Part shown: one piece after another, positions 1 through 64,000 of the stretch
How positions within the stretch are numbered: the first letter of the stretch is position 1
Layout: every line of letters starts with the position of its first letter
NCBI GenBank assembly: GCA_002713215.1
Contig: PAVO01000042.1
Span: forward strand, 62,001 to 126,000
DNA: 64,000 bases
Source of the DNA: Crocinitomicaceae bacterium
GTDB taxonomy: Bacteria > Bacteroidota > Bacteroidia > Flavobacteriales_G > Salibacteraceae
Direction of reading: 5' to 3'
Notes under the pieces: generated by a model
Seen by the model: the letters and a program-made list of their open reading frames with translations, nothing else
Databases searched by the model: none
Told to the model about the DNA's origin: nothing
Made by a program: the position numbers and the translations under genes

Positions 1-2414
1 CAACGAACAGAATTGATACGGTTAGACTTGGTAAAATCAATACTTCAATAGGTGGTAACTTTACTTTTAAGTTGATCACAAGCCTTTCTGGTGATCAGAG
101 AAAGGAGAATGATACCCTGGAGATTACAGGACATAAAATATTTAAGTCTCCCAGGAACCCTGTGGTTGGTAACAATATTGTTGTTTGTAATAACATTGAT
201 ACCGGATTGTTTGCCAATACCAATGCGAATCGGGTATACTGGTATGAACACCCCGATAGTGCATCGTTTTATACTGGAGATACACTTGTAGTTAACAAGA
301 ATAGCAGAGATACGTTGTGGGTTCGAGGTTCTGATGATTATAAATCAAGGCTTGGAATACTAAATAATAGCGTTGGATTTGGTAACTACCTAACCGTTAA
401 TTCAAACTATGGATTAAGGTTTGATGTTGTTAAAACATTGACTATCGATACAGTTACGGTGTATCAGCAAACAGCTGGAAATGTTAGGGTCAGGTTATAC
501 AGTTCCGGGGGTACAACCTTGGAGGATACAACTTTTGCAGTAAATTCTGCAGGTATTGCAAAACTCCCAATTGGATTTAAGGTAATTCCGGGTAAAGGTT
601 ATAAACTAGATGCTACCGGTTCAAACACCAGGTTATATTATACATATAGTGGAGTAAATTATCCTTATCGTGATATTGATTCGGCCATATTTATTACGGC
701 AGCTTCGAATGGTTCTACCAGACAATACTACTTCTTCTACGATTGGAAAATAAGTGTAGAAGGTTGTGAGTCTGATTTGGTAAAAGTTCCTATTGATGTC
801 CGTCCTTCATTAACGGTCAATATTGGTCCGGATACAGGGTATTGTGTTGGTTCTACATTTAATTATACGCTTAATGCAACCACTACAGGTGGCGTTGTAT
901 ATAAATGGCAAAACAATACTACCGCTGCAACTTATACGGTAAACAGCGGCGGAACATATTGGGTAGATGTTACTTCCGGTAATGGTTGTGTTAGCAGGGA
1001 TTCTGTTGTAGTATCTGTCGTGCCAATTCCAACGGTTACATTTACTGGTGGACATTATTGTACGAACCAGGGTGGACTGGCTATTAATGGAAGTCCCGGA
1101 CCAGGAAGAATATCCGGCTCGGGTGTTTCAAATAACCTGTATTACCCAGGTGTAGTTGGAGTTGGAAGTCATAGTTTAACATATACTTATACAGACAGTA
1201 TTGGTTGCTCGAATAGTGCTGTGGGAACCATGGTTGTGGATACGGCACCGGCAGTAACTTTAACGCCACCCCCGACTATTTGTCAAAATAAATTATCCGT
1301 TCCTTTGTCCGGAGGTGCTCCAGCTGGAGGTTACTACTTCGGTAAAAACATTCAGGGAAATAAAATTCTTCCCAAGACCCTGGGAGTAGATACTATAAAC
1401 TACGTGTATTACTCACTAAATGGATGTCATGATACTGCTCAAAAGACAGTGACTATCATTTCATCTCCTCAAGTTACGTGGGCAAATATCCCTGATCAGT
1501 GTCAAAATACTCCACCATTTACATTAAATGGTAGTCCGGCAGGTGGAATCTATTCGGGCCCAGGTATATCAGGTAGTACTTATGATCCTGCAGCTGGTGG
1601 TGTAGGTCTTCAGAAATTGTCCTACACCGTTACCGGAGGAAATGGTTGTTCTACTGTTGAAACAAAAGAGGTTAGGGTATATCCAAAACCTTATGTAAGC
1701 TTTGGAAGTCTGGTGAGTGCATGTGAGCACGAAAAGACCTATAAATTAGTTACTGGTGGCCCAGGTGGTGGAACTTATTCCGGCGCTCATGTTGATCCGG
1801 TAACCAGAACCTTTGATGTTCAGGCTGCAGGACCAGGAACTTATCCAATTGTTTATATGAGGAGCAATCAATACGGTTGTAAGGATTCACTTACGCAGAA
1901 TCTGGTTATTAATCCTACACCCAAAGCAAATTTTGGTGGAGATAAGCAAATTTGTGGTGGTCAAACTGTAACACTAGATGCTCAAAACACAGGAGGCAAG
2001 TTCCTTTGGAATACTGGTGATACAACACAAACTCTGACTATAAGTGGAAATTCGGGTAGCTTTATCGTAACCATTACAGCGAATGGTTGTAGAGGTGTTG
2101 ATAGTGTTAAGGTTTCTTATGAAGCTACCTGTGTTGGTATCGATCAAAAACTGCTGAACAAAGTTGGTGTTAATATTTATCCTAATCCGTCAAATGGAGT
2201 AGTTAACCTTAAAATGACCGGATTTGAAAACATGGATGTTGAGTTTGTTATTCATGCTGTCAATGGTCAAAAGGTATTTGAAGTAGATCGATCTAATTTG
2301 GATCCGGTTCACAACGATCAAATTGACCTAACCGGATTTAATGATGGAGTTTATCTCTTATATATTAATACCTCTGAGGGTAGTCTGGTTTACAGATTAA
2401 CCATAAGTAGGTAG
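1..2414 (+). CDS. T9SS-exported surface protein with Ig-like repeats (5' end outside window)
   Basis: The reading frame is open to the first base of the window (codons from position 3 have no stop), so the N-terminus and signal peptide lie upstream; the TTG at 72 is internal. From 5' to 3' it shows an Ig-like domain opened by Y-W-Y near 235, a lectin-like or jelly-roll-like insert (about 325-740), and the rest of that Ig domain ending G-C-E-S near 765. Four Ig-like repeats follow (about 1030-1925), each with P-x-G-G-x-Y-x-G and two cysteines, then a constant domain with W-N-T-G-D-T-T (about 1930-2140). The end is a type A T9SS sorting domain beginning I-Y-P-N-P (about 2165-2414). Export across the outer membrane by T9SS, with anchoring or release, is the family expectation. 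The ligand or role is unknown. It is a paralog of the next secreted gene and of the three giants downstream. Confidence 0.88.
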   Translation, partial: TNRIDTVRLGKINTSIGGNFTFKLITSLSGDQRKENDTLEITGHKIFKSPRNPVVGNNIVVCNNIDTGLFANTNANRVYWYEHPDSASFYTGDTLVVNKNSRDTLWVRGSDDYKSRLGILNNSVGFGNYLTVNSNYGLRFDVVKTLTIDTVTVYQQTAGNVRVRLYSSGGTTLEDTTFAVNSAGIAKLPIGFKVIPGKGYKLDATGSNTRLYYTYSGVNYPYRDIDSAIFITAASNGSTRQYYFFYDWKISVEGCESDLVKVPIDVRPSLTVNIGPDTGYCVGSTFNYTLNATTTGGVVYKWQNNTTAATYTVNSGGTYWVDVTSGNGCVSRDSVVVSVVPIPTVTFTGGHYCTNQGGLAINGSPGPGRISGSGVSNNLYYPGVVGVGSHSLTYTYTDSIGCSNSAVGTMVVDTAPAVTLTPPPTICQNKLSVPLSGGAPAGGYYFGKNIQGNKILPKTLGVDTINYVYYSLNGCHDTAQKTVTIISSPQVTWANIPDQCQNTPPFTLNGSPAGGIYSGPGISGSTYDPAAGGVGLQKLSYTVTGGNGCSTVETKEVRVYPKPYVSFGSLVSACEHEKTYKLVTGGPGGGTYSGAHVDPVTRTFDVQAAGPGTYPIVYMRSNQYGCKDSLTQNLVINPTPKANFGGDKQICGGQTVTLDAQNTGGKFLWNTGDTTQTLTISGNSGSFIVTITANGCRGVDSVKVSYEATCVGIDQKLLNKVGVNIYPNPSNGVVNLKMTGFENMDVEFVIHAVNGQKVFEVDRSNLDPVHNDQIDLTGFNDGVYLLYINTSEGSLVYRLTISR

Positions 2415-2436
2415 CTGGAATAGAATTTACTAAAAA

Positions 2437-2466
2437 GCCGTATGGACTTCTCCATACGGCTTTTTT
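2437..2466 (+). terminator. Rho-independent terminator
   Basis: A perfect 10-bp stem (2437-2446 with 2451-2460), a CTTC loop and six T residues follow the stop codon of the first gene by 22 bases. Confidence 0.93.
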
Positions 2467-2479
2467 ATTTTTCGGTATC

Positions 2480-2511
2480 TTGGCTAAGGTCGTTTTCTAA
2501 CCTTAATTTTG
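2480..2511 (+). promoter_or_regulatory. Bacteroidota-type promoter
   Basis: TTG at 2480-2482 (-33 element) and TAATTTTG at 2504-2511 (exact match to the -7 consensus TAnnTTTG) are separated by 21 bases. Initiation would be expected near 2518, giving a leader of about 20 bases before the ATG at 2537. It sits just behind the preceding terminator, which fits an independent transcription unit. Confidence 0.6.
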
Positions 2512-2536
2512 TTTTAGCGTATAGTTTAAAGCCGGT

Positions 2537-4582
2537 ATGAATAAAACAATTGGTGCTCTTATTTTATGTCTCCTATTTATTGGTCAATTTTCATTTGGCC
2601 AAAACGGTAGGGACCTTAAAATGGAGTCATTTGTAACACCGTTAGATAGTTGCTCAGTTGGAAATGCTTCGATAATTGTAGCAATTAAGAACAACTCATC
2701 AAAAAAAATTCTATTCTCAACCGATACATGCGTTGTACAGGTACAAACTAGTGGGGCGGTTAGTGCAAATTATTTCAAAACCTTTAATCAGGATTCACTT
2801 AATGCGATGGATACCATGCACGTGGTATTGACTACATCCTACAACAAGTCAATTGTTGGTATTCATAATTTTTTGGCTAGAGTTACTACGGCTAATGATA
2901 CGGTACCATCCAATGACACCTTGCTTCATAAATTATCAATTGATACAGCTACAGGAGCCAGCCTGGCATCGGTACCAGATTTATGTGTAAATAGTGGTCC
3001 GGTGCCGTTGATTGGGACAGGAACTCCTGTCGGTGGTACAGGAGTTTATTCCGGGGTTGGTGTGAGTGGTGCACAATTCAATCCGGCCACCTCAGGGCCC
3101 GGTAATCATCTGGCTAAGTTTGTTTATACCGATGTACATGGTTGCATCGACTCTTTTTCTATACCGATTAAAGTGGATTCGGTTCCCACAGTTGGATTAG
3201 GGAACTTTAATTCGATCTGCAAAGGGGCACCACCGATACTATTAAATTCAGGGATACCTTCCGGCGGAGTTTATTTTGGGGATAATGTTGGTTTAGGCCA
3301 GTTTGTTCCATTTAGATCTGGAATAGATACGATCTACTACACTTTTAAGGACGGTAATAATTGTTCCGATACCGTTTTTAAGACCATTGTTGTTGATACC
3401 ATTCCTGTAGTGTCATTTAGTACCCTACCAAACCTTTGTGTTAATTCACCTGCTTTTACCTTAACCGGAGGATTTCCTTTGGGTGGAGTTTATAAGGGAA
3501 ATCAAGTCAGCGGGGGAAAGTACACTCCTCTGAAAATAGGGGCGGATACCTTGCTATATGTATTTACTGACTCAAACAAGTGTAAGGATTCCGCGACCTC
3601 TATTTTAAGAGTAGATTCAGTACCAATAGTCAGCCTCAACTTTCCAATTTCGCAAACATGTACAAACTCAGGTAAAACTATGGTTGGAGGTGGTAGCCCA
3701 CAAAATGGTATTTACAAAGGCGATAAAATTGCAGGTAATTATTTTGATCCCTCCATTGGTCCTCCGGGTACTACTCAAGTCAATTATATTTTTACCGATG
3801 GCAATAATTGCAGCGATTCTGTATTTGCTTCAGTTACGGTTGATACTATCCAACCCGTTAGTATGACCTCTCTTGGAGCAATTTGCAACTACGATGATAT
3901 TACCTTATTAACAGCAGGAGCGCCTGTTGGTGGAGTATATTCGGGCAAGCATGTTAATAGTTCAACCTCTGAATTTGACCCTACCGGTGCAGTACAAGGT
4001 GCAAACATCATTACTTATACATATACCACTGCAACCGGATGCATGGATAGTGTACAAGGAAATATAATGGTGGAAGCAAATCCGGTATTTAATTTGGGGA
4101 GCGATACTGCAATTTGTGGTGATGCCTTACTCAAATTGGATATTGGTATAGCTGCTTTGGTTTACAATTGGAGTACCGGAGATTCCTCTCGATCTATCCA
4201 ACTACAAAAAAGTGCAATTGTAATTGCAAGTGCTACCGATACAAGTACCGTAACAAAATGCAGTTATAGTGATACTATTCGGGTGGATTACGACGAGGTT
4301 TGTGTTGGGCTAAATGAATTGCATAGAAGCGGCGGTGATGTTAAGCTATTTCCAAATCCAAATGATGGAGTGTTTCGAATTGAACTGAAAAACCTTGATG
4401 TTACAAAACTGGTGGTTCAGGTTCTTTCAATGGAAGGGAAGGAGGTGTATCGAGATGAATTTAATGGACAATACAAAAGCTATCAAGGTCAAATTGATTT
4501 AAAGGCGCAAACTCCAGGGGTATACATTATCAAACTAGCTTCCGAGAGGGGTGTGTTATTCGGGCGAATAATAATTAGATAG
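2537..4582 (+). CDS. T9SS-exported surface protein with five Ig-like repeats
   Basis: A 681-residue secreted protein. Residues 1-22 form a signal peptide (M-N-K-T, hydrophobic core, cleavage near F-G-Q). Residues about 24-135 look like a CARDB-like adhesion domain with the N-D-T motif typical of the linker. Five Ig-like repeats follow (about 2955-4080 in the DNA), each about 75 residues with P-x-G-G-V-Y-x-G and a pair of cysteines. Then comes a constant domain with Y-N-W-S-T-G-D and a type A T9SS sorting domain starting L-F-P-N-P-N-D-G and ending R-I-I-I-R. It has its own promoter and terminator and is the shortest complete member of the five-gene family. Binding partner unknown; a cell-surface or biofilm role is inference. 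Confidence 0.9.
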   Translation: MNKTIGALILCLLFIGQFSFGQNGRDLKMESFVTPLDSCSVGNASIIVAIKNNSSKKILFSTDTCVVQVQTSGAVSANYFKTFNQDSLNAMDTMHVVLTTSYNKSIVGIHNFLARVTTANDTVPSNDTLLHKLSIDTATGASLASVPDLCVNSGPVPLIGTGTPVGGTGVYSGVGVSGAQFNPATSGPGNHLAKFVYTDVHGCIDSFSIPIKVDSVPTVGLGNFNSICKGAPPILLNSGIPSGGVYFGDNVGLGQFVPFRSGIDTIYYTFKDGNNCSDTVFKTIVVDTIPVVSFSTLPNLCVNSPAFTLTGGFPLGGVYKGNQVSGGKYTPLKIGADTLLYVFTDSNKCKDSATSILRVDSVPIVSLNFPISQTCTNSGKTMVGGGSPQNGIYKGDKIAGNYFDPSIGPPGTTQVNYIFTDGNNCSDSVFASVTVDTIQPVSMTSLGAICNYDDITLLTAGAPVGGVYSGKHVNSSTSEFDPTGAVQGANIITYTYTTATGCMDSVQGNIMVEANPVFNLGSDTAICGDALLKLDIGIAALVYNWSTGDSSRSIQLQKSAIVIASATDTSTVTKCSYSDTIRVDYDEVCVGLNELHRSGGDVKLFPNPNDGVFRIELKNLDVTKLVVQVLSMEGKEVYRDEFNGQYKSYQGQIDLKAQTPGVYIIKLASERGVLFGRIIIR

Positions 4583-4591
4583 ACCATAAGT

Positions 4592-4615
4592 GGGGCTATT
4601 TTCAGCCCCTTTTTT
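4592..4615 (+). terminator. Rho-independent terminator
   Basis: GGGGCT (4592-4597) pairs with AGCCCC (4604-4609) around a 6-base loop, followed by six T residues, 10 bases after the stop codon of the Ig-repeat gene. Confidence 0.88.
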
Positions 4616-4632
4616 ATTTCACTTGGTTTGTA

Positions 4633-4640
4633 GATATTTG
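4633..4640 (+). promoter_or_regulatory. Possible -7 element for the peptidase gene
   Basis: GATATTTG matches TAnnTTTG at seven of eight positions (G for the first T) and lies 20 bases before the ATG at 4661. No clear -33 TTG is found at the right distance because the upstream bases belong to the terminator, so this is a weak call. Confidence 0.35.
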
Positions 4641-4660
4641 GGCACTCAAAAAAATAGCTT

Positions 4661-6700
4661 ATGAAAATTAGAGATATTATTATTTGTGGTGCAGCCACCA
4701 TTTTTATGGGGGCATGTGGACAACAAGCATCGCAGGAACCGGTAGAAAATAGTTCAGAGATGGCGTCAGAAAAAAAGGCAGAAGGTGATTTTGAATATTT
4801 GGCAGAGCAATTTGCTGATCTTAAAATAATCAGATACAAGGTGGAGAGCTTCGATCAGCTTACACCCAAGCAAAAGGAATTGGTGTATTACCTCTACCAG
4901 GTTAGTCTATCAGGCCGTGATATTATCTACGATCAAAACTACAAGCACAACCTGGTGATTCGGAAGGCATTGGAAAATATAGTTTCTACTTATTCAGGAG
5001 ATATGGAAAGCGAAGAATGGAAGAATTTTATGGTGTATACAAAAAGGGTTTGGTTTTCAAACGGGATACACCATCATTACTCAACAGCCAAACTGAAGCC
5101 GGAATGCTCTAAAGAATACTTCAATAAGTTATTGTCAGAGACCAATACTAATCTGGATGCAGGTATTGTAGACATTATGTTTGATGATGTTACAGCCATG
5201 AAAAGGGTAAACCTGGACCCACAAAAGGATTTGATAGCCGGAAGCGCAAACAACTTTTACCAAGATGGAATAACTCAGGCCGAAGTTGAAGCATATTATA
5301 CAGCCAAGATCGATAAGAATGATGCTGAGCCGATTTCTTATGGTCTTAATTCAACGATGATCAGGGATGAAAATGGCAATCTCACAGAGGATGTCTGGAA
5401 AGTAGGCGGTCGTTATTCTGCACCGATTGAAAAAATGATCTATTGGTTAGAAAAAGCCATTACGGTTGCTGAAAGTGATGACCAGCGAAAGGGATTTGAA
5501 TTACTGATTGAGTATTACAAAACCGGAGACCTAAAAATCTGGGATGATTACAACATTCAGTGGGCGAAAACCACTGGCGATGTGGTTGATTACATCAATG
5601 GGTTTATTGAAGTTTATGGAGATGCCATGGGATATCGTGCTACTTATGAGTCTATTATTCAAATCAAGGATTTCGATGCCTCCGCCCGTATGAAGGTGGT
5701 TGAAGACAATGTTCAGTGGTTTGAGGATAATTCGTCAATTGCAGAAGAGCATAAAAAGGAGAGTGTAGTTGGTGTTACCTACAAGGTAATCAATGTTGCC
5801 GTGGAAAGTGGTGATGCTTCTCCAAGTACTCCAATAGGTGTTAACCTGCCCAATGCCAACTGGATTCGCGCCAAGCATGGTTCCAAGTCGGTATCGTTAG
5901 GAAATATTGTTGAAGCATATTCTCTGGCCGGGGGTAAGTCCATGTTGAAGGAATTTTGTTATTCCGATGAAGAATTTGAAAGGGCTGATAAGCACGGTAA
6001 GCTTGCTTCAAAATTACACACCGCTTTACACGAAGTTGTGGGCCACGCTTCAGGAAAATTAGAAGAGGGAGTGGGTACCCCTAAAGAAACTTTGAAAAGT
6101 TATGCCAGCACCCTGGAAGAAGGAAGAGCTGATTTGGTTGCGCTGTATTATCTATTGGATCCAAAACTGATTGAATTGGGTTTAATGGAAAGCCTTGACG
6201 TAGGTAAGGCCGAATACGATAGCTACATTAGAAACGGACTTATGGCTCAGTTGAGAAGGCTTGACCTTGGAGATGATATTGAAGAGGCTCACATGAGGAA
6301 TCGCCAGTTGGTTGCAGCCTGGGTATACGAAAAGGGACAGGACGAAAACGTAATCGAAAAGAAGACCAAAGACGGTAAGACCTATTTTGTGGTAAATGAT
6401 TATGAAAAATTGCGTGTCTTGTTTGGTCAGTTGTTAAAGGAAATACAACGTATAAAGTCAACCGGAGACTATGATGCAGGAATGGCTTTGGTAGAAAACT
6501 ATGGGGTTAAGGTTGACCCGGTGATTCATCAAGAAGTATTGGATAGAAGCGAGAAGCTAAATATTCCTCCTTATGGTGGGTTTATAAACCCTAGAATAAT
6601 AGCTGTTGAAGAAGAAGGTAAGGTTGTGGATGTCAAAATTGAGTATCCAGCCGATTTCACTGAGCAAATGTTGGAGTATGGAAAGAATTATTCGTTCTAA
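4661..6700 (+). CDS. Dipeptidyl peptidase III family zinc metallopeptidase (M49), lipoprotein
   Basis: A 679-residue peptidase of family M49, which removes dipeptides from the N-terminus of oligopeptides. The zinc motif H-E-V-V-G-H (HExxxH) is at residues 457-462, and the second motif E-E-G-R-A-D, supplying the third zinc ligand, is at 486-491. The short gap between the motifs and the total length agree with the Bacteroides-type enzymes rather than the longer eukaryotic ones (recalled family knowledge). The N-terminus has a lipoprotein signal with lipobox F-M-G-A-C, Cys19 being the lipidation site. The mature protein is therefore membrane-anchored in the periplasm or on the surface, where it could process imported peptides. 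It stands alone between terminators inside the surface-protein cluster. The substrate cannot be read from the sequence. Confidence 0.9.
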   Translation: MKIRDIIICGAATIFMGACGQQASQEPVENSSEMASEKKAEGDFEYLAEQFADLKIIRYKVESFDQLTPKQKELVYYLYQVSLSGRDIIYDQNYKHNLVIRKALENIVSTYSGDMESEEWKNFMVYTKRVWFSNGIHHHYSTAKLKPECSKEYFNKLLSETNTNLDAGIVDIMFDDVTAMKRVNLDPQKDLIAGSANNFYQDGITQAEVEAYYTAKIDKNDAEPISYGLNSTMIRDENGNLTEDVWKVGGRYSAPIEKMIYWLEKAITVAESDDQRKGFELLIEYYKTGDLKIWDDYNIQWAKTTGDVVDYINGFIEVYGDAMGYRATYESIIQIKDFDASARMKVVEDNVQWFEDNSSIAEEHKKESVVGVTYKVINVAVESGDASPSTPIGVNLPNANWIRAKHGSKSVSLGNIVEAYSLAGGKSMLKEFCYSDEEFERADKHGKLASKLHTALHEVVGHASGKLEEGVGTPKETLKSYASTLEEGRADLVALYYLLDPKLIELGLMESLDVGKAEYDSYIRNGLMAQLRRLDLGDDIEEAHMRNRQLVAAWVYEKGQDENVIEKKTKDGKTYFVVNDYEKLRVLFGQLLKEIQRIKSTGDYDAGMALVENYGVKVDPVIHQEVLDRSEKLNIPPYGGFINPRIIAVEEEGKVVDVKIEYPADFTEQMLEYGKNYSF

Positions 6701-6723
6701 GAAAACGTAAAATCTCAAATACG

Positions 6724-6758
6724 AAGCCCGTTATTGAATTTCAATTTCGGGCTTTTTT
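6724..6758 (+). terminator. Rho-independent terminator
   Basis: AGCCCG (6725-6730) pairs with CGGGCT (6748-6753), flanked by A and T runs; the 17-base loop contains a further short complementary pair. Six T residues end it. It lies 24 bases after the peptidase stop codon. Confidence 0.85.
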
Positions 6759-7004
6759 GTTGTTCGTCGATTTATTTGATAAATTATACACTCAAATGGC
6801 GTGATTGTAAAGTCAAACAGGAGTATTATTAATCGATCTGGTGTTTTTAACAATTAATTGTCAAGAAACTTCAATGTCTTTAAAGAATAGGAATAATTGA
6901 GTGAATTTTCGTTAAAATTTAACAAAATCACAAATCAAATTATGCACCTTTTTATGCTATTAGTGTCAGAAAACCAGCAAGTTATATAAAGGTTTGGTCG
7001 CTTA
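6759..7004. other. Intergenic stretch without a gene
   Basis: This A+T-rich region between the peptidase terminator and the promoter of the first giant gene has no open frame of credible coding character on either strand. No RNA-like structure is evident by eye. It may carry regulatory sites, but none was recognised. Confidence 0.5.
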
Positions 7005-7035
7005 TTGGTATTTAACATTTTTATCCTCATATTTG
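7005..7035 (+). promoter_or_regulatory. Probable promoter of the first giant gene
   Basis: TTGG at 7005-7008 and CATATTTG at 7028-7035 (seven of eight matches to TAnnTTTG) are about 20 bases apart. The start codon at 7066 is 30 bases downstream. A GGAGGG follows at 7035-7040, too far from the ATG to act as a ribosome binding site. Confidence 0.45.
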
Positions 7036-7065
7036 GAGGGACTTTAAAATTAAAATTGTTTGAAT

Positions 7066-10000
7066 ATGAGAAAGTTTCTATCCTTAGTGCTAGTTGCATC
7101 AATTAGTATTGTAATATCTAAATCGACACAAGCTCAATATTGTACTCCTACTCATTCTTCTACGTGGGATGGAATTACCAAGGTAACTTCTACTGGAAGT
7201 GCCATTAATATTAACAAGTCAACCACTGCCAGTGCTACCCATAAAAATTATACTTCAACCGATAGTATTTCAACGGGTCCTGGCCGGACAATTAATTTGT
7301 CGATTTCTCACTATCGGGCGTTGGCCGTTTGGGTAGACTGGAATGACGATGGAGATTTTACCGATACAGGTGAACAAATGTACCGGGATGTTACTAATGT
7401 AGGAGGTGGCACAACGAACCTTAGTTTTACGGTTCCAGTAACAACTAGTACAGGTTCGCTAAGGATGCGTGTCATGAATGGATATTATTCACCTTTTTTG
7501 GCGCCATGTGGAACTTCACGATCAGGAGAATCAGAAGATTATAGAATTTATGTAGACCCTCCTAAAACCAGGGATGCGGAAATGGCAGGAATTTTTCCCA
7601 CTAATATTTGTCCGGGATCACAGGACGTAAATGTTAAGCTTACCAATAGAGGGATTGATTCAATTGCTTCCATAATTATAAAAGGTAATATTGGAACTAC
7701 CACGTTTGGACCAACTACATTCACGGGATTGGATGTAAAATATAATAAGGATACGGTGCTGAAGTTAGGTACTTTCAATTTTTCGGCAAGCTCAACCTAT
7801 AACATGCAGTTTCTATCGTATACCGTAAATGGTGCTTCCGATCAGAAAACATCAAACGATACGGCAAACTATACAGGGTTTAAAACTTCCATGGGCGGCA
7901 CATATACCATTGGTGGAACCTCGCCGGATTTTGCAACATTTAACGCGGCTAGAACAGCGCTGTATGCAAATGGTGTTTGTGCACCTGTTACCTTTAACGT
8001 TCGGTCTGGTACTTATACTGAACGAGTTGATTTCCAGGGTGCTATTAACGGATCTTCTTCTACCAATACAATTCGCTTTAGGCCGGACCCTGCAAATACT
8101 GCTTCTGCAACCCTAACCTTTAACAGTGACTATACCATTCGATTTGGTGGTGGAGTCAGTTATGTAGCATTCGATAGCCTTAATTTGGAGACCAGTGGTT
8201 TTGCCAATGTGGTTGAAATGAATTCAGCCAATGATAACATTTCATTTACTGGAAATACATTCAAAGGGCTTAATACCACAAGCTCGTCGTTTAGCTATGC
8301 CATAGTTTACGACTGGACTGGTTTAAATAATACCACTAATTTCTCCTTCATAGGCAATACAACCAATTACGGATCCATGGCAGTGTTACTGTATGGGCAA
8401 TCTACTAGCTTAGCTACCATGCAGGATGGTTTCACCATTAAAAACAATACAGTTCGAAATGCAGGGTACTTTGGTTTTTACTTAAGATATGTGAAGAACG
8501 GAACTGTAGAAGGAAATGATGTTCGCACCAGAGCTACGGGTACCGCTACGGTTACTTATGGCTTATATGGTTATTACAACTATTTTGTTGATGTAGTTTC
8601 GAATCAGTTTGTTGCATACGCATCAAGTTATACCAGAGGCTTATACTGGTACAGATGTTATGGTACTTCTTCAAACCGGGCATTATTTGCCAACAACATG
8701 TTCTCTTCTCCCAATAGCTCTACAAGCAGTAACAATTACAATTATTTCTACTACGACAACTACACTGATATTGTATTTAATAGTTTTTACGGTAAAAGAG
8801 CCTCTACCAGTACTTCAGGAGGGATGGTTTATCTTATTGGAGGTACTTCAGTGGTGTTTAGAAACAACTGTTTATTTAACGATGCTGCTGGTTATGCACT
8901 TGATTTATCAGGTTCACATACAAAATCATACAACAACTTGTACGGTGGAAGTGGCTCACGAAATGTTACCGGGGGTACCCAGGGTGCTAATGGATTGAAC
9001 ATTAATCCAAGTTATATCTCAGCGACTGATTTACATACTACTTCCATTCCGCTGTACCAAAAAGGTACTCCGTTTACGGGGGTAACGACCGATATCGATG
9101 GAGAAACACGACATGCTACCACTCCTACCATGGGGGCTGATGAATATGTCTTGGTAGCTAATGATGCCGGTGTTCAGGCCGTGGTGCTACCCACCGCATG
9201 CCCAGGTACGGTTACAGTAAAAGCCAGGATAAAAAATTATGGTGTTCAAAAGTTAGGGACGTTTGCGGCCAATTGGACTGTTAAAACGGGTTCAGGTTCT
9301 CCAGTAGTTCAAACACCGGTTAGCAATACAGATACTATTGCTATTGCTGGTGATACGCTGTTAACACTAGGTACATTTACCGTGGTTAAAGGCAGTGTTT
9401 ATGATATTAATGTTTACACTTCTTCACCCAACGGTGTTACCGATCAAAAGACCTCTAACGATACCATGGGTGTTACGGGGTATAAGTCTTCCATGAATGG
9501 TACCTATACCATTGGAGGTACTACACCTGATTTTGCAACATTTAATGCTGCACTTACCGCCTTGAAAGCTGATGGAATTTGTGCTCCAGTTGTTTTCAAC
9601 GTTCGTTCAGGTACTTACACCGAACAGGTGGATTTTAATACGGCAATTACTGGTAGTGATTCTACCAATACTATTCGCTTCCGTCCGGACCCTGCGAATA
9701 CTTCGGCTGCAACGTTGACCTTTAATAATGACTACACCATCCGATTTGGTGGAGGAGTTAGTTACGTTGCGTTTGACAGCTTAAATCTGGAAACAAGTGG
9801 ATTTGCAAATGTGGTTGAGATGAACTCCAACAACGATCACATATCATTTACCGGTAATACGTTTAAAGGAGTTAATACTACTAGTTCTTTCAACGGGTAT
9901 GCCATTGTATATGATTGGGCAGGCAGTAACAATACCACCAATTTCTCCTTCATTGGCAATACCACCAATATGGGTTCTATGGCCGTATATTTATATGGTC

Positions 10001-13000
10001 AAAGTACTTCCGTGGCTACGAATCAGGATGGTTTTACTATTAAAAATAACACAGTTCGAGATGCCGGTTATTATGGTTTCTACTTAAGGTATGTAAAGAA
10101 CGGTATAGTAGAGGGCAACGACATTCGTACAAAGACCTCATCTACTGCTGGTATTACTTATGGAATTTATGGATACTACAACAATTTTGTAGATATAATT
10201 GGTAATAAAATTGAATTGTATGCAACCAGCTATACCAGAGGTTTATACTTGTACAGATGTTATGGTAGCAGTTCGAATCGTGCGTTAATTGCCAATAACA
10301 TGATATCCAGCCAAACCAGTGGTACAAGTACCGCTTATTACACGTATTTCTATTACGATAATTACACGGATATTATCAACAACAGTTTCTATGGAAAAAG
10401 AGCTACTACCAGTACCAATGGTGGGTTAGTCTATCTTTACTCGGGTACGTCAGTTGCGTTTAGGAACAACAGTGTGTTTAACGATGCAGCAGGTTACGCA
10501 CTTGATTTAATTGGTTCTCACACTAAATCGAACAACAACCTGTATGGAGGCGGTGGTTCCAGAAACGTTACCGGTGGTTCTCAAGGAGCCAACGGTAAAA
10601 ACGTAGATCCTAAGTATAAATCTGCTACTGATTTGCATACCGAGAGTGTAGACTTATATAGATCAGGAATAGCTTTTAGCGGTGTAACCAAGGATATTGA
10701 TGGCGATACTCGATACACCACTCCTTGTATTGGTGCTGATGAATACACCATACCGGGAATAGATGTGGCTCCAACCGAAGTATACTTTCCACCTTCTTGT
10801 CCTGGTGTTGTTGTGTTAAAAGCACGTATTGAAAACAAAGGATTGGATACCCTTACTTCCTTTACCGTGAACTGGTCGGTGGCAGTTAATTCAGGCTCTG
10901 CAGTTACCAAGTCTCCAGTTAGCTGGAGCGGGTCATTACTACCCGGACAGGATACACTAATTACATTAGGTAACCAAAGTATGGCAGTTGGTTCTGTTTA
11001 TCATGTAGAAGCCAGAACCAGTAATCCAAATGCAACCACGGATCAAAGAACCATTAACGATACGGTTAGAAGTTCGTTGAGAACTGCACTAAACGGTACT
11101 TATACCGTTGGAGGGCTAACTCCAGACTATACTACCATTGCTGATGCGATAGCCGACTTAAATGCAAAGGGTATTTGTGGAGTGGTAGTATTTGATATCC
11201 GTCCAGGTACCTATACCGGATTAATGAAAATGGGTGAAATAGCAGGTGCTAGCGCTACTAATACAATAACATGGAAAGGTTCTGGGGTTTCTAATACAAC
11301 AATAAGTTATGCCGGTAATAATACCAATTATGCAACGGTAGAACTCGAAGGAACGGATTTTATGACATTTAAAAATCTTAAGATAACGAATACCTATACC
11401 GGTACTTACTCAACGGCAATTCGGTTGCATGATGGCGCTAATAACATTACTGTAGATTCATGTGAATTAAGCACAAGTTCTAATGGTACTTCATATGGCT
11501 TGGTAGCGTCGCCACAATACTATGCCACTACCGGTGCTGTAAATAATAATATAACCGTTTCAAACTCAGTTATAAATAACGTAGGTGATGGAATACACAT
11601 GCGGTCAAACAATAGTACAAACCGAAGTACGAACATTAGAATCGAGAATAACACGTTTACCAATATCGCAAATACCGGAATCTACGTGAATTGGTATTTC
11701 GATAGTGTTCAGGTCATTAACAATAATTTGAGCGATTTCGGCGGTAATACTTATGGGTTGTATTGTTATTATGTTAAAAACCTTACGGTTGATAGAAATA
11801 ATATAGTTGCTGGAGGTAACTATGCTATGTATTTATATCGAATTAATTACACTGGGGCTACTTCTTCTAACATATGTAGGGTTACCAATAACATGGTATC
11901 CCAAACAGGTAGTAATTATGCCATGTATCTGTATTATGCAAATTACGCAGATGTATACCACAATTCTGCCAGGTCTGAAAGTAATTTTGCAATGTACGAC
12001 CGTTTTGGAACTGGTAAAGAAATCAAAAACAACATCTTTTATTCAGGAACAAACTATGCCTATTACTCAGGAAGTACAAGTACGTCATACCTAACGTCTT
12101 TAGATAACAATGTTTACTATAGAGGAAATGGTACTTTAATAGCCTATCATGGGGGAGGAAGAACACTTGCTACATGGAAAACCTATCGTAGCTCGTTGAA
12201 TACCAACTCCGTTGTTGGAGATCCTAAATTCGTCGCAAAGGATGATCTTAGAATAGCAAATGGTAAACCTGCTGATAGCTTAGGGGTAACAGGTACAGGA
12301 GTTCTAAAAGATATTTTCGATTCTACTCGAAGTACTACTAACCCGGATGCAGGAGCACATGAATTTGATTATCAACCCATTGATGGTTATTTAGTTGGTA
12401 TGTCTCGTCCTACTGGTTTGTGTTTAACCTCTAGTGACACCTTAGAATTTGAAGTTGTTAACGTTGGTGGTGATACCATTCAATTAGGAACAAATGGGGT
12501 TAGTATTGCCTGGTCTGTTACAGGGCCAAATACGGCTAGTGGAACTGATGCAATTAACGTAGGTACTGTTCCTCCCGGTGACACGGTTCGAATTAAGACG
12601 GCGAACTCAACCATTAACCTAAGCACACCAGGTACTTATACGGTAACAGCGTATATTACTTCCAGCTGGGACAAGTATGATGAGAACGATACTCTGGTTA
12701 CTACAATTACCAGACTTAAAACGGATGTATTAACCGCGGTTAAAGATACTACGGTATATTATAAAGATTCATTAGACGTAACGGTTGAAACAGATCTAGG
12801 AAGAGCAGATGTGGTAATTTCTGAGGCTAGTCAGTTTAATTCCGGTACTGGTGCACCTTCAGGTGGACGTCCAAGCTATATGAATCAGGATGATTACGTG
12901 GAAATTAGTACTGCTAAACCCAACATTGATTTGGAAGGTTACCGATTCGAACGCTGGAGAGGTACTGCTACTAATATTACTTATACCTTCCCGTCTGGTG

Positions 13001-16000
13001 TTGGAACTGGTCCTGCAGGTACACTTATTCTGGGAGAAGGTACTGGAACTTCAAGTCCGTCTAACTACTACTGGACGACTGGTGGGATAGGCAATGGAAC
13101 TTCTTCCTCTACTCCAGCGGGTTACATTCTGAAAGATCCTTCCGGTAAAATCATTGATGTTACTGCAACAAACGGTTATACGTTCCCAGCAGTTGCAGGT
13201 GTTTCTGCTACCGATTGGACAGGTGGTTCAACAGGTAGTTCGGGAAGTACACATGGAATTCGAAGAACTTCAGGTCCGGATAACAATGGTCCATCAAACT
13301 GGACGGTTTCCAATAGCGGTGCAAACAGGCAAACGCCAAATATCTTCAACCCAAATATGGGGTTGGTTAGCACTTCACCTCCTCAATTCTTTTGGTCTTA
13401 TTTAGGATCATTTAAAGATTCTAGTATAACCACTAAAGCCGGACCATGGACCGCTAAAGGAATTAAAGATTACATTGCTCAGTTCAAGTCTCCTTGTACA
13501 AACAACATCATCAGAGATACGGCTACAATTACTGCCTTCCAAAAGAATGCTGTTCTTTCAGGAAACGCACCGGAATACTATTCTTATCCACTTTCACAAG
13601 CAAGTGGTATTGGATTTAGTGGTTCGGTAAACAACCTGGGAGATTCAATTACAAACATTAGAGTGTATGCTCGATTGGGAGGTTCAGCCGCCGGAGATTC
13701 TCTTGCTTCAAGTGCATTGGCTCGATTTGGTACCGCTAATTATACTATTAATAATGGGGCTACCGTAACAACAACCGGTAATAAAGACATTACTTATTAC
13801 CTGAGTACTACCGATGACTTCCCTAATGATGATACGGTTAAGAAAATGGTTAACGTTTCGGATACGGTAATGGCTAGAGAAGGTGGAATGTTGAATGAAA
13901 ATGTAACGGCTGCTGGATTTGCTGAAGTTGCTCAGAAATTCGAAGTATTCAATAATGATACAGTCACTGGTGCTATGGTTTACGTTAAAACAGCATTCCC
14001 GGGAGATAAATTTAAAGCTGTTCTTTATAATTTGCCAGGAAGTACACCTAGCGGTGCCATGCTAAATGAAACAGTTGAAATTACCTTGACGTCTACTTCG
14101 GATACCGGATGGAAATACTTAAGATTTAAATGTCTTTCAGTATTGAACGCGGGTAACTACGCTCTTTCTGTTAAGAAGACAAGTACCGTATTTAGCTCTG
14201 GATTGGGAGGGTCAAAAATGAACGCAACTATCGGTACCGCTTTTGCACATAACGGAACCAATTGGATTATTGTAAACTTAGGTGGAGATGCATTTAATGC
14301 CGGAATCAGAATGGTATTTGGGTCTTACGATTACCCAACTTTTGCCGCTGTTCCTCCTGTATGTACCTCTGGTGCTAAGTTCCCATTAAGTGGAGGTGCT
14401 CCAGGTGGAGGTTCTTACTTCGGAACGGGTGTTAGTGGAGATTCATTGAATCCTGCATCGCTAACAGTTGGTTCTAACACCATTTATTATACAGTGGCTA
14501 ACGCATTGGGATGTTCTGATACAATTGCTAGTACGGTAGATGTAAAAGCTGAGCCTATTGTTAGTTCAACATTTACTCAGCTTACTTCTTGCATTGTTAA
14601 CAATGCAAGCATAAGTGTTACTGCAACTAATGGATTTGGGACTTTCTCTTATTCTAACAATGGAGGAACCAGTTACCAGTCTTCAAGTTCATTCCCGAAT
14701 CTTGGATCAGGATCGTACACGGTAATGGTTAAGGATAGTGTTTGTGTGGTAACGGATACTACATATACGGCTACTCCTCCTGGTGCTCCACCAAAGCCAA
14801 CAGCTGCAGGTGGGTCTACTTACTGTAAAGGTGATACCATTGCTAAATTAAATGTTACTAGTACTGGTACCGGTGGAACATACAAGTGGTATACCGATGG
14901 TTCTTTAACTCAGTTAAAAGATACCGGAGCGACAATTTCGGCTTTCGATTCTACCACAACTTTGGTATACTATGTAATTGAAGATAAGGCCGGTTGTACC
15001 AGTGCCGCTGATACTACCAGTGTAACGGTTAATCCGTTGCCAACAGTTACTAACACCGCTCTTAGCAATCGTTGTACAAATGTTGGTTCTGTAGTTTTGA
15101 ATACAGGTACGCCTAGTGGTGGTGTCTATACAGGAAGCGGAGTTTCCGGAGGTAGTTTCTACCCCGATTCTGCTGGAGCTGGAACACATTCCATTAAGTA
15201 TACTTATACCGATGGTAATAATTGTAAGAACTCTGACTCTGCAAGTGTTATCATTTATCAGGCACCGGTGGTTACTTTGGCCGTATTGGATTCTCAATGT
15301 ACCAATACACCTAAATACAATTTAACTGGTGGATTACCTACTGGTGGAACTTACAGTGGCTTTGGTGTAGTTAGTGGTCAGTTTGATCCTAATATCTCAG
15401 GACAAGGTCTTCATACGGTACAGTATAAAGTTACGAATACAAACTGTGCTGATTCTGCTTCTTCAAACATAAGGGTACATACTTCTCCAGTGGTTAAGTT
15501 AAGTTCAATAGCAGACCGCTGTCTTGATGCTGCTACGCTCACTTTAACAGGTGGTACTCCAACAGGCGGTACTTACATTGGAAATGGGGTTGCTGCTGGT
15601 ATTTTTAGCCCATCAGGTGCGGGTGCGGGTACTCACTCTATCAAATATATCTATACCGACAATAATAGGTGTACCGATTCGGCGAGTACAAATGCACACG
15701 TAGATTCGCTTCCTGTAGTGACGTTTACTACTCTTCCTGCAGTTTGTGCAAATACTCCGAGATTTGCCTTTACTCAGGCTAGTGCTTCACCATCGGGTGG
15801 TACAGGTACTTACTTTGGTACAGGTGTAACGTCGGGTATCGACTTCACTGCCAGTACCGCAGGTTCGGGAACAACTGCAATTGGATATGCCTATGTTGAT
15901 GGAAATGGTTGTAGAGATAGTGCTTATCAAAATCAACGGGTTGATACAGTTCCGGTTTCCGGTTGGAGCGCTCTTAATGACCTATGTATTGATGCTCCAC

Positions 16001-17577
16001 CTTTTACCTCTGCAGGTGGTACACCTACAGGTGGTGTTTATAAAGGCCCTGGTACGCAGTCCAGTGGTATGTACATTGCCGACTCTGCAGGAGTAGGTAC
16101 ACATACACTTTACTACGTGATTACCGATGGAAATAACTGCATGGATTCAACGTCTCAGACACAAGTAGTGCATGCGCTTCCTGTGGTTAAGATGACCTTA
16201 GCGGCAAACTGGTGTTTAAATGCTGCGCCAATTAAGCTAACATCGGGTACTCCAAAGGGTGGTACATATACGGTTAATGGTGTAGTTGATACCGTGTATA
16301 AGGCTACTGTTTCTAAAATGGATACTGTTATTTATAGCTATACAGACTCTAATACTTGTGTTAACACTGCTACAGCTGCAATTAAGGCAGATACGGTTCC
16401 GGTGGTAAGCTTTAGCGCAATTACAAGCAGTTGTATCGGGTACCGTGACTTCACACTAAATCAGGGTGCTCCTGTAGGTGGAATTTATTCAGGTAATAAC
16501 ATCAGACTTGGAAAAATTTATATGCCGAAAGTGGTAACTGTAGATACGTTGACCTACACATTTGTAGATTCAAACATGTGTGCGGATAGTGCTAAACAAA
16601 CCATGACGGTTAACGCGCTTCCTGTGGTTACTATTACTGCCCAGGCAGATGTTTGTGAAAACGCTCCTACGTTTGCTATGACAGGAGGATCTCCTGTAGG
16701 TGGAACCTACTCAGGTGGCGGTGTATCTGGTGGTAATTATACCGCATCAACCTTTGGGGTTGGTACGGATCAAATCACTTATGTGTACACGGACGCAAAC
16801 AATTGTACGGATTCTAACATTACTCCTTTGGTTGTTCATGCTGTTACAAAAGCCGGAATGCATTGGTTGGGTTATACTTGTGATAACTCAGTGCCAACTA
16901 ATCTGGCTCCAAGTGGATTACCTAACGGAGGTGTGTTCTCCGGAACAGGAGTAACCGGTAACGATTTCGATCCTACAGTTGCAGGTGTTGGTACACATAA
17001 CCTTAAGTATGTATATACAAACGGCAACAGCTGTCAGGATTCTATTCGCGGTGATATCATTGTTGAAGCTTCTCCAGTGTTCAAAATCCAGTACACTGAT
17101 ACAGTAGGATGCGGTAAGGAAGGAGTTAAACTTTGGACTAACTTACCAGGAATGACCTATAAGTGGAGTGATGGTGATAGAACTGATACTGCCAGGGTTC
17201 ATAGAAATGGATTGATTTGGGTTAAAGTTACCAATGGTACTACTCAAAGACTGTGCTCTAACAGCGATTCAATTTCGGTTAGGTACGATGCGGTTTGTGT
17301 TGGTATGGATGAAGCATTGTATGGTACTTCTGTGCGTTACTTCCCAAATCCAAACGATGGTAACTTCTACTACGAGTTAGAAGGTTTCGATGGAATGGAC
17401 GTTGATGTAACTATTCAATCCATGAGTGGACAAGTAGTTTATGAAACTTCCTGGAGTCAGATTTCTGCACTTCATACCGGTGAAATTCAGGTAGAAGTAT
17501 TTGAAAGCGGAGTTTACTTCATTAATCTTAAAACTGATCGAGGAAACGTAATGCATCGCATTACCATAAACAAATAG
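7066..17577 (+). CDS. Giant T9SS-exported protein: GEVED, three beta-helix modules, lamin-tail-like domain, ten Ig-like repeats
   Basis: About 3503 residues. The ATG at 7066 is chosen over the TTG at 7060 because it gives a compact signal peptide (M-R-K-F, cleavage near T-Q-A-Q). Next is a GEVED domain (about 25-161: W-V-D-W-N-D-D-G-D and S-G-E-S-E-D-Y). Three CARDB-like plus right-handed beta-helix modules follow (helices near DNA 7895, 9496, 11093), each ending with a D-I-D-G and G-A-D-E-type closure of the choice-of-anchor Q kind; the third closure is degenerate. After a fourth CARDB-like domain come a lamin-tail-like domain (about 1910-2095), a domain of about 150 residues shared with the next gene (DNA about 13865-14330), ten Ig-like repeats with one SprB-like and one Ig-like segment inserted (about 14335-17090), the constant W-S-D-G-D domain and a type A sorting domain (Y-F-P-N-P-N-D-G). 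Probably a long surface adhesin or carbohydrate-binding filament (inference). Confidence 0.9.
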   Translation: MRKFLSLVLVASISIVISKSTQAQYCTPTHSSTWDGITKVTSTGSAININKSTTASATHKNYTSTDSISTGPGRTINLSISHYRALAVWVDWNDDGDFTDTGEQMYRDVTNVGGGTTNLSFTVPVTTSTGSLRMRVMNGYYSPFLAPCGTSRSGESEDYRIYVDPPKTRDAEMAGIFPTNICPGSQDVNVKLTNRGIDSIASIIIKGNIGTTTFGPTTFTGLDVKYNKDTVLKLGTFNFSASSTYNMQFLSYTVNGASDQKTSNDTANYTGFKTSMGGTYTIGGTSPDFATFNAARTALYANGVCAPVTFNVRSGTYTERVDFQGAINGSSSTNTIRFRPDPANTASATLTFNSDYTIRFGGGVSYVAFDSLNLETSGFANVVEMNSANDNISFTGNTFKGLNTTSSSFSYAIVYDWTGLNNTTNFSFIGNTTNYGSMAVLLYGQSTSLATMQDGFTIKNNTVRNAGYFGFYLRYVKNGTVEGNDVRTRATGTATVTYGLYGYYNYFVDVVSNQFVAYASSYTRGLYWYRCYGTSSNRALFANNMFSSPNSSTSSNNYNYFYYDNYTDIVFNSFYGKRASTSTSGGMVYLIGGTSVVFRNNCLFNDAAGYALDLSGSHTKSYNNLYGGSGSRNVTGGTQGANGLNINPSYISATDLHTTSIPLYQKGTPFTGVTTDIDGETRHATTPTMGADEYVLVANDAGVQAVVLPTACPGTVTVKARIKNYGVQKLGTFAANWTVKTGSGSPVVQTPVSNTDTIAIAGDTLLTLGTFTVVKGSVYDINVYTSSPNGVTDQKTSNDTMGVTGYKSSMNGTYTIGGTTPDFATFNAALTALKADGICAPVVFNVRSGTYTEQVDFNTAITGSDSTNTIRFRPDPANTSAATLTFNNDYTIRFGGGVSYVAFDSLNLETSGFANVVEMNSNNDHISFTGNTFKGVNTTSSFNGYAIVYDWAGSNNTTNFSFIGNTTNMGSMAVYLYGQSTSVATNQDGFTIKNNTVRDAGYYGFYLRYVKNGIVEGNDIRTKTSSTAGITYGIYGYYNNFVDIIGNKIELYATSYTRGLYLYRCYGSSSNRALIANNMISSQTSGTSTAYYTYFYYDNYTDIINNSFYGKRATTSTNGGLVYLYSGTSVAFRNNSVFNDAAGYALDLIGSHTKSNNNLYGGGGSRNVTGGSQGANGKNVDPKYKSATDLHTESVDLYRSGIAFSGVTKDIDGDTRYTTPCIGADEYTIPGIDVAPTEVYFPPSCPGVVVLKARIENKGLDTLTSFTVNWSVAVNSGSAVTKSPVSWSGSLLPGQDTLITLGNQSMAVGSVYHVEARTSNPNATTDQRTINDTVRSSLRTALNGTYTVGGLTPDYTTIADAIADLNAKGICGVVVFDIRPGTYTGLMKMGEIAGASATNTITWKGSGVSNTTISYAGNNTNYATVELEGTDFMTFKNLKITNTYTGTYSTAIRLHDGANNITVDSCELSTSSNGTSYGLVASPQYYATTGAVNNNITVSNSVINNVGDGIHMRSNNSTNRSTNIRIENNTFTNIANTGIYVNWYFDSVQVINNNLSDFGGNTYGLYCYYVKNLTVDRNNIVAGGNYAMYLYRINYTGATSSNICRVTNNMVSQTGSNYAMYLYYANYADVYHNSARSESNFAMYDRFGTGKEIKNNIFYSGTNYAYYSGSTSTSYLTSLDNNVYYRGNGTLIAYHGGGRTLATWKTYRSSLNTNSVVGDPKFVAKDDLRIANGKPADSLGVTGTGVLKDIFDSTRSTTNPDAGAHEFDYQPIDGYLVGMSRPTGLCLTSSDTLEFEVVNVGGDTIQLGTNGVSIAWSVTGPNTASGTDAINVGTVPPGDTVRIKTANSTINLSTPGTYTVTAYITSSWDKYDENDTLVTTITRLKTDVLTAVKDTTVYYKDSLDVTVETDLGRADVVISEASQFNSGTGAPSGGRPSYMNQDDYVEISTAKPNIDLEGYRFERWRGTATNITYTFPSGVGTGPAGTLILGEGTGTSSPSNYYWTTGGIGNGTSSSTPAGYILKDPSGKIIDVTATNGYTFPAVAGVSATDWTGGSTGSSGSTHGIRRTSGPDNNGPSNWTVSNSGANRQTPNIFNPNMGLVSTSPPQFFWSYLGSFKDSSITTKAGPWTAKGIKDYIAQFKSPCTNNIIRDTATITAFQKNAVLSGNAPEYYSYPLSQASGIGFSGSVNNLGDSITNIRVYARLGGSAAGDSLASSALARFGTANYTINNGATVTTTGNKDITYYLSTTDDFPNDDTVKKMVNVSDTVMAREGGMLNENVTAAGFAEVAQKFEVFNNDTVTGAMVYVKTAFPGDKFKAVLYNLPGSTPSGAMLNETVEITLTSTSDTGWKYLRFKCLSVLNAGNYALSVKKTSTVFSSGLGGSKMNATIGTAFAHNGTNWIIVNLGGDAFNAGIRMVFGSYDYPTFAAVPPVCTSGAKFPLSGGAPGGGSYFGTGVSGDSLNPASLTVGSNTIYYTVANALGCSDTIASTVDVKAEPIVSSTFTQLTSCIVNNASISVTATNGFGTFSYSNNGGTSYQSSSSFPNLGSGSYTVMVKDSVCVVTDTTYTATPPGAPPKPTAAGGSTYCKGDTIAKLNVTSTGTGGTYKWYTDGSLTQLKDTGATISAFDSTTTLVYYVIEDKAGCTSAADTTSVTVNPLPTVTNTALSNRCTNVGSVVLNTGTPSGGVYTGSGVSGGSFYPDSAGAGTHSIKYTYTDGNNCKNSDSASVIIYQAPVVTLAVLDSQCTNTPKYNLTGGLPTGGTYSGFGVVSGQFDPNISGQGLHTVQYKVTNTNCADSASSNIRVHTSPVVKLSSIADRCLDAATLTLTGGTPTGGTYIGNGVAAGIFSPSGAGAGTHSIKYIYTDNNRCTDSASTNAHVDSLPVVTFTTLPAVCANTPRFAFTQASASPSGGTGTYFGTGVTSGIDFTASTAGSGTTAIGYAYVDGNGCRDSAYQNQRVDTVPVSGWSALNDLCIDAPPFTSAGGTPTGGVYKGPGTQSSGMYIADSAGVGTHTLYYVITDGNNCMDSTSQTQVVHALPVVKMTLAANWCLNAAPIKLTSGTPKGGTYTVNGVVDTVYKATVSKMDTVIYSYTDSNTCVNTATAAIKADTVPVVSFSAITSSCIGYRDFTLNQGAPVGGIYSGNNIRLGKIYMPKVVTVDTLTYTFVDSNMCADSAKQTMTVNALPVVTITAQADVCENAPTFAMTGGSPVGGTYSGGGVSGGNYTASTFGVGTDQITYVYTDANNCTDSNITPLVVHAVTKAGMHWLGYTCDNSVPTNLAPSGLPNGGVFSGTGVTGNDFDPTVAGVGTHNLKYVYTNGNSCQDSIRGDIIVEASPVFKIQYTDTVGCGKEGVKLWTNLPGMTYKWSDGDRTDTARVHRNGLIWVKVTNGTTQRLCSNSDSISVRYDAVCVGMDEALYGTSVRYFPNPNDGNFYYELEGFDGMDVDVTIQSMSGQVVYETSWSQISALHTGEIQVEVFESGVYFINLKTDRGNVMHRITINK
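7893..12370 (+). repeat. Three tandem CARDB/beta-helix modules within the giant gene
   Basis: The helix-opening motif G-T-Y-T-(I/V)-G-G recurs near 7895, 9496 and 11093, a period of about 1.6 kb. Modules 1 and 2 agree at roughly four residues in five by eye; module 3 is more distant. The helices are rich in N-N and T-N-N strand turns. Confidence 0.85.
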
Positions 17578-17605
17578 AGATTAAGTAAATAACATACTTA
17601 TTGGA

Positions 17606-17640
17606 AAGCCTTCTCCATTGATTTGGGGGAGGCTTTTTTT
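17606..17640 (+). terminator. Rho-independent terminator
   Basis: An 11-bp stem with two G-U pairs (17606-17616 with 17625-17635), an 8-base loop and a run of T follow the stop codon of the first giant gene by 28 bases. Confidence 0.88.
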
Positions 17641-17783
17641 GTTTGCCGGCCTACGTAGATCACCGTAGATTTATAAGGAGTAAATCGTATTTTCTGGGTC
17701 ATACGAAACTGGCTCAGGGTTAATTAATTACCTTTATCTAACTTGCTTAAACTATAAGTATACGCCCTTAAAATTTGACGACT

Positions 17784-20700
17784 ATGAATTGTTTTAAATC
17801 GCACTCAACACTGATTTCAAAACCAATGGTTTTCTTTAAATCTTGTTTAGTAGTTTCCCTGTTAGTTGTAACAACTCAACTGTTCGCACAATTAAATGGT
17901 ACCTATACCATTGGAGGAACGAGTCCGAACTACACTTCAATTTCAGCAGCAGTTAGTGCTCTTAATTCTTCTGGTGTTAATGGAAGCGTAAAGTTTCATA
18001 TCAGGCAGGGCACGTACACCGATAGAATTGCAATTAACAGCATTTCCGGGGTTAACGCAACAAGAACGGTAACCTTTAAGCCTGATCCGGCCAATACAGG
18101 AAGTGTTACCATTCAGTATACCAATTCCAGTAGTTCGTTGAATTATATCGTTAAGCTAAACGGAACCAAATACGTGAGCTTTAGCAACCTTAAATTTAAG
18201 GCAGCTGGCTCTACTTATTCTACCGTGTTTGAACTCAGGGGGTTAAATGACCACATAACCATTGACAGTTGTACACTGGAAATGAATTCCACGCTAACTG
18301 GCAGTACAACCGCTCGGGCAGGAATTTACGAGTTATCGGGTTCGGCTCATAGAACAAGCAATCTAACCGTAAGTAATTCAACCATTACAGGTGGAAGCTA
18401 TGGTATGTATGCTTATGGCTATTCCACAGGTACCTGGTTCCAAAAAGACTGGAAAATCACAAAAAATAAGATCGAGGATTTCTATTATGCTGGCCTTTAT
18501 TTAAGCAACTATTTTGATACTGTTCAAATAGAAGGAAACGAAGTACTTCAAAGAACGAATGCATCAGGAACCAGCTATGGTATATATACGTTTAGATGCT
18601 ATAAAACCAATGTAGAAGGCAACAAGGTAGTGATGACCGCCAACAGTCCTTTTGGATTGTATTTGGGGTATCAGTATGGATTAAGCTCCTACCGTCAGCG
18701 AGTAGCCAACAATATGATTTCATTGACAAACACGACAACTTCCGGAACCAGATACGGCTTGTATACCAATTATTGTAATTATACCGATGTCGTATTTAAT
18801 AGCATATATCAGTCAAACGGTTATGGCTTAACCTTATATGGTCGGTATGGTGCTGGGAACGTATATAGAAATAACGCCATATCTAATATGGCTACCTCAA
18901 CAACTGGATATGCAAGTTATTACCTGGGAACATCAACGAGATCAAACAATTGCCTTTGGAATCCAAATGGAAATTTGAACAACAATACTTTGGGTACTGG
19001 CTCAAAAAATAAAAACCCCTTATTTACTTCATCCACTAACCTGCATTCTTCATCCATTGATCTTAACAATGCCGGGACTTCGGTAACCGGTGTAACTAAG
19101 GATTTTGATAGGCAAACCCGAAGTACTACGGTTCCGGACATTGGCGCTGATGAGTTTACTCCTCCGGCCAATGATGCGGGCATTGAAGAAATTGCCAACC
19201 ACACCGTTTGTGTTGGTAGTAATTCGATAAAAGTTCGCCTACGAAACTTTGGAAGCAATACTTTGACCAGTGCCTTGATTAACTGGTCGGTTAAGGTGAA
19301 TTCCGGTTCACCGGTAACCCAAACTGCCTATAGTTTTAATGGAAGCCTAAGTTCAGGAAAAGATACGGTTATCAGTATTGGTACGTACAGCTTGGTTAGT
19401 ACCAATTCCTACACCATTAAAGCCTGGTCTTCCTCACCCAATAGTTCTACCGATGGAAATACGACAAACGATACAGCCAGTAAAGCTTATGTAACTTCAT
19501 TGAATGGGATATATACGGTTGGAGGATCCAGCCCTGACTATTCTACCATTCAGGCTGCAGCTACAGCATTAAAGAACAAAGGGGTATGCGGCCCGGTAAC
19601 TTTTAGAATAAGGCCTGGGTCATACAATGAGGCTGTAACCATCGATTCGGGAAAAGGAATGAGTGCGACTAATACGGTAACCTTTACCAAGGACCCCACT
19701 TCCTCTGGCAACGTGAACTGGTATCGATCAGGTATTCCTCTGACCATTTCTAATACCAAATACCTCACCATTAAGAATGTATCTCTTGAGACCAAAAGCT
19801 TTACCAGCGTTGTTATGTTGAATGGTACCAACAGACATCTTACGATTAAAAACAATACACTTAGGGGTGTATTGACATCCAGTTCGAGTACAAATTATGC
19901 AGTTATAAGAAAGACATCGTCATTAACTAATAGACTTTATCATTTAACCCTTGACTCAAATAAAGTTCGAAAAGGATCGGCAATGGCAGCTCTGTTTGGA
20001 TATAGCAGTGGTTCCGGTGGCAGGGATGAAAACATTAAAATATTAAATAACGATTACGATTCAGCTGGGTATTATGGAATTTATATTCAGAATGCGGATA
20101 CTGTTAATCTGAAGGGAAACAAAATAGAAGATAAAGGAAATGCAGGCAATTATTATGGGGTTTATGCCAATTATGCATACAATTTTTCTATTGAAGCAAA
20201 TTCCATAATTCAAAATGTTCGAACTTCTACTTATGGAATGTATTTACAACGAGGAGGAGGAACAACTGGTACAGCGTCGACTTTGTTTAACAATTTCGTG
20301 CATTGCAAGAAAGGGGCTTATGGATTGTATGTTCAATTTTGTGGCAACACCAACCTATATTTCAATACGGTTCGCCTGGAAGGAACCAATTCAAACAGTT
20401 GGGCTGCCTACATTGATCGGGGGCAGACTACCTATTTCTATAATAATTTTGTAAATGAGGCGGATGGTTACGTAATTTACATTTACAACACAGGTTACAA
20501 CAGCTGGGCCAATCACAACAATTTATATACAACATCAAAGACAAAATTTGGATATCATTCCGGATATCGAAATTCATTTTCTGCATATAGCACCTATCAT
20601 TTTAGAATTGACCCCAACTCAATTTCAGTTTACCCTTATTGGCGATCTCAGAATGGACCTGTACCTAATAATGGGGCCTTGGATGAAAAGGTTAATTCTA

Positions 20701-23700
20701 TTAACGCAGTTCAAAAGGATATTTACGGTGTTTCACGAGGTACAAAATCAGACCTTGGTTGCGTGGAATTTACGCCGAGCACCAACGACGCTGGAATTGA
20801 TTCTATTATTTCTTTATCCGTTTGTCCGGGAAGTACTCCAGTTAGAGTAAGGCTTCGCAACTATGGAAGCAATACCTTAACCCAGGCCCGCATTCAATGG
20901 ACGGTTAAAACCAATTCAGGAAGTCCGGTAGCGCAAACCGCTAAAACCTGGACAGGGTCACTAGCAAGTTATTCTGATACGGTTATCAATTTGGGTAATT
21001 ACACCTTTGTGGGCAGCAGTACCTACTCGATTACAGCATATACGGATCAGGCAAACAGCACAAGCGATGTGGTGAAAGTAAATGACACAGCGTCAATTAG
21101 TTCAGTGAGTCCAAAAATGAAAGGAACCTATACAGTTGGTGGGGTGAGCCCAAATTATTCTACCCTAAGATTGGCTATGTCTGCCTTACAAACTAAAGGG
21201 ATTTGCGGACCGGTAACTTTAAATATAAGAGGGGGGTCATACAGTGGTAGAACAAATTTCTACAATATTCCAGGTGTAAGCACAACCAATAGTATCACTG
21301 TTCAAACTGATCCGTCTTCTTCAACTCAGGCGGATCTATACCATTCGTCCTATCCATTTTATATGGTTGGTGCAAAACACATAATTTTTAAAAACCTGAA
21401 AATCAGAACTACCGGATCTTCAAGTGTTGTTTATATGGGAGGAGTGAATTCAAATATAAAATTTGAAAATGATTCCCTTATAGGAAGTTTAATTAATACA
21501 ACCTCAGCAGGATATTCTGTGTTTTATGATATTCCTTCAAGTTCAGGTACTCTTGAGAACTTTACAGTTCAAAATTGTGTTGTTCTAAACGGGTCTTATG
21601 GTTTTTGTTTGCAAGGGGCAAATACCACTACTTATTCTCAGCATGGAATTGAGATTAAGAATAACATTATTGCAAATAGCTATTATTTTGGAATATTCGG
21701 TCGGTATTGTCCGGGAGCTATAATAAAGGGAAATACAATCAAGGATCGTGGTATCTACGCCTCGTCAATTGGTATTCAACTTATTTATAGTGATTCTTCT
21801 GAAATTTCAGCAAATAAAGTTCAGGTATATGGACTTAGAGGTGTTGACATACAGTACTGTAACGGTAGCGCTCTAAGGCCAGGGGTAAAGATTTTAAACA
21901 ATTTTATCACATTTACGGATACGAATAACACGAGGACTCAATATGGAATCTATCATTATTGGAGTACTTATTCATTAGTTGCATTTAATTCAGTAAATAT
22001 TACTTCCGGAAGCGCAAGTTCGAGTTGTGTTTATAGCCGATATGGGAACAATCAAAAAATACTGGATAATAATTTCGTTAATACGGGATTGGGTTACGCC
22101 CAGTATTTACTTACGCCTTCGGCGGTTACACAATTGGATTACAACAATAACTATGTAAAAGGAACCAATTTAGGATATTATAACGGAAACAGGACTTCTC
22201 TTGCGGCTTGGAAAACGGGCACAGGAACTGGGAAGGCCAACAACTCAATAAGTGTAGACCCGTTGTATGTTGCTCTTGATGATTTGCATGCTCAAAACAA
22301 TGTTTTGGATGGTGCAGGTACACCCGTAGCTGGAATTACAAAGGATATAGATGGAGATACTAGAAATACCACCACTCCGGACATTGGTGCTGACGAGTTC
22401 ACCGTTTTTGCCAGGGACGCAGGAATAACCTCGGTAAACCCTAGCTCAGTATGTTTAGGGAGCCAATCGGTCAAAGTTACTATTAGAAATTATGGAACCA
22501 CAACACTAACTTCAACATCCATTCCCTGGAGGGTATCCGTTAATGGAGGAACGGCTATAAATCAAACGGCTTTCAGTTTTACAGGAACCTTAGCGAGTGG
22601 AAAAGATACGGTTGTCTCAATCGGCTCATACACTTTTTTCAAGGGAAATTCTTATGTAATTGAGGCCAATACGAGTGGGTTTAACAGTAGTTCCGATCAA
22701 AATACTTCGAATGATTCAGCCAAAACCCCTTCATTGTCTCCTTCCATGTCTGGGCTCTATACCGTTGGAACAGCATCTGGTAATGATTGGAGAACCATAA
22801 ATTCTGCTATAACGGCACTGGAAACGGTTGGAGTTTGTGCACCGGTGACCATATATGTGAAATCGGGAAGTTATGTGGAAACGGTAGTCTTTAATGCTAT
22901 ACCTGGTGTAAGCGCTTCTAACAAGGTCACTGTAATGGGTGATACTTCAGGAACAGGTGCCGATTGGTATTCTTCGAGCATTCCCCTTTCATTGTATGGG
23001 GTGAATCATGTGACCTTTAAAAACTTAAGAATCAGAACAACGGGATTCACTAATGCCATTCGTTTTTATACTAATAATTCTCATTTGACCTTTGATGACA
23101 ATCAAATTGAAGGAAGAAATACTAACAGTGCCAATAGAAATTATTCGGTTGTATATAACGATAATTCACAACAACAACAACAAAATAACATAACATTTAA
23201 TGGTAATACGATTAAAAATGGCTCTTATTCATTTTACTGGTACGGTTGGAATTCTGGTGTAAATGCAGAAAAGGGCAATCAATTTATTGGGAACAAATTA
23301 GTAGATCAGTACTACATGGGGTTTGCTTTAAGCTTGCAAGATTCAATAGTAATTAAGGGTAATACGATCAATGCAAAACCTATATATACAGGTAGTTATG
23401 GAATATTTACGCTAGGAACCTCAAACTTCCAGTTTATAGAAAATACAATAAACCTAAGAAGGGGAGGAATTGGATTATACATGTCTAGTTCATATGGCAC
23501 ATCTTCAGATAGTTGTGAAGTAATTAATAACTTTATAACAGTAGGTGGAACAGGAACATCTTATGGAATTCAAACCAATACTAGTAACTACGTTCGATTC
23601 TATCACAATTCGATAAACCTGTATAATTCGTCAACAGGATCCTATTGTTTCTACCACAACAATGGATTGGGTGTTGAAGTGAAGAACAACACTTTCTATA

Positions 23701-26700
23701 ACTCTGGAAATGGTCGTGTAATCCGAATTTCGAACCGTAACTATTACACAGGTGACTACAACAACCTTAAAACCAATGGCTCCATATTTGGTTACTATGC
23801 TGGAAATAGAAGCACTTTCGCACTTTGGAAATCAAGTACGCTGGACGATGCCAATTCGGTTTCTGTGAACCCCAACTATAAAGATACATTCGATCTGCAT
23901 ACAACAAGTGCCACCTTAAATAATGCCGGTACACCCCTAGGAGTGTTAACTGATATTGATGGAGATTCAAGATCTTCATCCTCACCGGATATTGGTGCTG
24001 ATGAGTTTAATTCTGTTCCTCGCGACCTGGGCTTACTCTCAGTAATTAAAGGAACCTGCGAAGGAAACCAGAAAGTTGAAGTAAAGATCAGGAACAATGG
24101 AACCTCAACCATTACTAAAGCAAGAATCAAATGGTCAGCAGCTACCAATGGAGGAACTCCGGTTTCTCAAACCGATTTTGTCCTAAATGCCAATTTGGTT
24201 TCATTAAAAGATAGTACTGTATCCCTGGGCAATGTAACCTTTAATAGAAACAACTATTACGATATTCTTATTTATGTCGATTCGGTTAACAATGGCCTGG
24301 ATCAGAATAAATCCAACGATACCCTTACTGTAGATTCAAGTTATGCGGCCATGGCGGGAACTTATACCGTTGGAGGTACAAGCCCCGATTTTAGTACAAT
24401 CTCTCTGGCCTCTTCCGCCTTGCAAAGCCGAGGGGTTTGCGGCAAAGTGTTTATCAATATCAGGCCTGGTATTTACACGGAGAGAGTCTATTTACCCAAT
24501 GCGATTAATGGGGCAGATACGGCCTCAACCATAACTTTCCAAACGGATACGGCAAGTACCGGTCAGGCAGAGTTAAGATACTCATCCATTGTAGTATACA
24601 TACAAAATGCTGATTATGTAAGAATCAATAACCTGAAAATTAAGACAACAGGTGCTTCCAATGCGGTATATTGTTGGAACGCTAACGATATTGAAATTAC
24701 CAATAACACGATTGAAGCCTATTTGAACAACAGTACAAGTGTGAGTTATAGTGCGATTCGATACTACAAATCACAAACTGGTTCTAAGAATTTACTGATT
24801 AAAAAGAATACAATTAAGAATGGTTCGAATGGTATTACACTTGATGGTAATGCAAGAACAGCCGGAGTTGAAATAAGTGACAATTCAATTACGGATTTCA
24901 ATATTTATGGAATTTCAACTTACCGGGTAGACTCAGCAAATTTCTCAGGAAATACGATTAAAAATAACCATTCTAAGACTTTTTACTCTTACGGAATACA
25001 CCATTCATATGGGTTTGTATTCGATATCTACAACAATAAAATTGAGCTTGATGGTATTAATACAGGTGGCAATGGATTTTCGGGAATTCATACCCACTAT
25101 TCGGATGGACTTAGCTCCAGAAGGGCAAACATTTATAACAATTTTATTTCGATTGGTGGAAGTGCAACTCAAGATCTTGGGCTTAATATTTATTATTCCG
25201 ATTACATTAATGTTGACCATAACTCTGTTAATGTCCACAACACTTCAAGTAGCTCTTATGCGATGTCAATCTATTTTGGTTCTAATCTTAATATGAGAAA
25301 TAATAGTTTCGTAAATACAGGTGGCGGTCGTGTTATTACTACCAACCGTACGCCATCAATAAGCAACTACAATAATTTGTATACAACTGGATCGGTTTTA
25401 GGAAGTTACAATGGAAATAGAAATACACTTGCAGCCTGGAGGAGTTATACTTCAAGAGATCAACAATCGATTTCCAGTAACCCTAATTATTTTTCGAAAA
25501 CAGATTTGCATACTTCGTCGGCGGCACTTAACAGCAGAGGAGTAAACCTAACCTACATCACTACCGATATTGATGGTGATACTCGTTCTTCAACACGAGA
25601 TATTGGAGCAGATGAATTTACTCCTATTGCGCGTGATATTGCATTGACTAATAACATCGGGATAATTTGTCCTGGCTCCAATGCGGTTCAGGTTCAATTG
25701 AAAAATGTGGGCTCCTCAACGGTAACTTCGGCCAAAGTCAAATGGTATATAAGTACCAATGGTGGTGCATTTGTAAGCCAGTCAAAGGCAAATTATTCGG
25801 GTAGTTTAACCAGTGGAAATTCAACTACGTTAAATCTTGGGAACTTTACCTTCCTCGATGGCAATGTATATTCCATTCGAGCCATTGTAGACACCGTTAA
25901 TAATCAATTGGATGGGAATGCGGTAAATGACACAACTTCCAGGATGAACCTCAGGCCTGCACTTTCAGGGATTTATTCCGTGGGAAGTGGAGGAGATTAT
26001 GCAACCATTGCTGCAGCTGATTCCGCATTGGATAATGCAGGTGTTTGCGGTCCGGTTGTGCTGGAATTAAACCAGGGTACCTACGCCGAATCCGTTACCA
26101 TGGGAAATTATACAGGGGTTTCTTCGGTAAATACGATTACGCTTCGCCCTGATTCTAGCAATACTGCACCTGTATACTGGACAAATACGTCAACCCCAAT
26201 TACCTTAACAGATGCATCTTACATTACCTATGAGGGACTAAATATTTCCGCCTCGACTTCATCCAATGCGGTTTATATGAGTGGAGATATCAATACTGTT
26301 CAATTTAAGAACAACGTCATAACCGGGTCATCTACCAGCAATTCAAGCTTTGTATACTCAAGCGTCAGGTACCAGGGGGCATCAAGTAAAAAACTGCGGA
26401 ATGTTACATTCGATAATAATACGTTTAACAGAGGGACTTATGGAATCTACCTGGCAGGATCTTCTACCAGCAGATCAGCAAAACTGATTGTGAAGAATAA
26501 CTCGTTTACCAACTACAGATATATGGGCGTCTATTGTAATTATTCCGACACAATTACCATTGAAAACAACAACTTTAAGAATGGAACCAACGGAGGAATC
26601 TATGGAATTCAGATGTTAAATGCGAACCAATTCTCTATTCGCAAAAATAAAATTGATAATACCTCGCTTTCAGGAACCGCAGCTATATACCTGGGTTCTT

Positions 26701-29700
26701 GCCGTGGCACCAATACCAGTCCCGGGGTTATTTCCAATAATTTCTTTGCTAGCAAGGCTAATAATTTTATTAGTTGTGTGGATTTACGGAATAATACGAA
26801 CACACATTTCTACTACAACAGCATAAACTTACTCGGAACCGGCAACACAAGTAGAGCCTTGTATTGTTCCAATGGTGCTAATAACCGATACATCAATAAC
26901 AATGTGGTTAACAAGGCTGGGGGATATGCCATTTACGTTATTGGAACCAACGAATATGCAAATGCCAATTACAACAACTATTATTCTTCTTCAACTTCCC
27001 GATTGGGTTATTACAAAGGGAATAATTACAATACCTTAACTACATGGAGAAGTGGCTCGTCCAGGGACATGCAATCGGTTAATGGTGATCCGTTCTTTAA
27101 AGGAAATGGTGACCTACATGCCCTTGGCATTGTAACAAATAACAGTGGAACAAGTTTGGTTGGGTTTACCACGGACATTGATGGTGAATCCAGGGGTACA
27201 ACTCCCGATATAGGAGCCGATGAATATACCGCATCACCTGATGATGCCGGTTTGGATAGTATTTCGAATTCACTATTCTGCCTGGGTTCAAACAACGTAT
27301 ACGTTACTCTAACCAATTACGGTACCGATACCTTAAAAAGTGCTACCATTAACTGGAGCGTAACTTCTACTCCTGGTGCTGTTGCTACTCAAACGCCTTA
27401 TTCTTGGACAGGAAGTTTGCCTACCGGTAAGAGTGCTGTGGTGAGCATTGGGTCGTTTAGTCTTGGTACTGATACCAATTACCAGGTGAGTGCCTATACC
27501 AGTTCTCCCAATGCTAAAACCGATGGGTTTACCGGAAATGATTCAACACAAAACCTAAGTCGCGAAGCGGCCATGTCGGGTACCTACATTGTGGCTCAAA
27601 GTGGAACCCGTGATTACAGCTCAGTATTATCCGCAGTAAACGATTTAAACACCCAGGGAGTATGTGGGCCCGTTACCATTCGGGTAAAATCAGGGACCTA
27701 TTCAGGAGCTGTCACTATTAAGAACATTGAAGGTACTTCGTCTACAAATCGAGTGGTGCTTGAGTCCGACACCTCCAATACTACACCTGCGGTGCTAACT
27801 GCTTCTTCATACACGGTTTCGATACAAGGTGCTGACTATATTACCATTCGTGCATTTGAAATTAAGTCAAGCAGGTATGCGGCAGTTTACGCTACCGGGG
27901 CCAATAACTTCATTACGATTGAAAACAATACCATTCAGAATAACTATGGCGTAAATTATTACAACTATTACTACAATGCCGCAGTAGCAGTATATAATAC
28001 AACCAACAAACCCAATACGAACATTAGCATTCTTAAGAATACCATCTCAGGAGGTCAATACGGAATCTATAGCTATAGTTCAACAACGGCGAATAAGGGT
28101 GTTATTGATGGAAATCATATTAGCAATTTCCGAAATACAGGAATCTATGTTCGAAACGATTACGATTTGGACATCACCAACAACTCGGTATTTGATTCGA
28201 CCTATAGTTACGGATATTATGGAATTCATACCCTTAATTGTGCGGTTGATTTAATAGCAAACAAAGTAGCCATTCATTCTACCAGTGGTGGTAATGGGGT
28301 ATATATTCAAAGCAGCAGGGATACATCGCAGGCCCGAAAAAAGATCGTGAACAATGCCATTTCATTTGTTCAAAAGAACAATGGCTCGAGCAACAACTGG
28401 GGAATGTATTTGTATTTCTGTGATTACCAGGATGTATATTATAACTCTGTTCATATGGATGGAGGAATCAATGCGAATTCAAGAGCCTTTATGGTTCATT
28501 CCGGAACCAGTGCAGCGCTCCGAAACAACTCTTTTGTAAACAGCAATGGAGGGTATGCATTGTTTGCATCAACATCTGGTCAAATCACCTCTTCTGATTA
28601 TAATAACCTGTATTCTTCCGGAAATAATGTGGCTTATCGCAGTGGTTCCAATTATGCGACCTTGTCCAATTGGAGAACAGGAACTGGATTAGATGCTAAC
28701 TCCACCTCGGCCAATGCCAACTACATGTCGGCATACAATATGGCTCCCAACCATATCGCATTGGATGGAAACGCTACTTCGTTGTCTAGCGTTCCAACCG
28801 ATGTAGATGGAGTAAGTAGGGGAAGCAGTCCGGATATTGGTGCCTACCAATTCAATACAAGAAAAGATGATGCCGGATCGGTTGCGTTGGTGACTAAACA
28901 ACTATGCAACGGTACGCAATCGGTGGTTTTGGCTGTTAAAAACTTTGGTGGCGATACGCTTAAATCGGCCAGGGTGAATTGGCAAATTTCCAGAAATGGA
29001 GGAGCCTTTGTAACGCAACCGATTTACAACTGGACCGGGGTAATGCCTCCAGGTGAAGTTGATTCCAATGTGGTTGTAGGTACCTTCAATTTTATTGGTG
29101 GATCCTATAAGTTAAGGTCATTTACTTCTTTACCCAATACCAAAACCGATGAGTTGCAAAGCAATGATACCCTGCTCGATAATCTTTACATCAAGTTAAA
29201 TGGAACCTATACATTAGGAGATACATCTTCTGATTTTAAAACCTGGAACTCTTTTGCAAGTGCGATAAATGCAGCAGGCGTGTGTGGGCCAGTTACAATT
29301 AAAGCTAAGCCAGACACCTATCACGAGCACATTGTTCTGGATAATGTTGCAGGTCTCAATTCGACGGATAGGTTGGTGATTACTGCAGATACCGGAAGTG
29401 GTTTGGTAATGCTAAGCGATTCAATAACACCGTTGGCATTGAATGATATGAAGCACGTAACCATTAGAAGTATTGGAATTAAGTCAACCGGAAGTGAGGC
29501 TGCCCTGAGAATGGATGGTTATAACCATCACATTAGCGTGGATAGTAACCGAATTGTTGGCCCGGTTTCGTATGGGAATTCCGGAATTGAAAGTGCGATT
29601 TATGTCAATTCCAATACCACTACTTCAAATCACGACTTAAGCTTCATTGGAAACGATATTGAAAATGGTTCTTCAGGAATATACTTCACTGGAACCAGTA

Positions 29701-32700
29701 TCAATAAACCACAAACTAGCATGGAAATTAAAGGCAATAACTTGAGCAAATTCTATGCTAATGGAATTTATGCCTACGCTGTGGATAGTTTGGACATAAC
29801 ACTTAATAAGATTTCAAGTTCTGCCGGAGCTGCATCGAATGCCATCTACCTGCATTATTCAGATTTGTTCTCCATTCAGCGAAACAAAATGGAGATCAGC
29901 AGCACGGGTGCCGGGAATGGAATCACTGTAATCAGAAGCAGTGGCATTAGTTCCGGATATTCTAACATTGTCAACAACTTCATTCAGGTAGCAGGAGGCA
30001 ACGGACTGAACATAAGCTATTCCAATTACATCAACGCATTCTACAATTCGGTACACATTAATCCAAACCTGGTTAGTTCTACAGCCGGGAATGCGGTAAG
30101 AACTTTTGCGGTATCTAGTCTCGATTTTAAGAATAACTCCTTTGCCAATTTCGCCAAGGGATATGTCTATGATAGAACCGGTGGGTTTACATCGAACTAC
30201 AACAACCTGTACACTACCGGATCGCTATTATCCAGGAACAATGTTCAGGATTTGGCCGGGTGGAGAACCGCTTCCGGCCAGGATGCTAATTCAGTAAGCG
30301 CCGACCCTATTTATTTGAGTCAAACCGATCTGCATGCCAACCAAACACTTATGGATAGTTCGGCAACCGTTCTTGGGTCATTTAGCATTGATATCGATGG
30401 CCAAAACAGGGACATCAATTACCCGGATATGGGTGCTGATGAGTTTACCTTAATCAAAAACGTGGGTATTGTTGAGGTTACACTTCCTGAAACCTTTAGA
30501 GCCAGGAAATGGACAACAACTGCATTTAGTAAGACGCAATCGATTGAGATCGTAGTTCGAAATTTCGGGCCGGATGTAACCGATATACCTGTTGTGTATG
30601 AGTTTAACGGAACCCGGGTTCAAGATACCGTACGGGGTACATTGGTCGCCGGTAAGCTGGATACCTTTAAATTCCCGGCAACCGTAAATATGGATACAGT
30701 AGGGAATCATCTGTTGAGGGTGTTTACCGCTATGCCCAACGATCAATACATTCAAAACGATACCCTGGACGTTACCGTTGTTACCCTTGAAAACGGGAAG
30801 TATAAGCTACCCTTTGTCGAAGATTTCGAAGGGGTAAAAGACACTGCCATTTTTGAGCATTACCTGGGATTATGGGATCTGGAAGAATGGGATTTCAATA
30901 CCAATGGAGGCCGCCTACAAACCAAAAGCGGTAAAAAAGTGGGAGGTGAGCAGGCCATAACGTTGGATAGAACTCCAAATGGTCCGATCAAGAAAAATGA
31001 ACTGGTATTGAACCTAAACCTAAGTCGATACGATTTAAAAGATTCTGTATTCCTCGATTTCGATTACATCGATCATCGCGATGAGCGGCACAAAGGGGAT
31101 AGTGTTTGGGTAAGAGGATCAGATACTTCGGCCTGGATAGGTGTCTATGACCTTTGGAGAAACCGAAGAGCCAACCGGGTAAAAGAAGTCCGAAACATTC
31201 AAATTACTCCGCTTCTCGTTGCGACCAATCAGAAATTTACCGAAAGTTTCCAGGTTAAATTTGGTCAGGAGGATAATCAACGACTTCCTGGGGACGGAAG
31301 GACTTTTGATAACATTGTATTAAGGGCATTATTGCCTTATGACTTAACCATTAAAGATGCCGTGGTGGAGTACCGCCAGGTTCCTAAGGAAATGGCTAAC
31401 AACCGATATCATGCAACGGTTGGAAACAAAGGTTATTTAACCGCCGATAGTGTTAAGTTTAGAGTGGATGTAGCCGGGGCAATAAACTATGCCATGGTCG
31501 ATTCACTCATGAAGGATCAGGATACCTTGCTAAGTACAACCGATAGCATGCACACCAACCTGGCGGGAACCTATACCGCTTATATGAGTGCCGCATTTAA
31601 TGGAATTGATAAGTGCTGGGAAAACGACTCTATTGATATCAATTTTAGTCTAACTGATACGGTACTGGCTCGCGATGATAATGTCGTGGATAGCACCTTC
31701 GGATTTATCGGATCAACTGGTAAAATGGGAACCGTATTGGAAGTGTTTAAGCCCGACACCCTAACTTCCGTAAGTTTCTATTTGAATTTCCCTACCATTG
31801 GAGATACGCTGAAAGCGGAAATTTACCAGATGGTTCAGGATACTGTAGGAGCAAGAATACTGAGCACATCCAATATTGTTGTAACCAGCAATGCGTCAGC
31901 CTGGTATACCTTACCCATTAAATGTATGGAGGTGCTACAACTGGGCAAGTATATGGTAGCTGTTGAACAATCCTCTACCAACTACCTGACCCTGGGAGTA
32001 ACTAAGAACAATTACATCAAAGGCGTTTCATGGATTAATACATCGAGCAACTGGTCGGCATTTGAAGATTCGTTGGGTGGTTATTTGTTTAACATTCATG
32101 CAAACTTTGGTAATTACGACTTACCCTCTATTAGTGCACCTTCAGCACTTTGTACCAATGACAATCCTGTCGTACTAAAATCGAACAGACCTGGAGGTAA
32201 GTTCCATGGAACCGGTGTGGTAAACGATAGCATTTTCGACCCTTCTGTAAGTGGATATGGTACCCACGTTGTTACCTATGGAATTGCATTACCCAATGGA
32301 TGTTTCGATAGCAACGGAGTTTCCATTTTGGTAGATTCTCTTCCGGTGGTAAGCTTTGCAAAACCCGCTGATGTTTGTAACAACGATGCTATAACCACAT
32401 TAACTGGCGGTCAGCCAGGTGGAGGTACTTACTTTGGAAATGGAGTTACCGCTAACCGATTGGACCCATCAGCTCTTACACCTGGAGTTCACACCATTAA
32501 ATACCGCTATGCAAAACCCATTAGCGGTTGTGCCGATACTGCTGATGCCCAGGTTCGAATAAAGGCTGTTCCCGCAGTAAGTTTTGTAGCGATCAACGAT
32601 TTCTGTATCGACGATAGCATCTACACATTCACCCAAGGAAGCCCGGTAGGCGGAAAATACAGTGGTACTGGAGTCGTACTAGATTCTACGTTTAATGCTA

Positions 32701-33290
32701 CGATTGCAGGACTTGGATCGCATAAAATCACCTACACTTTCGTGGATACCAATGCGTGTTCCGATACGGCTTCTACACTTGTAATGGTTAACGATACTCC
32801 AAGTAACAACCTGGGAGCAGATACTGCACTTTGCCCGGATCATTCACTTACCTTATCGGCGATCTCTTTCGGATCTTACTTGTGGAATACCGGTGATACT
32901 ACCGAGCATTTAAAAGTTACTTCTAAGGGAGATTATTGGTTGGTAATTACTAATCAGTACGGTTGTACCAATAGAGATACAATTCGAGTGACCTTCGATG
33001 CTGTTTGTATAGGAATAGATCAGGCATTGGTTTCTAATGCTCAAATCAATTACTATCCAAACCCCAATAACGGAAGGTTTTTGCTAAAACTTAATTCCAA
33101 AGCAGAAGGTGAAGTGAAACTCATTGTTCGAAACATGCAGGGGCAAATCGTTTCTACTCAATCCTGGGAAAAAGTGGGCAATGAATTGCTCGAGGAAATT
33201 GATTTGAGTAATCAATCATCAGGAGTTTACTTCCTTGATTTAATGACGCCGCAGGGGAGGGCACAGCACAGAATAACATTGGATAGATAA
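17784..33290 (+). CDS. Giant T9SS-exported protein with eight beta-helix modules
   Basis: About 5168 residues from the ATG at 17784; an in-frame ATG at 17826 would give a shorter, more typical signal peptide and is a real alternative. Cleavage is expected near L-F-A-Q, directly followed by the first helix. Eight beta-helix modules open near 17897, 19505, 21123, 22752, 24357, 25968, 27579 and 29202. All but the first are preceded by a CARDB-like domain, and each ends with D-I-D-G or a variant of it and (usually) G-A-D-E-F. After module 8 come a CARDB-like domain without cysteine, a domain starting L-P-F-V-E-D-F-E-G (MAM or choice-of-anchor J-like, near residue 4343), another CARDB-like segment, a 150-residue domain shared with the preceding giant (about 4626-4776), only three Ig-like repeats, the constant W-N-T-G-D domain and a type A sorting domain (Y-Y-P-N-P-N-N-G). 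At roughly half a megadalton it is probably a long surface filament; the ligand is unknown. Confidence 0.9.
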   Translation: MNCFKSHSTLISKPMVFFKSCLVVSLLVVTTQLFAQLNGTYTIGGTSPNYTSISAAVSALNSSGVNGSVKFHIRQGTYTDRIAINSISGVNATRTVTFKPDPANTGSVTIQYTNSSSSLNYIVKLNGTKYVSFSNLKFKAAGSTYSTVFELRGLNDHITIDSCTLEMNSTLTGSTTARAGIYELSGSAHRTSNLTVSNSTITGGSYGMYAYGYSTGTWFQKDWKITKNKIEDFYYAGLYLSNYFDTVQIEGNEVLQRTNASGTSYGIYTFRCYKTNVEGNKVVMTANSPFGLYLGYQYGLSSYRQRVANNMISLTNTTTSGTRYGLYTNYCNYTDVVFNSIYQSNGYGLTLYGRYGAGNVYRNNAISNMATSTTGYASYYLGTSTRSNNCLWNPNGNLNNNTLGTGSKNKNPLFTSSTNLHSSSIDLNNAGTSVTGVTKDFDRQTRSTTVPDIGADEFTPPANDAGIEEIANHTVCVGSNSIKVRLRNFGSNTLTSALINWSVKVNSGSPVTQTAYSFNGSLSSGKDTVISIGTYSLVSTNSYTIKAWSSSPNSSTDGNTTNDTASKAYVTSLNGIYTVGGSSPDYSTIQAAATALKNKGVCGPVTFRIRPGSYNEAVTIDSGKGMSATNTVTFTKDPTSSGNVNWYRSGIPLTISNTKYLTIKNVSLETKSFTSVVMLNGTNRHLTIKNNTLRGVLTSSSSTNYAVIRKTSSLTNRLYHLTLDSNKVRKGSAMAALFGYSSGSGGRDENIKILNNDYDSAGYYGIYIQNADTVNLKGNKIEDKGNAGNYYGVYANYAYNFSIEANSIIQNVRTSTYGMYLQRGGGTTGTASTLFNNFVHCKKGAYGLYVQFCGNTNLYFNTVRLEGTNSNSWAAYIDRGQTTYFYNNFVNEADGYVIYIYNTGYNSWANHNNLYTTSKTKFGYHSGYRNSFSAYSTYHFRIDPNSISVYPYWRSQNGPVPNNGALDEKVNSINAVQKDIYGVSRGTKSDLGCVEFTPSTNDAGIDSIISLSVCPGSTPVRVRLRNYGSNTLTQARIQWTVKTNSGSPVAQTAKTWTGSLASYSDTVINLGNYTFVGSSTYSITAYTDQANSTSDVVKVNDTASISSVSPKMKGTYTVGGVSPNYSTLRLAMSALQTKGICGPVTLNIRGGSYSGRTNFYNIPGVSTTNSITVQTDPSSSTQADLYHSSYPFYMVGAKHIIFKNLKIRTTGSSSVVYMGGVNSNIKFENDSLIGSLINTTSAGYSVFYDIPSSSGTLENFTVQNCVVLNGSYGFCLQGANTTTYSQHGIEIKNNIIANSYYFGIFGRYCPGAIIKGNTIKDRGIYASSIGIQLIYSDSSEISANKVQVYGLRGVDIQYCNGSALRPGVKILNNFITFTDTNNTRTQYGIYHYWSTYSLVAFNSVNITSGSASSSCVYSRYGNNQKILDNNFVNTGLGYAQYLLTPSAVTQLDYNNNYVKGTNLGYYNGNRTSLAAWKTGTGTGKANNSISVDPLYVALDDLHAQNNVLDGAGTPVAGITKDIDGDTRNTTTPDIGADEFTVFARDAGITSVNPSSVCLGSQSVKVTIRNYGTTTLTSTSIPWRVSVNGGTAINQTAFSFTGTLASGKDTVVSIGSYTFFKGNSYVIEANTSGFNSSSDQNTSNDSAKTPSLSPSMSGLYTVGTASGNDWRTINSAITALETVGVCAPVTIYVKSGSYVETVVFNAIPGVSASNKVTVMGDTSGTGADWYSSSIPLSLYGVNHVTFKNLRIRTTGFTNAIRFYTNNSHLTFDDNQIEGRNTNSANRNYSVVYNDNSQQQQQNNITFNGNTIKNGSYSFYWYGWNSGVNAEKGNQFIGNKLVDQYYMGFALSLQDSIVIKGNTINAKPIYTGSYGIFTLGTSNFQFIENTINLRRGGIGLYMSSSYGTSSDSCEVINNFITVGGTGTSYGIQTNTSNYVRFYHNSINLYNSSTGSYCFYHNNGLGVEVKNNTFYNSGNGRVIRISNRNYYTGDYNNLKTNGSIFGYYAGNRSTFALWKSSTLDDANSVSVNPNYKDTFDLHTTSATLNNAGTPLGVLTDIDGDSRSSSSPDIGADEFNSVPRDLGLLSVIKGTCEGNQKVEVKIRNNGTSTITKARIKWSAATNGGTPVSQTDFVLNANLVSLKDSTVSLGNVTFNRNNYYDILIYVDSVNNGLDQNKSNDTLTVDSSYAAMAGTYTVGGTSPDFSTISLASSALQSRGVCGKVFINIRPGIYTERVYLPNAINGADTASTITFQTDTASTGQAELRYSSIVVYIQNADYVRINNLKIKTTGASNAVYCWNANDIEITNNTIEAYLNNSTSVSYSAIRYYKSQTGSKNLLIKKNTIKNGSNGITLDGNARTAGVEISDNSITDFNIYGISTYRVDSANFSGNTIKNNHSKTFYSYGIHHSYGFVFDIYNNKIELDGINTGGNGFSGIHTHYSDGLSSRRANIYNNFISIGGSATQDLGLNIYYSDYINVDHNSVNVHNTSSSSYAMSIYFGSNLNMRNNSFVNTGGGRVITTNRTPSISNYNNLYTTGSVLGSYNGNRNTLAAWRSYTSRDQQSISSNPNYFSKTDLHTSSAALNSRGVNLTYITTDIDGDTRSSTRDIGADEFTPIARDIALTNNIGIICPGSNAVQVQLKNVGSSTVTSAKVKWYISTNGGAFVSQSKANYSGSLTSGNSTTLNLGNFTFLDGNVYSIRAIVDTVNNQLDGNAVNDTTSRMNLRPALSGIYSVGSGGDYATIAAADSALDNAGVCGPVVLELNQGTYAESVTMGNYTGVSSVNTITLRPDSSNTAPVYWTNTSTPITLTDASYITYEGLNISASTSSNAVYMSGDINTVQFKNNVITGSSTSNSSFVYSSVRYQGASSKKLRNVTFDNNTFNRGTYGIYLAGSSTSRSAKLIVKNNSFTNYRYMGVYCNYSDTITIENNNFKNGTNGGIYGIQMLNANQFSIRKNKIDNTSLSGTAAIYLGSCRGTNTSPGVISNNFFASKANNFISCVDLRNNTNTHFYYNSINLLGTGNTSRALYCSNGANNRYINNNVVNKAGGYAIYVIGTNEYANANYNNYYSSSTSRLGYYKGNNYNTLTTWRSGSSRDMQSVNGDPFFKGNGDLHALGIVTNNSGTSLVGFTTDIDGESRGTTPDIGADEYTASPDDAGLDSISNSLFCLGSNNVYVTLTNYGTDTLKSATINWSVTSTPGAVATQTPYSWTGSLPTGKSAVVSIGSFSLGTDTNYQVSAYTSSPNAKTDGFTGNDSTQNLSREAAMSGTYIVAQSGTRDYSSVLSAVNDLNTQGVCGPVTIRVKSGTYSGAVTIKNIEGTSSTNRVVLESDTSNTTPAVLTASSYTVSIQGADYITIRAFEIKSSRYAAVYATGANNFITIENNTIQNNYGVNYYNYYYNAAVAVYNTTNKPNTNISILKNTISGGQYGIYSYSSTTANKGVIDGNHISNFRNTGIYVRNDYDLDITNNSVFDSTYSYGYYGIHTLNCAVDLIANKVAIHSTSGGNGVYIQSSRDTSQARKKIVNNAISFVQKNNGSSNNWGMYLYFCDYQDVYYNSVHMDGGINANSRAFMVHSGTSAALRNNSFVNSNGGYALFASTSGQITSSDYNNLYSSGNNVAYRSGSNYATLSNWRTGTGLDANSTSANANYMSAYNMAPNHIALDGNATSLSSVPTDVDGVSRGSSPDIGAYQFNTRKDDAGSVALVTKQLCNGTQSVVLAVKNFGGDTLKSARVNWQISRNGGAFVTQPIYNWTGVMPPGEVDSNVVVGTFNFIGGSYKLRSFTSLPNTKTDELQSNDTLLDNLYIKLNGTYTLGDTSSDFKTWNSFASAINAAGVCGPVTIKAKPDTYHEHIVLDNVAGLNSTDRLVITADTGSGLVMLSDSITPLALNDMKHVTIRSIGIKSTGSEAALRMDGYNHHISVDSNRIVGPVSYGNSGIESAIYVNSNTTTSNHDLSFIGNDIENGSSGIYFTGTSINKPQTSMEIKGNNLSKFYANGIYAYAVDSLDITLNKISSSAGAASNAIYLHYSDLFSIQRNKMEISSTGAGNGITVIRSSGISSGYSNIVNNFIQVAGGNGLNISYSNYINAFYNSVHINPNLVSSTAGNAVRTFAVSSLDFKNNSFANFAKGYVYDRTGGFTSNYNNLYTTGSLLSRNNVQDLAGWRTASGQDANSVSADPIYLSQTDLHANQTLMDSSATVLGSFSIDIDGQNRDINYPDMGADEFTLIKNVGIVEVTLPETFRARKWTTTAFSKTQSIEIVVRNFGPDVTDIPVVYEFNGTRVQDTVRGTLVAGKLDTFKFPATVNMDTVGNHLLRVFTAMPNDQYIQNDTLDVTVVTLENGKYKLPFVEDFEGVKDTAIFEHYLGLWDLEEWDFNTNGGRLQTKSGKKVGGEQAITLDRTPNGPIKKNELVLNLNLSRYDLKDSVFLDFDYIDHRDERHKGDSVWVRGSDTSAWIGVYDLWRNRRANRVKEVRNIQITPLLVATNQKFTESFQVKFGQEDNQRLPGDGRTFDNIVLRALLPYDLTIKDAVVEYRQVPKEMANNRYHATVGNKGYLTADSVKFRVDVAGAINYAMVDSLMKDQDTLLSTTDSMHTNLAGTYTAYMSAAFNGIDKCWENDSIDINFSLTDTVLARDDNVVDSTFGFIGSTGKMGTVLEVFKPDTLTSVSFYLNFPTIGDTLKAEIYQMVQDTVGARILSTSNIVVTSNASAWYTLPIKCMEVLQLGKYMVAVEQSSTNYLTLGVTKNNYIKGVSWINTSSNWSAFEDSLGGYLFNIHANFGNYDLPSISAPSALCTNDNPVVLKSNRPGGKFHGTGVVNDSIFDPSVSGYGTHVVTYGIALPNGCFDSNGVSILVDSLPVVSFAKPADVCNNDAITTLTGGQPGGGTYFGNGVTANRLDPSALTPGVHTIKYRYAKPISGCADTADAQVRIKAVPAVSFVAINDFCIDDSIYTFTQGSPVGGKYSGTGVVLDSTFNATIAGLGSHKITYTFVDTNACSDTASTLVMVNDTPSNNLGADTALCPDHSLTLSAISFGSYLWNTGDTTEHLKVTSKGDYWLVITNQYGCTNRDTIRVTFDAVCIGIDQALVSNAQINYYPNPNNGRFLLKLNSKAEGEVKLIVRNMQGQIVSTQSWEKVGNELLEEIDLSNQSSGVYFLDLMTPQGRAQHRITLDR
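17894..30456 (+). repeat. Eight tandem beta-helix modules, period about 1.61 kb
   Basis: Spacings between successive opening motifs are 1608, 1618, 1629, 1605, 1611, 1611 and 1623 bases. Lengths are nearly constant while sequences have diverged, so the unit is visible mainly at the protein level. Confidence 0.88.
23167..23184 (+). repeat. CAA microsatellite coding for poly-glutamine
   Basis: A short run of CAA triplets encodes five glutamines after D-N-S, inside a helix turn of module 4. Copy changes would stay in frame. Confidence 0.7.
33053..33230 (+). repeat. Sorting-domain segment near-identical in DNA to 41436-41613
   Basis: Long identical runs (26, 20 and 24 bases by eye) are shared with the same part of the next giant gene at 41436-41613. 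Other copies of this domain in the window are far more divergent. Confidence 0.8.
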
Positions 33291-33380
33291 ACTTCCTCTC
33301 TAATTTATTGTCGAATTTATTTGAGCTAAAAGATTCCTTGATTATGTAATTGATAGGTTTTTATAAGTACTGTTAGAAGT

Positions 33381-33388
33381 TATATTTG
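33381..33388 (+). promoter_or_regulatory. -7 element upstream of the third giant gene
   Basis: TATATTTG is an exact TAnnTTTG match 17 bases before the ATG at 33406. It overlaps a 14-base interrupted palindrome (ATTTGC, two bases, GCAAAT). The -33 region is only a T-run near 33358, so strength is uncertain. No terminator is visible between the preceding stop and this site. Confidence 0.5.
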
Positions 33389-33405
33389 CACGCAAATCAA
33401 TAACC

Positions 33406-36400
33406 ATGAAAAAGCTTTTATTACTCGTTTGTATAATATTTTCTTTAAGTTCTTTTGCTCAATTATCTGGAACTTATACCATTGGTGGAACCTCACCCAA
33501 TTATAGTACTATAGATTCCGCTGTTACCGATTTGGAAATCAAAGGAGTCAGTGGACATGTTACTTTTAAGATCAGGCAGGGAACCTATAAACAGCAAGTA
33601 AGTCTGGATTCCATTCCCGGTTCTGATACCAACAAAACGGTTACATTTCTTCCAGATTCAAACAAGAAAAGCGGGGTTATTCTCGAGTATACCGGTAGCT
33701 CCACAACAACCAATTATGTTTTCAGGGTTAATGGGGTTAAATACGTTACCTTCAAACATCTTCATTTTATAAAGAAGGGGAGTAATTTCGGACGCTGTTT
33801 GCTCTTTGAAGGAGCCAACTCTAATATTCTGCTGGACAGTAATGAATTTACTGGAATTAAGAAGGACTATGGCCTAAATAGTATGATTATTTATGATGCT
33901 GGCGGATCTACAAACCAATCTCATAATGTGGTAATATCTCACAACACCTTCAATTTTGGGGCAGGAGCAGTTATGGTTGTAGGAGAGTCAACTTCAAAGA
34001 AACAAAATGGTTGGGAGATCCGAGGAAACAAGGTTCAGAACTACGAAGGAATTAGCTTTGTATTTACCAAATGTCATAAAATTATTATTTCAAATAATGA
34101 AGTTGCCACTTTATCCAATAGTTTAAATGGCAATGGCATATCGGGCGAGTATTCCAGCGAAATAAAAATCTATGATAATCATATCGTAGTTTCAACCAAA
34201 AACTCAAGTACAAATGGAATTATTCTGAGAAGTTGCAGTGGAGTATCCGCTAATCGTTCTGATATCTACAACAACATGATTGCCTTTCCAGATACCGCTA
34301 AGAGCAAGGCCATTTATGGTATTCGACTTATATTGTGTAATTATACTAGTGTGATGTTTAATAGCCTCTCCGCTACTTCGGGTGCTGGTTATTTGTTTCA
34401 TTCTACTACCGTTCCAACATCTGTATATTTCTGGAACAACATTGCAGCCCACTATGGAACCGGTTACGCTATGTACTTCGGATCAAACGGTTATTTCTAT
34501 AGCTATAACTGTTTGCACGCAACGACCAATCGGATTTGCAATCGATCGTATAACAGCACCAACATAGTCGCCAATCCAAAATTCACTTCCAGTACTGACC
34601 TTCACACCAACGCTACCGCGGTTAATGGTAAGGCTTATTATGTAAAAAGAATTAAATACGATATAGACGGGGAAGTAAGGGACACTGCCAAGCCAGATAT
34701 TGGAGCGGATGAGTTTAGTTCCTCTCCATCGAACGATGCTGGAATTACAGGAATTACTAACAGCATAGCCTGCACTGGGAGCAACGATGTGTTTGTGAAA
34801 TTGAAAAATTATGGAGGTGACACACTAACTGCCGTTCGATTAAATTGGTCAGTTGCTGTCAATGGAGGAACCCCGGTTGTTCAATCTTTTGGAACCTTTT
34901 CGGGAAGCCTATTATCAGGAAAAGACACGACGCTAAAAATTGGGTCCTATGTCGCCAGTAAGAATGATACGCTTACTATTCTAGCCTGGACGAGTGGGCC
35001 AAACAATAAAGCGGATACCGATTCAACCAATGATTCAACCAGTAAAATAATACGTGTTGCCATGTCAGGTATTTATACCATTGGGGGGGCAAGTCCTGAT
35101 TATACTTCATTAACAACGGCTTTGGCTGAATTGAAAAGCAAAGGTGTTTGTGGCCACGTCACTTTTAATTTACGTCCGGGAACTTATCAATATTATTTTC
35201 TTATTGACAATGCCCCAGGGGTTTCACCTACATCTACTTTTACTTTGCAGTCAGATCCAGCATATTCTGGTCGTGCCATTCTCAATGTACCTAATAATTT
35301 GGCTTTGAACTGGATTCACGACGTGGTCATTCAGAACCTGGAAATTCGTGGTAAGATTCAATTTCATGGTGATTGTTATCGCGTAAAAATTAGGAATAAT
35401 AAAATTGTAGGTAAGCTTTCAAACTCTAAAAATTTGATTGATGGAACCATTCAAAATACAACCTACTTTGCAACTCGGTTAACCGACATTGCAATTGACA
35501 GCAATCACATCATGAGAGGCTCGGGAGCGGTTTATTTTCAGGGGAAATACAATAACTCAATCAGTCGTATTAAAGTAACCAACAATCAAATTGATAGTAT
35601 GGGGCATTATGGAATTGCCCTTAAAACCCTAGATAGTTCCCTGATTGAATCCAATACGATTATTGACACCAACTGGTCCGGGTCATCCGCAATTTATTTG
35701 AACCTTGCAACCGCCAAAATTTCAAGAAACAAACTAATTCTAAATTCTGATTCAAGCTTTGATGCCATATTTTGTTATGGAAATAGTTCACGCGATACTA
35801 TCCTATTAGAGAATAATTTCATTCATCTCGACAGTGCTGCAAATGGAATTCACTTGTTTGGATCCGAGTACTCCCGATTGACTTACAATACAGTTATTAT
35901 GCACAGTGTTATCGGGAAAGCACTACTCAGCTATCAAAACAAACATTTGTACCTGAGAAATAACAATTTTGCGAAGTTCAATGCTGGCTATTTAATTGAG
36001 TTTAATGTAAGCATTGGTGTGGATTCCGATCACAATAACTTTTATTATGGTAAGGCTCCATTTATGAGAAATGTGATCGATTTAAATCGTTGGAGGACCT
36101 CGAAGAACGATTCCAATTCGCACCATGTCAATCCCTATTTTTACCAACCGTATTCTCCTCGCCCGGCGCACGCTTTATTAAATGGAAATGCGATACCTAT
36201 ACCTGGAGTGAAGTACGATCTCTATCGAGTTAAAAGAGACAGCCTTAATCCAGATATTGGAGCCGTTGAATTTGCCACCATGTATAATGATGCAGCTGCT
36301 AAATCTGTAGATACTTCCAGCATTTGTCCCGGTATCAGTAGTGTTAGATTTTCGTTTTCCAATGTAGGCTCTAACAAAATTTATTCTGCTAAGATTAAAT

Positions 36401-39400
36401 GGGCCGTATCGGTAAATAGCGGAACTCCAGTGTTTCAGACTCCTTTTCATTTTCAAGATTCCCTTACTTCCTATACCGACACTACTGTTATACTAGGCAA
36501 CTATAACTTCCTATCCAACAATTCTTACCAGATTATTGCCATGATAGACAGTGTCAATGGAGTGAAGGACTCTTCGTCCATAAATGATTCAGCAAGAACC
36601 AAGGTATTAAAACCAAAGCTGTCAGGTACATACACGGTTGGTGGGACAAGTCCTGATTTTGCCAATTTAGATACTGCATTAAAGACACTTATAAAGGTTG
36701 GTATTTGTGGGCCGGTTATTCTCAACTTAAGACAGGGTGCTTACAAGGCATACCACAAGTTGGCTTATGTAAGGGGGACAAATTCCGTTAATACAATAAC
36801 CATTCAAACGGAACCAAGTTATTCTGGACAAGCTGAAATTTCAAATGCTGGGATTGCTGTTAAGTTGACCGGTGAAAATTACATACTTAAAAACCTAAAG
36901 ATCAAAACCACCAAAGGGGGGCACGTAATTGACATAACGGGCAGCCCAAAGAATAACACCATAAGAGGGAATACAATTCAAGGGTACGATACCAATTCAA
37001 CCTGGTCGTATTTTTCTGTGATTAAGTTAGACCTTGTAACTCTGGTTGATTCGAATTATTTGACAATCGATTCAAACATCGTTCTCAATGGTTCTTATGG
37101 CTTTGAGTTTTCGATTCGGGGTGCAGCTAATGATCACTTTATAGTTATAAAAGATAATGTATTTAAGGATTTTTATTCAAGAGGAGTTCATTGTACAGGA
37201 GCAACAAACCTTAAAATTATCAGGAATAATTTCTACGTAAAGAAAGTTTCAAAAAGCGTTAGAGTTATTTTCTTAAGTGCTATCACGCATCCTATTATTT
37301 CCAGAAATAAAATCTACTACGATCATGGTACTGCAATCCATTGCAATGGAAACATGGGGAGTGTGCTTTACCCTCCGTTAATCTCCAATAACTTTATCAT
37401 TCAGAAAGACAGAAATGCAACGTTGAGTACCGGTATTTATCTTGGTGGCGGTCGCCACGAGTTGGTTTTAAATAATACGGTTAGCATTGTTCAGGACGCG
37501 GGATATTCTATTTGTTTTTATGGTAATCGAGGGTTTCTTAACACCGAGATAAAAAACAATATTTTTTATTCTCGAAGCGGTTTGGTTTATTACTTAGATA
37601 GATGGGGATCCACTGTCAATAGTTTCGATCATAACAATTTATACACTGGTGGATCCAATGCGGTTAGTTTTAATTCGGTTTTATACAAGGATGTAGGTTC
37701 CTGGAAAAAATTTGCGAAGGTTCTGGATCAGAATTCCTTGGATGTTAATCCATTTTTTACAAATGATACAATCCCGCGACCCAATAATTCAGCATTAAAT
37801 GGTAAGGCGGATACAACTCGTTGGGTAGTAATAGATATCGATGGTGAACCAAGAGATACCCTTAACCCAGATATTGGTGCCGATGAGTTTTTACTTAAAA
37901 AGAATGATGTTGGAATTTCCGATTTATCCAAAAGTATTTGTGCAAGTTCGGGAGTTGTAAAAGTTAAATTGGTCAACCATGGAAGTATCAAGGCAACTGG
38001 CATTAAAGTCAACTGGGGATTTTCAGTTAACGGTGGAGCGTATGCCTATCAAACACCATATTGGTTTAATGATACTTTAGGCCCCGGGGCCGACACGCTG
38101 CTAGCTATAGGTACTTATGCGTTTTCAGTAAAAGACAGTTACGCAGGAATTGCATTTACCGATTCGGTAAATGGAGTGTTAGATTCGAATAATTTAAATG
38201 ATACTGTAAGGGTAGATACTCTTATGCAAAACATGTCTGGAATCTATAATGTGGATTCTGCCGGCGGTGCCCATTGGAAAACCATTGATTCAGCCGTTTC
38301 AGCTCTATTGCAATATGGTGTTTGCGGCCCGGTTGTTATTTACGTTAAATCGGGAACCTATAATGAACGGTCGGTAATCAAGAGAATTAAAGGAAGTTCA
38401 AAAATTAATACCATTACTTTTCTTGGGGATACGAGTACTCGAAGGCCCAAATGGACCAATGGCATTGCACCTATTACGTTTGCTGCTACGCAATTCGTCA
38501 CGGTAAAAAACTTCAACCTTGTAACTACTGGCCGGTCAACGATTCTTTTTGAGGGAAGCAGTTCTAATATCATAATTGACAGTAATAGAATTGTTGGGAA
38601 ACCTACTTTTTCAAGTTCATTGTTTGAGTCAACCATTTTATCCAACCCTGCTTCTTACCGCAGATCGGATACCAATATTCATATTATAAATAACGAAATT
38701 TTGTATGGAGCAAACGGGATTTACCTCCCTCAGAACCTGAGCACAGGCTCAAACCACAGAATTGAGAACAACAAAATAACCAGTTTTCAACATGTTGGCA
38801 TTTACGCAGCCAACATGGATAGTTTGCTGGTGTCAGGAAATGTGATTAGTACAGATCTTTCAGTAGTGGGGCCATTTGGAATTAAAATGACCGGAAGCCT
38901 TAGGGGAACAGTGATTAAGAAGAATGATGTTCAATTTAGTAAAGGAGGAACTGGAATACAGGTAGAAAAAAGCCTTTCTACCGGAAACAATACCATTATC
39001 GAAAACAACTTTATTTCAATAAGACATACTTCAGGCTCTGTTGGCATAGCTGTACAAGGAGATTCATTGCACGTTGTCCATAATTCTATTCATCTTTATG
39101 GAAAATCTATTGTTGGAGTTGGTTTTCGACAATATGGATATGGTACCAGTACTACCTTGTTCAAAAACAATATTGTGTCCAATACAGGAGGTGGGTTAGC
39201 CATTGATGTTAACGTACTATCGGATTATTATGGCGATTACAATAATTATTACACTCCCAACAGTTCCAGATTTGGGCGTCAGGGTACAGCTTACAAAACA
39301 AGTTTTGCTTCATGGAAATCCAGTTCTCAGAAAGACTCCAATTCCATCAGCGTAAACCCCTTCTTTACTGATTCGGTAAACCTTCATGTATACAGCAAAG

Positions 39401-41673
39401 TGATAAAAGCTAAAGGAACACCATTAGGATTGAGATACGATATCGATAATGACTTGAGAAATCTTAGCGCACCGGATATGGGAGCCGATGAATTTACAGC
39501 CTACGCGGTTGAAGGAGGATTGTTAAGAAAGGACATAAACGTATGTCGTGGTAAATACCCGGTTTATGCCACTCTAATAAATCATGGAGACTCAAGCATT
39601 ACTGGTGCAAGGGTTGCCTGGCAACTATCGGTTAATGGTGGCGCCTATGTTCAGCAAACTACAGTTTCATGGACCGGGAATTTATCTTCTGCCAAAGACA
39701 CATTGCTGTTTTTAGATTCCATAGGGGTTTCTAAGTCGGCTTCTTATAAAATTAGAGCCTATTTGATTGACGTTAACGGAAAACTGGATAACAATGCAGT
39801 TAATGACACTTCCATTTTTAATGTGAGAATTGATAGTTCCAAAAGCGCCAAGGTGAACCTGCCATCGGCTTTGTGTTATAATACATTACCTTTTTCAGTC
39901 AATGCTACCCCCATCGGAGGTGTTTTAATTGGTAATGGCATTACCAGCGGAGTATTAAATCCAAGAAGTGTAGGAGTAGGTAGCGATAGTTTAATGTATA
40001 TAGCTATTGATACCAATTCGTGCCGCGATTCAGTTGTGGTTCATTACTCAGTTGATTCCGTTCCAAAAGTTGGATTAAGCATTCCTGACAGTATGTGCTT
40101 AAATGGAGGGCGCTTGACCTTGAATGGAGGTTCTCCTTCCGGTGGATTATACTATGGAAAAAATGTCACGTCAAATTCCTATTTGCCGTTTACTTCGGGG
40201 TTGGATACCATACATTATTCCTATACAGATGGAAATGGATGTTCAGACAGTACTATGGAAACGATTCGGGTTGATCCAATTCCAACCGTTAGTTTAACCG
40301 TTCCGGACAGCGTATGCTTGAATATTTCTTCAATCTTGCTTCAAACCGGTAGACCTGTTGGTGGTGTATATTCGGGTAATGGAGTCATTTTGGGGACTTA
40401 TAAGCCTATAAATACTGGTGTAGATACCATTCGATATACGGCAACCAACAAGTTCAATTGTTCGGCCACGGCGTTTAAGTTGATTACTGTAAATCCGGTA
40501 ACCAAGGCAAGTTTTTTCGCCATTGGCAATTTGTGTCTTAATGCGTCGCCTTTACTGCTTAATTATGGAAGTCCACTTGGAGGGGTATATGCCGGAAAAG
40601 GGGTGAATGGTAATAATTACAAGCCCATTCAAATTGGGACGGATACCTTACAATACATTTACACCAATGGTTTTTCTTGCTCCGATACGGCCTACCAAAC
40701 CGTAACTGTGGATTCTATTCCAGTAGTTTCTATTCTCAGTTGGGCCGACCAATGCCTTAACTCACCGCCGTTTGCCTTATTTGGAGGGCACCCGGCTGGA
40801 GGAAGTTATTTCGGTAGTGGAATTTCCGGCAACCAATACGATCCCTCAACGGCAACGGTAGGATTAAATACCATTGCCTATCATTTTCTAGATGCCAGAG
40901 GCTGTTCCGATACGGCTGAGACCAAGTTTGTTATACATGCCTTGCCAACGGTAAGTATGGACTCAGCGGTATACGCTTGCGAATTGGATAGCACGCTTTT
41001 ACTTTCAAGTGGGAGACCGCTTAATGGCCAGTATTCAGGATCGTTTATTAACGGGAATACTTTCGACCCAAGGTTGGCTGGTTTGGGTAGGCATGAGGTT
41101 TATTATGAGTTTACTGATGCCAATACTTGTACGAATGTGGATACCGGTAAAGTAGTTGTTGAAGCTAATCCTGTATTTAACCTGGGGAATGATAAGGCTT
41201 TTTGTGGGAGTAATGTATTGGAACTGAATCCAGGCATAAATAACATGACCTACCTGTGGAACACCGGGGACACTTCTAAAACCATTAAGCTTAACCAGGG
41301 TGGTGCGTATTCAATTGTAGTTACCGATACGAGCACACATAAAAACTGTTCCCAATCCGATACCATCAACGTATCCTACAAAGCCATTTGTGTTGGAATT
41401 GATGAAAACCTTCTTTCCAGGGCTTCCATTCAGTATTATCCAAACCCCAATAACGGAAGGTTCTTCCTAAAACTGGACTCCGAAGAGGAAGGTGAGGTAA
41501 AACTTATTATTCGAAACATGCAGGGGCAAATTGTTTCTACTCAATCCTGGGAAAAAACCAGCAAGGAATTGCTACAGGAAATTGATTTGAGTGATCAATC
41601 GTCAGGAGTATATTATTTAAATTTAAGCACTGAAAAAGGCAGGGCTGTCCATCGAATTACTTTGAATCGATAA
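33406..41673 (+). CDS. Giant T9SS-exported protein with four beta-helix modules and six Ig-like repeats
   Basis: A 2755-residue protein with a clear signal peptide (M-K-K-L, cleavage near S-F-A-Q) running straight into the first beta-helix, as in the preceding giant. Helix modules open near 33469, 35063, 36626 and 38238; modules 2 to 4 are preceded by CARDB-like domains, and each closes with a D-I-D or D-L-Y motif and G-A-(D/V)-E-F. After a last CARDB-like domain come six Ig-like repeats with two cysteines each (about residues 2150-2592), the constant domain (Y-L-W-N-T-G-D-T-S) and a type A sorting domain (Y-Y-P-N-P-N-N-G, ending R-I-T-L-N-R). The last 240 bases are strikingly similar in DNA to the end of the preceding giant. 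A surface filament or adhesin role is inference. Confidence 0.9.
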   Translation: MKKLLLLVCIIFSLSSFAQLSGTYTIGGTSPNYSTIDSAVTDLEIKGVSGHVTFKIRQGTYKQQVSLDSIPGSDTNKTVTFLPDSNKKSGVILEYTGSSTTTNYVFRVNGVKYVTFKHLHFIKKGSNFGRCLLFEGANSNILLDSNEFTGIKKDYGLNSMIIYDAGGSTNQSHNVVISHNTFNFGAGAVMVVGESTSKKQNGWEIRGNKVQNYEGISFVFTKCHKIIISNNEVATLSNSLNGNGISGEYSSEIKIYDNHIVVSTKNSSTNGIILRSCSGVSANRSDIYNNMIAFPDTAKSKAIYGIRLILCNYTSVMFNSLSATSGAGYLFHSTTVPTSVYFWNNIAAHYGTGYAMYFGSNGYFYSYNCLHATTNRICNRSYNSTNIVANPKFTSSTDLHTNATAVNGKAYYVKRIKYDIDGEVRDTAKPDIGADEFSSSPSNDAGITGITNSIACTGSNDVFVKLKNYGGDTLTAVRLNWSVAVNGGTPVVQSFGTFSGSLLSGKDTTLKIGSYVASKNDTLTILAWTSGPNNKADTDSTNDSTSKIIRVAMSGIYTIGGASPDYTSLTTALAELKSKGVCGHVTFNLRPGTYQYYFLIDNAPGVSPTSTFTLQSDPAYSGRAILNVPNNLALNWIHDVVIQNLEIRGKIQFHGDCYRVKIRNNKIVGKLSNSKNLIDGTIQNTTYFATRLTDIAIDSNHIMRGSGAVYFQGKYNNSISRIKVTNNQIDSMGHYGIALKTLDSSLIESNTIIDTNWSGSSAIYLNLATAKISRNKLILNSDSSFDAIFCYGNSSRDTILLENNFIHLDSAANGIHLFGSEYSRLTYNTVIMHSVIGKALLSYQNKHLYLRNNNFAKFNAGYLIEFNVSIGVDSDHNNFYYGKAPFMRNVIDLNRWRTSKNDSNSHHVNPYFYQPYSPRPAHALLNGNAIPIPGVKYDLYRVKRDSLNPDIGAVEFATMYNDAAAKSVDTSSICPGISSVRFSFSNVGSNKIYSAKIKWAVSVNSGTPVFQTPFHFQDSLTSYTDTTVILGNYNFLSNNSYQIIAMIDSVNGVKDSSSINDSARTKVLKPKLSGTYTVGGTSPDFANLDTALKTLIKVGICGPVILNLRQGAYKAYHKLAYVRGTNSVNTITIQTEPSYSGQAEISNAGIAVKLTGENYILKNLKIKTTKGGHVIDITGSPKNNTIRGNTIQGYDTNSTWSYFSVIKLDLVTLVDSNYLTIDSNIVLNGSYGFEFSIRGAANDHFIVIKDNVFKDFYSRGVHCTGATNLKIIRNNFYVKKVSKSVRVIFLSAITHPIISRNKIYYDHGTAIHCNGNMGSVLYPPLISNNFIIQKDRNATLSTGIYLGGGRHELVLNNTVSIVQDAGYSICFYGNRGFLNTEIKNNIFYSRSGLVYYLDRWGSTVNSFDHNNLYTGGSNAVSFNSVLYKDVGSWKKFAKVLDQNSLDVNPFFTNDTIPRPNNSALNGKADTTRWVVIDIDGEPRDTLNPDIGADEFLLKKNDVGISDLSKSICASSGVVKVKLVNHGSIKATGIKVNWGFSVNGGAYAYQTPYWFNDTLGPGADTLLAIGTYAFSVKDSYAGIAFTDSVNGVLDSNNLNDTVRVDTLMQNMSGIYNVDSAGGAHWKTIDSAVSALLQYGVCGPVVIYVKSGTYNERSVIKRIKGSSKINTITFLGDTSTRRPKWTNGIAPITFAATQFVTVKNFNLVTTGRSTILFEGSSSNIIIDSNRIVGKPTFSSSLFESTILSNPASYRRSDTNIHIINNEILYGANGIYLPQNLSTGSNHRIENNKITSFQHVGIYAANMDSLLVSGNVISTDLSVVGPFGIKMTGSLRGTVIKKNDVQFSKGGTGIQVEKSLSTGNNTIIENNFISIRHTSGSVGIAVQGDSLHVVHNSIHLYGKSIVGVGFRQYGYGTSTTLFKNNIVSNTGGGLAIDVNVLSDYYGDYNNYYTPNSSRFGRQGTAYKTSFASWKSSSQKDSNSISVNPFFTDSVNLHVYSKVIKAKGTPLGLRYDIDNDLRNLSAPDMGADEFTAYAVEGGLLRKDINVCRGKYPVYATLINHGDSSITGARVAWQLSVNGGAYVQQTTVSWTGNLSSAKDTLLFLDSIGVSKSASYKIRAYLIDVNGKLDNNAVNDTSIFNVRIDSSKSAKVNLPSALCYNTLPFSVNATPIGGVLIGNGITSGVLNPRSVGVGSDSLMYIAIDTNSCRDSVVVHYSVDSVPKVGLSIPDSMCLNGGRLTLNGGSPSGGLYYGKNVTSNSYLPFTSGLDTIHYSYTDGNGCSDSTMETIRVDPIPTVSLTVPDSVCLNISSILLQTGRPVGGVYSGNGVILGTYKPINTGVDTIRYTATNKFNCSATAFKLITVNPVTKASFFAIGNLCLNASPLLLNYGSPLGGVYAGKGVNGNNYKPIQIGTDTLQYIYTNGFSCSDTAYQTVTVDSIPVVSILSWADQCLNSPPFALFGGHPAGGSYFGSGISGNQYDPSTATVGLNTIAYHFLDARGCSDTAETKFVIHALPTVSMDSAVYACELDSTLLLSSGRPLNGQYSGSFINGNTFDPRLAGLGRHEVYYEFTDANTCTNVDTGKVVVEANPVFNLGNDKAFCGSNVLELNPGINNMTYLWNTGDTSKTIKLNQGGAYSIVVTDTSTHKNCSQSDTINVSYKAICVGIDENLLSRASIQYYPNPNNGRFFLKLDSEEEGEVKLIIRNMQGQIVSTQSWEKTSKELLQEIDLSDQSSGVYYLNLSTEKGRAVHRITLNR
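33466..39500 (+). repeat. Four tandem beta-helix modules
   Basis: Opening motifs recur at intervals of about 1594, 1563 and 1612 bases, the same unit as in the two preceding giants. Confidence 0.83.
41436..41613 (+). repeat. Second copy of the near-identical sorting-domain segment
   Basis: Matches 33053-33230. It encodes the core of the type A sorting domain from the Y-P-N-P motif to the G-V-Y motif. Confidence 0.8.
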
Positions 41674-41681
41674 ATGAGGAA

Positions 41682-42308
41682 ATGACCAAGCACGAATGGA
41701 GAAAAAAGGAAAAGGGAATCTATTTGCCAAAGGCTCGTCCTGAAACCATTGATGTACCTAATTTTAAGTTCCTGACCATTCATGGAGAAGGCAATCCCAA
41801 TAGCGAACATTTTGTAGATTACGTTACAGCCTTGTATGCCCTTTCTTATGGGATAAAAATGAGCGCTAAGAAGGGAATGGAACCTCCCGATTATTTTGAT
41901 TATACTGTCTACCCGTTGGAAGGCGTTTGGGACATTACCGATGAAGCCAAGAAGGTTTTTGACGGAACCATAAATAAGGATGATTTGGTTTTTACCCTCA
42001 TGATCCGGCAACCCGATTTTGTGGAGAATGACTTTGTGGAAACCATTCGCGAAATCACCCTAAAGAAGAAGCCTCTAGCCTTATTGAGACAGGTTTTGTT
42101 TGAAGAAATAGAGGAGGGTAAGTGTGTTCAAATGTTGCACAACGGAAGCTATAACAATGAACCCGAAAGTTTTGCAATTATGGAAGAATATGCCGAGACC
42201 AATGGGTTGAAGAGGTTGTCTAAAATTCACCGAGAGATTTATTTGACCGATGCCCGAAAAGTAGCACCGGAAAAACTAAAAACCGTTTTACGGTTTAAGG
42301 TTGAATAA
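41682..42308 (+). CDS. GyrI-like small-molecule-binding domain protein
   Basis: A 208-residue cytoplasmic protein with no signal peptide. It begins W-R-K-K-E-K and has V-P-N-F-K-F-L-T-I-H-G-E-G-N-P, then Y-T-V-Y-P-L-E-G-V-W-D, hallmarks of the stand-alone GyrI-like family (SOUL/GyrI fold) that binds small hydrophobic ligands. Members of the related AraC-associated domains sense drugs. The N-terminal DNA-binding domain of regulators is absent, so it is not a transcription factor itself. The start lies only 8 bases after the stop codon of the giant T9SS gene with no terminator between them, so read-through transcription is likely. A shared function is not implied. Ligand unknown. Confidence 0.85.
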   Translation: MTKHEWRKKEKGIYLPKARPETIDVPNFKFLTIHGEGNPNSEHFVDYVTALYALSYGIKMSAKKGMEPPDYFDYTVYPLEGVWDITDEAKKVFDGTINKDDLVFTLMIRQPDFVENDFVETIREITLKKKPLALLRQVLFEEIEEGKCVQMLHNGSYNNEPESFAIMEEYAETNGLKRLSKIHREIYLTDARKVAPEKLKTVLRFKVE

Positions 42309-42410
42309 CTTCACAATTAACCAATAGGTAAAAATTTTTAAGTCGGTTTTTAGTAGATTCTATTCTATACAAGAACTAAGGTCTACCTTATACTTGATAG
42401 TATCACTTTA

Positions 42411-42566
42411 ATGGATATTACAAATAACAATGAATCTTATTATAAACTAATCCAAGAATTGGGGAATGATTCATTAATAAGGGATTACAATGGGACATAT
42501 AAAGACACTATTATTAATTCCAATTACATAAATGATTACCCTATCGAATTGAAAAATAAAAACTAA
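42411..42566 (+). CDS. Possible small hypothetical protein (51 aa)
   Basis: An A+T-rich open frame of 51 codons beginning M-D-I-T-N-N-N and ending L-K-N-K-N. The same frame stays open upstream to 42357, so it could also be a remnant of a longer gene. No family was recognised, no promoter or ribosome binding site is evident, and asparagine-rich composition may simply reflect A+T-rich DNA. A weak call, listed because it is the only coding candidate in a 350-base gap. Confidence 0.22.
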   Translation: MDITNNNESYYKLIQELGNDSLIRDYNGTYKDTIINSNYINDYPIELKNKN

Positions 42567-42577
42567 TGCCAATAAAG

Positions 42578-42625
42578 GCTAAAATGTATGCTCAACCAAC
42601 CTGACGTGTTGCACGACATTTTAGC
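42578..42625. repeat. Nested inverted repeat in the gap before the PAP2 gene
   Basis: GCTAAAATGT (42578-42587) is perfectly repeated in inverse at 42616-42625. Immediately inside the right arm lies a second hairpin, CGTG-TTG-CACG (42605-42615). It could be a terminator for the minus-strand PAP2 gene (which ends at 42658) or a small mobile or repeat element. No T-run follows on the minus strand, only CTTTATT. Confidence 0.5.
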
Positions 42626-42657
42626 AGGGACGTTAGTGTCTATAAAAACTCAGCTCC

Positions 42658-43248
42658 TCACCTTTTTCGGTTCAATACGTAATTTGAAATCAAATAAGAA
42701 ATCACACCTATTGTTATGCCAGCTCCCAAGTCAAGAAATACATGCCTTCGAGTTTGAATGATTGCATAAAACATGAGCAGTGTAATACTGAGTATTATAA
42801 TGCTTCGAAGGTTACTTCCTCGGTGTATTAGCCCTAAAGTACAAATGGTTATTAGCGAACCGTGTAAGGAAGGAAAACAATTGTTTCGTGTATCGTTTAG
42901 CGCCACGAAGTTTAATACTTCGGCGCTAAAACTATCAAGTTGAATTTCCGGATAAATCATACTACTCGGAAAGAAAACAAATACAACACCGCTAATGGAG
43001 GCGCTCAGAAGAAAAGCATAGGACATTGGACGCAACGTTGATTTGTCTGAGACGAAAAAGGCATATGGAACAAACAAATAAAACAGAAGGTATAGCCAAA
43101 TACCTATATAGTTGAACGGGATAAGACCATCTATTCTAGTTTCTGGGACGATCCAAACTGGCTCAGACACATAACTTGTTACATAATAAATGGCACCTGT
43201 TGGTATCCAACCTGCCAATAACAAAATCAACCTTCTATTGAATGACAC
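42658..43248 (-). CDS. PAP2-family membrane phosphatase-like protein
   Basis: A 196-residue integral membrane protein with about six hydrophobic segments. It carries the PAP2 signatures C-F-P-S-L-H-G (residues 124-130, catalytic His129) and R-R-H-V-F-L-D (167-173, with His169 and Asp173), spaced as in the inositol-phosphorylceramide-synthase-like (PAP2_3) branch. Such proteins hydrolyse or exchange phospho-headgroups of lipids at the membrane face. The start is GTG; no ATG lies upstream before a stop. It is divergent from the acyl-ligase operon with 73 bases between starts, so a shared regulatory region and a link to that pathway's lipid are possible (inference). The first, classic K-x6-R-P motif is not clear. 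Confidence 0.8.
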   Translation of the reverse strand: MSFNRRLILLLAGWIPTGAIYYVTSYVSEPVWIVPETRIDGLIPFNYIGIWLYLLFYLFVPYAFFVSDKSTLRPMSYAFLLSASISGVVFVFFPSSMIYPEIQLDSFSAEVLNFVALNDTRNNCFPSLHGSLITICTLGLIHRGSNLRSIIILSITLLMFYAIIQTRRHVFLDLGAGITIGVISYLISNYVLNRKR

Positions 43249-43321
43249 AAATGAATTTTAGAGGTATTTTAGATTCTAGAAAAGTATAACCAAATAGGAT
43301 ATCGTAAAGTAACAAATTCAA

Positions 43322-46300
43322 ATGCCATCTATTTTATCAGAAGTTACAAAACGAACCAAAGACTACCCCAATAAAACCATGTACTCTTTCCTTGATAGCC
43401 AAGGAAACATAACCGAATCATATACTTATCAATCATTTGAGGATCGAACGAAGGCCATCGCATCCTACCTTCATACTCACTATTCCCTAAAAAAGGGAGA
43501 TCGGGTTCTCTTGGCGTACCCTCCAGGTCTTGAAATGATAACAGCCTTTTTTGCATGTGCGAGATTGGGAATAATTCCGGTTCCGGTTTATTCACCTTCG
43601 GTACACGGTATGAATGCTTCAGTTCTTAAAATGAACTTTATTGCTCAAGATTGTGAGGCTAACGCGGTTTTTACTGACAGTAGTTTCTTCTGGTCTTTCA
43701 AAATCAATTTGAAAAAAAACAAGAATCGCCTCTCAGAATTATTCTGGATAAATACCACAGAGATTAGCCATTCCAATATGGCTCCACCCCCTGAGGTTCA
43801 TAATGATATTTTGTTTTTACAATACACATCAGGCTCAACGAGTAATCCCAAAGGAGTTGTTGTGACCCACCATAATATTCTGCAAAATTGCAAGAACGTC
43901 GCGGACCATATGCCTATTGGAGTGTCTTGGTTGCCACAATATCACGATATGGGGCTAATTGGATACTACCTCTTCTTTGCTATAAAAGGTGGAACCACCT
44001 ATGGTTTTTCACCCTCCGATTTTATTAAACGGCCCGCTCTGTGGCTAGAAACCATTTCGAAGTACCATGCAACAGCCTCCTCAGCGCCAAACTTTGCTTT
44101 CGAATATTGTCTACTTCCGGGAAAAATAAGCGATGACGTTTTAAAAAAAATAGATTTGAGTTCGCTGAAGTTTTTAATGACTGCAGCAGAGGCCATAAAA
44201 CCGAGTACCTACCAAAATTTTAAGGAAAAATTTAGCCGTTACGGTTTAAAACCCAAGTCCTTTTTCGCTGCATATGGTCTGGCAGAGTTTACGCTGGCGG
44301 TGACCAATTATGGTAGAACATCGTTTTGTTTTAACTCAGAACTATTGCTACATAATAAAGCTCAGGCACTTTCCGAAGAGGACGACAAAAGCAAGTCAAC
44401 CTCAATAATGAGTTGCGGTAAACCCTTGGCAAATACTTGCCTTAAAATTGTTGACCCTCACCATGAAAATAATGAATTAGAAAGTGGTAGAGTTGGCGAA
44501 ATTTGGCTACAAGGGGAAAGTAAATGTGATGGTTATTGGAACAAAAAAAAATTGAGCCAACAAGTCTTTGAGGCAGAAATCACAGGAACAAATCAGAATA
44601 ATAAATGGTTAAGGACGGGCGATCTAGGTTTTATTTATCACGAAGAGTTATTTGTTTGTGGACGGTTAAAAGACTTAATAATTATTCGAGGAAATAACTA
44701 CTATCCACATGACATTGAGCACCTTGTTGAAAGTGACCCATTAATTAGAGTGGGTTGCGTCGCTGCTTTCTCTGTTAGTAAATCGGGAAATGAATCTGTG
44801 GTTGTTGTAGCTGGAATAAAAAACCGAAGGAAGATCCCAGATGCTACAACAATTCGTGATCGGATAAGTCACCTGCTGGGTATCAGCCTTTCTGAAATCG
44901 TTTTTGTGCTTGCGAAGGATGTATCCAAAACAAGCTCTGGAAAAATTCAACGGTATAGAAACAAAGAAAGGCTTGTCGAAGGTACGTTACCCGTTATTGA
45001 ACACGTGCGCTTTAGCGAAAAAGAAGTAAAACGTGGAGCATTAACGGAAAGAAATACCAGTACTTATCCTCCTTTCACAAAAGACTACTGGGAACTGTTA
45101 CGATACTACAAACTAAGTGGTAAGGAGAATACTACATTGACTAACTCAGGCCTGGATTCTATTCAGTTAGCGGAATTTAGCCACGATCTTGAAATTTACC
45201 TGAGAAACAAAGGGTTTAATGATTTATCGCATGACGTAGATATAAAACTACTTCAGAAAATGGTGGTTTCCGATTTATTCGAAATTCTCGGTGTTTTTGA
45301 AACGAAATCGAAACTTGCACGATTCAAGTTCAAAAAGGCATTTATGGATCTCCGTTCGGAATATCAAAAGGCAGAACTGAGCTTAATGGCAAGCGATGTT
45401 CTTTTGAGCCATTCAAAAGAAATGCTCAGTGAATCAGAACTATCTGGCTCAATGCAAAACTCAATATTATTAACTGGTGGAACCGGTTTTTTTGGCCCAT
45501 TTCTTATTAAGTCATTGCTGGAACAGACCGCCGAAAGCATTTATGTTCTGGTTCGAGCAAATTCTAAAGAACAAGCAGTAAATCGATTAAGAAAATCGTT
45601 TAACACCTTGCATATTGAAAGCCAAAAACTCTCAGACTCCTTTGAAAAAAGAGTAATCCCAGTTTGCGGAGATTTGAGCAAAGAAAACTTGGGCTTAAGT
45701 GAGAAAGATTGGAACTTTTTAAGCGTTAATGTAAAGACCATTTATCACAACGGGGCATCGGTCAATTATCTCAAAGACTACCATACACTTCGAGGCGCCA
45801 ATGTATTGGGAACCAAAGAAGTAATTGAACTTGCACTTTGTAATCGAGCGAAAACCGTAAACCACATTTCCACCACGTTTATTTTCGGTTGGTCCATTAA
45901 GGATACTCTTTTTGAAACTGACTCCAATAAGGATATGAAATTTCTGGATTTCGGTTACAGCCAAAGCAAATGGGCATCGGATCAGATGGTACTAAAAGCT
46001 ATGGAAAATGGACTCGAAGCACGAGTTTTTAGGCCAGCCTTAATTTCTCCTTCTGCCCATGGAGAGGGCTATAATTTTGATATTTCAATTCGATTGCTGG
46101 CATTCATGGTAAAACATGGAATTGGAACCACAGCCAAAAATCAGGTCAGTTTTACACCAGCAGATATAGCAGCAAATAACATTGTGGCCATAGCTGGAAT
46201 TGAATCGTCAGTAAATCAAACGTTTCATGTCACCCGGGATGAATACTCCAGCATGCAAGACGTTACCGGTATTTTAAGCAAGCTTGTTGGAATGGATTTT

Positions 46301-46555
46301 ACCGATTATAAACTGAAAGAATTTGTTCCTGAAGTAGTTAGTAGATGCACCAAAAAAGACCCGTTATTCCCCTTGCTCAATTTCTTGGTAAAATCCGTTG
46401 ATAATATTGGTAACATGGAGTTTAAAAGATACGACAACAGTAATTATAAAAAGTTTAGAGATCTATCTACCTTCGGAAAACCGGATTTACCATTGGAAGA
46501 CGTGGTGCAAGGGATATATAAGTTTATGAATTGCAATAAATTAATAGAAGCATAA
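43322..46555 (+). CDS. Fatty acyl-AMP ligase / acyl carrier / thioester reductase fusion
   Basis: A 1077-residue three-domain enzyme. Residues 1 to about 575 form a fatty acyl-AMP ligase (FAAL): Y-T-S-G-S-T and P-K-G-V-V-V-T-H (168-182), W-L-P-Q-Y-H-D-M-G-L-I-G, and the C-terminal K-T-S-S-G-K-I-Q-R. About 580-660 is an acyl carrier protein with phosphopantetheine site Ser613 in G-L-D-S-I-Q. About 700-1070 is an NAD(P)H-dependent thioester reductase (SDR type) with T-G-G-T-G-F-F-G (718-725) and Y-S-Q-S-K (Tyr879, Lys883). The family logic is activation of a fatty acid as acyl-AMP, loading on the carrier, and reductive release as aldehyde or alcohol. It is followed after 1 base by a P450 and then a desaturase, suggesting that acyl modification and reduction are coupled. 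No condensing enzyme is present. Confidence 0.92.
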   Translation: MPSILSEVTKRTKDYPNKTMYSFLDSQGNITESYTYQSFEDRTKAIASYLHTHYSLKKGDRVLLAYPPGLEMITAFFACARLGIIPVPVYSPSVHGMNASVLKMNFIAQDCEANAVFTDSSFFWSFKINLKKNKNRLSELFWINTTEISHSNMAPPPEVHNDILFLQYTSGSTSNPKGVVVTHHNILQNCKNVADHMPIGVSWLPQYHDMGLIGYYLFFAIKGGTTYGFSPSDFIKRPALWLETISKYHATASSAPNFAFEYCLLPGKISDDVLKKIDLSSLKFLMTAAEAIKPSTYQNFKEKFSRYGLKPKSFFAAYGLAEFTLAVTNYGRTSFCFNSELLLHNKAQALSEEDDKSKSTSIMSCGKPLANTCLKIVDPHHENNELESGRVGEIWLQGESKCDGYWNKKKLSQQVFEAEITGTNQNNKWLRTGDLGFIYHEELFVCGRLKDLIIIRGNNYYPHDIEHLVESDPLIRVGCVAAFSVSKSGNESVVVVAGIKNRRKIPDATTIRDRISHLLGISLSEIVFVLAKDVSKTSSGKIQRYRNKERLVEGTLPVIEHVRFSEKEVKRGALTERNTSTYPPFTKDYWELLRYYKLSGKENTTLTNSGLDSIQLAEFSHDLEIYLRNKGFNDLSHDVDIKLLQKMVVSDLFEILGVFETKSKLARFKFKKAFMDLRSEYQKAELSLMASDVLLSHSKEMLSESELSGSMQNSILLTGGTGFFGPFLIKSLLEQTAESIYVLVRANSKEQAVNRLRKSFNTLHIESQKLSDSFEKRVIPVCGDLSKENLGLSEKDWNFLSVNVKTIYHNGASVNYLKDYHTLRGANVLGTKEVIELALCNRAKTVNHISTTFIFGWSIKDTLFETDSNKDMKFLDFGYSQSKWASDQMVLKAMENGLEARVFRPALISPSAHGEGYNFDISIRLLAFMVKHGIGTTAKNQVSFTPADIAANNIVAIAGIESSVNQTFHVTRDEYSSMQDVTGILSKLVGMDFTDYKLKEFVPEVVSRCTKKDPLFPLLNFLVKSVDNIGNMEFKRYDNSNYKKFRDLSTFGKPDLPLEDVVQGIYKFMNCNKLIEA

Positions 46556-46556
46556 G

Positions 46557-47915
46557 TTGGGAAACCGGAATCAACATACGGTCTCAAGCATAGAATCTTT
46601 ACTCGATACCACCGAAATGGTAAAGAACCCAGTTCAGGTATTCGAAAAGTACCGTCAAAAGCATGGGGCTACCTTTAAATTCAATTTTGGAGGATTTAGA
46701 AAAACGGTCGTGACTGCCGACCCAGATTTTTTGAAATACATATTAAAGGATAACAATTCGAATTACCATAAATCTCACATTCAAGTAAAACGATTTGTCG
46801 AATTTCAAGGAAAAGGGTTAACCAACAGCCATGGTGATTATTGGCTACGACAACGGAAATTACTGAGTTTAGGATTTACTCGTTCAAGGCTTTCTGAAAT
46901 GTTGCCCATTCAGATTAAGGTGCTCAATGATTTTATGGACGACTTTGATAAGGAGGCCACCAAGGGCCCTGTGGATATTCACCAGCAAATGGTAAACTTT
47001 ACGCTACGGTCGGTTGGCAAATCGCTTTTTGGGAGTCAAATGAGTAATCAGGAGCTTGAACAGTTTGCCAGCACCATTGCCAGTATTCAAAGCTTTATTG
47101 TGAGGAAAGTGGTTCAACCTTATCTTATGCCCTGGTACGCCATCAGTGGACAAAATAAGAAGTACCAGGAAATGCGAATAAAGGGGGATCAAATCGTGTT
47201 GAATTACATAGAAAAGCGGCGAACTGAAAACAATCAGGAACGAGATATACTTCGGCTCATTTTAACTACTCCGTATAAGGATACGGGAGAATTTATGTCG
47301 GATGAGACCGTAAAAGTAGAAATATTACAACTGCTTGTAGCTGGCAATGAAACGTCGACCACTGCTGCAACCTGGGCATTTTATCTCTTAGCAAAACACC
47401 CAGAGTACATCGCAAAAATGAGAAATGAAATTGAAGCTGTTTTTGCCGGAGATGAAGTCAATTATTCAAAACTGCACGATCTCAAGTATACCATTGCCGT
47501 GTTGAACGAGACCATGAGAATGAGACCTCCGTTTTGGATGATTGACCGTGAAGCTTTGCAAGATGACGAATACAATGGAATTAAAATTCCAGCAGGCACC
47601 ACTGTAGTCCCCTATATTTTTGGAGTACATCATAACGACCGGGTATGGGAAGATCCTGAAAAGTTTAACCCGAACAGATTCACAGATGGAAACGACAAAA
47701 AGGTACACCCATTTGCTTTTATTCCTTTTGGCGGAGGGCCCAGAGTGTGTATAGGCCAAAATATGGCCATCATGCAAATACTGCTGGTTATGAGTCGTAT
47801 TATTCGCAACTATGATCTGGAGTTAAGTGAAGATAAAATGGTTGGAATGCATGCCATGATGCTGTTAAAACCAGATGGACCTATTCATATAAACTTTAAA
47901 CGGATAAACTTTTAG
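46557..47915 (+). CDS. Cytochrome P450
   Basis: A 452-residue soluble P450. Visible motifs are the I-helix A-G-N-E-T-S (262-267), the E-T-M-R (ExxR) region, and the heme loop F-G-G-G-P-R-V-C-I-G with axial Cys398. The presumed start is TTG, one base after the upstream stop; an in-frame TAG at 46545 excludes a start further upstream, and the next ATG (46617) would remove part of the N-terminal P450 fold. Sequence style (R-x-x-F-x-G-x-G-L-T near 80-90, P-F-G-G-G-P-R) is that of fatty-acid hydroxylase-like bacterial P450s. Placed between an acyl-activating fusion and a desaturase, it probably hydroxylates or epoxidises the same acyl chain, free or on the carrier (inference). Redox partners are not in the window. 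Confidence 0.92.
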   Translation: MGNRNQHTVSSIESLLDTTEMVKNPVQVFEKYRQKHGATFKFNFGGFRKTVVTADPDFLKYILKDNNSNYHKSHIQVKRFVEFQGKGLTNSHGDYWLRQRKLLSLGFTRSRLSEMLPIQIKVLNDFMDDFDKEATKGPVDIHQQMVNFTLRSVGKSLFGSQMSNQELEQFASTIASIQSFIVRKVVQPYLMPWYAISGQNKKYQEMRIKGDQIVLNYIEKRRTENNQERDILRLILTTPYKDTGEFMSDETVKVEILQLLVAGNETSTTAATWAFYLLAKHPEYIAKMRNEIEAVFAGDEVNYSKLHDLKYTIAVLNETMRMRPPFWMIDREALQDDEYNGIKIPAGTTVVPYIFGVHHNDRVWEDPEKFNPNRFTDGNDKKVHPFAFIPFGGGPRVCIGQNMAIMQILLVMSRIIRNYDLELSEDKMVGMHAMMLLKPDGPIHINFKRINF

Positions 47916-47925
47916 TTAACCTCCT

Positions 47926-49008
47926 ATGAAAGGTCCAAAGTATTCAAATAGCATTAACGAAGACCTGTCGAGAACTCTAAATAAAAGGGTGAATCAATAC
48001 TTCAAAGAAAATGGATTAAGTAAAGAAGCTGATACGTCCATGGCGGTTAAAACGCTGCTCCTTTTTGGTGCGTATTTTTCTATTTATCTCATCATACTAT
48101 CCAACGTAATTACCAATATCCCCGTGCTATTTGTCCTTTGGGCTATCCTGGGCCTTCTGCAAGCTTTTATTGGAATGTCTATTATGCATGATACCGTGCA
48201 TGGTGCTTACACTAAAAACAAGATGGTTCGATTTGTTTTGCAGGTTCCAATTGTTGCTATTGGTGTTGAGCCTAAAATTTGGCATATAGAACATAACGTT
48301 TTGCATCATAATTATCCTAATGTCGGAGGTATAGATCAAGATATAAACCCACGGGTATTGTTTAGGTTCACCAAACATCAACCTCGGCAGTGGTTTCATC
48401 GCTTTCAGCATATATATGCTACTTTTTTATATGGCTTGCTGGTGATTGAATGGCTTACCATTAAAGACCTGCGCAGCGCAGTAAAGTATTTTCAGCAGGG
48501 TTTTATCCAAACTCGAATGGCTGCCGTACAGTTGGCTCTTACCATAGTATTTAAAAAACTGATATTTTACCTTTTCTTTTTGGCAATCCCCCTGATGATA
48601 TTGCCCTTTGACTATGCTGTTAGTGTCGGAATGTTTCTAACCATGCTGGTGGTTGCTGGAATTACGTTGACACTCGTTTTTCAACTGGCACATGTAGTAC
48701 CAGATTGCAAAACAGAAAAAAACGCCGAAAACCTTCAAGATCAGAACTGGCATGCCCACCAGTTACAAACCACATCAAATTTTGCGCATAATAACAAGCT
48801 CCTTTCGTATTTAATTGGTGGGCTTAACTATCAAATTGAGCATCATTTGTTTCCAGGAATTTGTCACATTCACTATCCTCAAATTTCTAAAATTGTAAAA
48901 CAAACGGCTATGGAATTTTCCCTGCCCTATCATTATGAAGAAACAGTTTCAGATGCCATCAGGTCCCATTATCGGTTGTTGAGAGATTTAGGTAGGGAGG
49001 AAGGTTAG
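47926..49008 (+). CDS. Membrane fatty acid desaturase
   Basis: A 360-residue integral membrane di-iron enzyme. The three histidine boxes are H-D-T-V-H (88-92), H-N-V-L-H-H (123-128) and Q-I-E-H-H (303-307). The Q replacing the first His of the third box is typical of front-end or acyl-lipid desaturases of the linoleoyl-CoA desaturase type; there is no fused cytochrome b5 domain. Four or more hydrophobic helices surround the boxes. It starts 10 bases after the P450 stop and is the last gene of the operon. Inserting a double bond (or a triple bond, as known for related acetylenases) in the chain handled by the acyl ligase is the likely role. The position of the bond and the real substrate (lipid, CoA or carrier-bound) cannot be inferred. 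Confidence 0.9.
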   Translation: MKGPKYSNSINEDLSRTLNKRVNQYFKENGLSKEADTSMAVKTLLLFGAYFSIYLIILSNVITNIPVLFVLWAILGLLQAFIGMSIMHDTVHGAYTKNKMVRFVLQVPIVAIGVEPKIWHIEHNVLHHNYPNVGGIDQDINPRVLFRFTKHQPRQWFHRFQHIYATFLYGLLVIEWLTIKDLRSAVKYFQQGFIQTRMAAVQLALTIVFKKLIFYLFFLAIPLMILPFDYAVSVGMFLTMLVVAGITLTLVFQLAHVVPDCKTEKNAENLQDQNWHAHQLQTTSNFAHNNKLLSYLIGGLNYQIEHHLFPGICHIHYPQISKIVKQTAMEFSLPYHYEETVSDAIRSHYRLLRDLGREEG

Positions 49009-49279
49009 ATTCGTCTTGGAAAAAATAAGTGTTAATAGGCTGTGAATACTTAAAATTCAGGATTTCAGGAGAGGTTTAATCCACCATGCCTATGCGGTAA
49101 TTTTAAAACAAATGAAATTTAGAAATCCAACCCAAACCCAAGTCCCGAAGAATGTAACGCGGCCTACTAATCATGGCTGCGGGGTGTTGCATTATATTAA
49201 ACAAACCAATTCGATGTATCGGTTGTAATGTTAAGATAATCCTACTTTCGTTCTATTTTAGTCACTCAGCTCACAAACT

Positions 49280-50158
49280 ATGGCTTCAGGAATTTTTGCG
49301 CTTTTAGACGATATCGGTACCTTGATGGATGACGTGGCCACCATGGGAAAAGTTGCTGGGAAAAATACAGCAGGTATTCTGGGTGACGACCTTGCTGTTA
49401 ATGCAGAAAAGGCTTCCGGTTTTCTCTCCTCCAGGGAATTGCCAGTATTGTGGGCCATTTCAAAAGGTTCGTTACTCAACAAGTTGATAATTCTTCCATT
49501 TGCCTTTTTACTGAGTGCATACTTTCCTACGGCTATTACTGTGATCCTGATTTTAGGAGGTCTGTTTCTGGCTTTCGAAGGAGTGGAAAAGGTGTACGAA
49601 TTTATTGTTCCTCATAATCATAAAGAAAACTCGACAAAATCAACGGATCTTCCCGAAGAGGAGTTGATAGTGATTGAAAAGAAGAAAGTAAAATCTGCTA
49701 TCATTACCGATTTTATCCTTTCAGTGGAGATTGTAATTATCACGTTGGGTTCTGTATCGTCTGAACCTTTAACCATTCAAATACCGGTGGTTTCTTTGAT
49801 CGCTTTACTGGCAACTATTGGTGTCTATGGTGTAGTAGCGCTGATTGTTCGAATGGATGACTTTGGATTGAAGCTCATTCGCCTCAACCCGGAAGACAAT
49901 ACGCTTTCAGATAAAGTGGGACGGTTTCTCATACGAGCTTTACCGTGGGTGATCAAGAGCCTGGGAGTAATTGGTACGGTGGCCTTATTCCTGGTTTCGG
50001 GTGGACTATTTGTGCACAATTTGCACTTCTTTCATCACCTGGAAGAAATGCTGCCCATTCCCAGCGTTCTTTTTGAACTGTTAGCAGGGCTTGTAGTCGG
50101 AACTATTGTTTTGATGGTGGTGTCCGGTATAAAATGGACATGGAGAAAATTGAGATAA
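49280..50158 (+). CDS. DUF808 family membrane protein (YedI-like)
   Basis: A 292-residue inner-membrane protein. The N-terminus A-S-G-I-F-A-L-L-D-D-I and the following D-D-V-A-T-M-G-K-V-A-G-K-N-T-A-G-I-L-G-D-D-L-A-V-N stretch are the conserved signature of the DUF808/YedI family. Six or so hydrophobic helices follow, with a charged loop around residue 120 (K-E-N-S-T-K-S). The function of this family is not established. It stands alone: a gap of 271 bases precedes it, with only a weak TACTTTCG -7-like site at 49243-49250, and the next gene is convergent. Confidence 0.88.
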   Translation: MASGIFALLDDIGTLMDDVATMGKVAGKNTAGILGDDLAVNAEKASGFLSSRELPVLWAISKGSLLNKLIILPFAFLLSAYFPTAITVILILGGLFLAFEGVEKVYEFIVPHNHKENSTKSTDLPEEELIVIEKKKVKSAIITDFILSVEIVIITLGSVSSEPLTIQIPVVSLIALLATIGVYGVVALIVRMDDFGLKLIRLNPEDNTLSDKVGRFLIRALPWVIKSLGVIGTVALFLVSGGLFVHNLHFFHHLEEMLPIPSVLFELLAGLVVGTIVLMVVSGIKWTWRKLR

Positions 50159-50191
50159 CCAGTCGTGCACTGTTTTAGGATTACTAATAGT

Positions 50192-51163
50192 TTAGGTTAA
50201 CCTTTCCAAAACCGAATTCATCAAGTTCAGGTTATAACTGTTTACCTTTTGATGCGAAGGCATCCAACCTAATAAGAAACGGGTAAAATCGGTACAGGCA
50301 ATGGGGTAGAGGGTCCTCCATTCCTGTTCAAGTGCTGTAAAATCAATCTGGTACTCAGAAGCTTCCAAAGCCGTTTGTAATTCTGCAAAATAGAAATCCA
50401 ATAACGGTGTTTCGTAGCGTTTGCACTCCGAACTAGAGAGGCAACTTCCTAAGAAGTAGGCAACGTCTTTCATTCCGCTGCCACCTCCAACGTATTGAAA
50501 ATCTACCGCAGCCACTTGTTCTCCATTTTCCGAAAAGCAAAAGTTAGCGAGTTTAGCATCTCCATGAATCAGGGTTTGGTATTCGCATTGGTTCAATAGA
50601 TCATCAATTGCATGCGCCTTCGATTTTAGTTCGTGGTGTTCCATTTTTTCGAATTCATCAGGCCGGGTAGCCAAATGCCAGTAAGTACCCACTTCCCACA
50701 AGCCAGTTGGTTGTTGGTTGAGGAAAGTAGCATGAAAATGAGCCAGCCATTTCAAACAAACTTTAACCCCTGAAAGGTCAATTTGCTGTTGAATTAAAGG
50801 AAAGTTGGTTTTTAAATCTTCCAGAATAATCCATTGCTGGTTGCCTTCGGAAAAGGAACCCAAAAAATGAGGGATTCTACAGGAATTGGAACATTGTTGA
50901 CTCCAGTGCTTGTACCAATGTGTTTCTACCTGATACGATTTTACTTTTCGATTGTGTGAGGTATTCGTATTCCAACCTCTGGGATGCTGGTCAGCCGCTT
51001 CCAGCGAGATGCATTTAACCACTATGGTCTTACGCGATGAATTGACTAACTGATATCGGGAAATCTTTCCGTAACCACTCCACAACGATTGAATGACTTC
51101 CATCTCTTTGCAATCAGTAGATTCCGTAATATTTAATAAGTAATTCTTGAACGCCGAATGCAT
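50192..51163 (-). CDS. Small-molecule kinase-like protein (aminoglycoside phosphotransferase / EcKinase fold)
   Basis: A 323-residue cytoplasmic protein with the catalytic signature H-G-D-A-K-L-A-N (200-207) and a following D-F-Q (221-223) in place of the usual D-F-G or D-x-D metal-binding motif. L-E-D-L (114-117) is the hinge of the choline kinase/ecdysteroid kinase-like group. These enzymes transfer phosphate to hydroxyls of small molecules; the substrate is not predictable here. It is convergent with the DUF808 gene (33 bases between stops) and has no partner gene on its own strand, since rnpB lies upstream. Confidence 0.8.
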   Translation of the reverse strand: MHSAFKNYLLNITESTDCKEMEVIQSLWSGYGKISRYQLVNSSRKTIVVKCISLEAADQHPRGWNTNTSHNRKVKSYQVETHWYKHWSQQCSNSCRIPHFLGSFSEGNQQWIILEDLKTNFPLIQQQIDLSGVKVCLKWLAHFHATFLNQQPTGLWEVGTYWHLATRPDEFEKMEHHELKSKAHAIDDLLNQCEYQTLIHGDAKLANFCFSENGEQVAAVDFQYVGGGSGMKDVAYFLGSCLSSSECKRYETPLLDFYFAELQTALEASEYQIDFTALEQEWRTLYPIACTDFTRFLLGWMPSHQKVNSYNLNLMNSVLERLT

Positions 51164-51247
51164 GAATTAATCCATCAAATTATGGGAAAGTAGGGAGCAA
51201 AAATAAATGGAACGGAACCTTAACGTAGGCTTTGCTTCCGAATAAAT

Positions 51248-51271
51248 AAAAGGAGGCCGAAGCCTCCTTTT
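51248..51271 (-). terminator. Rho-independent terminator of rnpB
   Basis: On the minus strand AAAAGGAGGC pairs perfectly with GCCTCCTTTT around a TTCG tetraloop. It lies just after the 3' end of RNase P RNA. Confidence 0.88.
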
Positions 51272-51276
51272 AATGC

Positions 51277-51686
51277 CATACAACTGAATAAGCCGGATTC
51301 TGTTTTAATCTACCATTTGTCTACGCAACCTACCCTCCGAAATCGGGCGAGCAGCCCTTCATAATCTCCGTAGCCGAAGCGTAGGAGATCAAACTTCGGT
51401 TTACATGGTCTTGCACCCTGCAAGGTTTACCAAGCTATTGCAATTTCTTGCAATACTGGTGCGCTCTTACCGCACCTTTTCACCTTTTCCAAAAAGCTGC
51501 CTTCGACTACGCTCAGGCAGCCTTTTGGTAGTCTATTTTCTGCGGCCCTATCTGTCACTCAAGAATTCCTTCAAAAGTGCCCATGGTTTCTCATGGTACA
51601 GTACTCTATGGTGTCCGGACTTTCCTCCCCTTCAACAAGTTGAAGCAGCGATAGAACGAAATACAGCGAAGCAAAACTAAGTTGAA
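51277..51686 (-). ncRNA. rnpB: RNase P RNA (bacterial type A)
   Basis: The catalytic RNA that trims the 5' leaders of tRNA precursors. On the minus strand the 5' core GAGGAAAGTCCGGAC maps to 51613-51627, GAAAAGGTGCGGTAAGAGCG lies near 51460-51485, and the 3' signature ACAGAATCCGGCTTA maps to 51289-51303. Order and spacing match the type A consensus as recalled from E. coli. Both ends are estimates: the 5' end from the usual 60-base distance to the core, the 3' end from the base of the terminator. Two variable stems contain sequences resembling dispersed palindromes (51364-51390 and 51496-51521). Open frames drawn across this gene are spurious. Confidence 0.93.
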
Positions 51687-51689
51687 TTA

Positions 51690-52715
51690 TTAGACGTCGA
51701 TATTAAAATAGCGTTTCATTCCGTATTTATCATTGGTTTTTTTCGCCTTCCACGGGTCGGAGGTTTGAAGCATGACCCATTTTATAATCGGGGCAAAAAG
51801 CCTGGCCGAGAACTTCTGCCATTCGGGAATGGCCTTACTCATCATATTGAAATAATCCTCTTTGCTATCCTGCCTAAAGCGTAGAATATTTTCGAGATCA
51901 TCACCATCAGCATAGTATCCACAGTGAAAATTGGCGGTAGCAAAAGCCCCTTCTGGAAAGTTCAATTTACCCAGACCGCTTATGCCAAATGCCGTACGTA
52001 GAATCTCGTGGAAGGGTGCCCGGCATGATTCACCTCCGGCAAGGTTAAAAATGGTATTTTCCAATACTGCCTGATGATCCAGGGCGTTCGCAAAAGCCCT
52101 ACCACAATCTCGGGTTGTACACAATTCGAAAGAGGTTTCCAGTGGCATATGAAACATCAATGCATTTGGCTTGTTGAGTTCTGCGTCCATAATTCCCGTA
52201 AGCCTGAATATACTCCACTTGATGTTGGACTCCTGAATGGCTTTTTCCGTATCGATTTTAGTTTGACCGTATTCATCACCCATACTGGCTTTAAGCGGAT
52301 CACCTACTTTTATATTCGGTGTGTTGAGTCGGTCGCCGTATACCGAAATACTACTCGCATACAGCATAAATACATTGGGAGAATTCTTTTCAATGAGCTC
52401 AATTATGTTTTTTGTGCCTTCAAAATTTACGGCTCTGGCCAAATCAGGTTTTTCGTCGGCCAGGGGAGGAATAATTGCTGCTAAGTGGATCACGTAATCC
52501 AAATCCTTGATTACCGGTTCGAGTGTTTTAATATTGGTAATATCGGCCTGGACAAAGGAAACATCGTTTTTGAATTTCCCAAGCCTTTGCTGAGTTCGTT
52601 TGGTATTGTGGTCGAGGCAAATAATGTCAAATCGATCTTTTCTTTCAACCAGAAATCGAACCGCTTCTTTTCCAACTGCGCCATTGGCACCAGTAACTAA
52701 AACACGTTTTTTCAT
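51690..52715 (-). CDS. NAD-dependent epimerase/dehydratase (extended SDR)
   Basis: A 341-residue soluble Rossmann enzyme. The dinucleotide-binding motif T-G-A-N-G-A-V-G is at 8-15, H-L-A-A at 77-80, S-S-I-S-V-Y-G at 121-127 and the catalytic Y-G-Q-T-K at 149-153 (Tyr149, Lys153). D-H at 35-36 after the second strand suggests NAD rather than NADP. The family acts on nucleotide sugars or other hydroxy/keto substrates; the C-terminal half is not distinctive enough to name one. The stop lies only a few bases before the estimated 5' end of rnpB, and no terminator is evident between them, so rnpB may be partly transcribed from this gene's promoter. Confidence 0.85.
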   Translation of the reverse strand: MKKRVLVTGANGAVGKEAVRFLVERKDRFDIICLDHNTKRTQQRLGKFKNDVSFVQADITNIKTLEPVIKDLDYVIHLAAIIPPLADEKPDLARAVNFEGTKNIIELIEKNSPNVFMLYASSISVYGDRLNTPNIKVGDPLKASMGDEYGQTKIDTEKAIQESNIKWSIFRLTGIMDAELNKPNALMFHMPLETSFELCTTRDCGRAFANALDHQAVLENTIFNLAGGESCRAPFHEILRTAFGISGLGKLNFPEGAFATANFHCGYYADGDDLENILRFRQDSKEDYFNMMSKAIPEWQKFSARLFAPIIKWVMLQTSDPWKAKKTNDKYGMKRYFNIDV

Positions 52716-52737
52716 TAACCCAAATGTATGGTAAATA

Positions 52738-52761
52738 AAAAGCGGCCAATTGGCCGCTTTT
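52738..52761 (-). terminator. Perfect palindromic terminator
   Basis: A 24-base exact palindrome (AAAAGCGGCC and its complement around AATT). As a hairpin it is a short-loop terminator with T-tail on either strand; it follows the stop of the 1276-residue fibre gene on the minus strand and precedes the SDR gene start. Confidence 0.8.
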
Positions 52762-52784
52762 CAATTCGTTCAATAATTACTCGA

Positions 52785-55700
52785 TTACCTGGGAGGAATG
52801 CTTTGACCTGAAGAACCGGAGTTTATAAACTCCTCCATTTCTTCTTTGCTTTTTTCAACCTTAATGGGTTTGAACATGGATTTTGATTCGTCCTGTCCGT
52901 ACGCTTCAGGATGCAGGTAAAGTCCTCTGTCTTTTGAATCCTTCTCAACCACGGGATTAATTCTATTCTTATTGGAATAAGGGTCGTTTCGAATTCCGGT
53001 AACCTGCCAACTCACTTCCACGTTGGGTTTGTCTGTTTTAATTACAAATTGGTTCCCAGTTACCTTTTCCAGAATTATAGCCTGTGCAAACTGACCCACC
53101 ACAGTAAGCTGATATCGGAAGTCCATGTTTAGTGCCTCAAAATAATCAGGTAGTTGTACTGTTGCCAGCCCATCTCCATCAGTAACAACGTTTCCATTAT
53201 AGACATTCATCATATCGGGACTTTCCACAAATGAATGCACCAGCATTTTATTTTCAGGATCTTGAGGGTGGTCAATTTTAAATGTACCAGAGCCCTTGGA
53301 AATGCTTCCGGTAATTGATAGGTTCCCAGTAATGGCAACATTACCAATAAAATACCCAGCTAATCCAGTTGAGCCACTGATTCGGCTAACAATTCCATAA
53401 TTTACATCTCCTGTATCTTGTGCAGCCAAAGCCGAAACAGCAATATTAGTATCGGCGAATCCAGCATAATTGTGAGATCCATAATTAATTAAACCAGTAG
53501 AAGGGTTGCCAAAGGCATAAAAAGCACCGCCATAATTTCTGCTACCCGTTCCTCCTGTAAAACCAAGGATGCCAAAATTTTCATTAGAATGTCCAGATCC
53601 TTCTCCCATGACACCAGTATTATAAGTCTGTCCTGTGGCTGTACGGGCAACTACTACTTCACCGTGTACCCCTCTATTGTAGGTAGCATTGCTGGAGTTT
53701 GAGATCCCGGCAACCCCAGTACTATATGTACCACCTTCACTTAATCCATACACTCCGTAATGGAGTCCTGTTCCCGCAGTACCTGAAGTTCCTAATGCCT
53801 GACCCCGGACACCATATTGAATATTGTTGTTTGTTGCAGAAGAGCGACCAATTCCTTCAATTGCCAAATTAAAGCCACTTGAAGTTGAACTCGATACAAT
53901 ACCCTTACCACCAGTTGCATCTTCGATATACAATGGTCCGTTGGATGTGGTGGACCCAATGCTAATAGTCCCCAGCGTATAAGCCAAGTTGTTACCCGTT
54001 TTATCCCAGTAATTTATAAGTGAAATATCCGCAGAGTCGATAAGTTTGCTCTTTGACTGAGAGACGTAAATCTGCGTTCCGCTGAAGTATATACTGTCTA
54101 TGTATTCGTTGGTTGAGTCATTATCATTATTGGAAGCCGTAGCAGGAAGTACGGCAAACCCTCCATTGGTTAAGAAAATGGTGTCATTCGAAATACTCAG
54201 TACCTGAATTTCATTGGTAGTATCCAAATCAAAATCAGTAGAAGTATGGTTCGCTAAATTGGTGCTGTCTGCGGTAATTCTTGCATCCAATCCAGCCACA
54301 ATAGTGCTTTGGTCCAGGGGTGAAAGATCTACCGATTTTGCTCCACCTGCATCGGTTACCGATAATGTAGTTCCAATTAACTGGACCCTGTTATTCAACT
54401 CATTGGTAGAATCATTGTCGTTATTAGCTGTAGCTGCAGGAAGTACTGCAAACCCACCATTCGTTAAGTATATGGTATCGTTCGAGATGCTTATTACCTG
54501 AATTTCATTGGTCGTATCTAAATCAAAATCGGTAGCTGTATGGTTTGCCAAATTGGTACTGTCTGCTGTAATTCTGGCATCCAATCCTGCCACAATAGTA
54601 CTTTGATCCAATGCCGATAGGTCAGCAGATTTCGCTCCACCGGCATCTGTAACGGACAACATAGTCCCGGTTAATGAGACCGAAGTATTTAATTCATTGG
54701 TAGAATCATTATCATTGTTGGTTGCCACAGGAAGAACGGCAAACCCACCGTTGGTCAGGTAAATGGTATCGTTCGAGATGCTTATTACCTGAATTTCATT
54801 GGTAGTATCTAAATCAAAATCAGCAGTTATGTGGTTTGCTAAATTGGTGCTGTCTGCTGTAATTCTCGTATCTAGTCCTGCAACAGCTGCACTTTGATCC
54901 AATGCCGATAGGTCAGCAGATTTCGCTCCACCGGCATCAGTTACCGATAATGTAGTTCCGGTTAATGAGACCGAAGTATTTAATTCATTGGTAGAATCAT
55001 TATCATTATTGGTTGCCACGGGAAGAACGGCAAATCCACCGTTGGTAAGGTAAATGGTGTCGTTCGAGATGCTTAGTACCTGAATTTCATTGGTAGTATC
55101 TAAATCAAAATCGGTAGCCATATGGTTTGCTAAATTGGTACTATCGGCTGCAATTCTGGCATCTAATCCAGCAACATTAGCACTTTGATCCAATGCCGAT
55201 AGGTCAGTTGACTGAGCACCCCCTGCATCGGTAACTGACAGCAAAGTTCCGGTTAAAGAGACTGAAGTATTCAACTCATTGGTCGAGTCATTATCATTGT
55301 TAACCGTACCAGCCGGAAGAACCACAAATCCGCCATTGGTAAGGTAAATGGTATCGTTTGAAATACTTAATGCCTGGATTTCATTGGTAGTATCCAAATC
55401 AAAATCGGTAGCTGTATGGTTTGCCAAATTGGTACTGTCTGCTGCAATTCGGGCATCTAATCCAGCAACATTTGCACTTTGATCCAATGCCGAAAGGTCA
55501 GTTGACTGAGCACCCCCTGCATCGGTAACTGACAACAAGGTTCCGGTTAAAGAGACAGAAGTATTCAACTCATTGGTCGAGTCGTTATCATTGTTAACGG
55601 TGCCAGATGGAAGAACAACAAACCCGCCATTGGTAAGGTAGATCGTGTCATTTGAAATACTTAGCAATTGAATCTCGTTGGTAGCACTTAAATCCTGATC

Positions 55701-56615
55701 GGCAGTAGTGTGACTAGTTAATGCTGCGCTTTGATCCAAAGACGATAGATTCGCTGTTTTAGCTCCACCTGCATCGGTAACCGAAAGTGTGGTTCCGGTT
55801 AAAGAAACAGAAGTATTTAATTCGTTGGTTGAATCATTGTCGTTATTTATTCCACCGGAAGGAGGAAGTTTCACCATTCCACCATTGGTTAGAAAGATGG
55901 TATCATTCGATATACTCAATACCTGAATTTCATTGGTTGCGCTTAAATCCTGATCGGCCGTCGTATGACTTGTTAGCGCTGCGCTTTGATCCAAAGACGA
56001 CAGATTGGCCGATTTGGTACCCCCTGCATCTGTAACCTCCAAAGTAGTTCCTGTTAAAGAAACCGAGGTATTTAATTCATTCGTTGAATCATTGTCGTTA
56101 TTGACAGAGCCCGATGGTAAGACCACAAAACCACCATCGGTTAGAAACAAGGTATCCGCTGAAATACTTAGGCTTTGTAATTCATTGGTCGTATCAGCAT
56201 CTTCATCCCTTCCATAGCTGGCGGTGTTTGCATGCATTGCGTATGGTACTGAAACCAGTTGATTGGTGCTCAATCGCTCCCAATTAGTTCCACCATTCGG
56301 GTCCATTTCAACAATTACCACATGAACCTCCTGTCCCCAAAGAATGCTTGACATCGATCCACTGACCACCGTTCCTTCACCAATTTTAAAAGTGATAAGC
56401 CCAAAGCTATTGGTGGTGTCCAGGTGTGTTTCCTGGTATTTTAGAAAACCAACCGACGAAGTTTCGTGAATGCTAATTCGCAACTGTACCGTTTTATTGG
56501 TAAGTACCTGGCCTGAAGCGTCTCTAAGAACAGCCTGATAATTAAACTTCTCTGGTGCTTGTGCACGTGTGAGCGTGACAAAGAATAATATAAGTCCTAA
56601 TAATATGTATTTCAT
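52785..56615 (-). CDS. Secreted fibre-like protein with tandem repeats
   Basis: 1276 residues. A signal peptide (cleavage near T-R-A-Q) precedes a conserved N-terminal domain (about 20-150) with F-N-Y-Q-A-V-L-R-D and Q-L-V-S-V-P-Y-A-M-H-A, found at the start of many Bacteroidota fibre-like proteins. Residues about 171-830 are seven repeats: two of about 84 and five of about 98 residues, with N-N-D-N-D-S-T-N-E-L, T-D-A-G-G-A, L-D-Q-S and S-I-S-N-D-T-I-Y-L-T-N-G-G. Next is a glycine-rich G-V-x-G section (about 870-1060) and a C-terminal domain from G-S-G-T-F-K-I-D-H-P through S-W-Q-V-T-G-I-R. No T9SS sorting domain is present. Repetition suggests a trimeric or solenoid shaft as in phage tail fibres (inference). 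No phage genes are nearby. Confidence 0.85.
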   Translation of the reverse strand: MKYILLGLILFFVTLTRAQAPEKFNYQAVLRDASGQVLTNKTVQLRISIHETSSVGFLKYQETHLDTTNSFGLITFKIGEGTVVSGSMSSILWGQEVHVVIVEMDPNGGTNWERLSTNQLVSVPYAMHANTASYGRDEDADTTNELQSLSISADTLFLTDGGFVVLPSGSVNNDNDSTNELNTSVSLTGTTLEVTDAGGTKSANLSSLDQSAALTSHTTADQDLSATNEIQVLSISNDTIFLTNGGMVKLPPSGGINNDNDSTNELNTSVSLTGTTLSVTDAGGAKTANLSSLDQSAALTSHTTADQDLSATNEIQLLSISNDTIYLTNGGFVVLPSGTVNNDNDSTNELNTSVSLTGTLLSVTDAGGAQSTDLSALDQSANVAGLDARIAADSTNLANHTATDFDLDTTNEIQALSISNDTIYLTNGGFVVLPAGTVNNDNDSTNELNTSVSLTGTLLSVTDAGGAQSTDLSALDQSANVAGLDARIAADSTNLANHMATDFDLDTTNEIQVLSISNDTIYLTNGGFAVLPVATNNDNDSTNELNTSVSLTGTTLSVTDAGGAKSADLSALDQSAAVAGLDTRITADSTNLANHITADFDLDTTNEIQVISISNDTIYLTNGGFAVLPVATNNDNDSTNELNTSVSLTGTMLSVTDAGGAKSADLSALDQSTIVAGLDARITADSTNLANHTATDFDLDTTNEIQVISISNDTIYLTNGGFAVLPAATANNDNDSTNELNNRVQLIGTTLSVTDAGGAKSVDLSPLDQSTIVAGLDARITADSTNLANHTSTDFDLDTTNEIQVLSISNDTIFLTNGGFAVLPATASNNDNDSTNEYIDSIYFSGTQIYVSQSKSKLIDSADISLINYWDKTGNNLAYTLGTISIGSTTSNGPLYIEDATGGKGIVSSSTSSGFNLAIEGIGRSSATNNNIQYGVRGQALGTSGTAGTGLHYGVYGLSEGGTYSTGVAGISNSSNATYNRGVHGEVVVARTATGQTYNTGVMGEGSGHSNENFGILGFTGGTGSRNYGGAFYAFGNPSTGLINYGSHNYAGFADTNIAVSALAAQDTGDVNYGIVSRISGSTGLAGYFIGNVAITGNLSITGSISKGSGTFKIDHPQDPENKMLVHSFVESPDMMNVYNGNVVTDGDGLATVQLPDYFEALNMDFRYQLTVVGQFAQAIILEKVTGNQFVIKTDKPNVEVSWQVTGIRNDPYSNKNRINPVVEKDSKDRGLYLHPEAYGQDESKSMFKPIKVEKSKEEMEEFINSGSSGQSIPPR
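54110..56180 (-). repeat. Tandem array of 252-294 bp units inside the fibre gene
   Basis: A marker segment (complement of the T-N-E-I-Q codons) recurs at about 54204, 54498, 54789, 55080, 55374, 55668, 55923 and 56175, spaced 294, 291, 291, 294, 294, 255 and 252 bases. Neighbouring units are closely similar in DNA as well as in protein, so the array looks recently amplified. Confidence 0.88.
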
Positions 56616-56732
56616 TATGCTTGTCTAATTGATATAGTATTTAAAGTAATGCAACAAAAAGGACATTTTCCATGATCAAGAGCATTAATCCATACAATAC
56701 TCCAGTGCAACAATTGCCGGATAAATTAGCTT

Positions 56733-59009
56733 TTACCTGGCACTTCCTTCACCAATTGCGGCTCTTTTTTCTCTCTCTGCTTCAGAAGATTTTTTAAGCA
56801 TTTCTACTTCTTCATTAGCATTACCTAAATCCAACGGTTGGTAAATGTTATAAGATTCATTTTTACCATATGCAGCCGGATGTAAGTATTTTCCTTTTTC
56901 GTCTCCGGTTTTGTTTACTATGGGTTGAATTCGATTTGCCTTAGCATAAGGATCATTACGAATTCCGGTCACCTGCCAGCTGATTTTTACATTTGGCTTG
57001 TCCGATTGAATAATAAACTTGTTGCCTTTAATTTCTTCCTTAACAATGGCCTGAGCAAATTGCCCAATAACCGTTAATTGATATCGGAAATCTTTATTAC
57101 TTCCTTCAACATAGTTAGGCAACTGAACGGTAGCATATCCCGAAGCATCAGTAGTTACGTTGCCGTTGTATACATTCATCATGTCAGGGCTTTCAACAAA
57201 ACTGTGTACCAAAAACTTGTTTTCCGGATCCATAGGGTGGTCAATTTTGAATGTACCTGACCCCTTGCTAATTGAACCAGTTACCACTAAATTTCCTTCA
57301 ACTCGAGTATTACCAATAAATCGACCGGCTAGAGAAGAAGATAACCCTGCTACCTCAGAATAGAATCCATAGTTAACTGCTGTAAGATCATCTTTTGCAT
57401 AAGCACGAACCGCAATATTGGTGTCTGCTCCCCAGGCATATCCATAAGAACCAATATTCTTTTTGGTTCCCGAAACGTTTCCATACGCAAAGTCTGCTCC
57501 ACCATAGTTATTGTTTCCAGTTGCACCGTTTAAACTTAGAATCCCATAGTTTAGGATGGTATGATTTGCTGCTTCACCCAGAACACCAGCATTATAACCA
57601 TTGCTATTTGATCCGGCACCCAATGCATACCCGAAAACTCCTTGATTGTATTGAGTTGAAGTGCTTAGAGCTCTACCCTCAACTCCTCTGCTTAGGGTTC
57701 CACTTCCGTTTGCTGTTCCATAAACTCCTCTATGAATTCCGGTACCAGTACCGCTACTTCCTTCAGCATGCCCTTGAATACCATATTGATCCTGATTGTT
57801 ACTACTGCTTGATCTTGCGTAAGCCATAATTCCAGTATTGGAACTGTCGTTGTTGGATTCTGCATAAATTGCATTACCGGTTCTGGTTCCTGTGGATTTT
57901 GCCCAAAGAGCAGTTCCCAATCCATTTTTGGCTTCAATTTCAGCCAGCACACCTACATGTTTATCAGCTGAATCTGTCTTGGCCCGTGCATAACCTCTAA
58001 CTCCATAGTTACGCGTTCCGTTCCAGGAATAACCATCCAAGCCATAATTAATTTTGTTAGTTCCGTAAGAAAAAGCTTCAACTCCCACATTGGTAGCCGC
58101 ATTGTTGGCATAACCTCCTAAACCGTAGTTGGTTCCGGTTGAAACACCATCAGAAGTACCATCGACAGCCGTATTGTATGCCGCCGATCCTTTAACTTCG
58201 GAGAAAATGCCAGCATAGTTAGCTCCTGCCGAGTTTGTTACTCTTGATTGTAGCAACATTCCGTTTGCATAAGTGGACGAACTAGTATGGATAAGGCTAT
58301 CATAAACCTGTAATGGAAAGTCAGCAGAATCCCTTCCAATTGCAACGTTTCCTGCAGTATAGTGAAGCCCCTTAGAATCTTTTATCCATGTAATTAAATC
58401 TGTGAAGGTTACAAATCCACCACCATTGTTTAGATAAAGCGTATCATTAGAAGAGGATAAAACCTGAATCTCATTAGTAGAATCATTATCAAGATTGGGT
58501 GCAACGGCTGGTAATACGGCCATACCACCGTTAGTAAGGAATATAGTGTCATTGGAAATGCTCAGTATTTGTATTTCATTGGTAGAATCCGCGTCATCAT
58601 CATTCTTATTCGTTACGGTTTCTGCGTGTAAAGCGTAAGGAACCGAAACCAATTGTGTGTTGCTAAGCAATTCAAAAGTTCCTCCGCCTGAAGGGTCTAC
58701 CTCAATCTTTATGTAGTTTTTCTTGGTCGACCATTGAATGGACGCAAAGCTACCATTGGTAAGGGTTCCGTTTCCAATAGAGAATGAAACTAATCCATGT
58801 CCGTTAGTGGTTGCCGAATGGGTTTCTTCAAACATAAGCGTACCGGCTGTTGAGTCCTGGAGAATTCCAATCTTAAATTGTACCGATTGATTAGCTAGAA
58901 CTTTTCCATTTCCATCCCTAACTACGGCCTGGTAGTTAAAGTTATCGGGAGATTGTGCAAACAGTTGCGCAACCCAAAACAGCGACAATAGAAGTAGAAT
59001 TTTTTTCAT
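56733..59009 (-). CDS. Secreted fibre-like protein, paralog of the repeat protein downstream
   Basis: 758 residues. A signal peptide (cleavage near L-F-A-Q) and the same N-terminal domain (N-Y-Q-A-V-V-R-D, V-P-Y-A-L-H-A) are followed by about two short copies of the N-E-I-Q-x-L-S-x-S-N-D-T unit. A long middle region (about 230-590) consists of short G-V-x-G-x-A / N-Y-G-V-x-G-Y-A motifs, and the C-terminal domain (G-S-G-T-F-K-I-D-H-P, H-S-F-V-E-S-P-D-M-M-N, S-W-Q-V-T-G-I-R-N-D-P-Y) closely matches the paralog. The last 30 residues are charged (K-S-S-E-A-E-R-E-K-R). The start lies 12 bases after the stop of the small T9SS gene, suggesting one transcript; the larger paralog follows 117 bases on. 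Function unknown; a surface fibre is inferred from composition. Confidence 0.85.
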   Translation of the reverse strand: MKKILLLLSLFWVAQLFAQSPDNFNYQAVVRDGNGKVLANQSVQFKIGILQDSTAGTLMFEETHSATTNGHGLVSFSIGNGTLTNGSFASIQWSTKKNYIKIEVDPSGGGTFELLSNTQLVSVPYALHAETVTNKNDDDADSTNEIQILSISNDTIFLTNGGMAVLPAVAPNLDNDSTNEIQVLSSSNDTLYLNNGGGFVTFTDLITWIKDSKGLHYTAGNVAIGRDSADFPLQVYDSLIHTSSSTYANGMLLQSRVTNSAGANYAGIFSEVKGSAAYNTAVDGTSDGVSTGTNYGLGGYANNAATNVGVEAFSYGTNKINYGLDGYSWNGTRNYGVRGYARAKTDSADKHVGVLAEIEAKNGLGTALWAKSTGTRTGNAIYAESNNDSSNTGIMAYARSSSSNNQDQYGIQGHAEGSSGTGTGIHRGVYGTANGSGTLSRGVEGRALSTSTQYNQGVFGYALGAGSNSNGYNAGVLGEAANHTILNYGILSLNGATGNNNYGGADFAYGNVSGTKKNIGSYGYAWGADTNIAVRAYAKDDLTAVNYGFYSEVAGLSSSLAGRFIGNTRVEGNLVVTGSISKGSGTFKIDHPMDPENKFLVHSFVESPDMMNVYNGNVTTDASGYATVQLPNYVEGSNKDFRYQLTVIGQFAQAIVKEEIKGNKFIIQSDKPNVKISWQVTGIRNDPYAKANRIQPIVNKTGDEKGKYLHPAAYGKNESYNIYQPLDLGNANEEVEMLKKSSEAEREKRAAIGEGSAR

Positions 59010-59021
59010 GATAAATAAGAT

Positions 59022-59501
59022 TTAGTGAGATTTAATTAGGGAGAATTTTTCGAAATAAGAATTGTCTTTGGAATTTAGAATCAAATGATATTGAGATCCG
59101 CTGTACATAGACATATCCAATTGCGAACGTTGTTCAGTAAGTGAAGTTTCAAAAACCAACCGACCACGACCGTCATAGATTTTGGCAGTTACAACTTCAT
59201 TATCATTTCCTGAAAGTTCAATATTAAGTTCATTGACCATTGGATTTGGAAATACCCTGGCTTGAATGGACGATTCCGTATTGATTAGTTCAACGGATGA
59301 AACAACAAAGTCGGATTGTTCAAAGCCTTGAGTAACAGAACCGTTGGTTGTAGTGCCTGTTTCAGTTACCACTTCTCCAATGTTCCAACTAACCTGAGTA
59401 TTTGTAACCTGATTCGACTGTCCTGAGGACCCGAGCACTTCTTGTGCAATACCACCATAGGATAAAATCGAAATTGAAATTGTGAGTAAGAGTAGTTTCA
59501 T
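59022..59501 (-). CDS. Small T9SS-sorted protein
   Basis: 159 residues. A signal peptide (cleavage near G-I-A-Q) is followed by a short segment with V-S-W-N-I-G-E-V-V-T and T-Q-G-F-E-Q, a motif common just before T9SS sorting domains. A type A sorting domain follows (about residues 80-159: V-F-P-N-P, then a short strand-rich stretch ending F-S-L-I-K-S-H). There is almost no passenger domain, so it is either a tiny surface protein or a partner of the two fibre-like proteins encoded 12 bases downstream. It is divergent from yebC. A TAATTTG sequence about 15 bases before the start codon on the minus strand resembles a -7 box. Confidence 0.82.
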   Translation of the reverse strand: MKLLLLTISISILSYGGIAQEVLGSSGQSNQVTNTQVSWNIGEVVTETGTTTNGSVTQGFEQSDFVVSSVELINTESSIQARVFPNPMVNELNIELSGNDNEVVTAKIYDGRGRLVFETSLTEQRSQLDMSMYSGSQYHLILNSKDNSYFEKFSLIKSH

Positions 59502-59624
59502 GATTAATCAAATTATGTATATACCAAAAATAACGAATAATGTTTATTGTGGTTTGCTTATACAGCAATACTTTGTGCGTGTGAACGAGTTTTTATTAGT
59601 TTCGCTTTTTATACATGTATATCT

Positions 59625-60335
59625 ATGGGAAGAGCGTTCGAATTTAGGAAAGCACGTAAGATGAAAAGATGGTCCGCCATGTCAAAAACCTTTACCCGAA
59701 TTGGTAAAGACATTGTAATGGCGATTAAGGAAGGTGGATCCGACCCTGAAAACAACGCCAAGTTAAGGGCAGTTATGCAAAATGCTAAGGCTGCCAATAT
59801 GCCTAAAGATAATGTGGAACGGGCCATTAAAAAGGCTTCCGACAAGGATACTTCCAATTACAAGGAAATGGTTTATGAGGGATATGGACCTCATGGAATA
59901 GCAATATTGATTGAAACGGCTACGGACAATACAACACGAACAGTTGCTAATGTGAGGAGTTATTTCAATAAATGCAATGGCAGTTTGGGAACCACCGGAA
60001 GTGTCGATTTTATGTTCGACCGAAAGTGCTTCTTTAAGATTAACCCTGAAGGACTGGATTTGGAAGAAATTGAATTGGAATTGATTGACTTTGGTGCCGA
60101 AGAAATCGAATCGGACGAGGAAGAGGCTATCGTTTATGGACCATTTGTTGAATATGGTAATTTGCAAAAAGCAATTGAAGAAAGGGGGTTGGAAATTATA
60201 GAATCGGGCTCTGAGCGATTCCCTCACGACACTAAAACCTTAAGCGAAGAAGAAAAAACCGATCTTGAGAAGCTACTTGAGAAAATTGAAGAGGACGATG
60301 ATGTACAAAACGTATATCATACGATGGCGGATTAA
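59625..60335 (+). CDS. yebC: YebC/PmpR family regulator or translation factor
   Basis: 236 residues from the ATG at 59625, chosen because the family begins M-G-R-A-F-E-F-R-K; frames starting further upstream add unrelated residues. Conserved blocks include M-S-K-T-F-T-R-I-G-K-D-I, A-A-N-M-P-K-D-N-V-E-R-A-I-K-K and Y-E-G-Y-G-P-H-G-I-A. YebC-family proteins were described as DNA-binding regulators, and more recent work links some members (mitochondrial TACO1, YebC2) to relief of ribosome stalling at proline runs. Which applies here is open. It is a single-gene unit; TTG near 59547 and ATACTTTG at 59568-59575 could be its promoter. The next gene is convergent. Confidence 0.93.
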   Translation: MGRAFEFRKARKMKRWSAMSKTFTRIGKDIVMAIKEGGSDPENNAKLRAVMQNAKAANMPKDNVERAIKKASDKDTSNYKEMVYEGYGPHGIAILIETATDNTTRTVANVRSYFNKCNGSLGTTGSVDFMFDRKCFFKINPEGLDLEEIELELIDFGAEEIESDEEEAIVYGPFVEYGNLQKAIEERGLEIIESGSERFPHDTKTLSEEEKTDLEKLLEKIEEDDDVQNVYHTMAD

Positions 60336-60462
60336 ATTACATGGCTTAATGAAGGTTAAAGCTATACTGGTCAGTTGGGTTTGAGCCATGGACACTGGCT
60401 TCTGCATTGCTGAAATATCATTTCTAAATTTCAAGTGTAGGATTTCGAACCCATCTTGCATA

Positions 60463-61203
60463 TTACTCCTGTACTTCTATGCGGTAATTATAAACTGCAT
60501 AAGAGGCTAATTCTCTAAAATTTGGACTTCTCTTATTAAAAAGAGAATTTCTACCAAAACCAACCAGGAACTCTACACTTATTTCATTGACAAAGATATC
60601 TCTAACCGACCAGTAACGCGCATAGGATTTCGACTCCAAATCGCCAGATTCTTGCTTGGTTTGACCCAGAAATATTTGATTTCTGACGTCTAATTTGACA
60701 TTTAGATTTTTGCTTGTTACCATGGAGAAGTTGGTGTCGTTAACTACGGTTAATTCAAAATAACTTGGGGTTCTTGGATAATTTGACTGTTGGATAGAAA
60801 AATTATAGAGCCTTTCACCTATCCTTAGATTGATTCGGCCTTTATGATTTCCTGCAAATTCACCTGGTGAAATTGAACACCGGAAGTAAATTTGACTTAT
60901 TCTATCAATACGCAGTTCTTTGGCGTAAACCTTTTTAACTCCTAAATCTCCATATGAAAATAGGTCGAGGTACCCATTTCGAATGACAGGCTGTTCATAT
61001 GAGTTGATACTATCGGCTGTTACAATATTTCCACTTGATGAAACCCAGCCATCAGCTTTGTCAAATGATTCCGTGATGGTAAATCTAAATTTATCGATTT
61101 CAGGTTGATTTAATTCATTATCCAAGCCATCTTCTTTGTTACATCCAGAAAGAAGGACAAAGATTGAAGTAGTAAAGAGGAAAACAATTCTGCATAGCTT
61201 CAT
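60463..61203 (-). CDS. Hypothetical lipoprotein
   Basis: 246 residues from the ATG at 61203 (M-K-L-C-R-I-V), preferred over a start 45 bases upstream because it puts the signal peptide at the N-terminus. The lipobox L-L-S-G-C places the lipidated cysteine at residue 21. The mature part is beta-rich with F-D-K-A-D-G-W near the start and many alternating hydrophobic strands, reminiscent of a concanavalin-like or jelly-roll fold, but no family was recognised. It is monocistronic: 76 bases separate it from the DUF3817 gene upstream, and yebC is convergent. Confidence 0.72.
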   Translation of the reverse strand: MKLCRIVFLFTTSIFVLLSGCNKEDGLDNELNQPEIDKFRFTITESFDKADGWVSSSGNIVTADSINSYEQPVIRNGYLDLFSYGDLGVKKVYAKELRIDRISQIYFRCSISPGEFAGNHKGRINLRIGERLYNFSIQQSNYPRTPSYFELTVVNDTNFSMVTSKNLNVKLDVRNQIFLGQTKQESGDLESKSYARYWSVRDIFVNEISVEFLVGFGRNSLFNKRSPNFRELASYAVYNYRIEVQE

Positions 61204-61279
61204 AATAACTTGGTTTGAAGTTAATTGGAATAAACTCCAGCCGCTCACAATTATTATAGGAAGATGAGAAGTTTAGATA

Positions 61280-61573
61280 TTATCTTTTTAGTTTAGTAAT
61301 CACCCTTTTTTGAAAAAAGGTTCCAAATGGAACAAGGGCTAAAACAAATAGTACCACCGGAGTAATCCATTTCCATTTCATTTTACCCCAACTCTCGAAT
61401 AAAAAATAGACATAGGCGCAAAACAAAATACCATGAATGGTTCCAACAATTCTAGTTGCTTCGGGGTAACCATACATGTATTTTAATGGCATGGCTATAA
61501 ATAGAAGCAGGAGGTAGGAAACACCTTCAATGTGTCCTGTAATAATTAAATTGTGTTCGGGTAACTTAGCCAT
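61280..61573 (-). CDS. DUF3817 family membrane protein
   Basis: 97 residues with three hydrophobic segments. The conserved G-H-I-E-G-V-S-Y-L-L-L-L-F-I-A-M-P-L-K-Y near the N-terminus and V-G-T-I-H-G-I-L-F identify DUF3817, a small integral membrane family without a known function. It begins 8 bases after the TonB/TPR gene and probably ends that operon. Confidence 0.85.
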   Translation of the reverse strand: MAKLPEHNLIITGHIEGVSYLLLLFIAMPLKYMYGYPEATRIVGTIHGILFCAYVYFLFESWGKMKWKWITPVVLFVLALVPFGTFFQKRVITKLKR

Positions 61574-61581
61574 AATAAAAA

Positions 61582-62325
61582 CTAATCTGGTGAAGTGCAG
61601 AACGAATCCTTAAAGTTAACTGCAACGGGGTTTCCATTCTCAATAGCCTTATTGATATATCGACAGGCAGCTTTTGATTTGCCCAGTTCGTTTGCACAAA
61701 CGGCAAGCTGAAACAACACTTCATGGTTTTTGGGGTCTCTTGGATATAATTGCTTAAGCTCAGCATATGCAGATTTGAAATCCTTATTTTTTATTAAATC
61801 CACTGCCTTTAAGTATTGAGTTTTAAAAGCTTCATCTGAAAAACTTGGAACTTTTTCACTGTGCTCCTTGTATGTTACCCATCTCCATGAATAATATGAA
61901 TGAGGTGAATATAGTTTTCTCTCCGGGTGCTCGAAGTATTTTTGGTCAAAGCTATACCCCCCGGCATGCAATTGAAAAATGAAAACAAAATTTACCTGCG
62001 AAGTATCCTTGACCCCATTTATTGTACCCGGTTTCCATGATACAATGTCAATCATTCTCCTCGCTTCATTTGTAAGCGAAGAATGAGACGATTCCCATTC
62101 TATGAATTTAAATATTTTGCCATTTTCATCAAGTAAGAAAGAAATATAAACTGGGCCATCTTTATCATTGTCATACGCATGTTGGGGATATTGCATATGG
62201 CTGGCCGCTACGTTGGTGAAGTTAGCATATCCACCAGATGGTTCTGGATAAGTAAACTGCTGACTATAAGAAGAAAAGTAGCTGGGGATCAAAAGCACTA
62301 CAACAAAAATGCGGAAGACAGTCAT
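61582..62325 (-). CDS. Secreted TonB C-terminal-like / TPR protein
   Basis: 247 residues with an N-terminal signal peptide (cleavage near S-Y-S-Q). Residues about 40-120 resemble the TonB C-terminal fold: Y-P-x-x-A, G-P-V-Y-I-S-F-L-L-D-E-N-G-K-I, and W-K-P-G-T-I-N-G. The C-terminal 75 residues (about 170-240) look like two tetratricopeptide repeats (A-Y-A-E-L-K-Q-L-Y-P-R-D-P and C-R-Y-I-N-K-A-I-E-N-G). There is no transmembrane anchor of a true TonB, so it is a periplasmic protein of unknown role. It follows korB by 20 bases and may be co-transcribed without a functional link. Confidence 0.75.
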   Translation of the reverse strand: MTVFRIFVVVLLIPSYFSSYSQQFTYPEPSGGYANFTNVAASHMQYPQHAYDNDKDGPVYISFLLDENGKIFKFIEWESSHSSLTNEARRMIDIVSWKPGTINGVKDTSQVNFVFIFQLHAGGYSFDQKYFEHPERKLYSPHSYYSWRWVTYKEHSEKVPSFSDEAFKTQYLKAVDLIKNKDFKSAYAELKQLYPRDPKNHEVLFQLAVCANELGKSKAACRYINKAIENGNPVAVNFKDSFCTSPD

Positions 62326-62345
62326 TGGTACATATGGTTAAAAAT

Positions 62346-63353
62346 TTAATCGATAACCCAGGTATTGTTTCCCGCCAGCAATGAATCGAGGTCACCTTTA
62401 CCTAAAGCTTCTGTGGCTTCGGCAATTTGTGCTTCCATAGCCGATTCGTAAGTTCCGCGATCTGTAGAATAGAAAACACCGAATGGTCGAGGCATTGAAT
62501 CTTTAGAAGGAGCATCGAACATTCTCGAAAGAAGTGTGGCTTTCATATAATCTTGCTCATCATGAATCCATAAGTCGTTAAGGGAATGGCCATCGTCGAG
62601 ATTTACAATAACGGGTTTAAATCCGTCGAGTTTAATTCCTAGATTCTTATCATTTCCAAAAATCAGAGGTTGATTGTGCTCCACAAATATTGCATTGCCC
62701 GCTTTGGTCTCTTTATCAGTGAATGTAAAGAAAGCACCATCATTAAATACGTTACAATTCTGGTAAATCTCTATAAGAGAAGCCCCTTTGTGTTCATTTC
62801 CCCTTTTTAAGATTTCCTTCATGTGTTTGGGATCACGATCGAGGGTTCTTGCGAAAAACGAAGAGTCGGCACCCAGGGCCACTGCAGAAGGGTTAAAAGC
62901 GTGATCCAACACACCAAAAGGGCTCGATTTGGTAACTTTTCCTTCGTGCGAAGTAGGTGAGTACTGCCCCTTGGTTAGTCCATAAATTTCGTTGTTAAAG
63001 AGGAGAATATTGACGTCAAAATTTCTTCTCAACAGGTGAATCAAATGATTTCCACCAATGGAGAGAGAATCCCCATCACCGGTAATGATCCATACATCCA
63101 ATTCAGGGCGCGCAGCTTTTAATCCGCTGGCAATAGCGGTCGCTCGCCCGTGGATGGAGTGCATGCCATAGGTGTCCATGTAATATGGAAATCTACTAGA
63201 GCATCCAATACCTGAAATAAATACGATGTCTTCCCGCTTTCGGCCTAAATCCGCAACCACAGATTGAACCTGTTTTAATATGGAATAATCACCACATCCG
63301 GGACACCATCGAATATCCTGATCAGTAACTAAGTCTTTTGCTGTTAAAGCCAT
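62346..63353 (-). CDS. korB: 2-oxoglutarate:ferredoxin oxidoreductase, beta subunit
   Basis: 335 residues. It carries the thiamine diphosphate site G-D-G-D-S-L-S-I-G-G-N-H (92-103) with N-N-E at 120-122, and conserved cysteines W-C-P-G-C-G (Cys17, Cys20) plus G-I-G-C-S (Cys51) that would hold the [4Fe-4S] cluster. The enzyme oxidises 2-oxoglutarate to succinyl-CoA, passing electrons to ferredoxin. G-Q-Y-S-P-T-S and the length fit the Kor branch of 2-oxoacid oxidoreductases. The ATG lies 2 bases after the korA stop, so the subunits are translated from one message. Confidence 0.92.
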   Translation of the reverse strand: MALTAKDLVTDQDIRWCPGCGDYSILKQVQSVVADLGRKREDIVFISGIGCSSRFPYYMDTYGMHSIHGRATAIASGLKAARPELDVWIITGDGDSLSIGGNHLIHLLRRNFDVNILLFNNEIYGLTKGQYSPTSHEGKVTKSSPFGVLDHAFNPSAVALGADSSFFARTLDRDPKHMKEILKRGNEHKGASLIEIYQNCNVFNDGAFFTFTDKETKAGNAIFVEHNQPLIFGNDKNLGIKLDGFKPVIVNLDDGHSLNDLWIHDEQDYMKATLLSRMFDAPSKDSMPRPFGVFYSTDRGTYESAMEAQIAEATEALGKGDLDSLLAGNNTWVID

Positions 63354-63355
63354 GA

Positions 63356-64000
63356 TTAATAAATCTCCTTTACTTTTTCAATAATTTCATTGGTTGTAAA
63401 CGGCAGGCCTTTTATCTTACACAAACGAATAGAAGGGATTAAGTATTTATTTCGGATTAAAATATCCAGCTGTCCATCGTTAATCTCCGGTATGAGAACC
63501 TTATCATAATTGTTAAGTATTTCTCCGAGATTTTTTGGAAATGGATTGAGGTAACGCAGCTGAGCATGGCTAACTTCATAACCTTCTTCTAATAGGATCT
63601 TCGTCGCCGATTTAATGGCTCCATAGGGCGACCCCCAGCCCAATACCAATACTTTTCCTGTTGACTGTCCCTGGTCAATTTCCTGGAGAGGAATGTCATT
63701 CGCTATTCTATCAATTTTAGCCGCCCGGGTTTTTACCATGTGCTGGTGATTATCGGGGTCGTAGGATATGTTTCCGGTTAAGTCCTCCTTTTCAATTCCG
63801 CCAACCCGATGTTCTAATCCGGGCATTCCGGGAACAGCCCATTCGCGAACCAGGTTTTCATCCCTCTTATAAGGCATATACGGTTCTTCCTCGTAATCTT
63901 TTGGGTTAGGGAATTTGGGTTTAAACGGTTTCAGTTCAGAAGATTTTGGAAACGCCCAGGGTTCAGCTCCATTGGCAATGTAACCATCACTCAACAACAT
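63356..64000 (-). CDS. korA: 2-oxoglutarate:ferredoxin oxidoreductase, alpha subunit (5' end outside window)
   Basis: The C-terminal 214 residues of the alpha subunit are present; the frame is open to the window edge, so the terminal M is internal. Visible features are P-G-M-P-G-L-E-H-R-V-G-G-I-E-K-E and V-L-G-W-G-S-P-Y-G-A-I, both typical of the pyrimidine-binding and C-terminal domains of the fused gamma-alpha subunit, and Y-L-N-P-F-P-K-N-L near residue 150. It is paired with korB downstream. Confidence 0.9.
   Translation of the reverse strand: MLLSDGYIANGAEPWAFPKSSELKPFKPKFPNPKDYEEEPYMPYKRDENLVREWAVPGMPGLEHRVGGIEKEDLTGNISYDPDNHQHMVKTRAAKIDRIANDIPLQEIDQGQSTGKVLVLGWGSPYGAIKSATKILLEEGYEVSHAQLRYLNPFPKNLGEILNNYDKVLIPEINDGQLDILIRNKYLIPSIRLCKIKGLPFTTNEIIEKVKEIY

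Follow-up and report, generated by a model that had tools for sequence, protein, structure and literature searches.

Carboxylic acid reductases (CARs) carry the domains A-PCP-R in one chain. For the tail of tambjamine YP1, a load-and-reduce logic has been demonstrated experimentally, as follows: the fatty acid is placed on the fused carrier of TamA (ANL-ACP), and a thioester reductase, in TamH, frees it as an aldehyde (PMC9594044). The Myxococcus ElbD and VEPE cluster likewise has, for lipid synthesis, a multidomain protein in which acyl-activating and carrier parts are joined to an acyl reductase (PMC9131029, PMC9426513). JamABC and polyyne cassettes hold a FAAL, a carrier and an FA_desaturase in one cluster, and some also a P450 (PMC8406139); JamB has been placed among the stearoyl-CoA desaturases of delta-9 type (PMC2593844). 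A FAAL, a thioester reductase, a carrier and a P450 are also found together in the Burkholderia glumae plasmid cluster NRPS-TR-FAAL-ACAD-ACAD-ACP-P450 (NZ_CP100289). That cluster, at 20023-38862 of the conjugative plasmid NZ_CP100289.1 (L066), has its FAAL and reductase separate and also contains an MFS transporter gene.

The locus described here lies in a window (the whole stretch of DNA that was analysed) of 64,000 nucleotides from a Crocinitomicaceae bacterium and has the following features.

43322..46555, + strand: FAAL-carrier-thioester reductase fusion (FAAL-TR), 1077 aa; Pfam/NCBIfam models, FAAL structures, full-length homologues 48-69% identical.
43322..45001, + strand: FAAL domain, aa 1-560; best PDB matches 7r7f and 3kxw across the entire domain, motifs intact.
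45158..45160, + strand: codon of Ser613, predicted phosphopantetheine site (GLDS) of the fused carrier; G[LIMF]DS in homologues spanning the site.
45464..46552, + strand: thioester reductase domain, aa 715-1077; GGTGFFG and YSQSK motifs, TIGR01746 above cut-off.
46557..47915, + strand: cytochrome P450, 452 aa, TTG start; PF00067 E 1e-94, heme-Cys, ExxR, AGNETS.
47926..49008, + strand: membrane di-iron fatty acid desaturase, 360 aa; PF00487 E 2.5e-34, boxes HDTVH / HNVLHH / QIEHH.
42658..43248, - strand: PAP2_3-family membrane phosphatase or phosphotransferase, divergent; PAP2_3 match, same position in L025 and L018.
43249..43321, no strand: divergent intergenic region of 73 bp, likely a shared promoter region, from the sequence.

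The FAAL-TR and P450 genes are separated by 1 bp (46555/46557) and the P450 and desaturase genes by 10 bp (47915/47926), while the PAP2 ORF begins 73 bp upstream of the FAAL-TR gene and diverges from it. The three ORFs, their order and these spacings are exactly those of the initial annotation when set against the ORF list and the sequence. A sigma-70-type promoter and terminator scan of the locus gave matches no better than chance. At 38.9%, the GC content of the cluster differs little from the window's 40.2% and so gives no compositional hint of recent transfer. Elsewhere in the window, three successive giant ORFs on the + strand (7060-17577, 17775-33290 and 33406-41673; 3505, 5171 and 2755 aa) probably encode secreted surface proteins of Bacteroidota; the first has GEVED, Ig_7 and a Por_Secre_tail type IX secretion sorting domain, and the third a tail that looks similar by eye. 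An EcKL (ecdysteroid-kinase-like) small-molecule kinase is encoded near the cluster at 50192-51163 (-) and is absent beside it in relatives, and a 1276-aa protein encoded at 52785-56615 (-) has many near-identical repeats ('NNDNDSTNELNTSVSLTGTTLSVTDAGGA...').

The AMP-binding domain of the fusion protein is recognised at E 8e-64, with FAAL models and FAAL structures as top matches. The alignment of the N-terminal 560 residues with 7r7f and 3kxw continues across the insertion that follows YGLAE and is typical of FAALs, and the adenylation domain, insertion included, belongs to the FAAL type. The C-terminal part is matched by NAD_binding_4 and Thioester-redct models, TIGR01746 giving 227.7 bits against a cut-off of 213.35. 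Its YxxxK and GGTGFFG motifs, kept in the window and the homologues, place it with reductive rather than Dieckmann release, and GGTGFFG and YSQSK are invariant among the homologues. The carrier is the weakest domain call, with PF00550 at 15 bits and under the cut-off of 20.8; all homologues that span the region have a GxDS phosphopantetheine motif between FAAL and reductase, in the form G[LIMF]DS, and the window has GLDS, with Ser613. An Sfp-type PPTase gene stands directly upstream of FAAL-TR in 10 of the genomes with a sulfotransferase (see below), which supports a working carrier. Pfam searches of the proteins found neither a ketosynthase nor a condensation domain, in line with the initial annotation.

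The P450 has intact AGNETS, ExxR and FGGGPRxCxG (heme-Cys) motifs, kept in 17 homologues. A redox partner is not encoded within the four-gene unit. Directly before the related cluster of a Planctomycetota record (L019:2729-4489(+)), a Rieske [2Fe-2S] domain is fused N-terminally to a second P450, an unusual arrangement that may serve electron supply. In the desaturase, the boxes HDTVH, HNVLHH and QIEHH are all intact (HX3H/HX3HH/QIEHH type), the third being a box known from front-end desaturases. A PDB search with the desaturase and PAP2 gave no useful match, but a control desaturase also matched nothing there, so that a missing stearoyl-CoA desaturase match is not evidence. The PAP2 protein contains PSLH and HxxxD, and thus the catalytic histidine and HxxxD of PAP2_3 members; its AlphaFold model (three sequences; mean pLDDT 47.6) is too poor to use. 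Loss of active-site residues, named at the outset as a result that would speak against the operon, was looked for, and the catalytic motifs are intact in all the cluster proteins.

FAAL-TR and P450 genes are adjacent in 17 genomes, all Bacteroidota apart from two records, whose titles give Planctomycetota and proteobacterium. Three Bacteroidota genomes from two families (those of the window, L025 and L018) have exactly the four-gene form with PAP2. In G000, the genome of the window (98.9% complete), there is a single such locus, and FAAL-TR was found in two of the 35 genomes of the same family (G000 and G320). The G320 locus, L025, repeats the window's four genes and their arrangement, with identities of 69% for FAAL-TR, 82% for the P450, 65% for the desaturase and 59% for PAP2, and its outer neighbours differ from the window's on both sides. 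For the four-gene form of L018, the corresponding values are 59%, 74%, 59% and 40%, the last for the portion of PAP2 present before the contig end. At E <=1e-120, FAAL-TR was present in two of 295 genomes from the class, namely that of the window and G018; among 345 genomes drawn from the phylum, the window's own was the one with FAAL-TR. The P450 was found in 11/240 genomes of family f20, among which G974 was taken to be the same genome as L018, since the gene positions are the same. A P450 of 35-36% identity in G692 sits in an unrelated neighbourhood. In the plasmid collection, no full-length relative of FAAL-TR was found; the best desaturase matches there were 38-40% identical 'acyl-CoA desaturase' genes on Bacteroidota plasmids, and the P450 matches were ~30% identical. 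Given this patchy distribution, loss or transfer must be common.

The adjacency of the core pair in 17 genomes, together with a four-gene form whose neighbours differ among three, is more than a chance neighbourhood. Judged by gene order and sequence, the four genes are a real, conserved biosynthetic unit, PAP2 included. The initial annotation had placed a PAP2-like gene divergently at 73 bases, which is correct, but as a mere neighbour, whereas three genomes keep it as part of the unit. Likewise, the proposed comparison of the three-gene order across Bacteroidota brings out conserved synteny, but the co-directional order only in the PAP2 form. Synteny showing the three genes to be separate in relatives, the other result named at the outset as speaking against the operon, was looked for too and did not emerge.

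We also weighed the view that the true unit is FAAL-TR plus P450, with the desaturase and PAP2 serving ordinary membrane lipids. The desaturase is indeed separable from the core, being absent beside it in three genomes and split off from the P450 by an opposite-strand gene in ten. The tree of desaturases speaks differently: the 13 near-complete desaturases from the clusters group in a single clade (100/99) that leaves out ten rows of genomic paralogues from the same or related genomes. The cluster label needs one change on this tree, and none of 500 shuffles was equally good. A clade specific to the cluster argues for a dedicated desaturase with a fixed task there, and against a stray enzyme of membrane-lipid desaturation. 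As PAP2 and the desaturase also stay with the core in three genomes while the outer neighbours differ, we regard a two-gene unit as quite unlikely. The window's genome has five FA_desaturase genes, the cluster one included; two more of the QIEHH type adjoin each other away from the cluster (G000:C12:27433-29511; L001, L003).

The initial annotation had likened the operon to terminal-alkyne biosynthesis of the JamABC type, in which the desaturase would act as an acetylenase on the carrier-bound chain, here to give an alkynyl aldehyde or alcohol. A FAAL, an FA_desaturase and an acyl carrier do occur together, the carrier as a fused domain, and there are two desaturases in relatives. However, the desaturase here is of the QIEHH type and by that motif would differ from JamB, which is described as of delta-9 type (PMC2593844). 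The carrier is inside the 1077-aa protein with no separate small ORF in the unit, so there is no stand-alone carrier like JamC, and the core pair lacks an adjacent desaturase in three genomes. The case against an alkyne product is strong but not final, and we consider such a product very unlikely.

The 17 core-pair loci fall into two forms. A Sulfotransfer_3 gene is found in 13/17, PAP2_3 takes its place in the other 4/17 (the window, L025, L018 and L020), and the two together occur in 0/17. Where a desaturase is there, the sulfotransferase gene lies on the opposite strand between the P450 and the desaturase; in L022 and L019 it directly follows the P450. These two loci and L020 (the 'proteobacterium' record) lack an adjacent desaturase and encode an SDR and a flavin monooxygenase. 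An FMO-like protein was not found in G000, and neither G000 nor G320, each taken as a whole genome, contains a homologue of the L022 sulfotransferase. Nine of the sulfotransferase loci encode a second desaturase, which has the boxes HDCGH/HXXHH/HXXHH and weakly resembles a delta-5 DesA model; its best match among the G000 desaturases is only 23%, so that it has no close counterpart there. Eleven genomes with the sulfotransferase form also encode a conserved membrane protein ('MYSVRK...') that matches no Pfam or NCBIfam model and whose AlphaFold model (one sequence; mean pLDDT 46.6) was poor and left unused. This protein has ~250 aa (L049:14870-15619(-), L060:634-1536(+), L021:3008-3796(+), L022:1578-2354(-)) and invariant GPAxCVPA and YDSxYEM motifs.

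In the FAAL-TR tree, the window, L025 and L018 form one clade (98/99), with lower support in the P450 tree (82/83). The sulfotransferase/PAP2 label needs two changes on both trees. With two events, this suggests, but does not prove, that the window form is a reduced derivative, in which PAP2 would stand where the sulfotransferase was.

We consider it fairly probable that the locus is a lipid-tailoring cluster for carrier-bound activation, oxidation and desaturation, reductive release and polar capping, as follows. FAAL would adenylate a fatty acid, forming the acyl-AMP, and load it onto the fused carrier. Oxidation and desaturation of the chain, either carrier-bound or just before loading, would fall to the P450 and the front-end-type desaturase. 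The reductase domain, with its YxxxK, would then free the chain by NAD(P)H hydride transfer as an aldehyde or alcohol. A polar group would be added last, by a PAPS-type sulfotransferase in most relatives and by PAP2-family chemistry in the window lineage, the latter being phospho-head-group transfer or dephosphorylation. In this scheme we infer the substrate, the order of steps, the oxidation state at release, the capping step and the role of the product. The initial proposal of one functional unit for a fatty acid that is modified and reductively released is supported by the intact active sites and conserved synteny.

PAPS sulfotransferases place sulfate onto hydroxyls, and PAP2-superfamily enzymes remove phosphate or move a phospho-head group, as AUR1-type synthases do, AUR1 being a member of the PAP2_3 group. 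The Bacteroides AUR1 homologue BT_1522 is assigned to phosphoinositol dihydroceramide (PMC9246714). That sulfotransferase and PAP2 alternate suggests that the released alcohol may receive one of two different polar caps. The basis of this idea is the two events on the trees and the PAP2_3 membership (E 7e-7, 29.7 bits, with 27 as the cut-off). Most relatives have a sulfotransferase, mostly accompanied by a second desaturase and a PPTase, and this favours a polar lipid with a cap over the volatile entertained in the initial annotation; the product is probably a membrane or extracellular polar lipid.

Two further fates of the released chain have to be weighed against capping. The insect CYP4G enzymes remove the carbonyl carbon of a fatty aldehyde, and the P450 here might do the same to an aldehyde from the reductase, giving a hydrocarbon. 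An aldehyde-forming domain is always adjacent to the P450, which has remote similarity to CYP4B1, one among the many P450s matched; but a capping enzyme, whether sulfotransferase or PAP2, would be pointless for a hydrocarbon, and the P450 motif is that of an ordinary monooxygenase. Hydrocarbon formation is therefore highly improbable. Alternatively, the reductase might supply fatty alcohol or aldehyde for alkyl or alkenyl ether phospholipids or plasmalogens, with PAP2 acting on a lipid phosphate. ElbD likewise joins reductase, acyl-CoA synthetase and carrier (PMC9131029), and PAP2 is a family of lipid-phosphate enzymes. Against this, Pfam finds no acyltransferase domain in the multidomain protein, whose domain order also differs, the unit has no elbB/elbE-like or AGPS-like gene, and the sulfotransferase of the relatives does not fit. 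We think an ether-lipid role unlikely.

More tentatively, the capped-lipid reading can be extended to an undescribed bacterial family, in which an invariant FAAL-ACP-reductase and P450 would make an oxidised aldehyde or alcohol and the cap would be exchangeable: mostly sulfate, but in the window lineage a phosphorus-linked head group added by a PAP2_3 transferase. Though possible, this is doubtful as a whole. If the capped-lipid reading itself is right, four genes would give environmental Bacteroidota a compact way of making a derivative of a fatty alcohol or aldehyde that is polar, oxidised and unsaturated. The sulfotransferase and PAP2 forms would be a comparison set making the head group directly testable, the FAAL-carrier-reductase with its fixed P450 partner would be useful for biocatalysis, and the uncharacterised conserved membrane protein of the relatives would be linked to lipid synthesis.

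We found no description of this gene combination in the open-licence literature searched, which agrees with the initial statement that no characterised cluster is known with exactly this composition. The locus shares the three-domain order within one chain with the CARs, but its adenylation domain is of the FAAL type and NF041592 gives 129.1 bits against a cut-off of 1300. In the tambjamine YP1 pathway, TamH joins its reductase to a transaminase and an amine results (PMC9594044), whereas here the reductase is in the FAAL-carrier chain and a P450, a di-iron desaturase and PAP2 are added. ElbD and the VEPE cluster have an N-terminal reductase, an acyltransferase domain, no P450, and a HAD-type phosphohydrolase rather than PAP2 (PMC9131029, PMC9426513). 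The JamABC cassettes have a separate carrier, a delta-9-type JamB and no reductase, and polyyne clusters add two desaturases, a thioesterase and a rubredoxin (PMC8406139); the unit has one desaturase and none of the others. The B. glumae cluster differs in its separate genes, its NRPS and its acyl-CoA dehydrogenases in place of the di-iron desaturase, at ~31% identity. The locus thus belongs to a rare, apparently undescribed family of lipid clusters outside the alkyne, polyyne, ElbD and CAR systems. Its load-oxidise-reduce logic is a known one, and the novelty would lie in the constant P450 and the capping gene.
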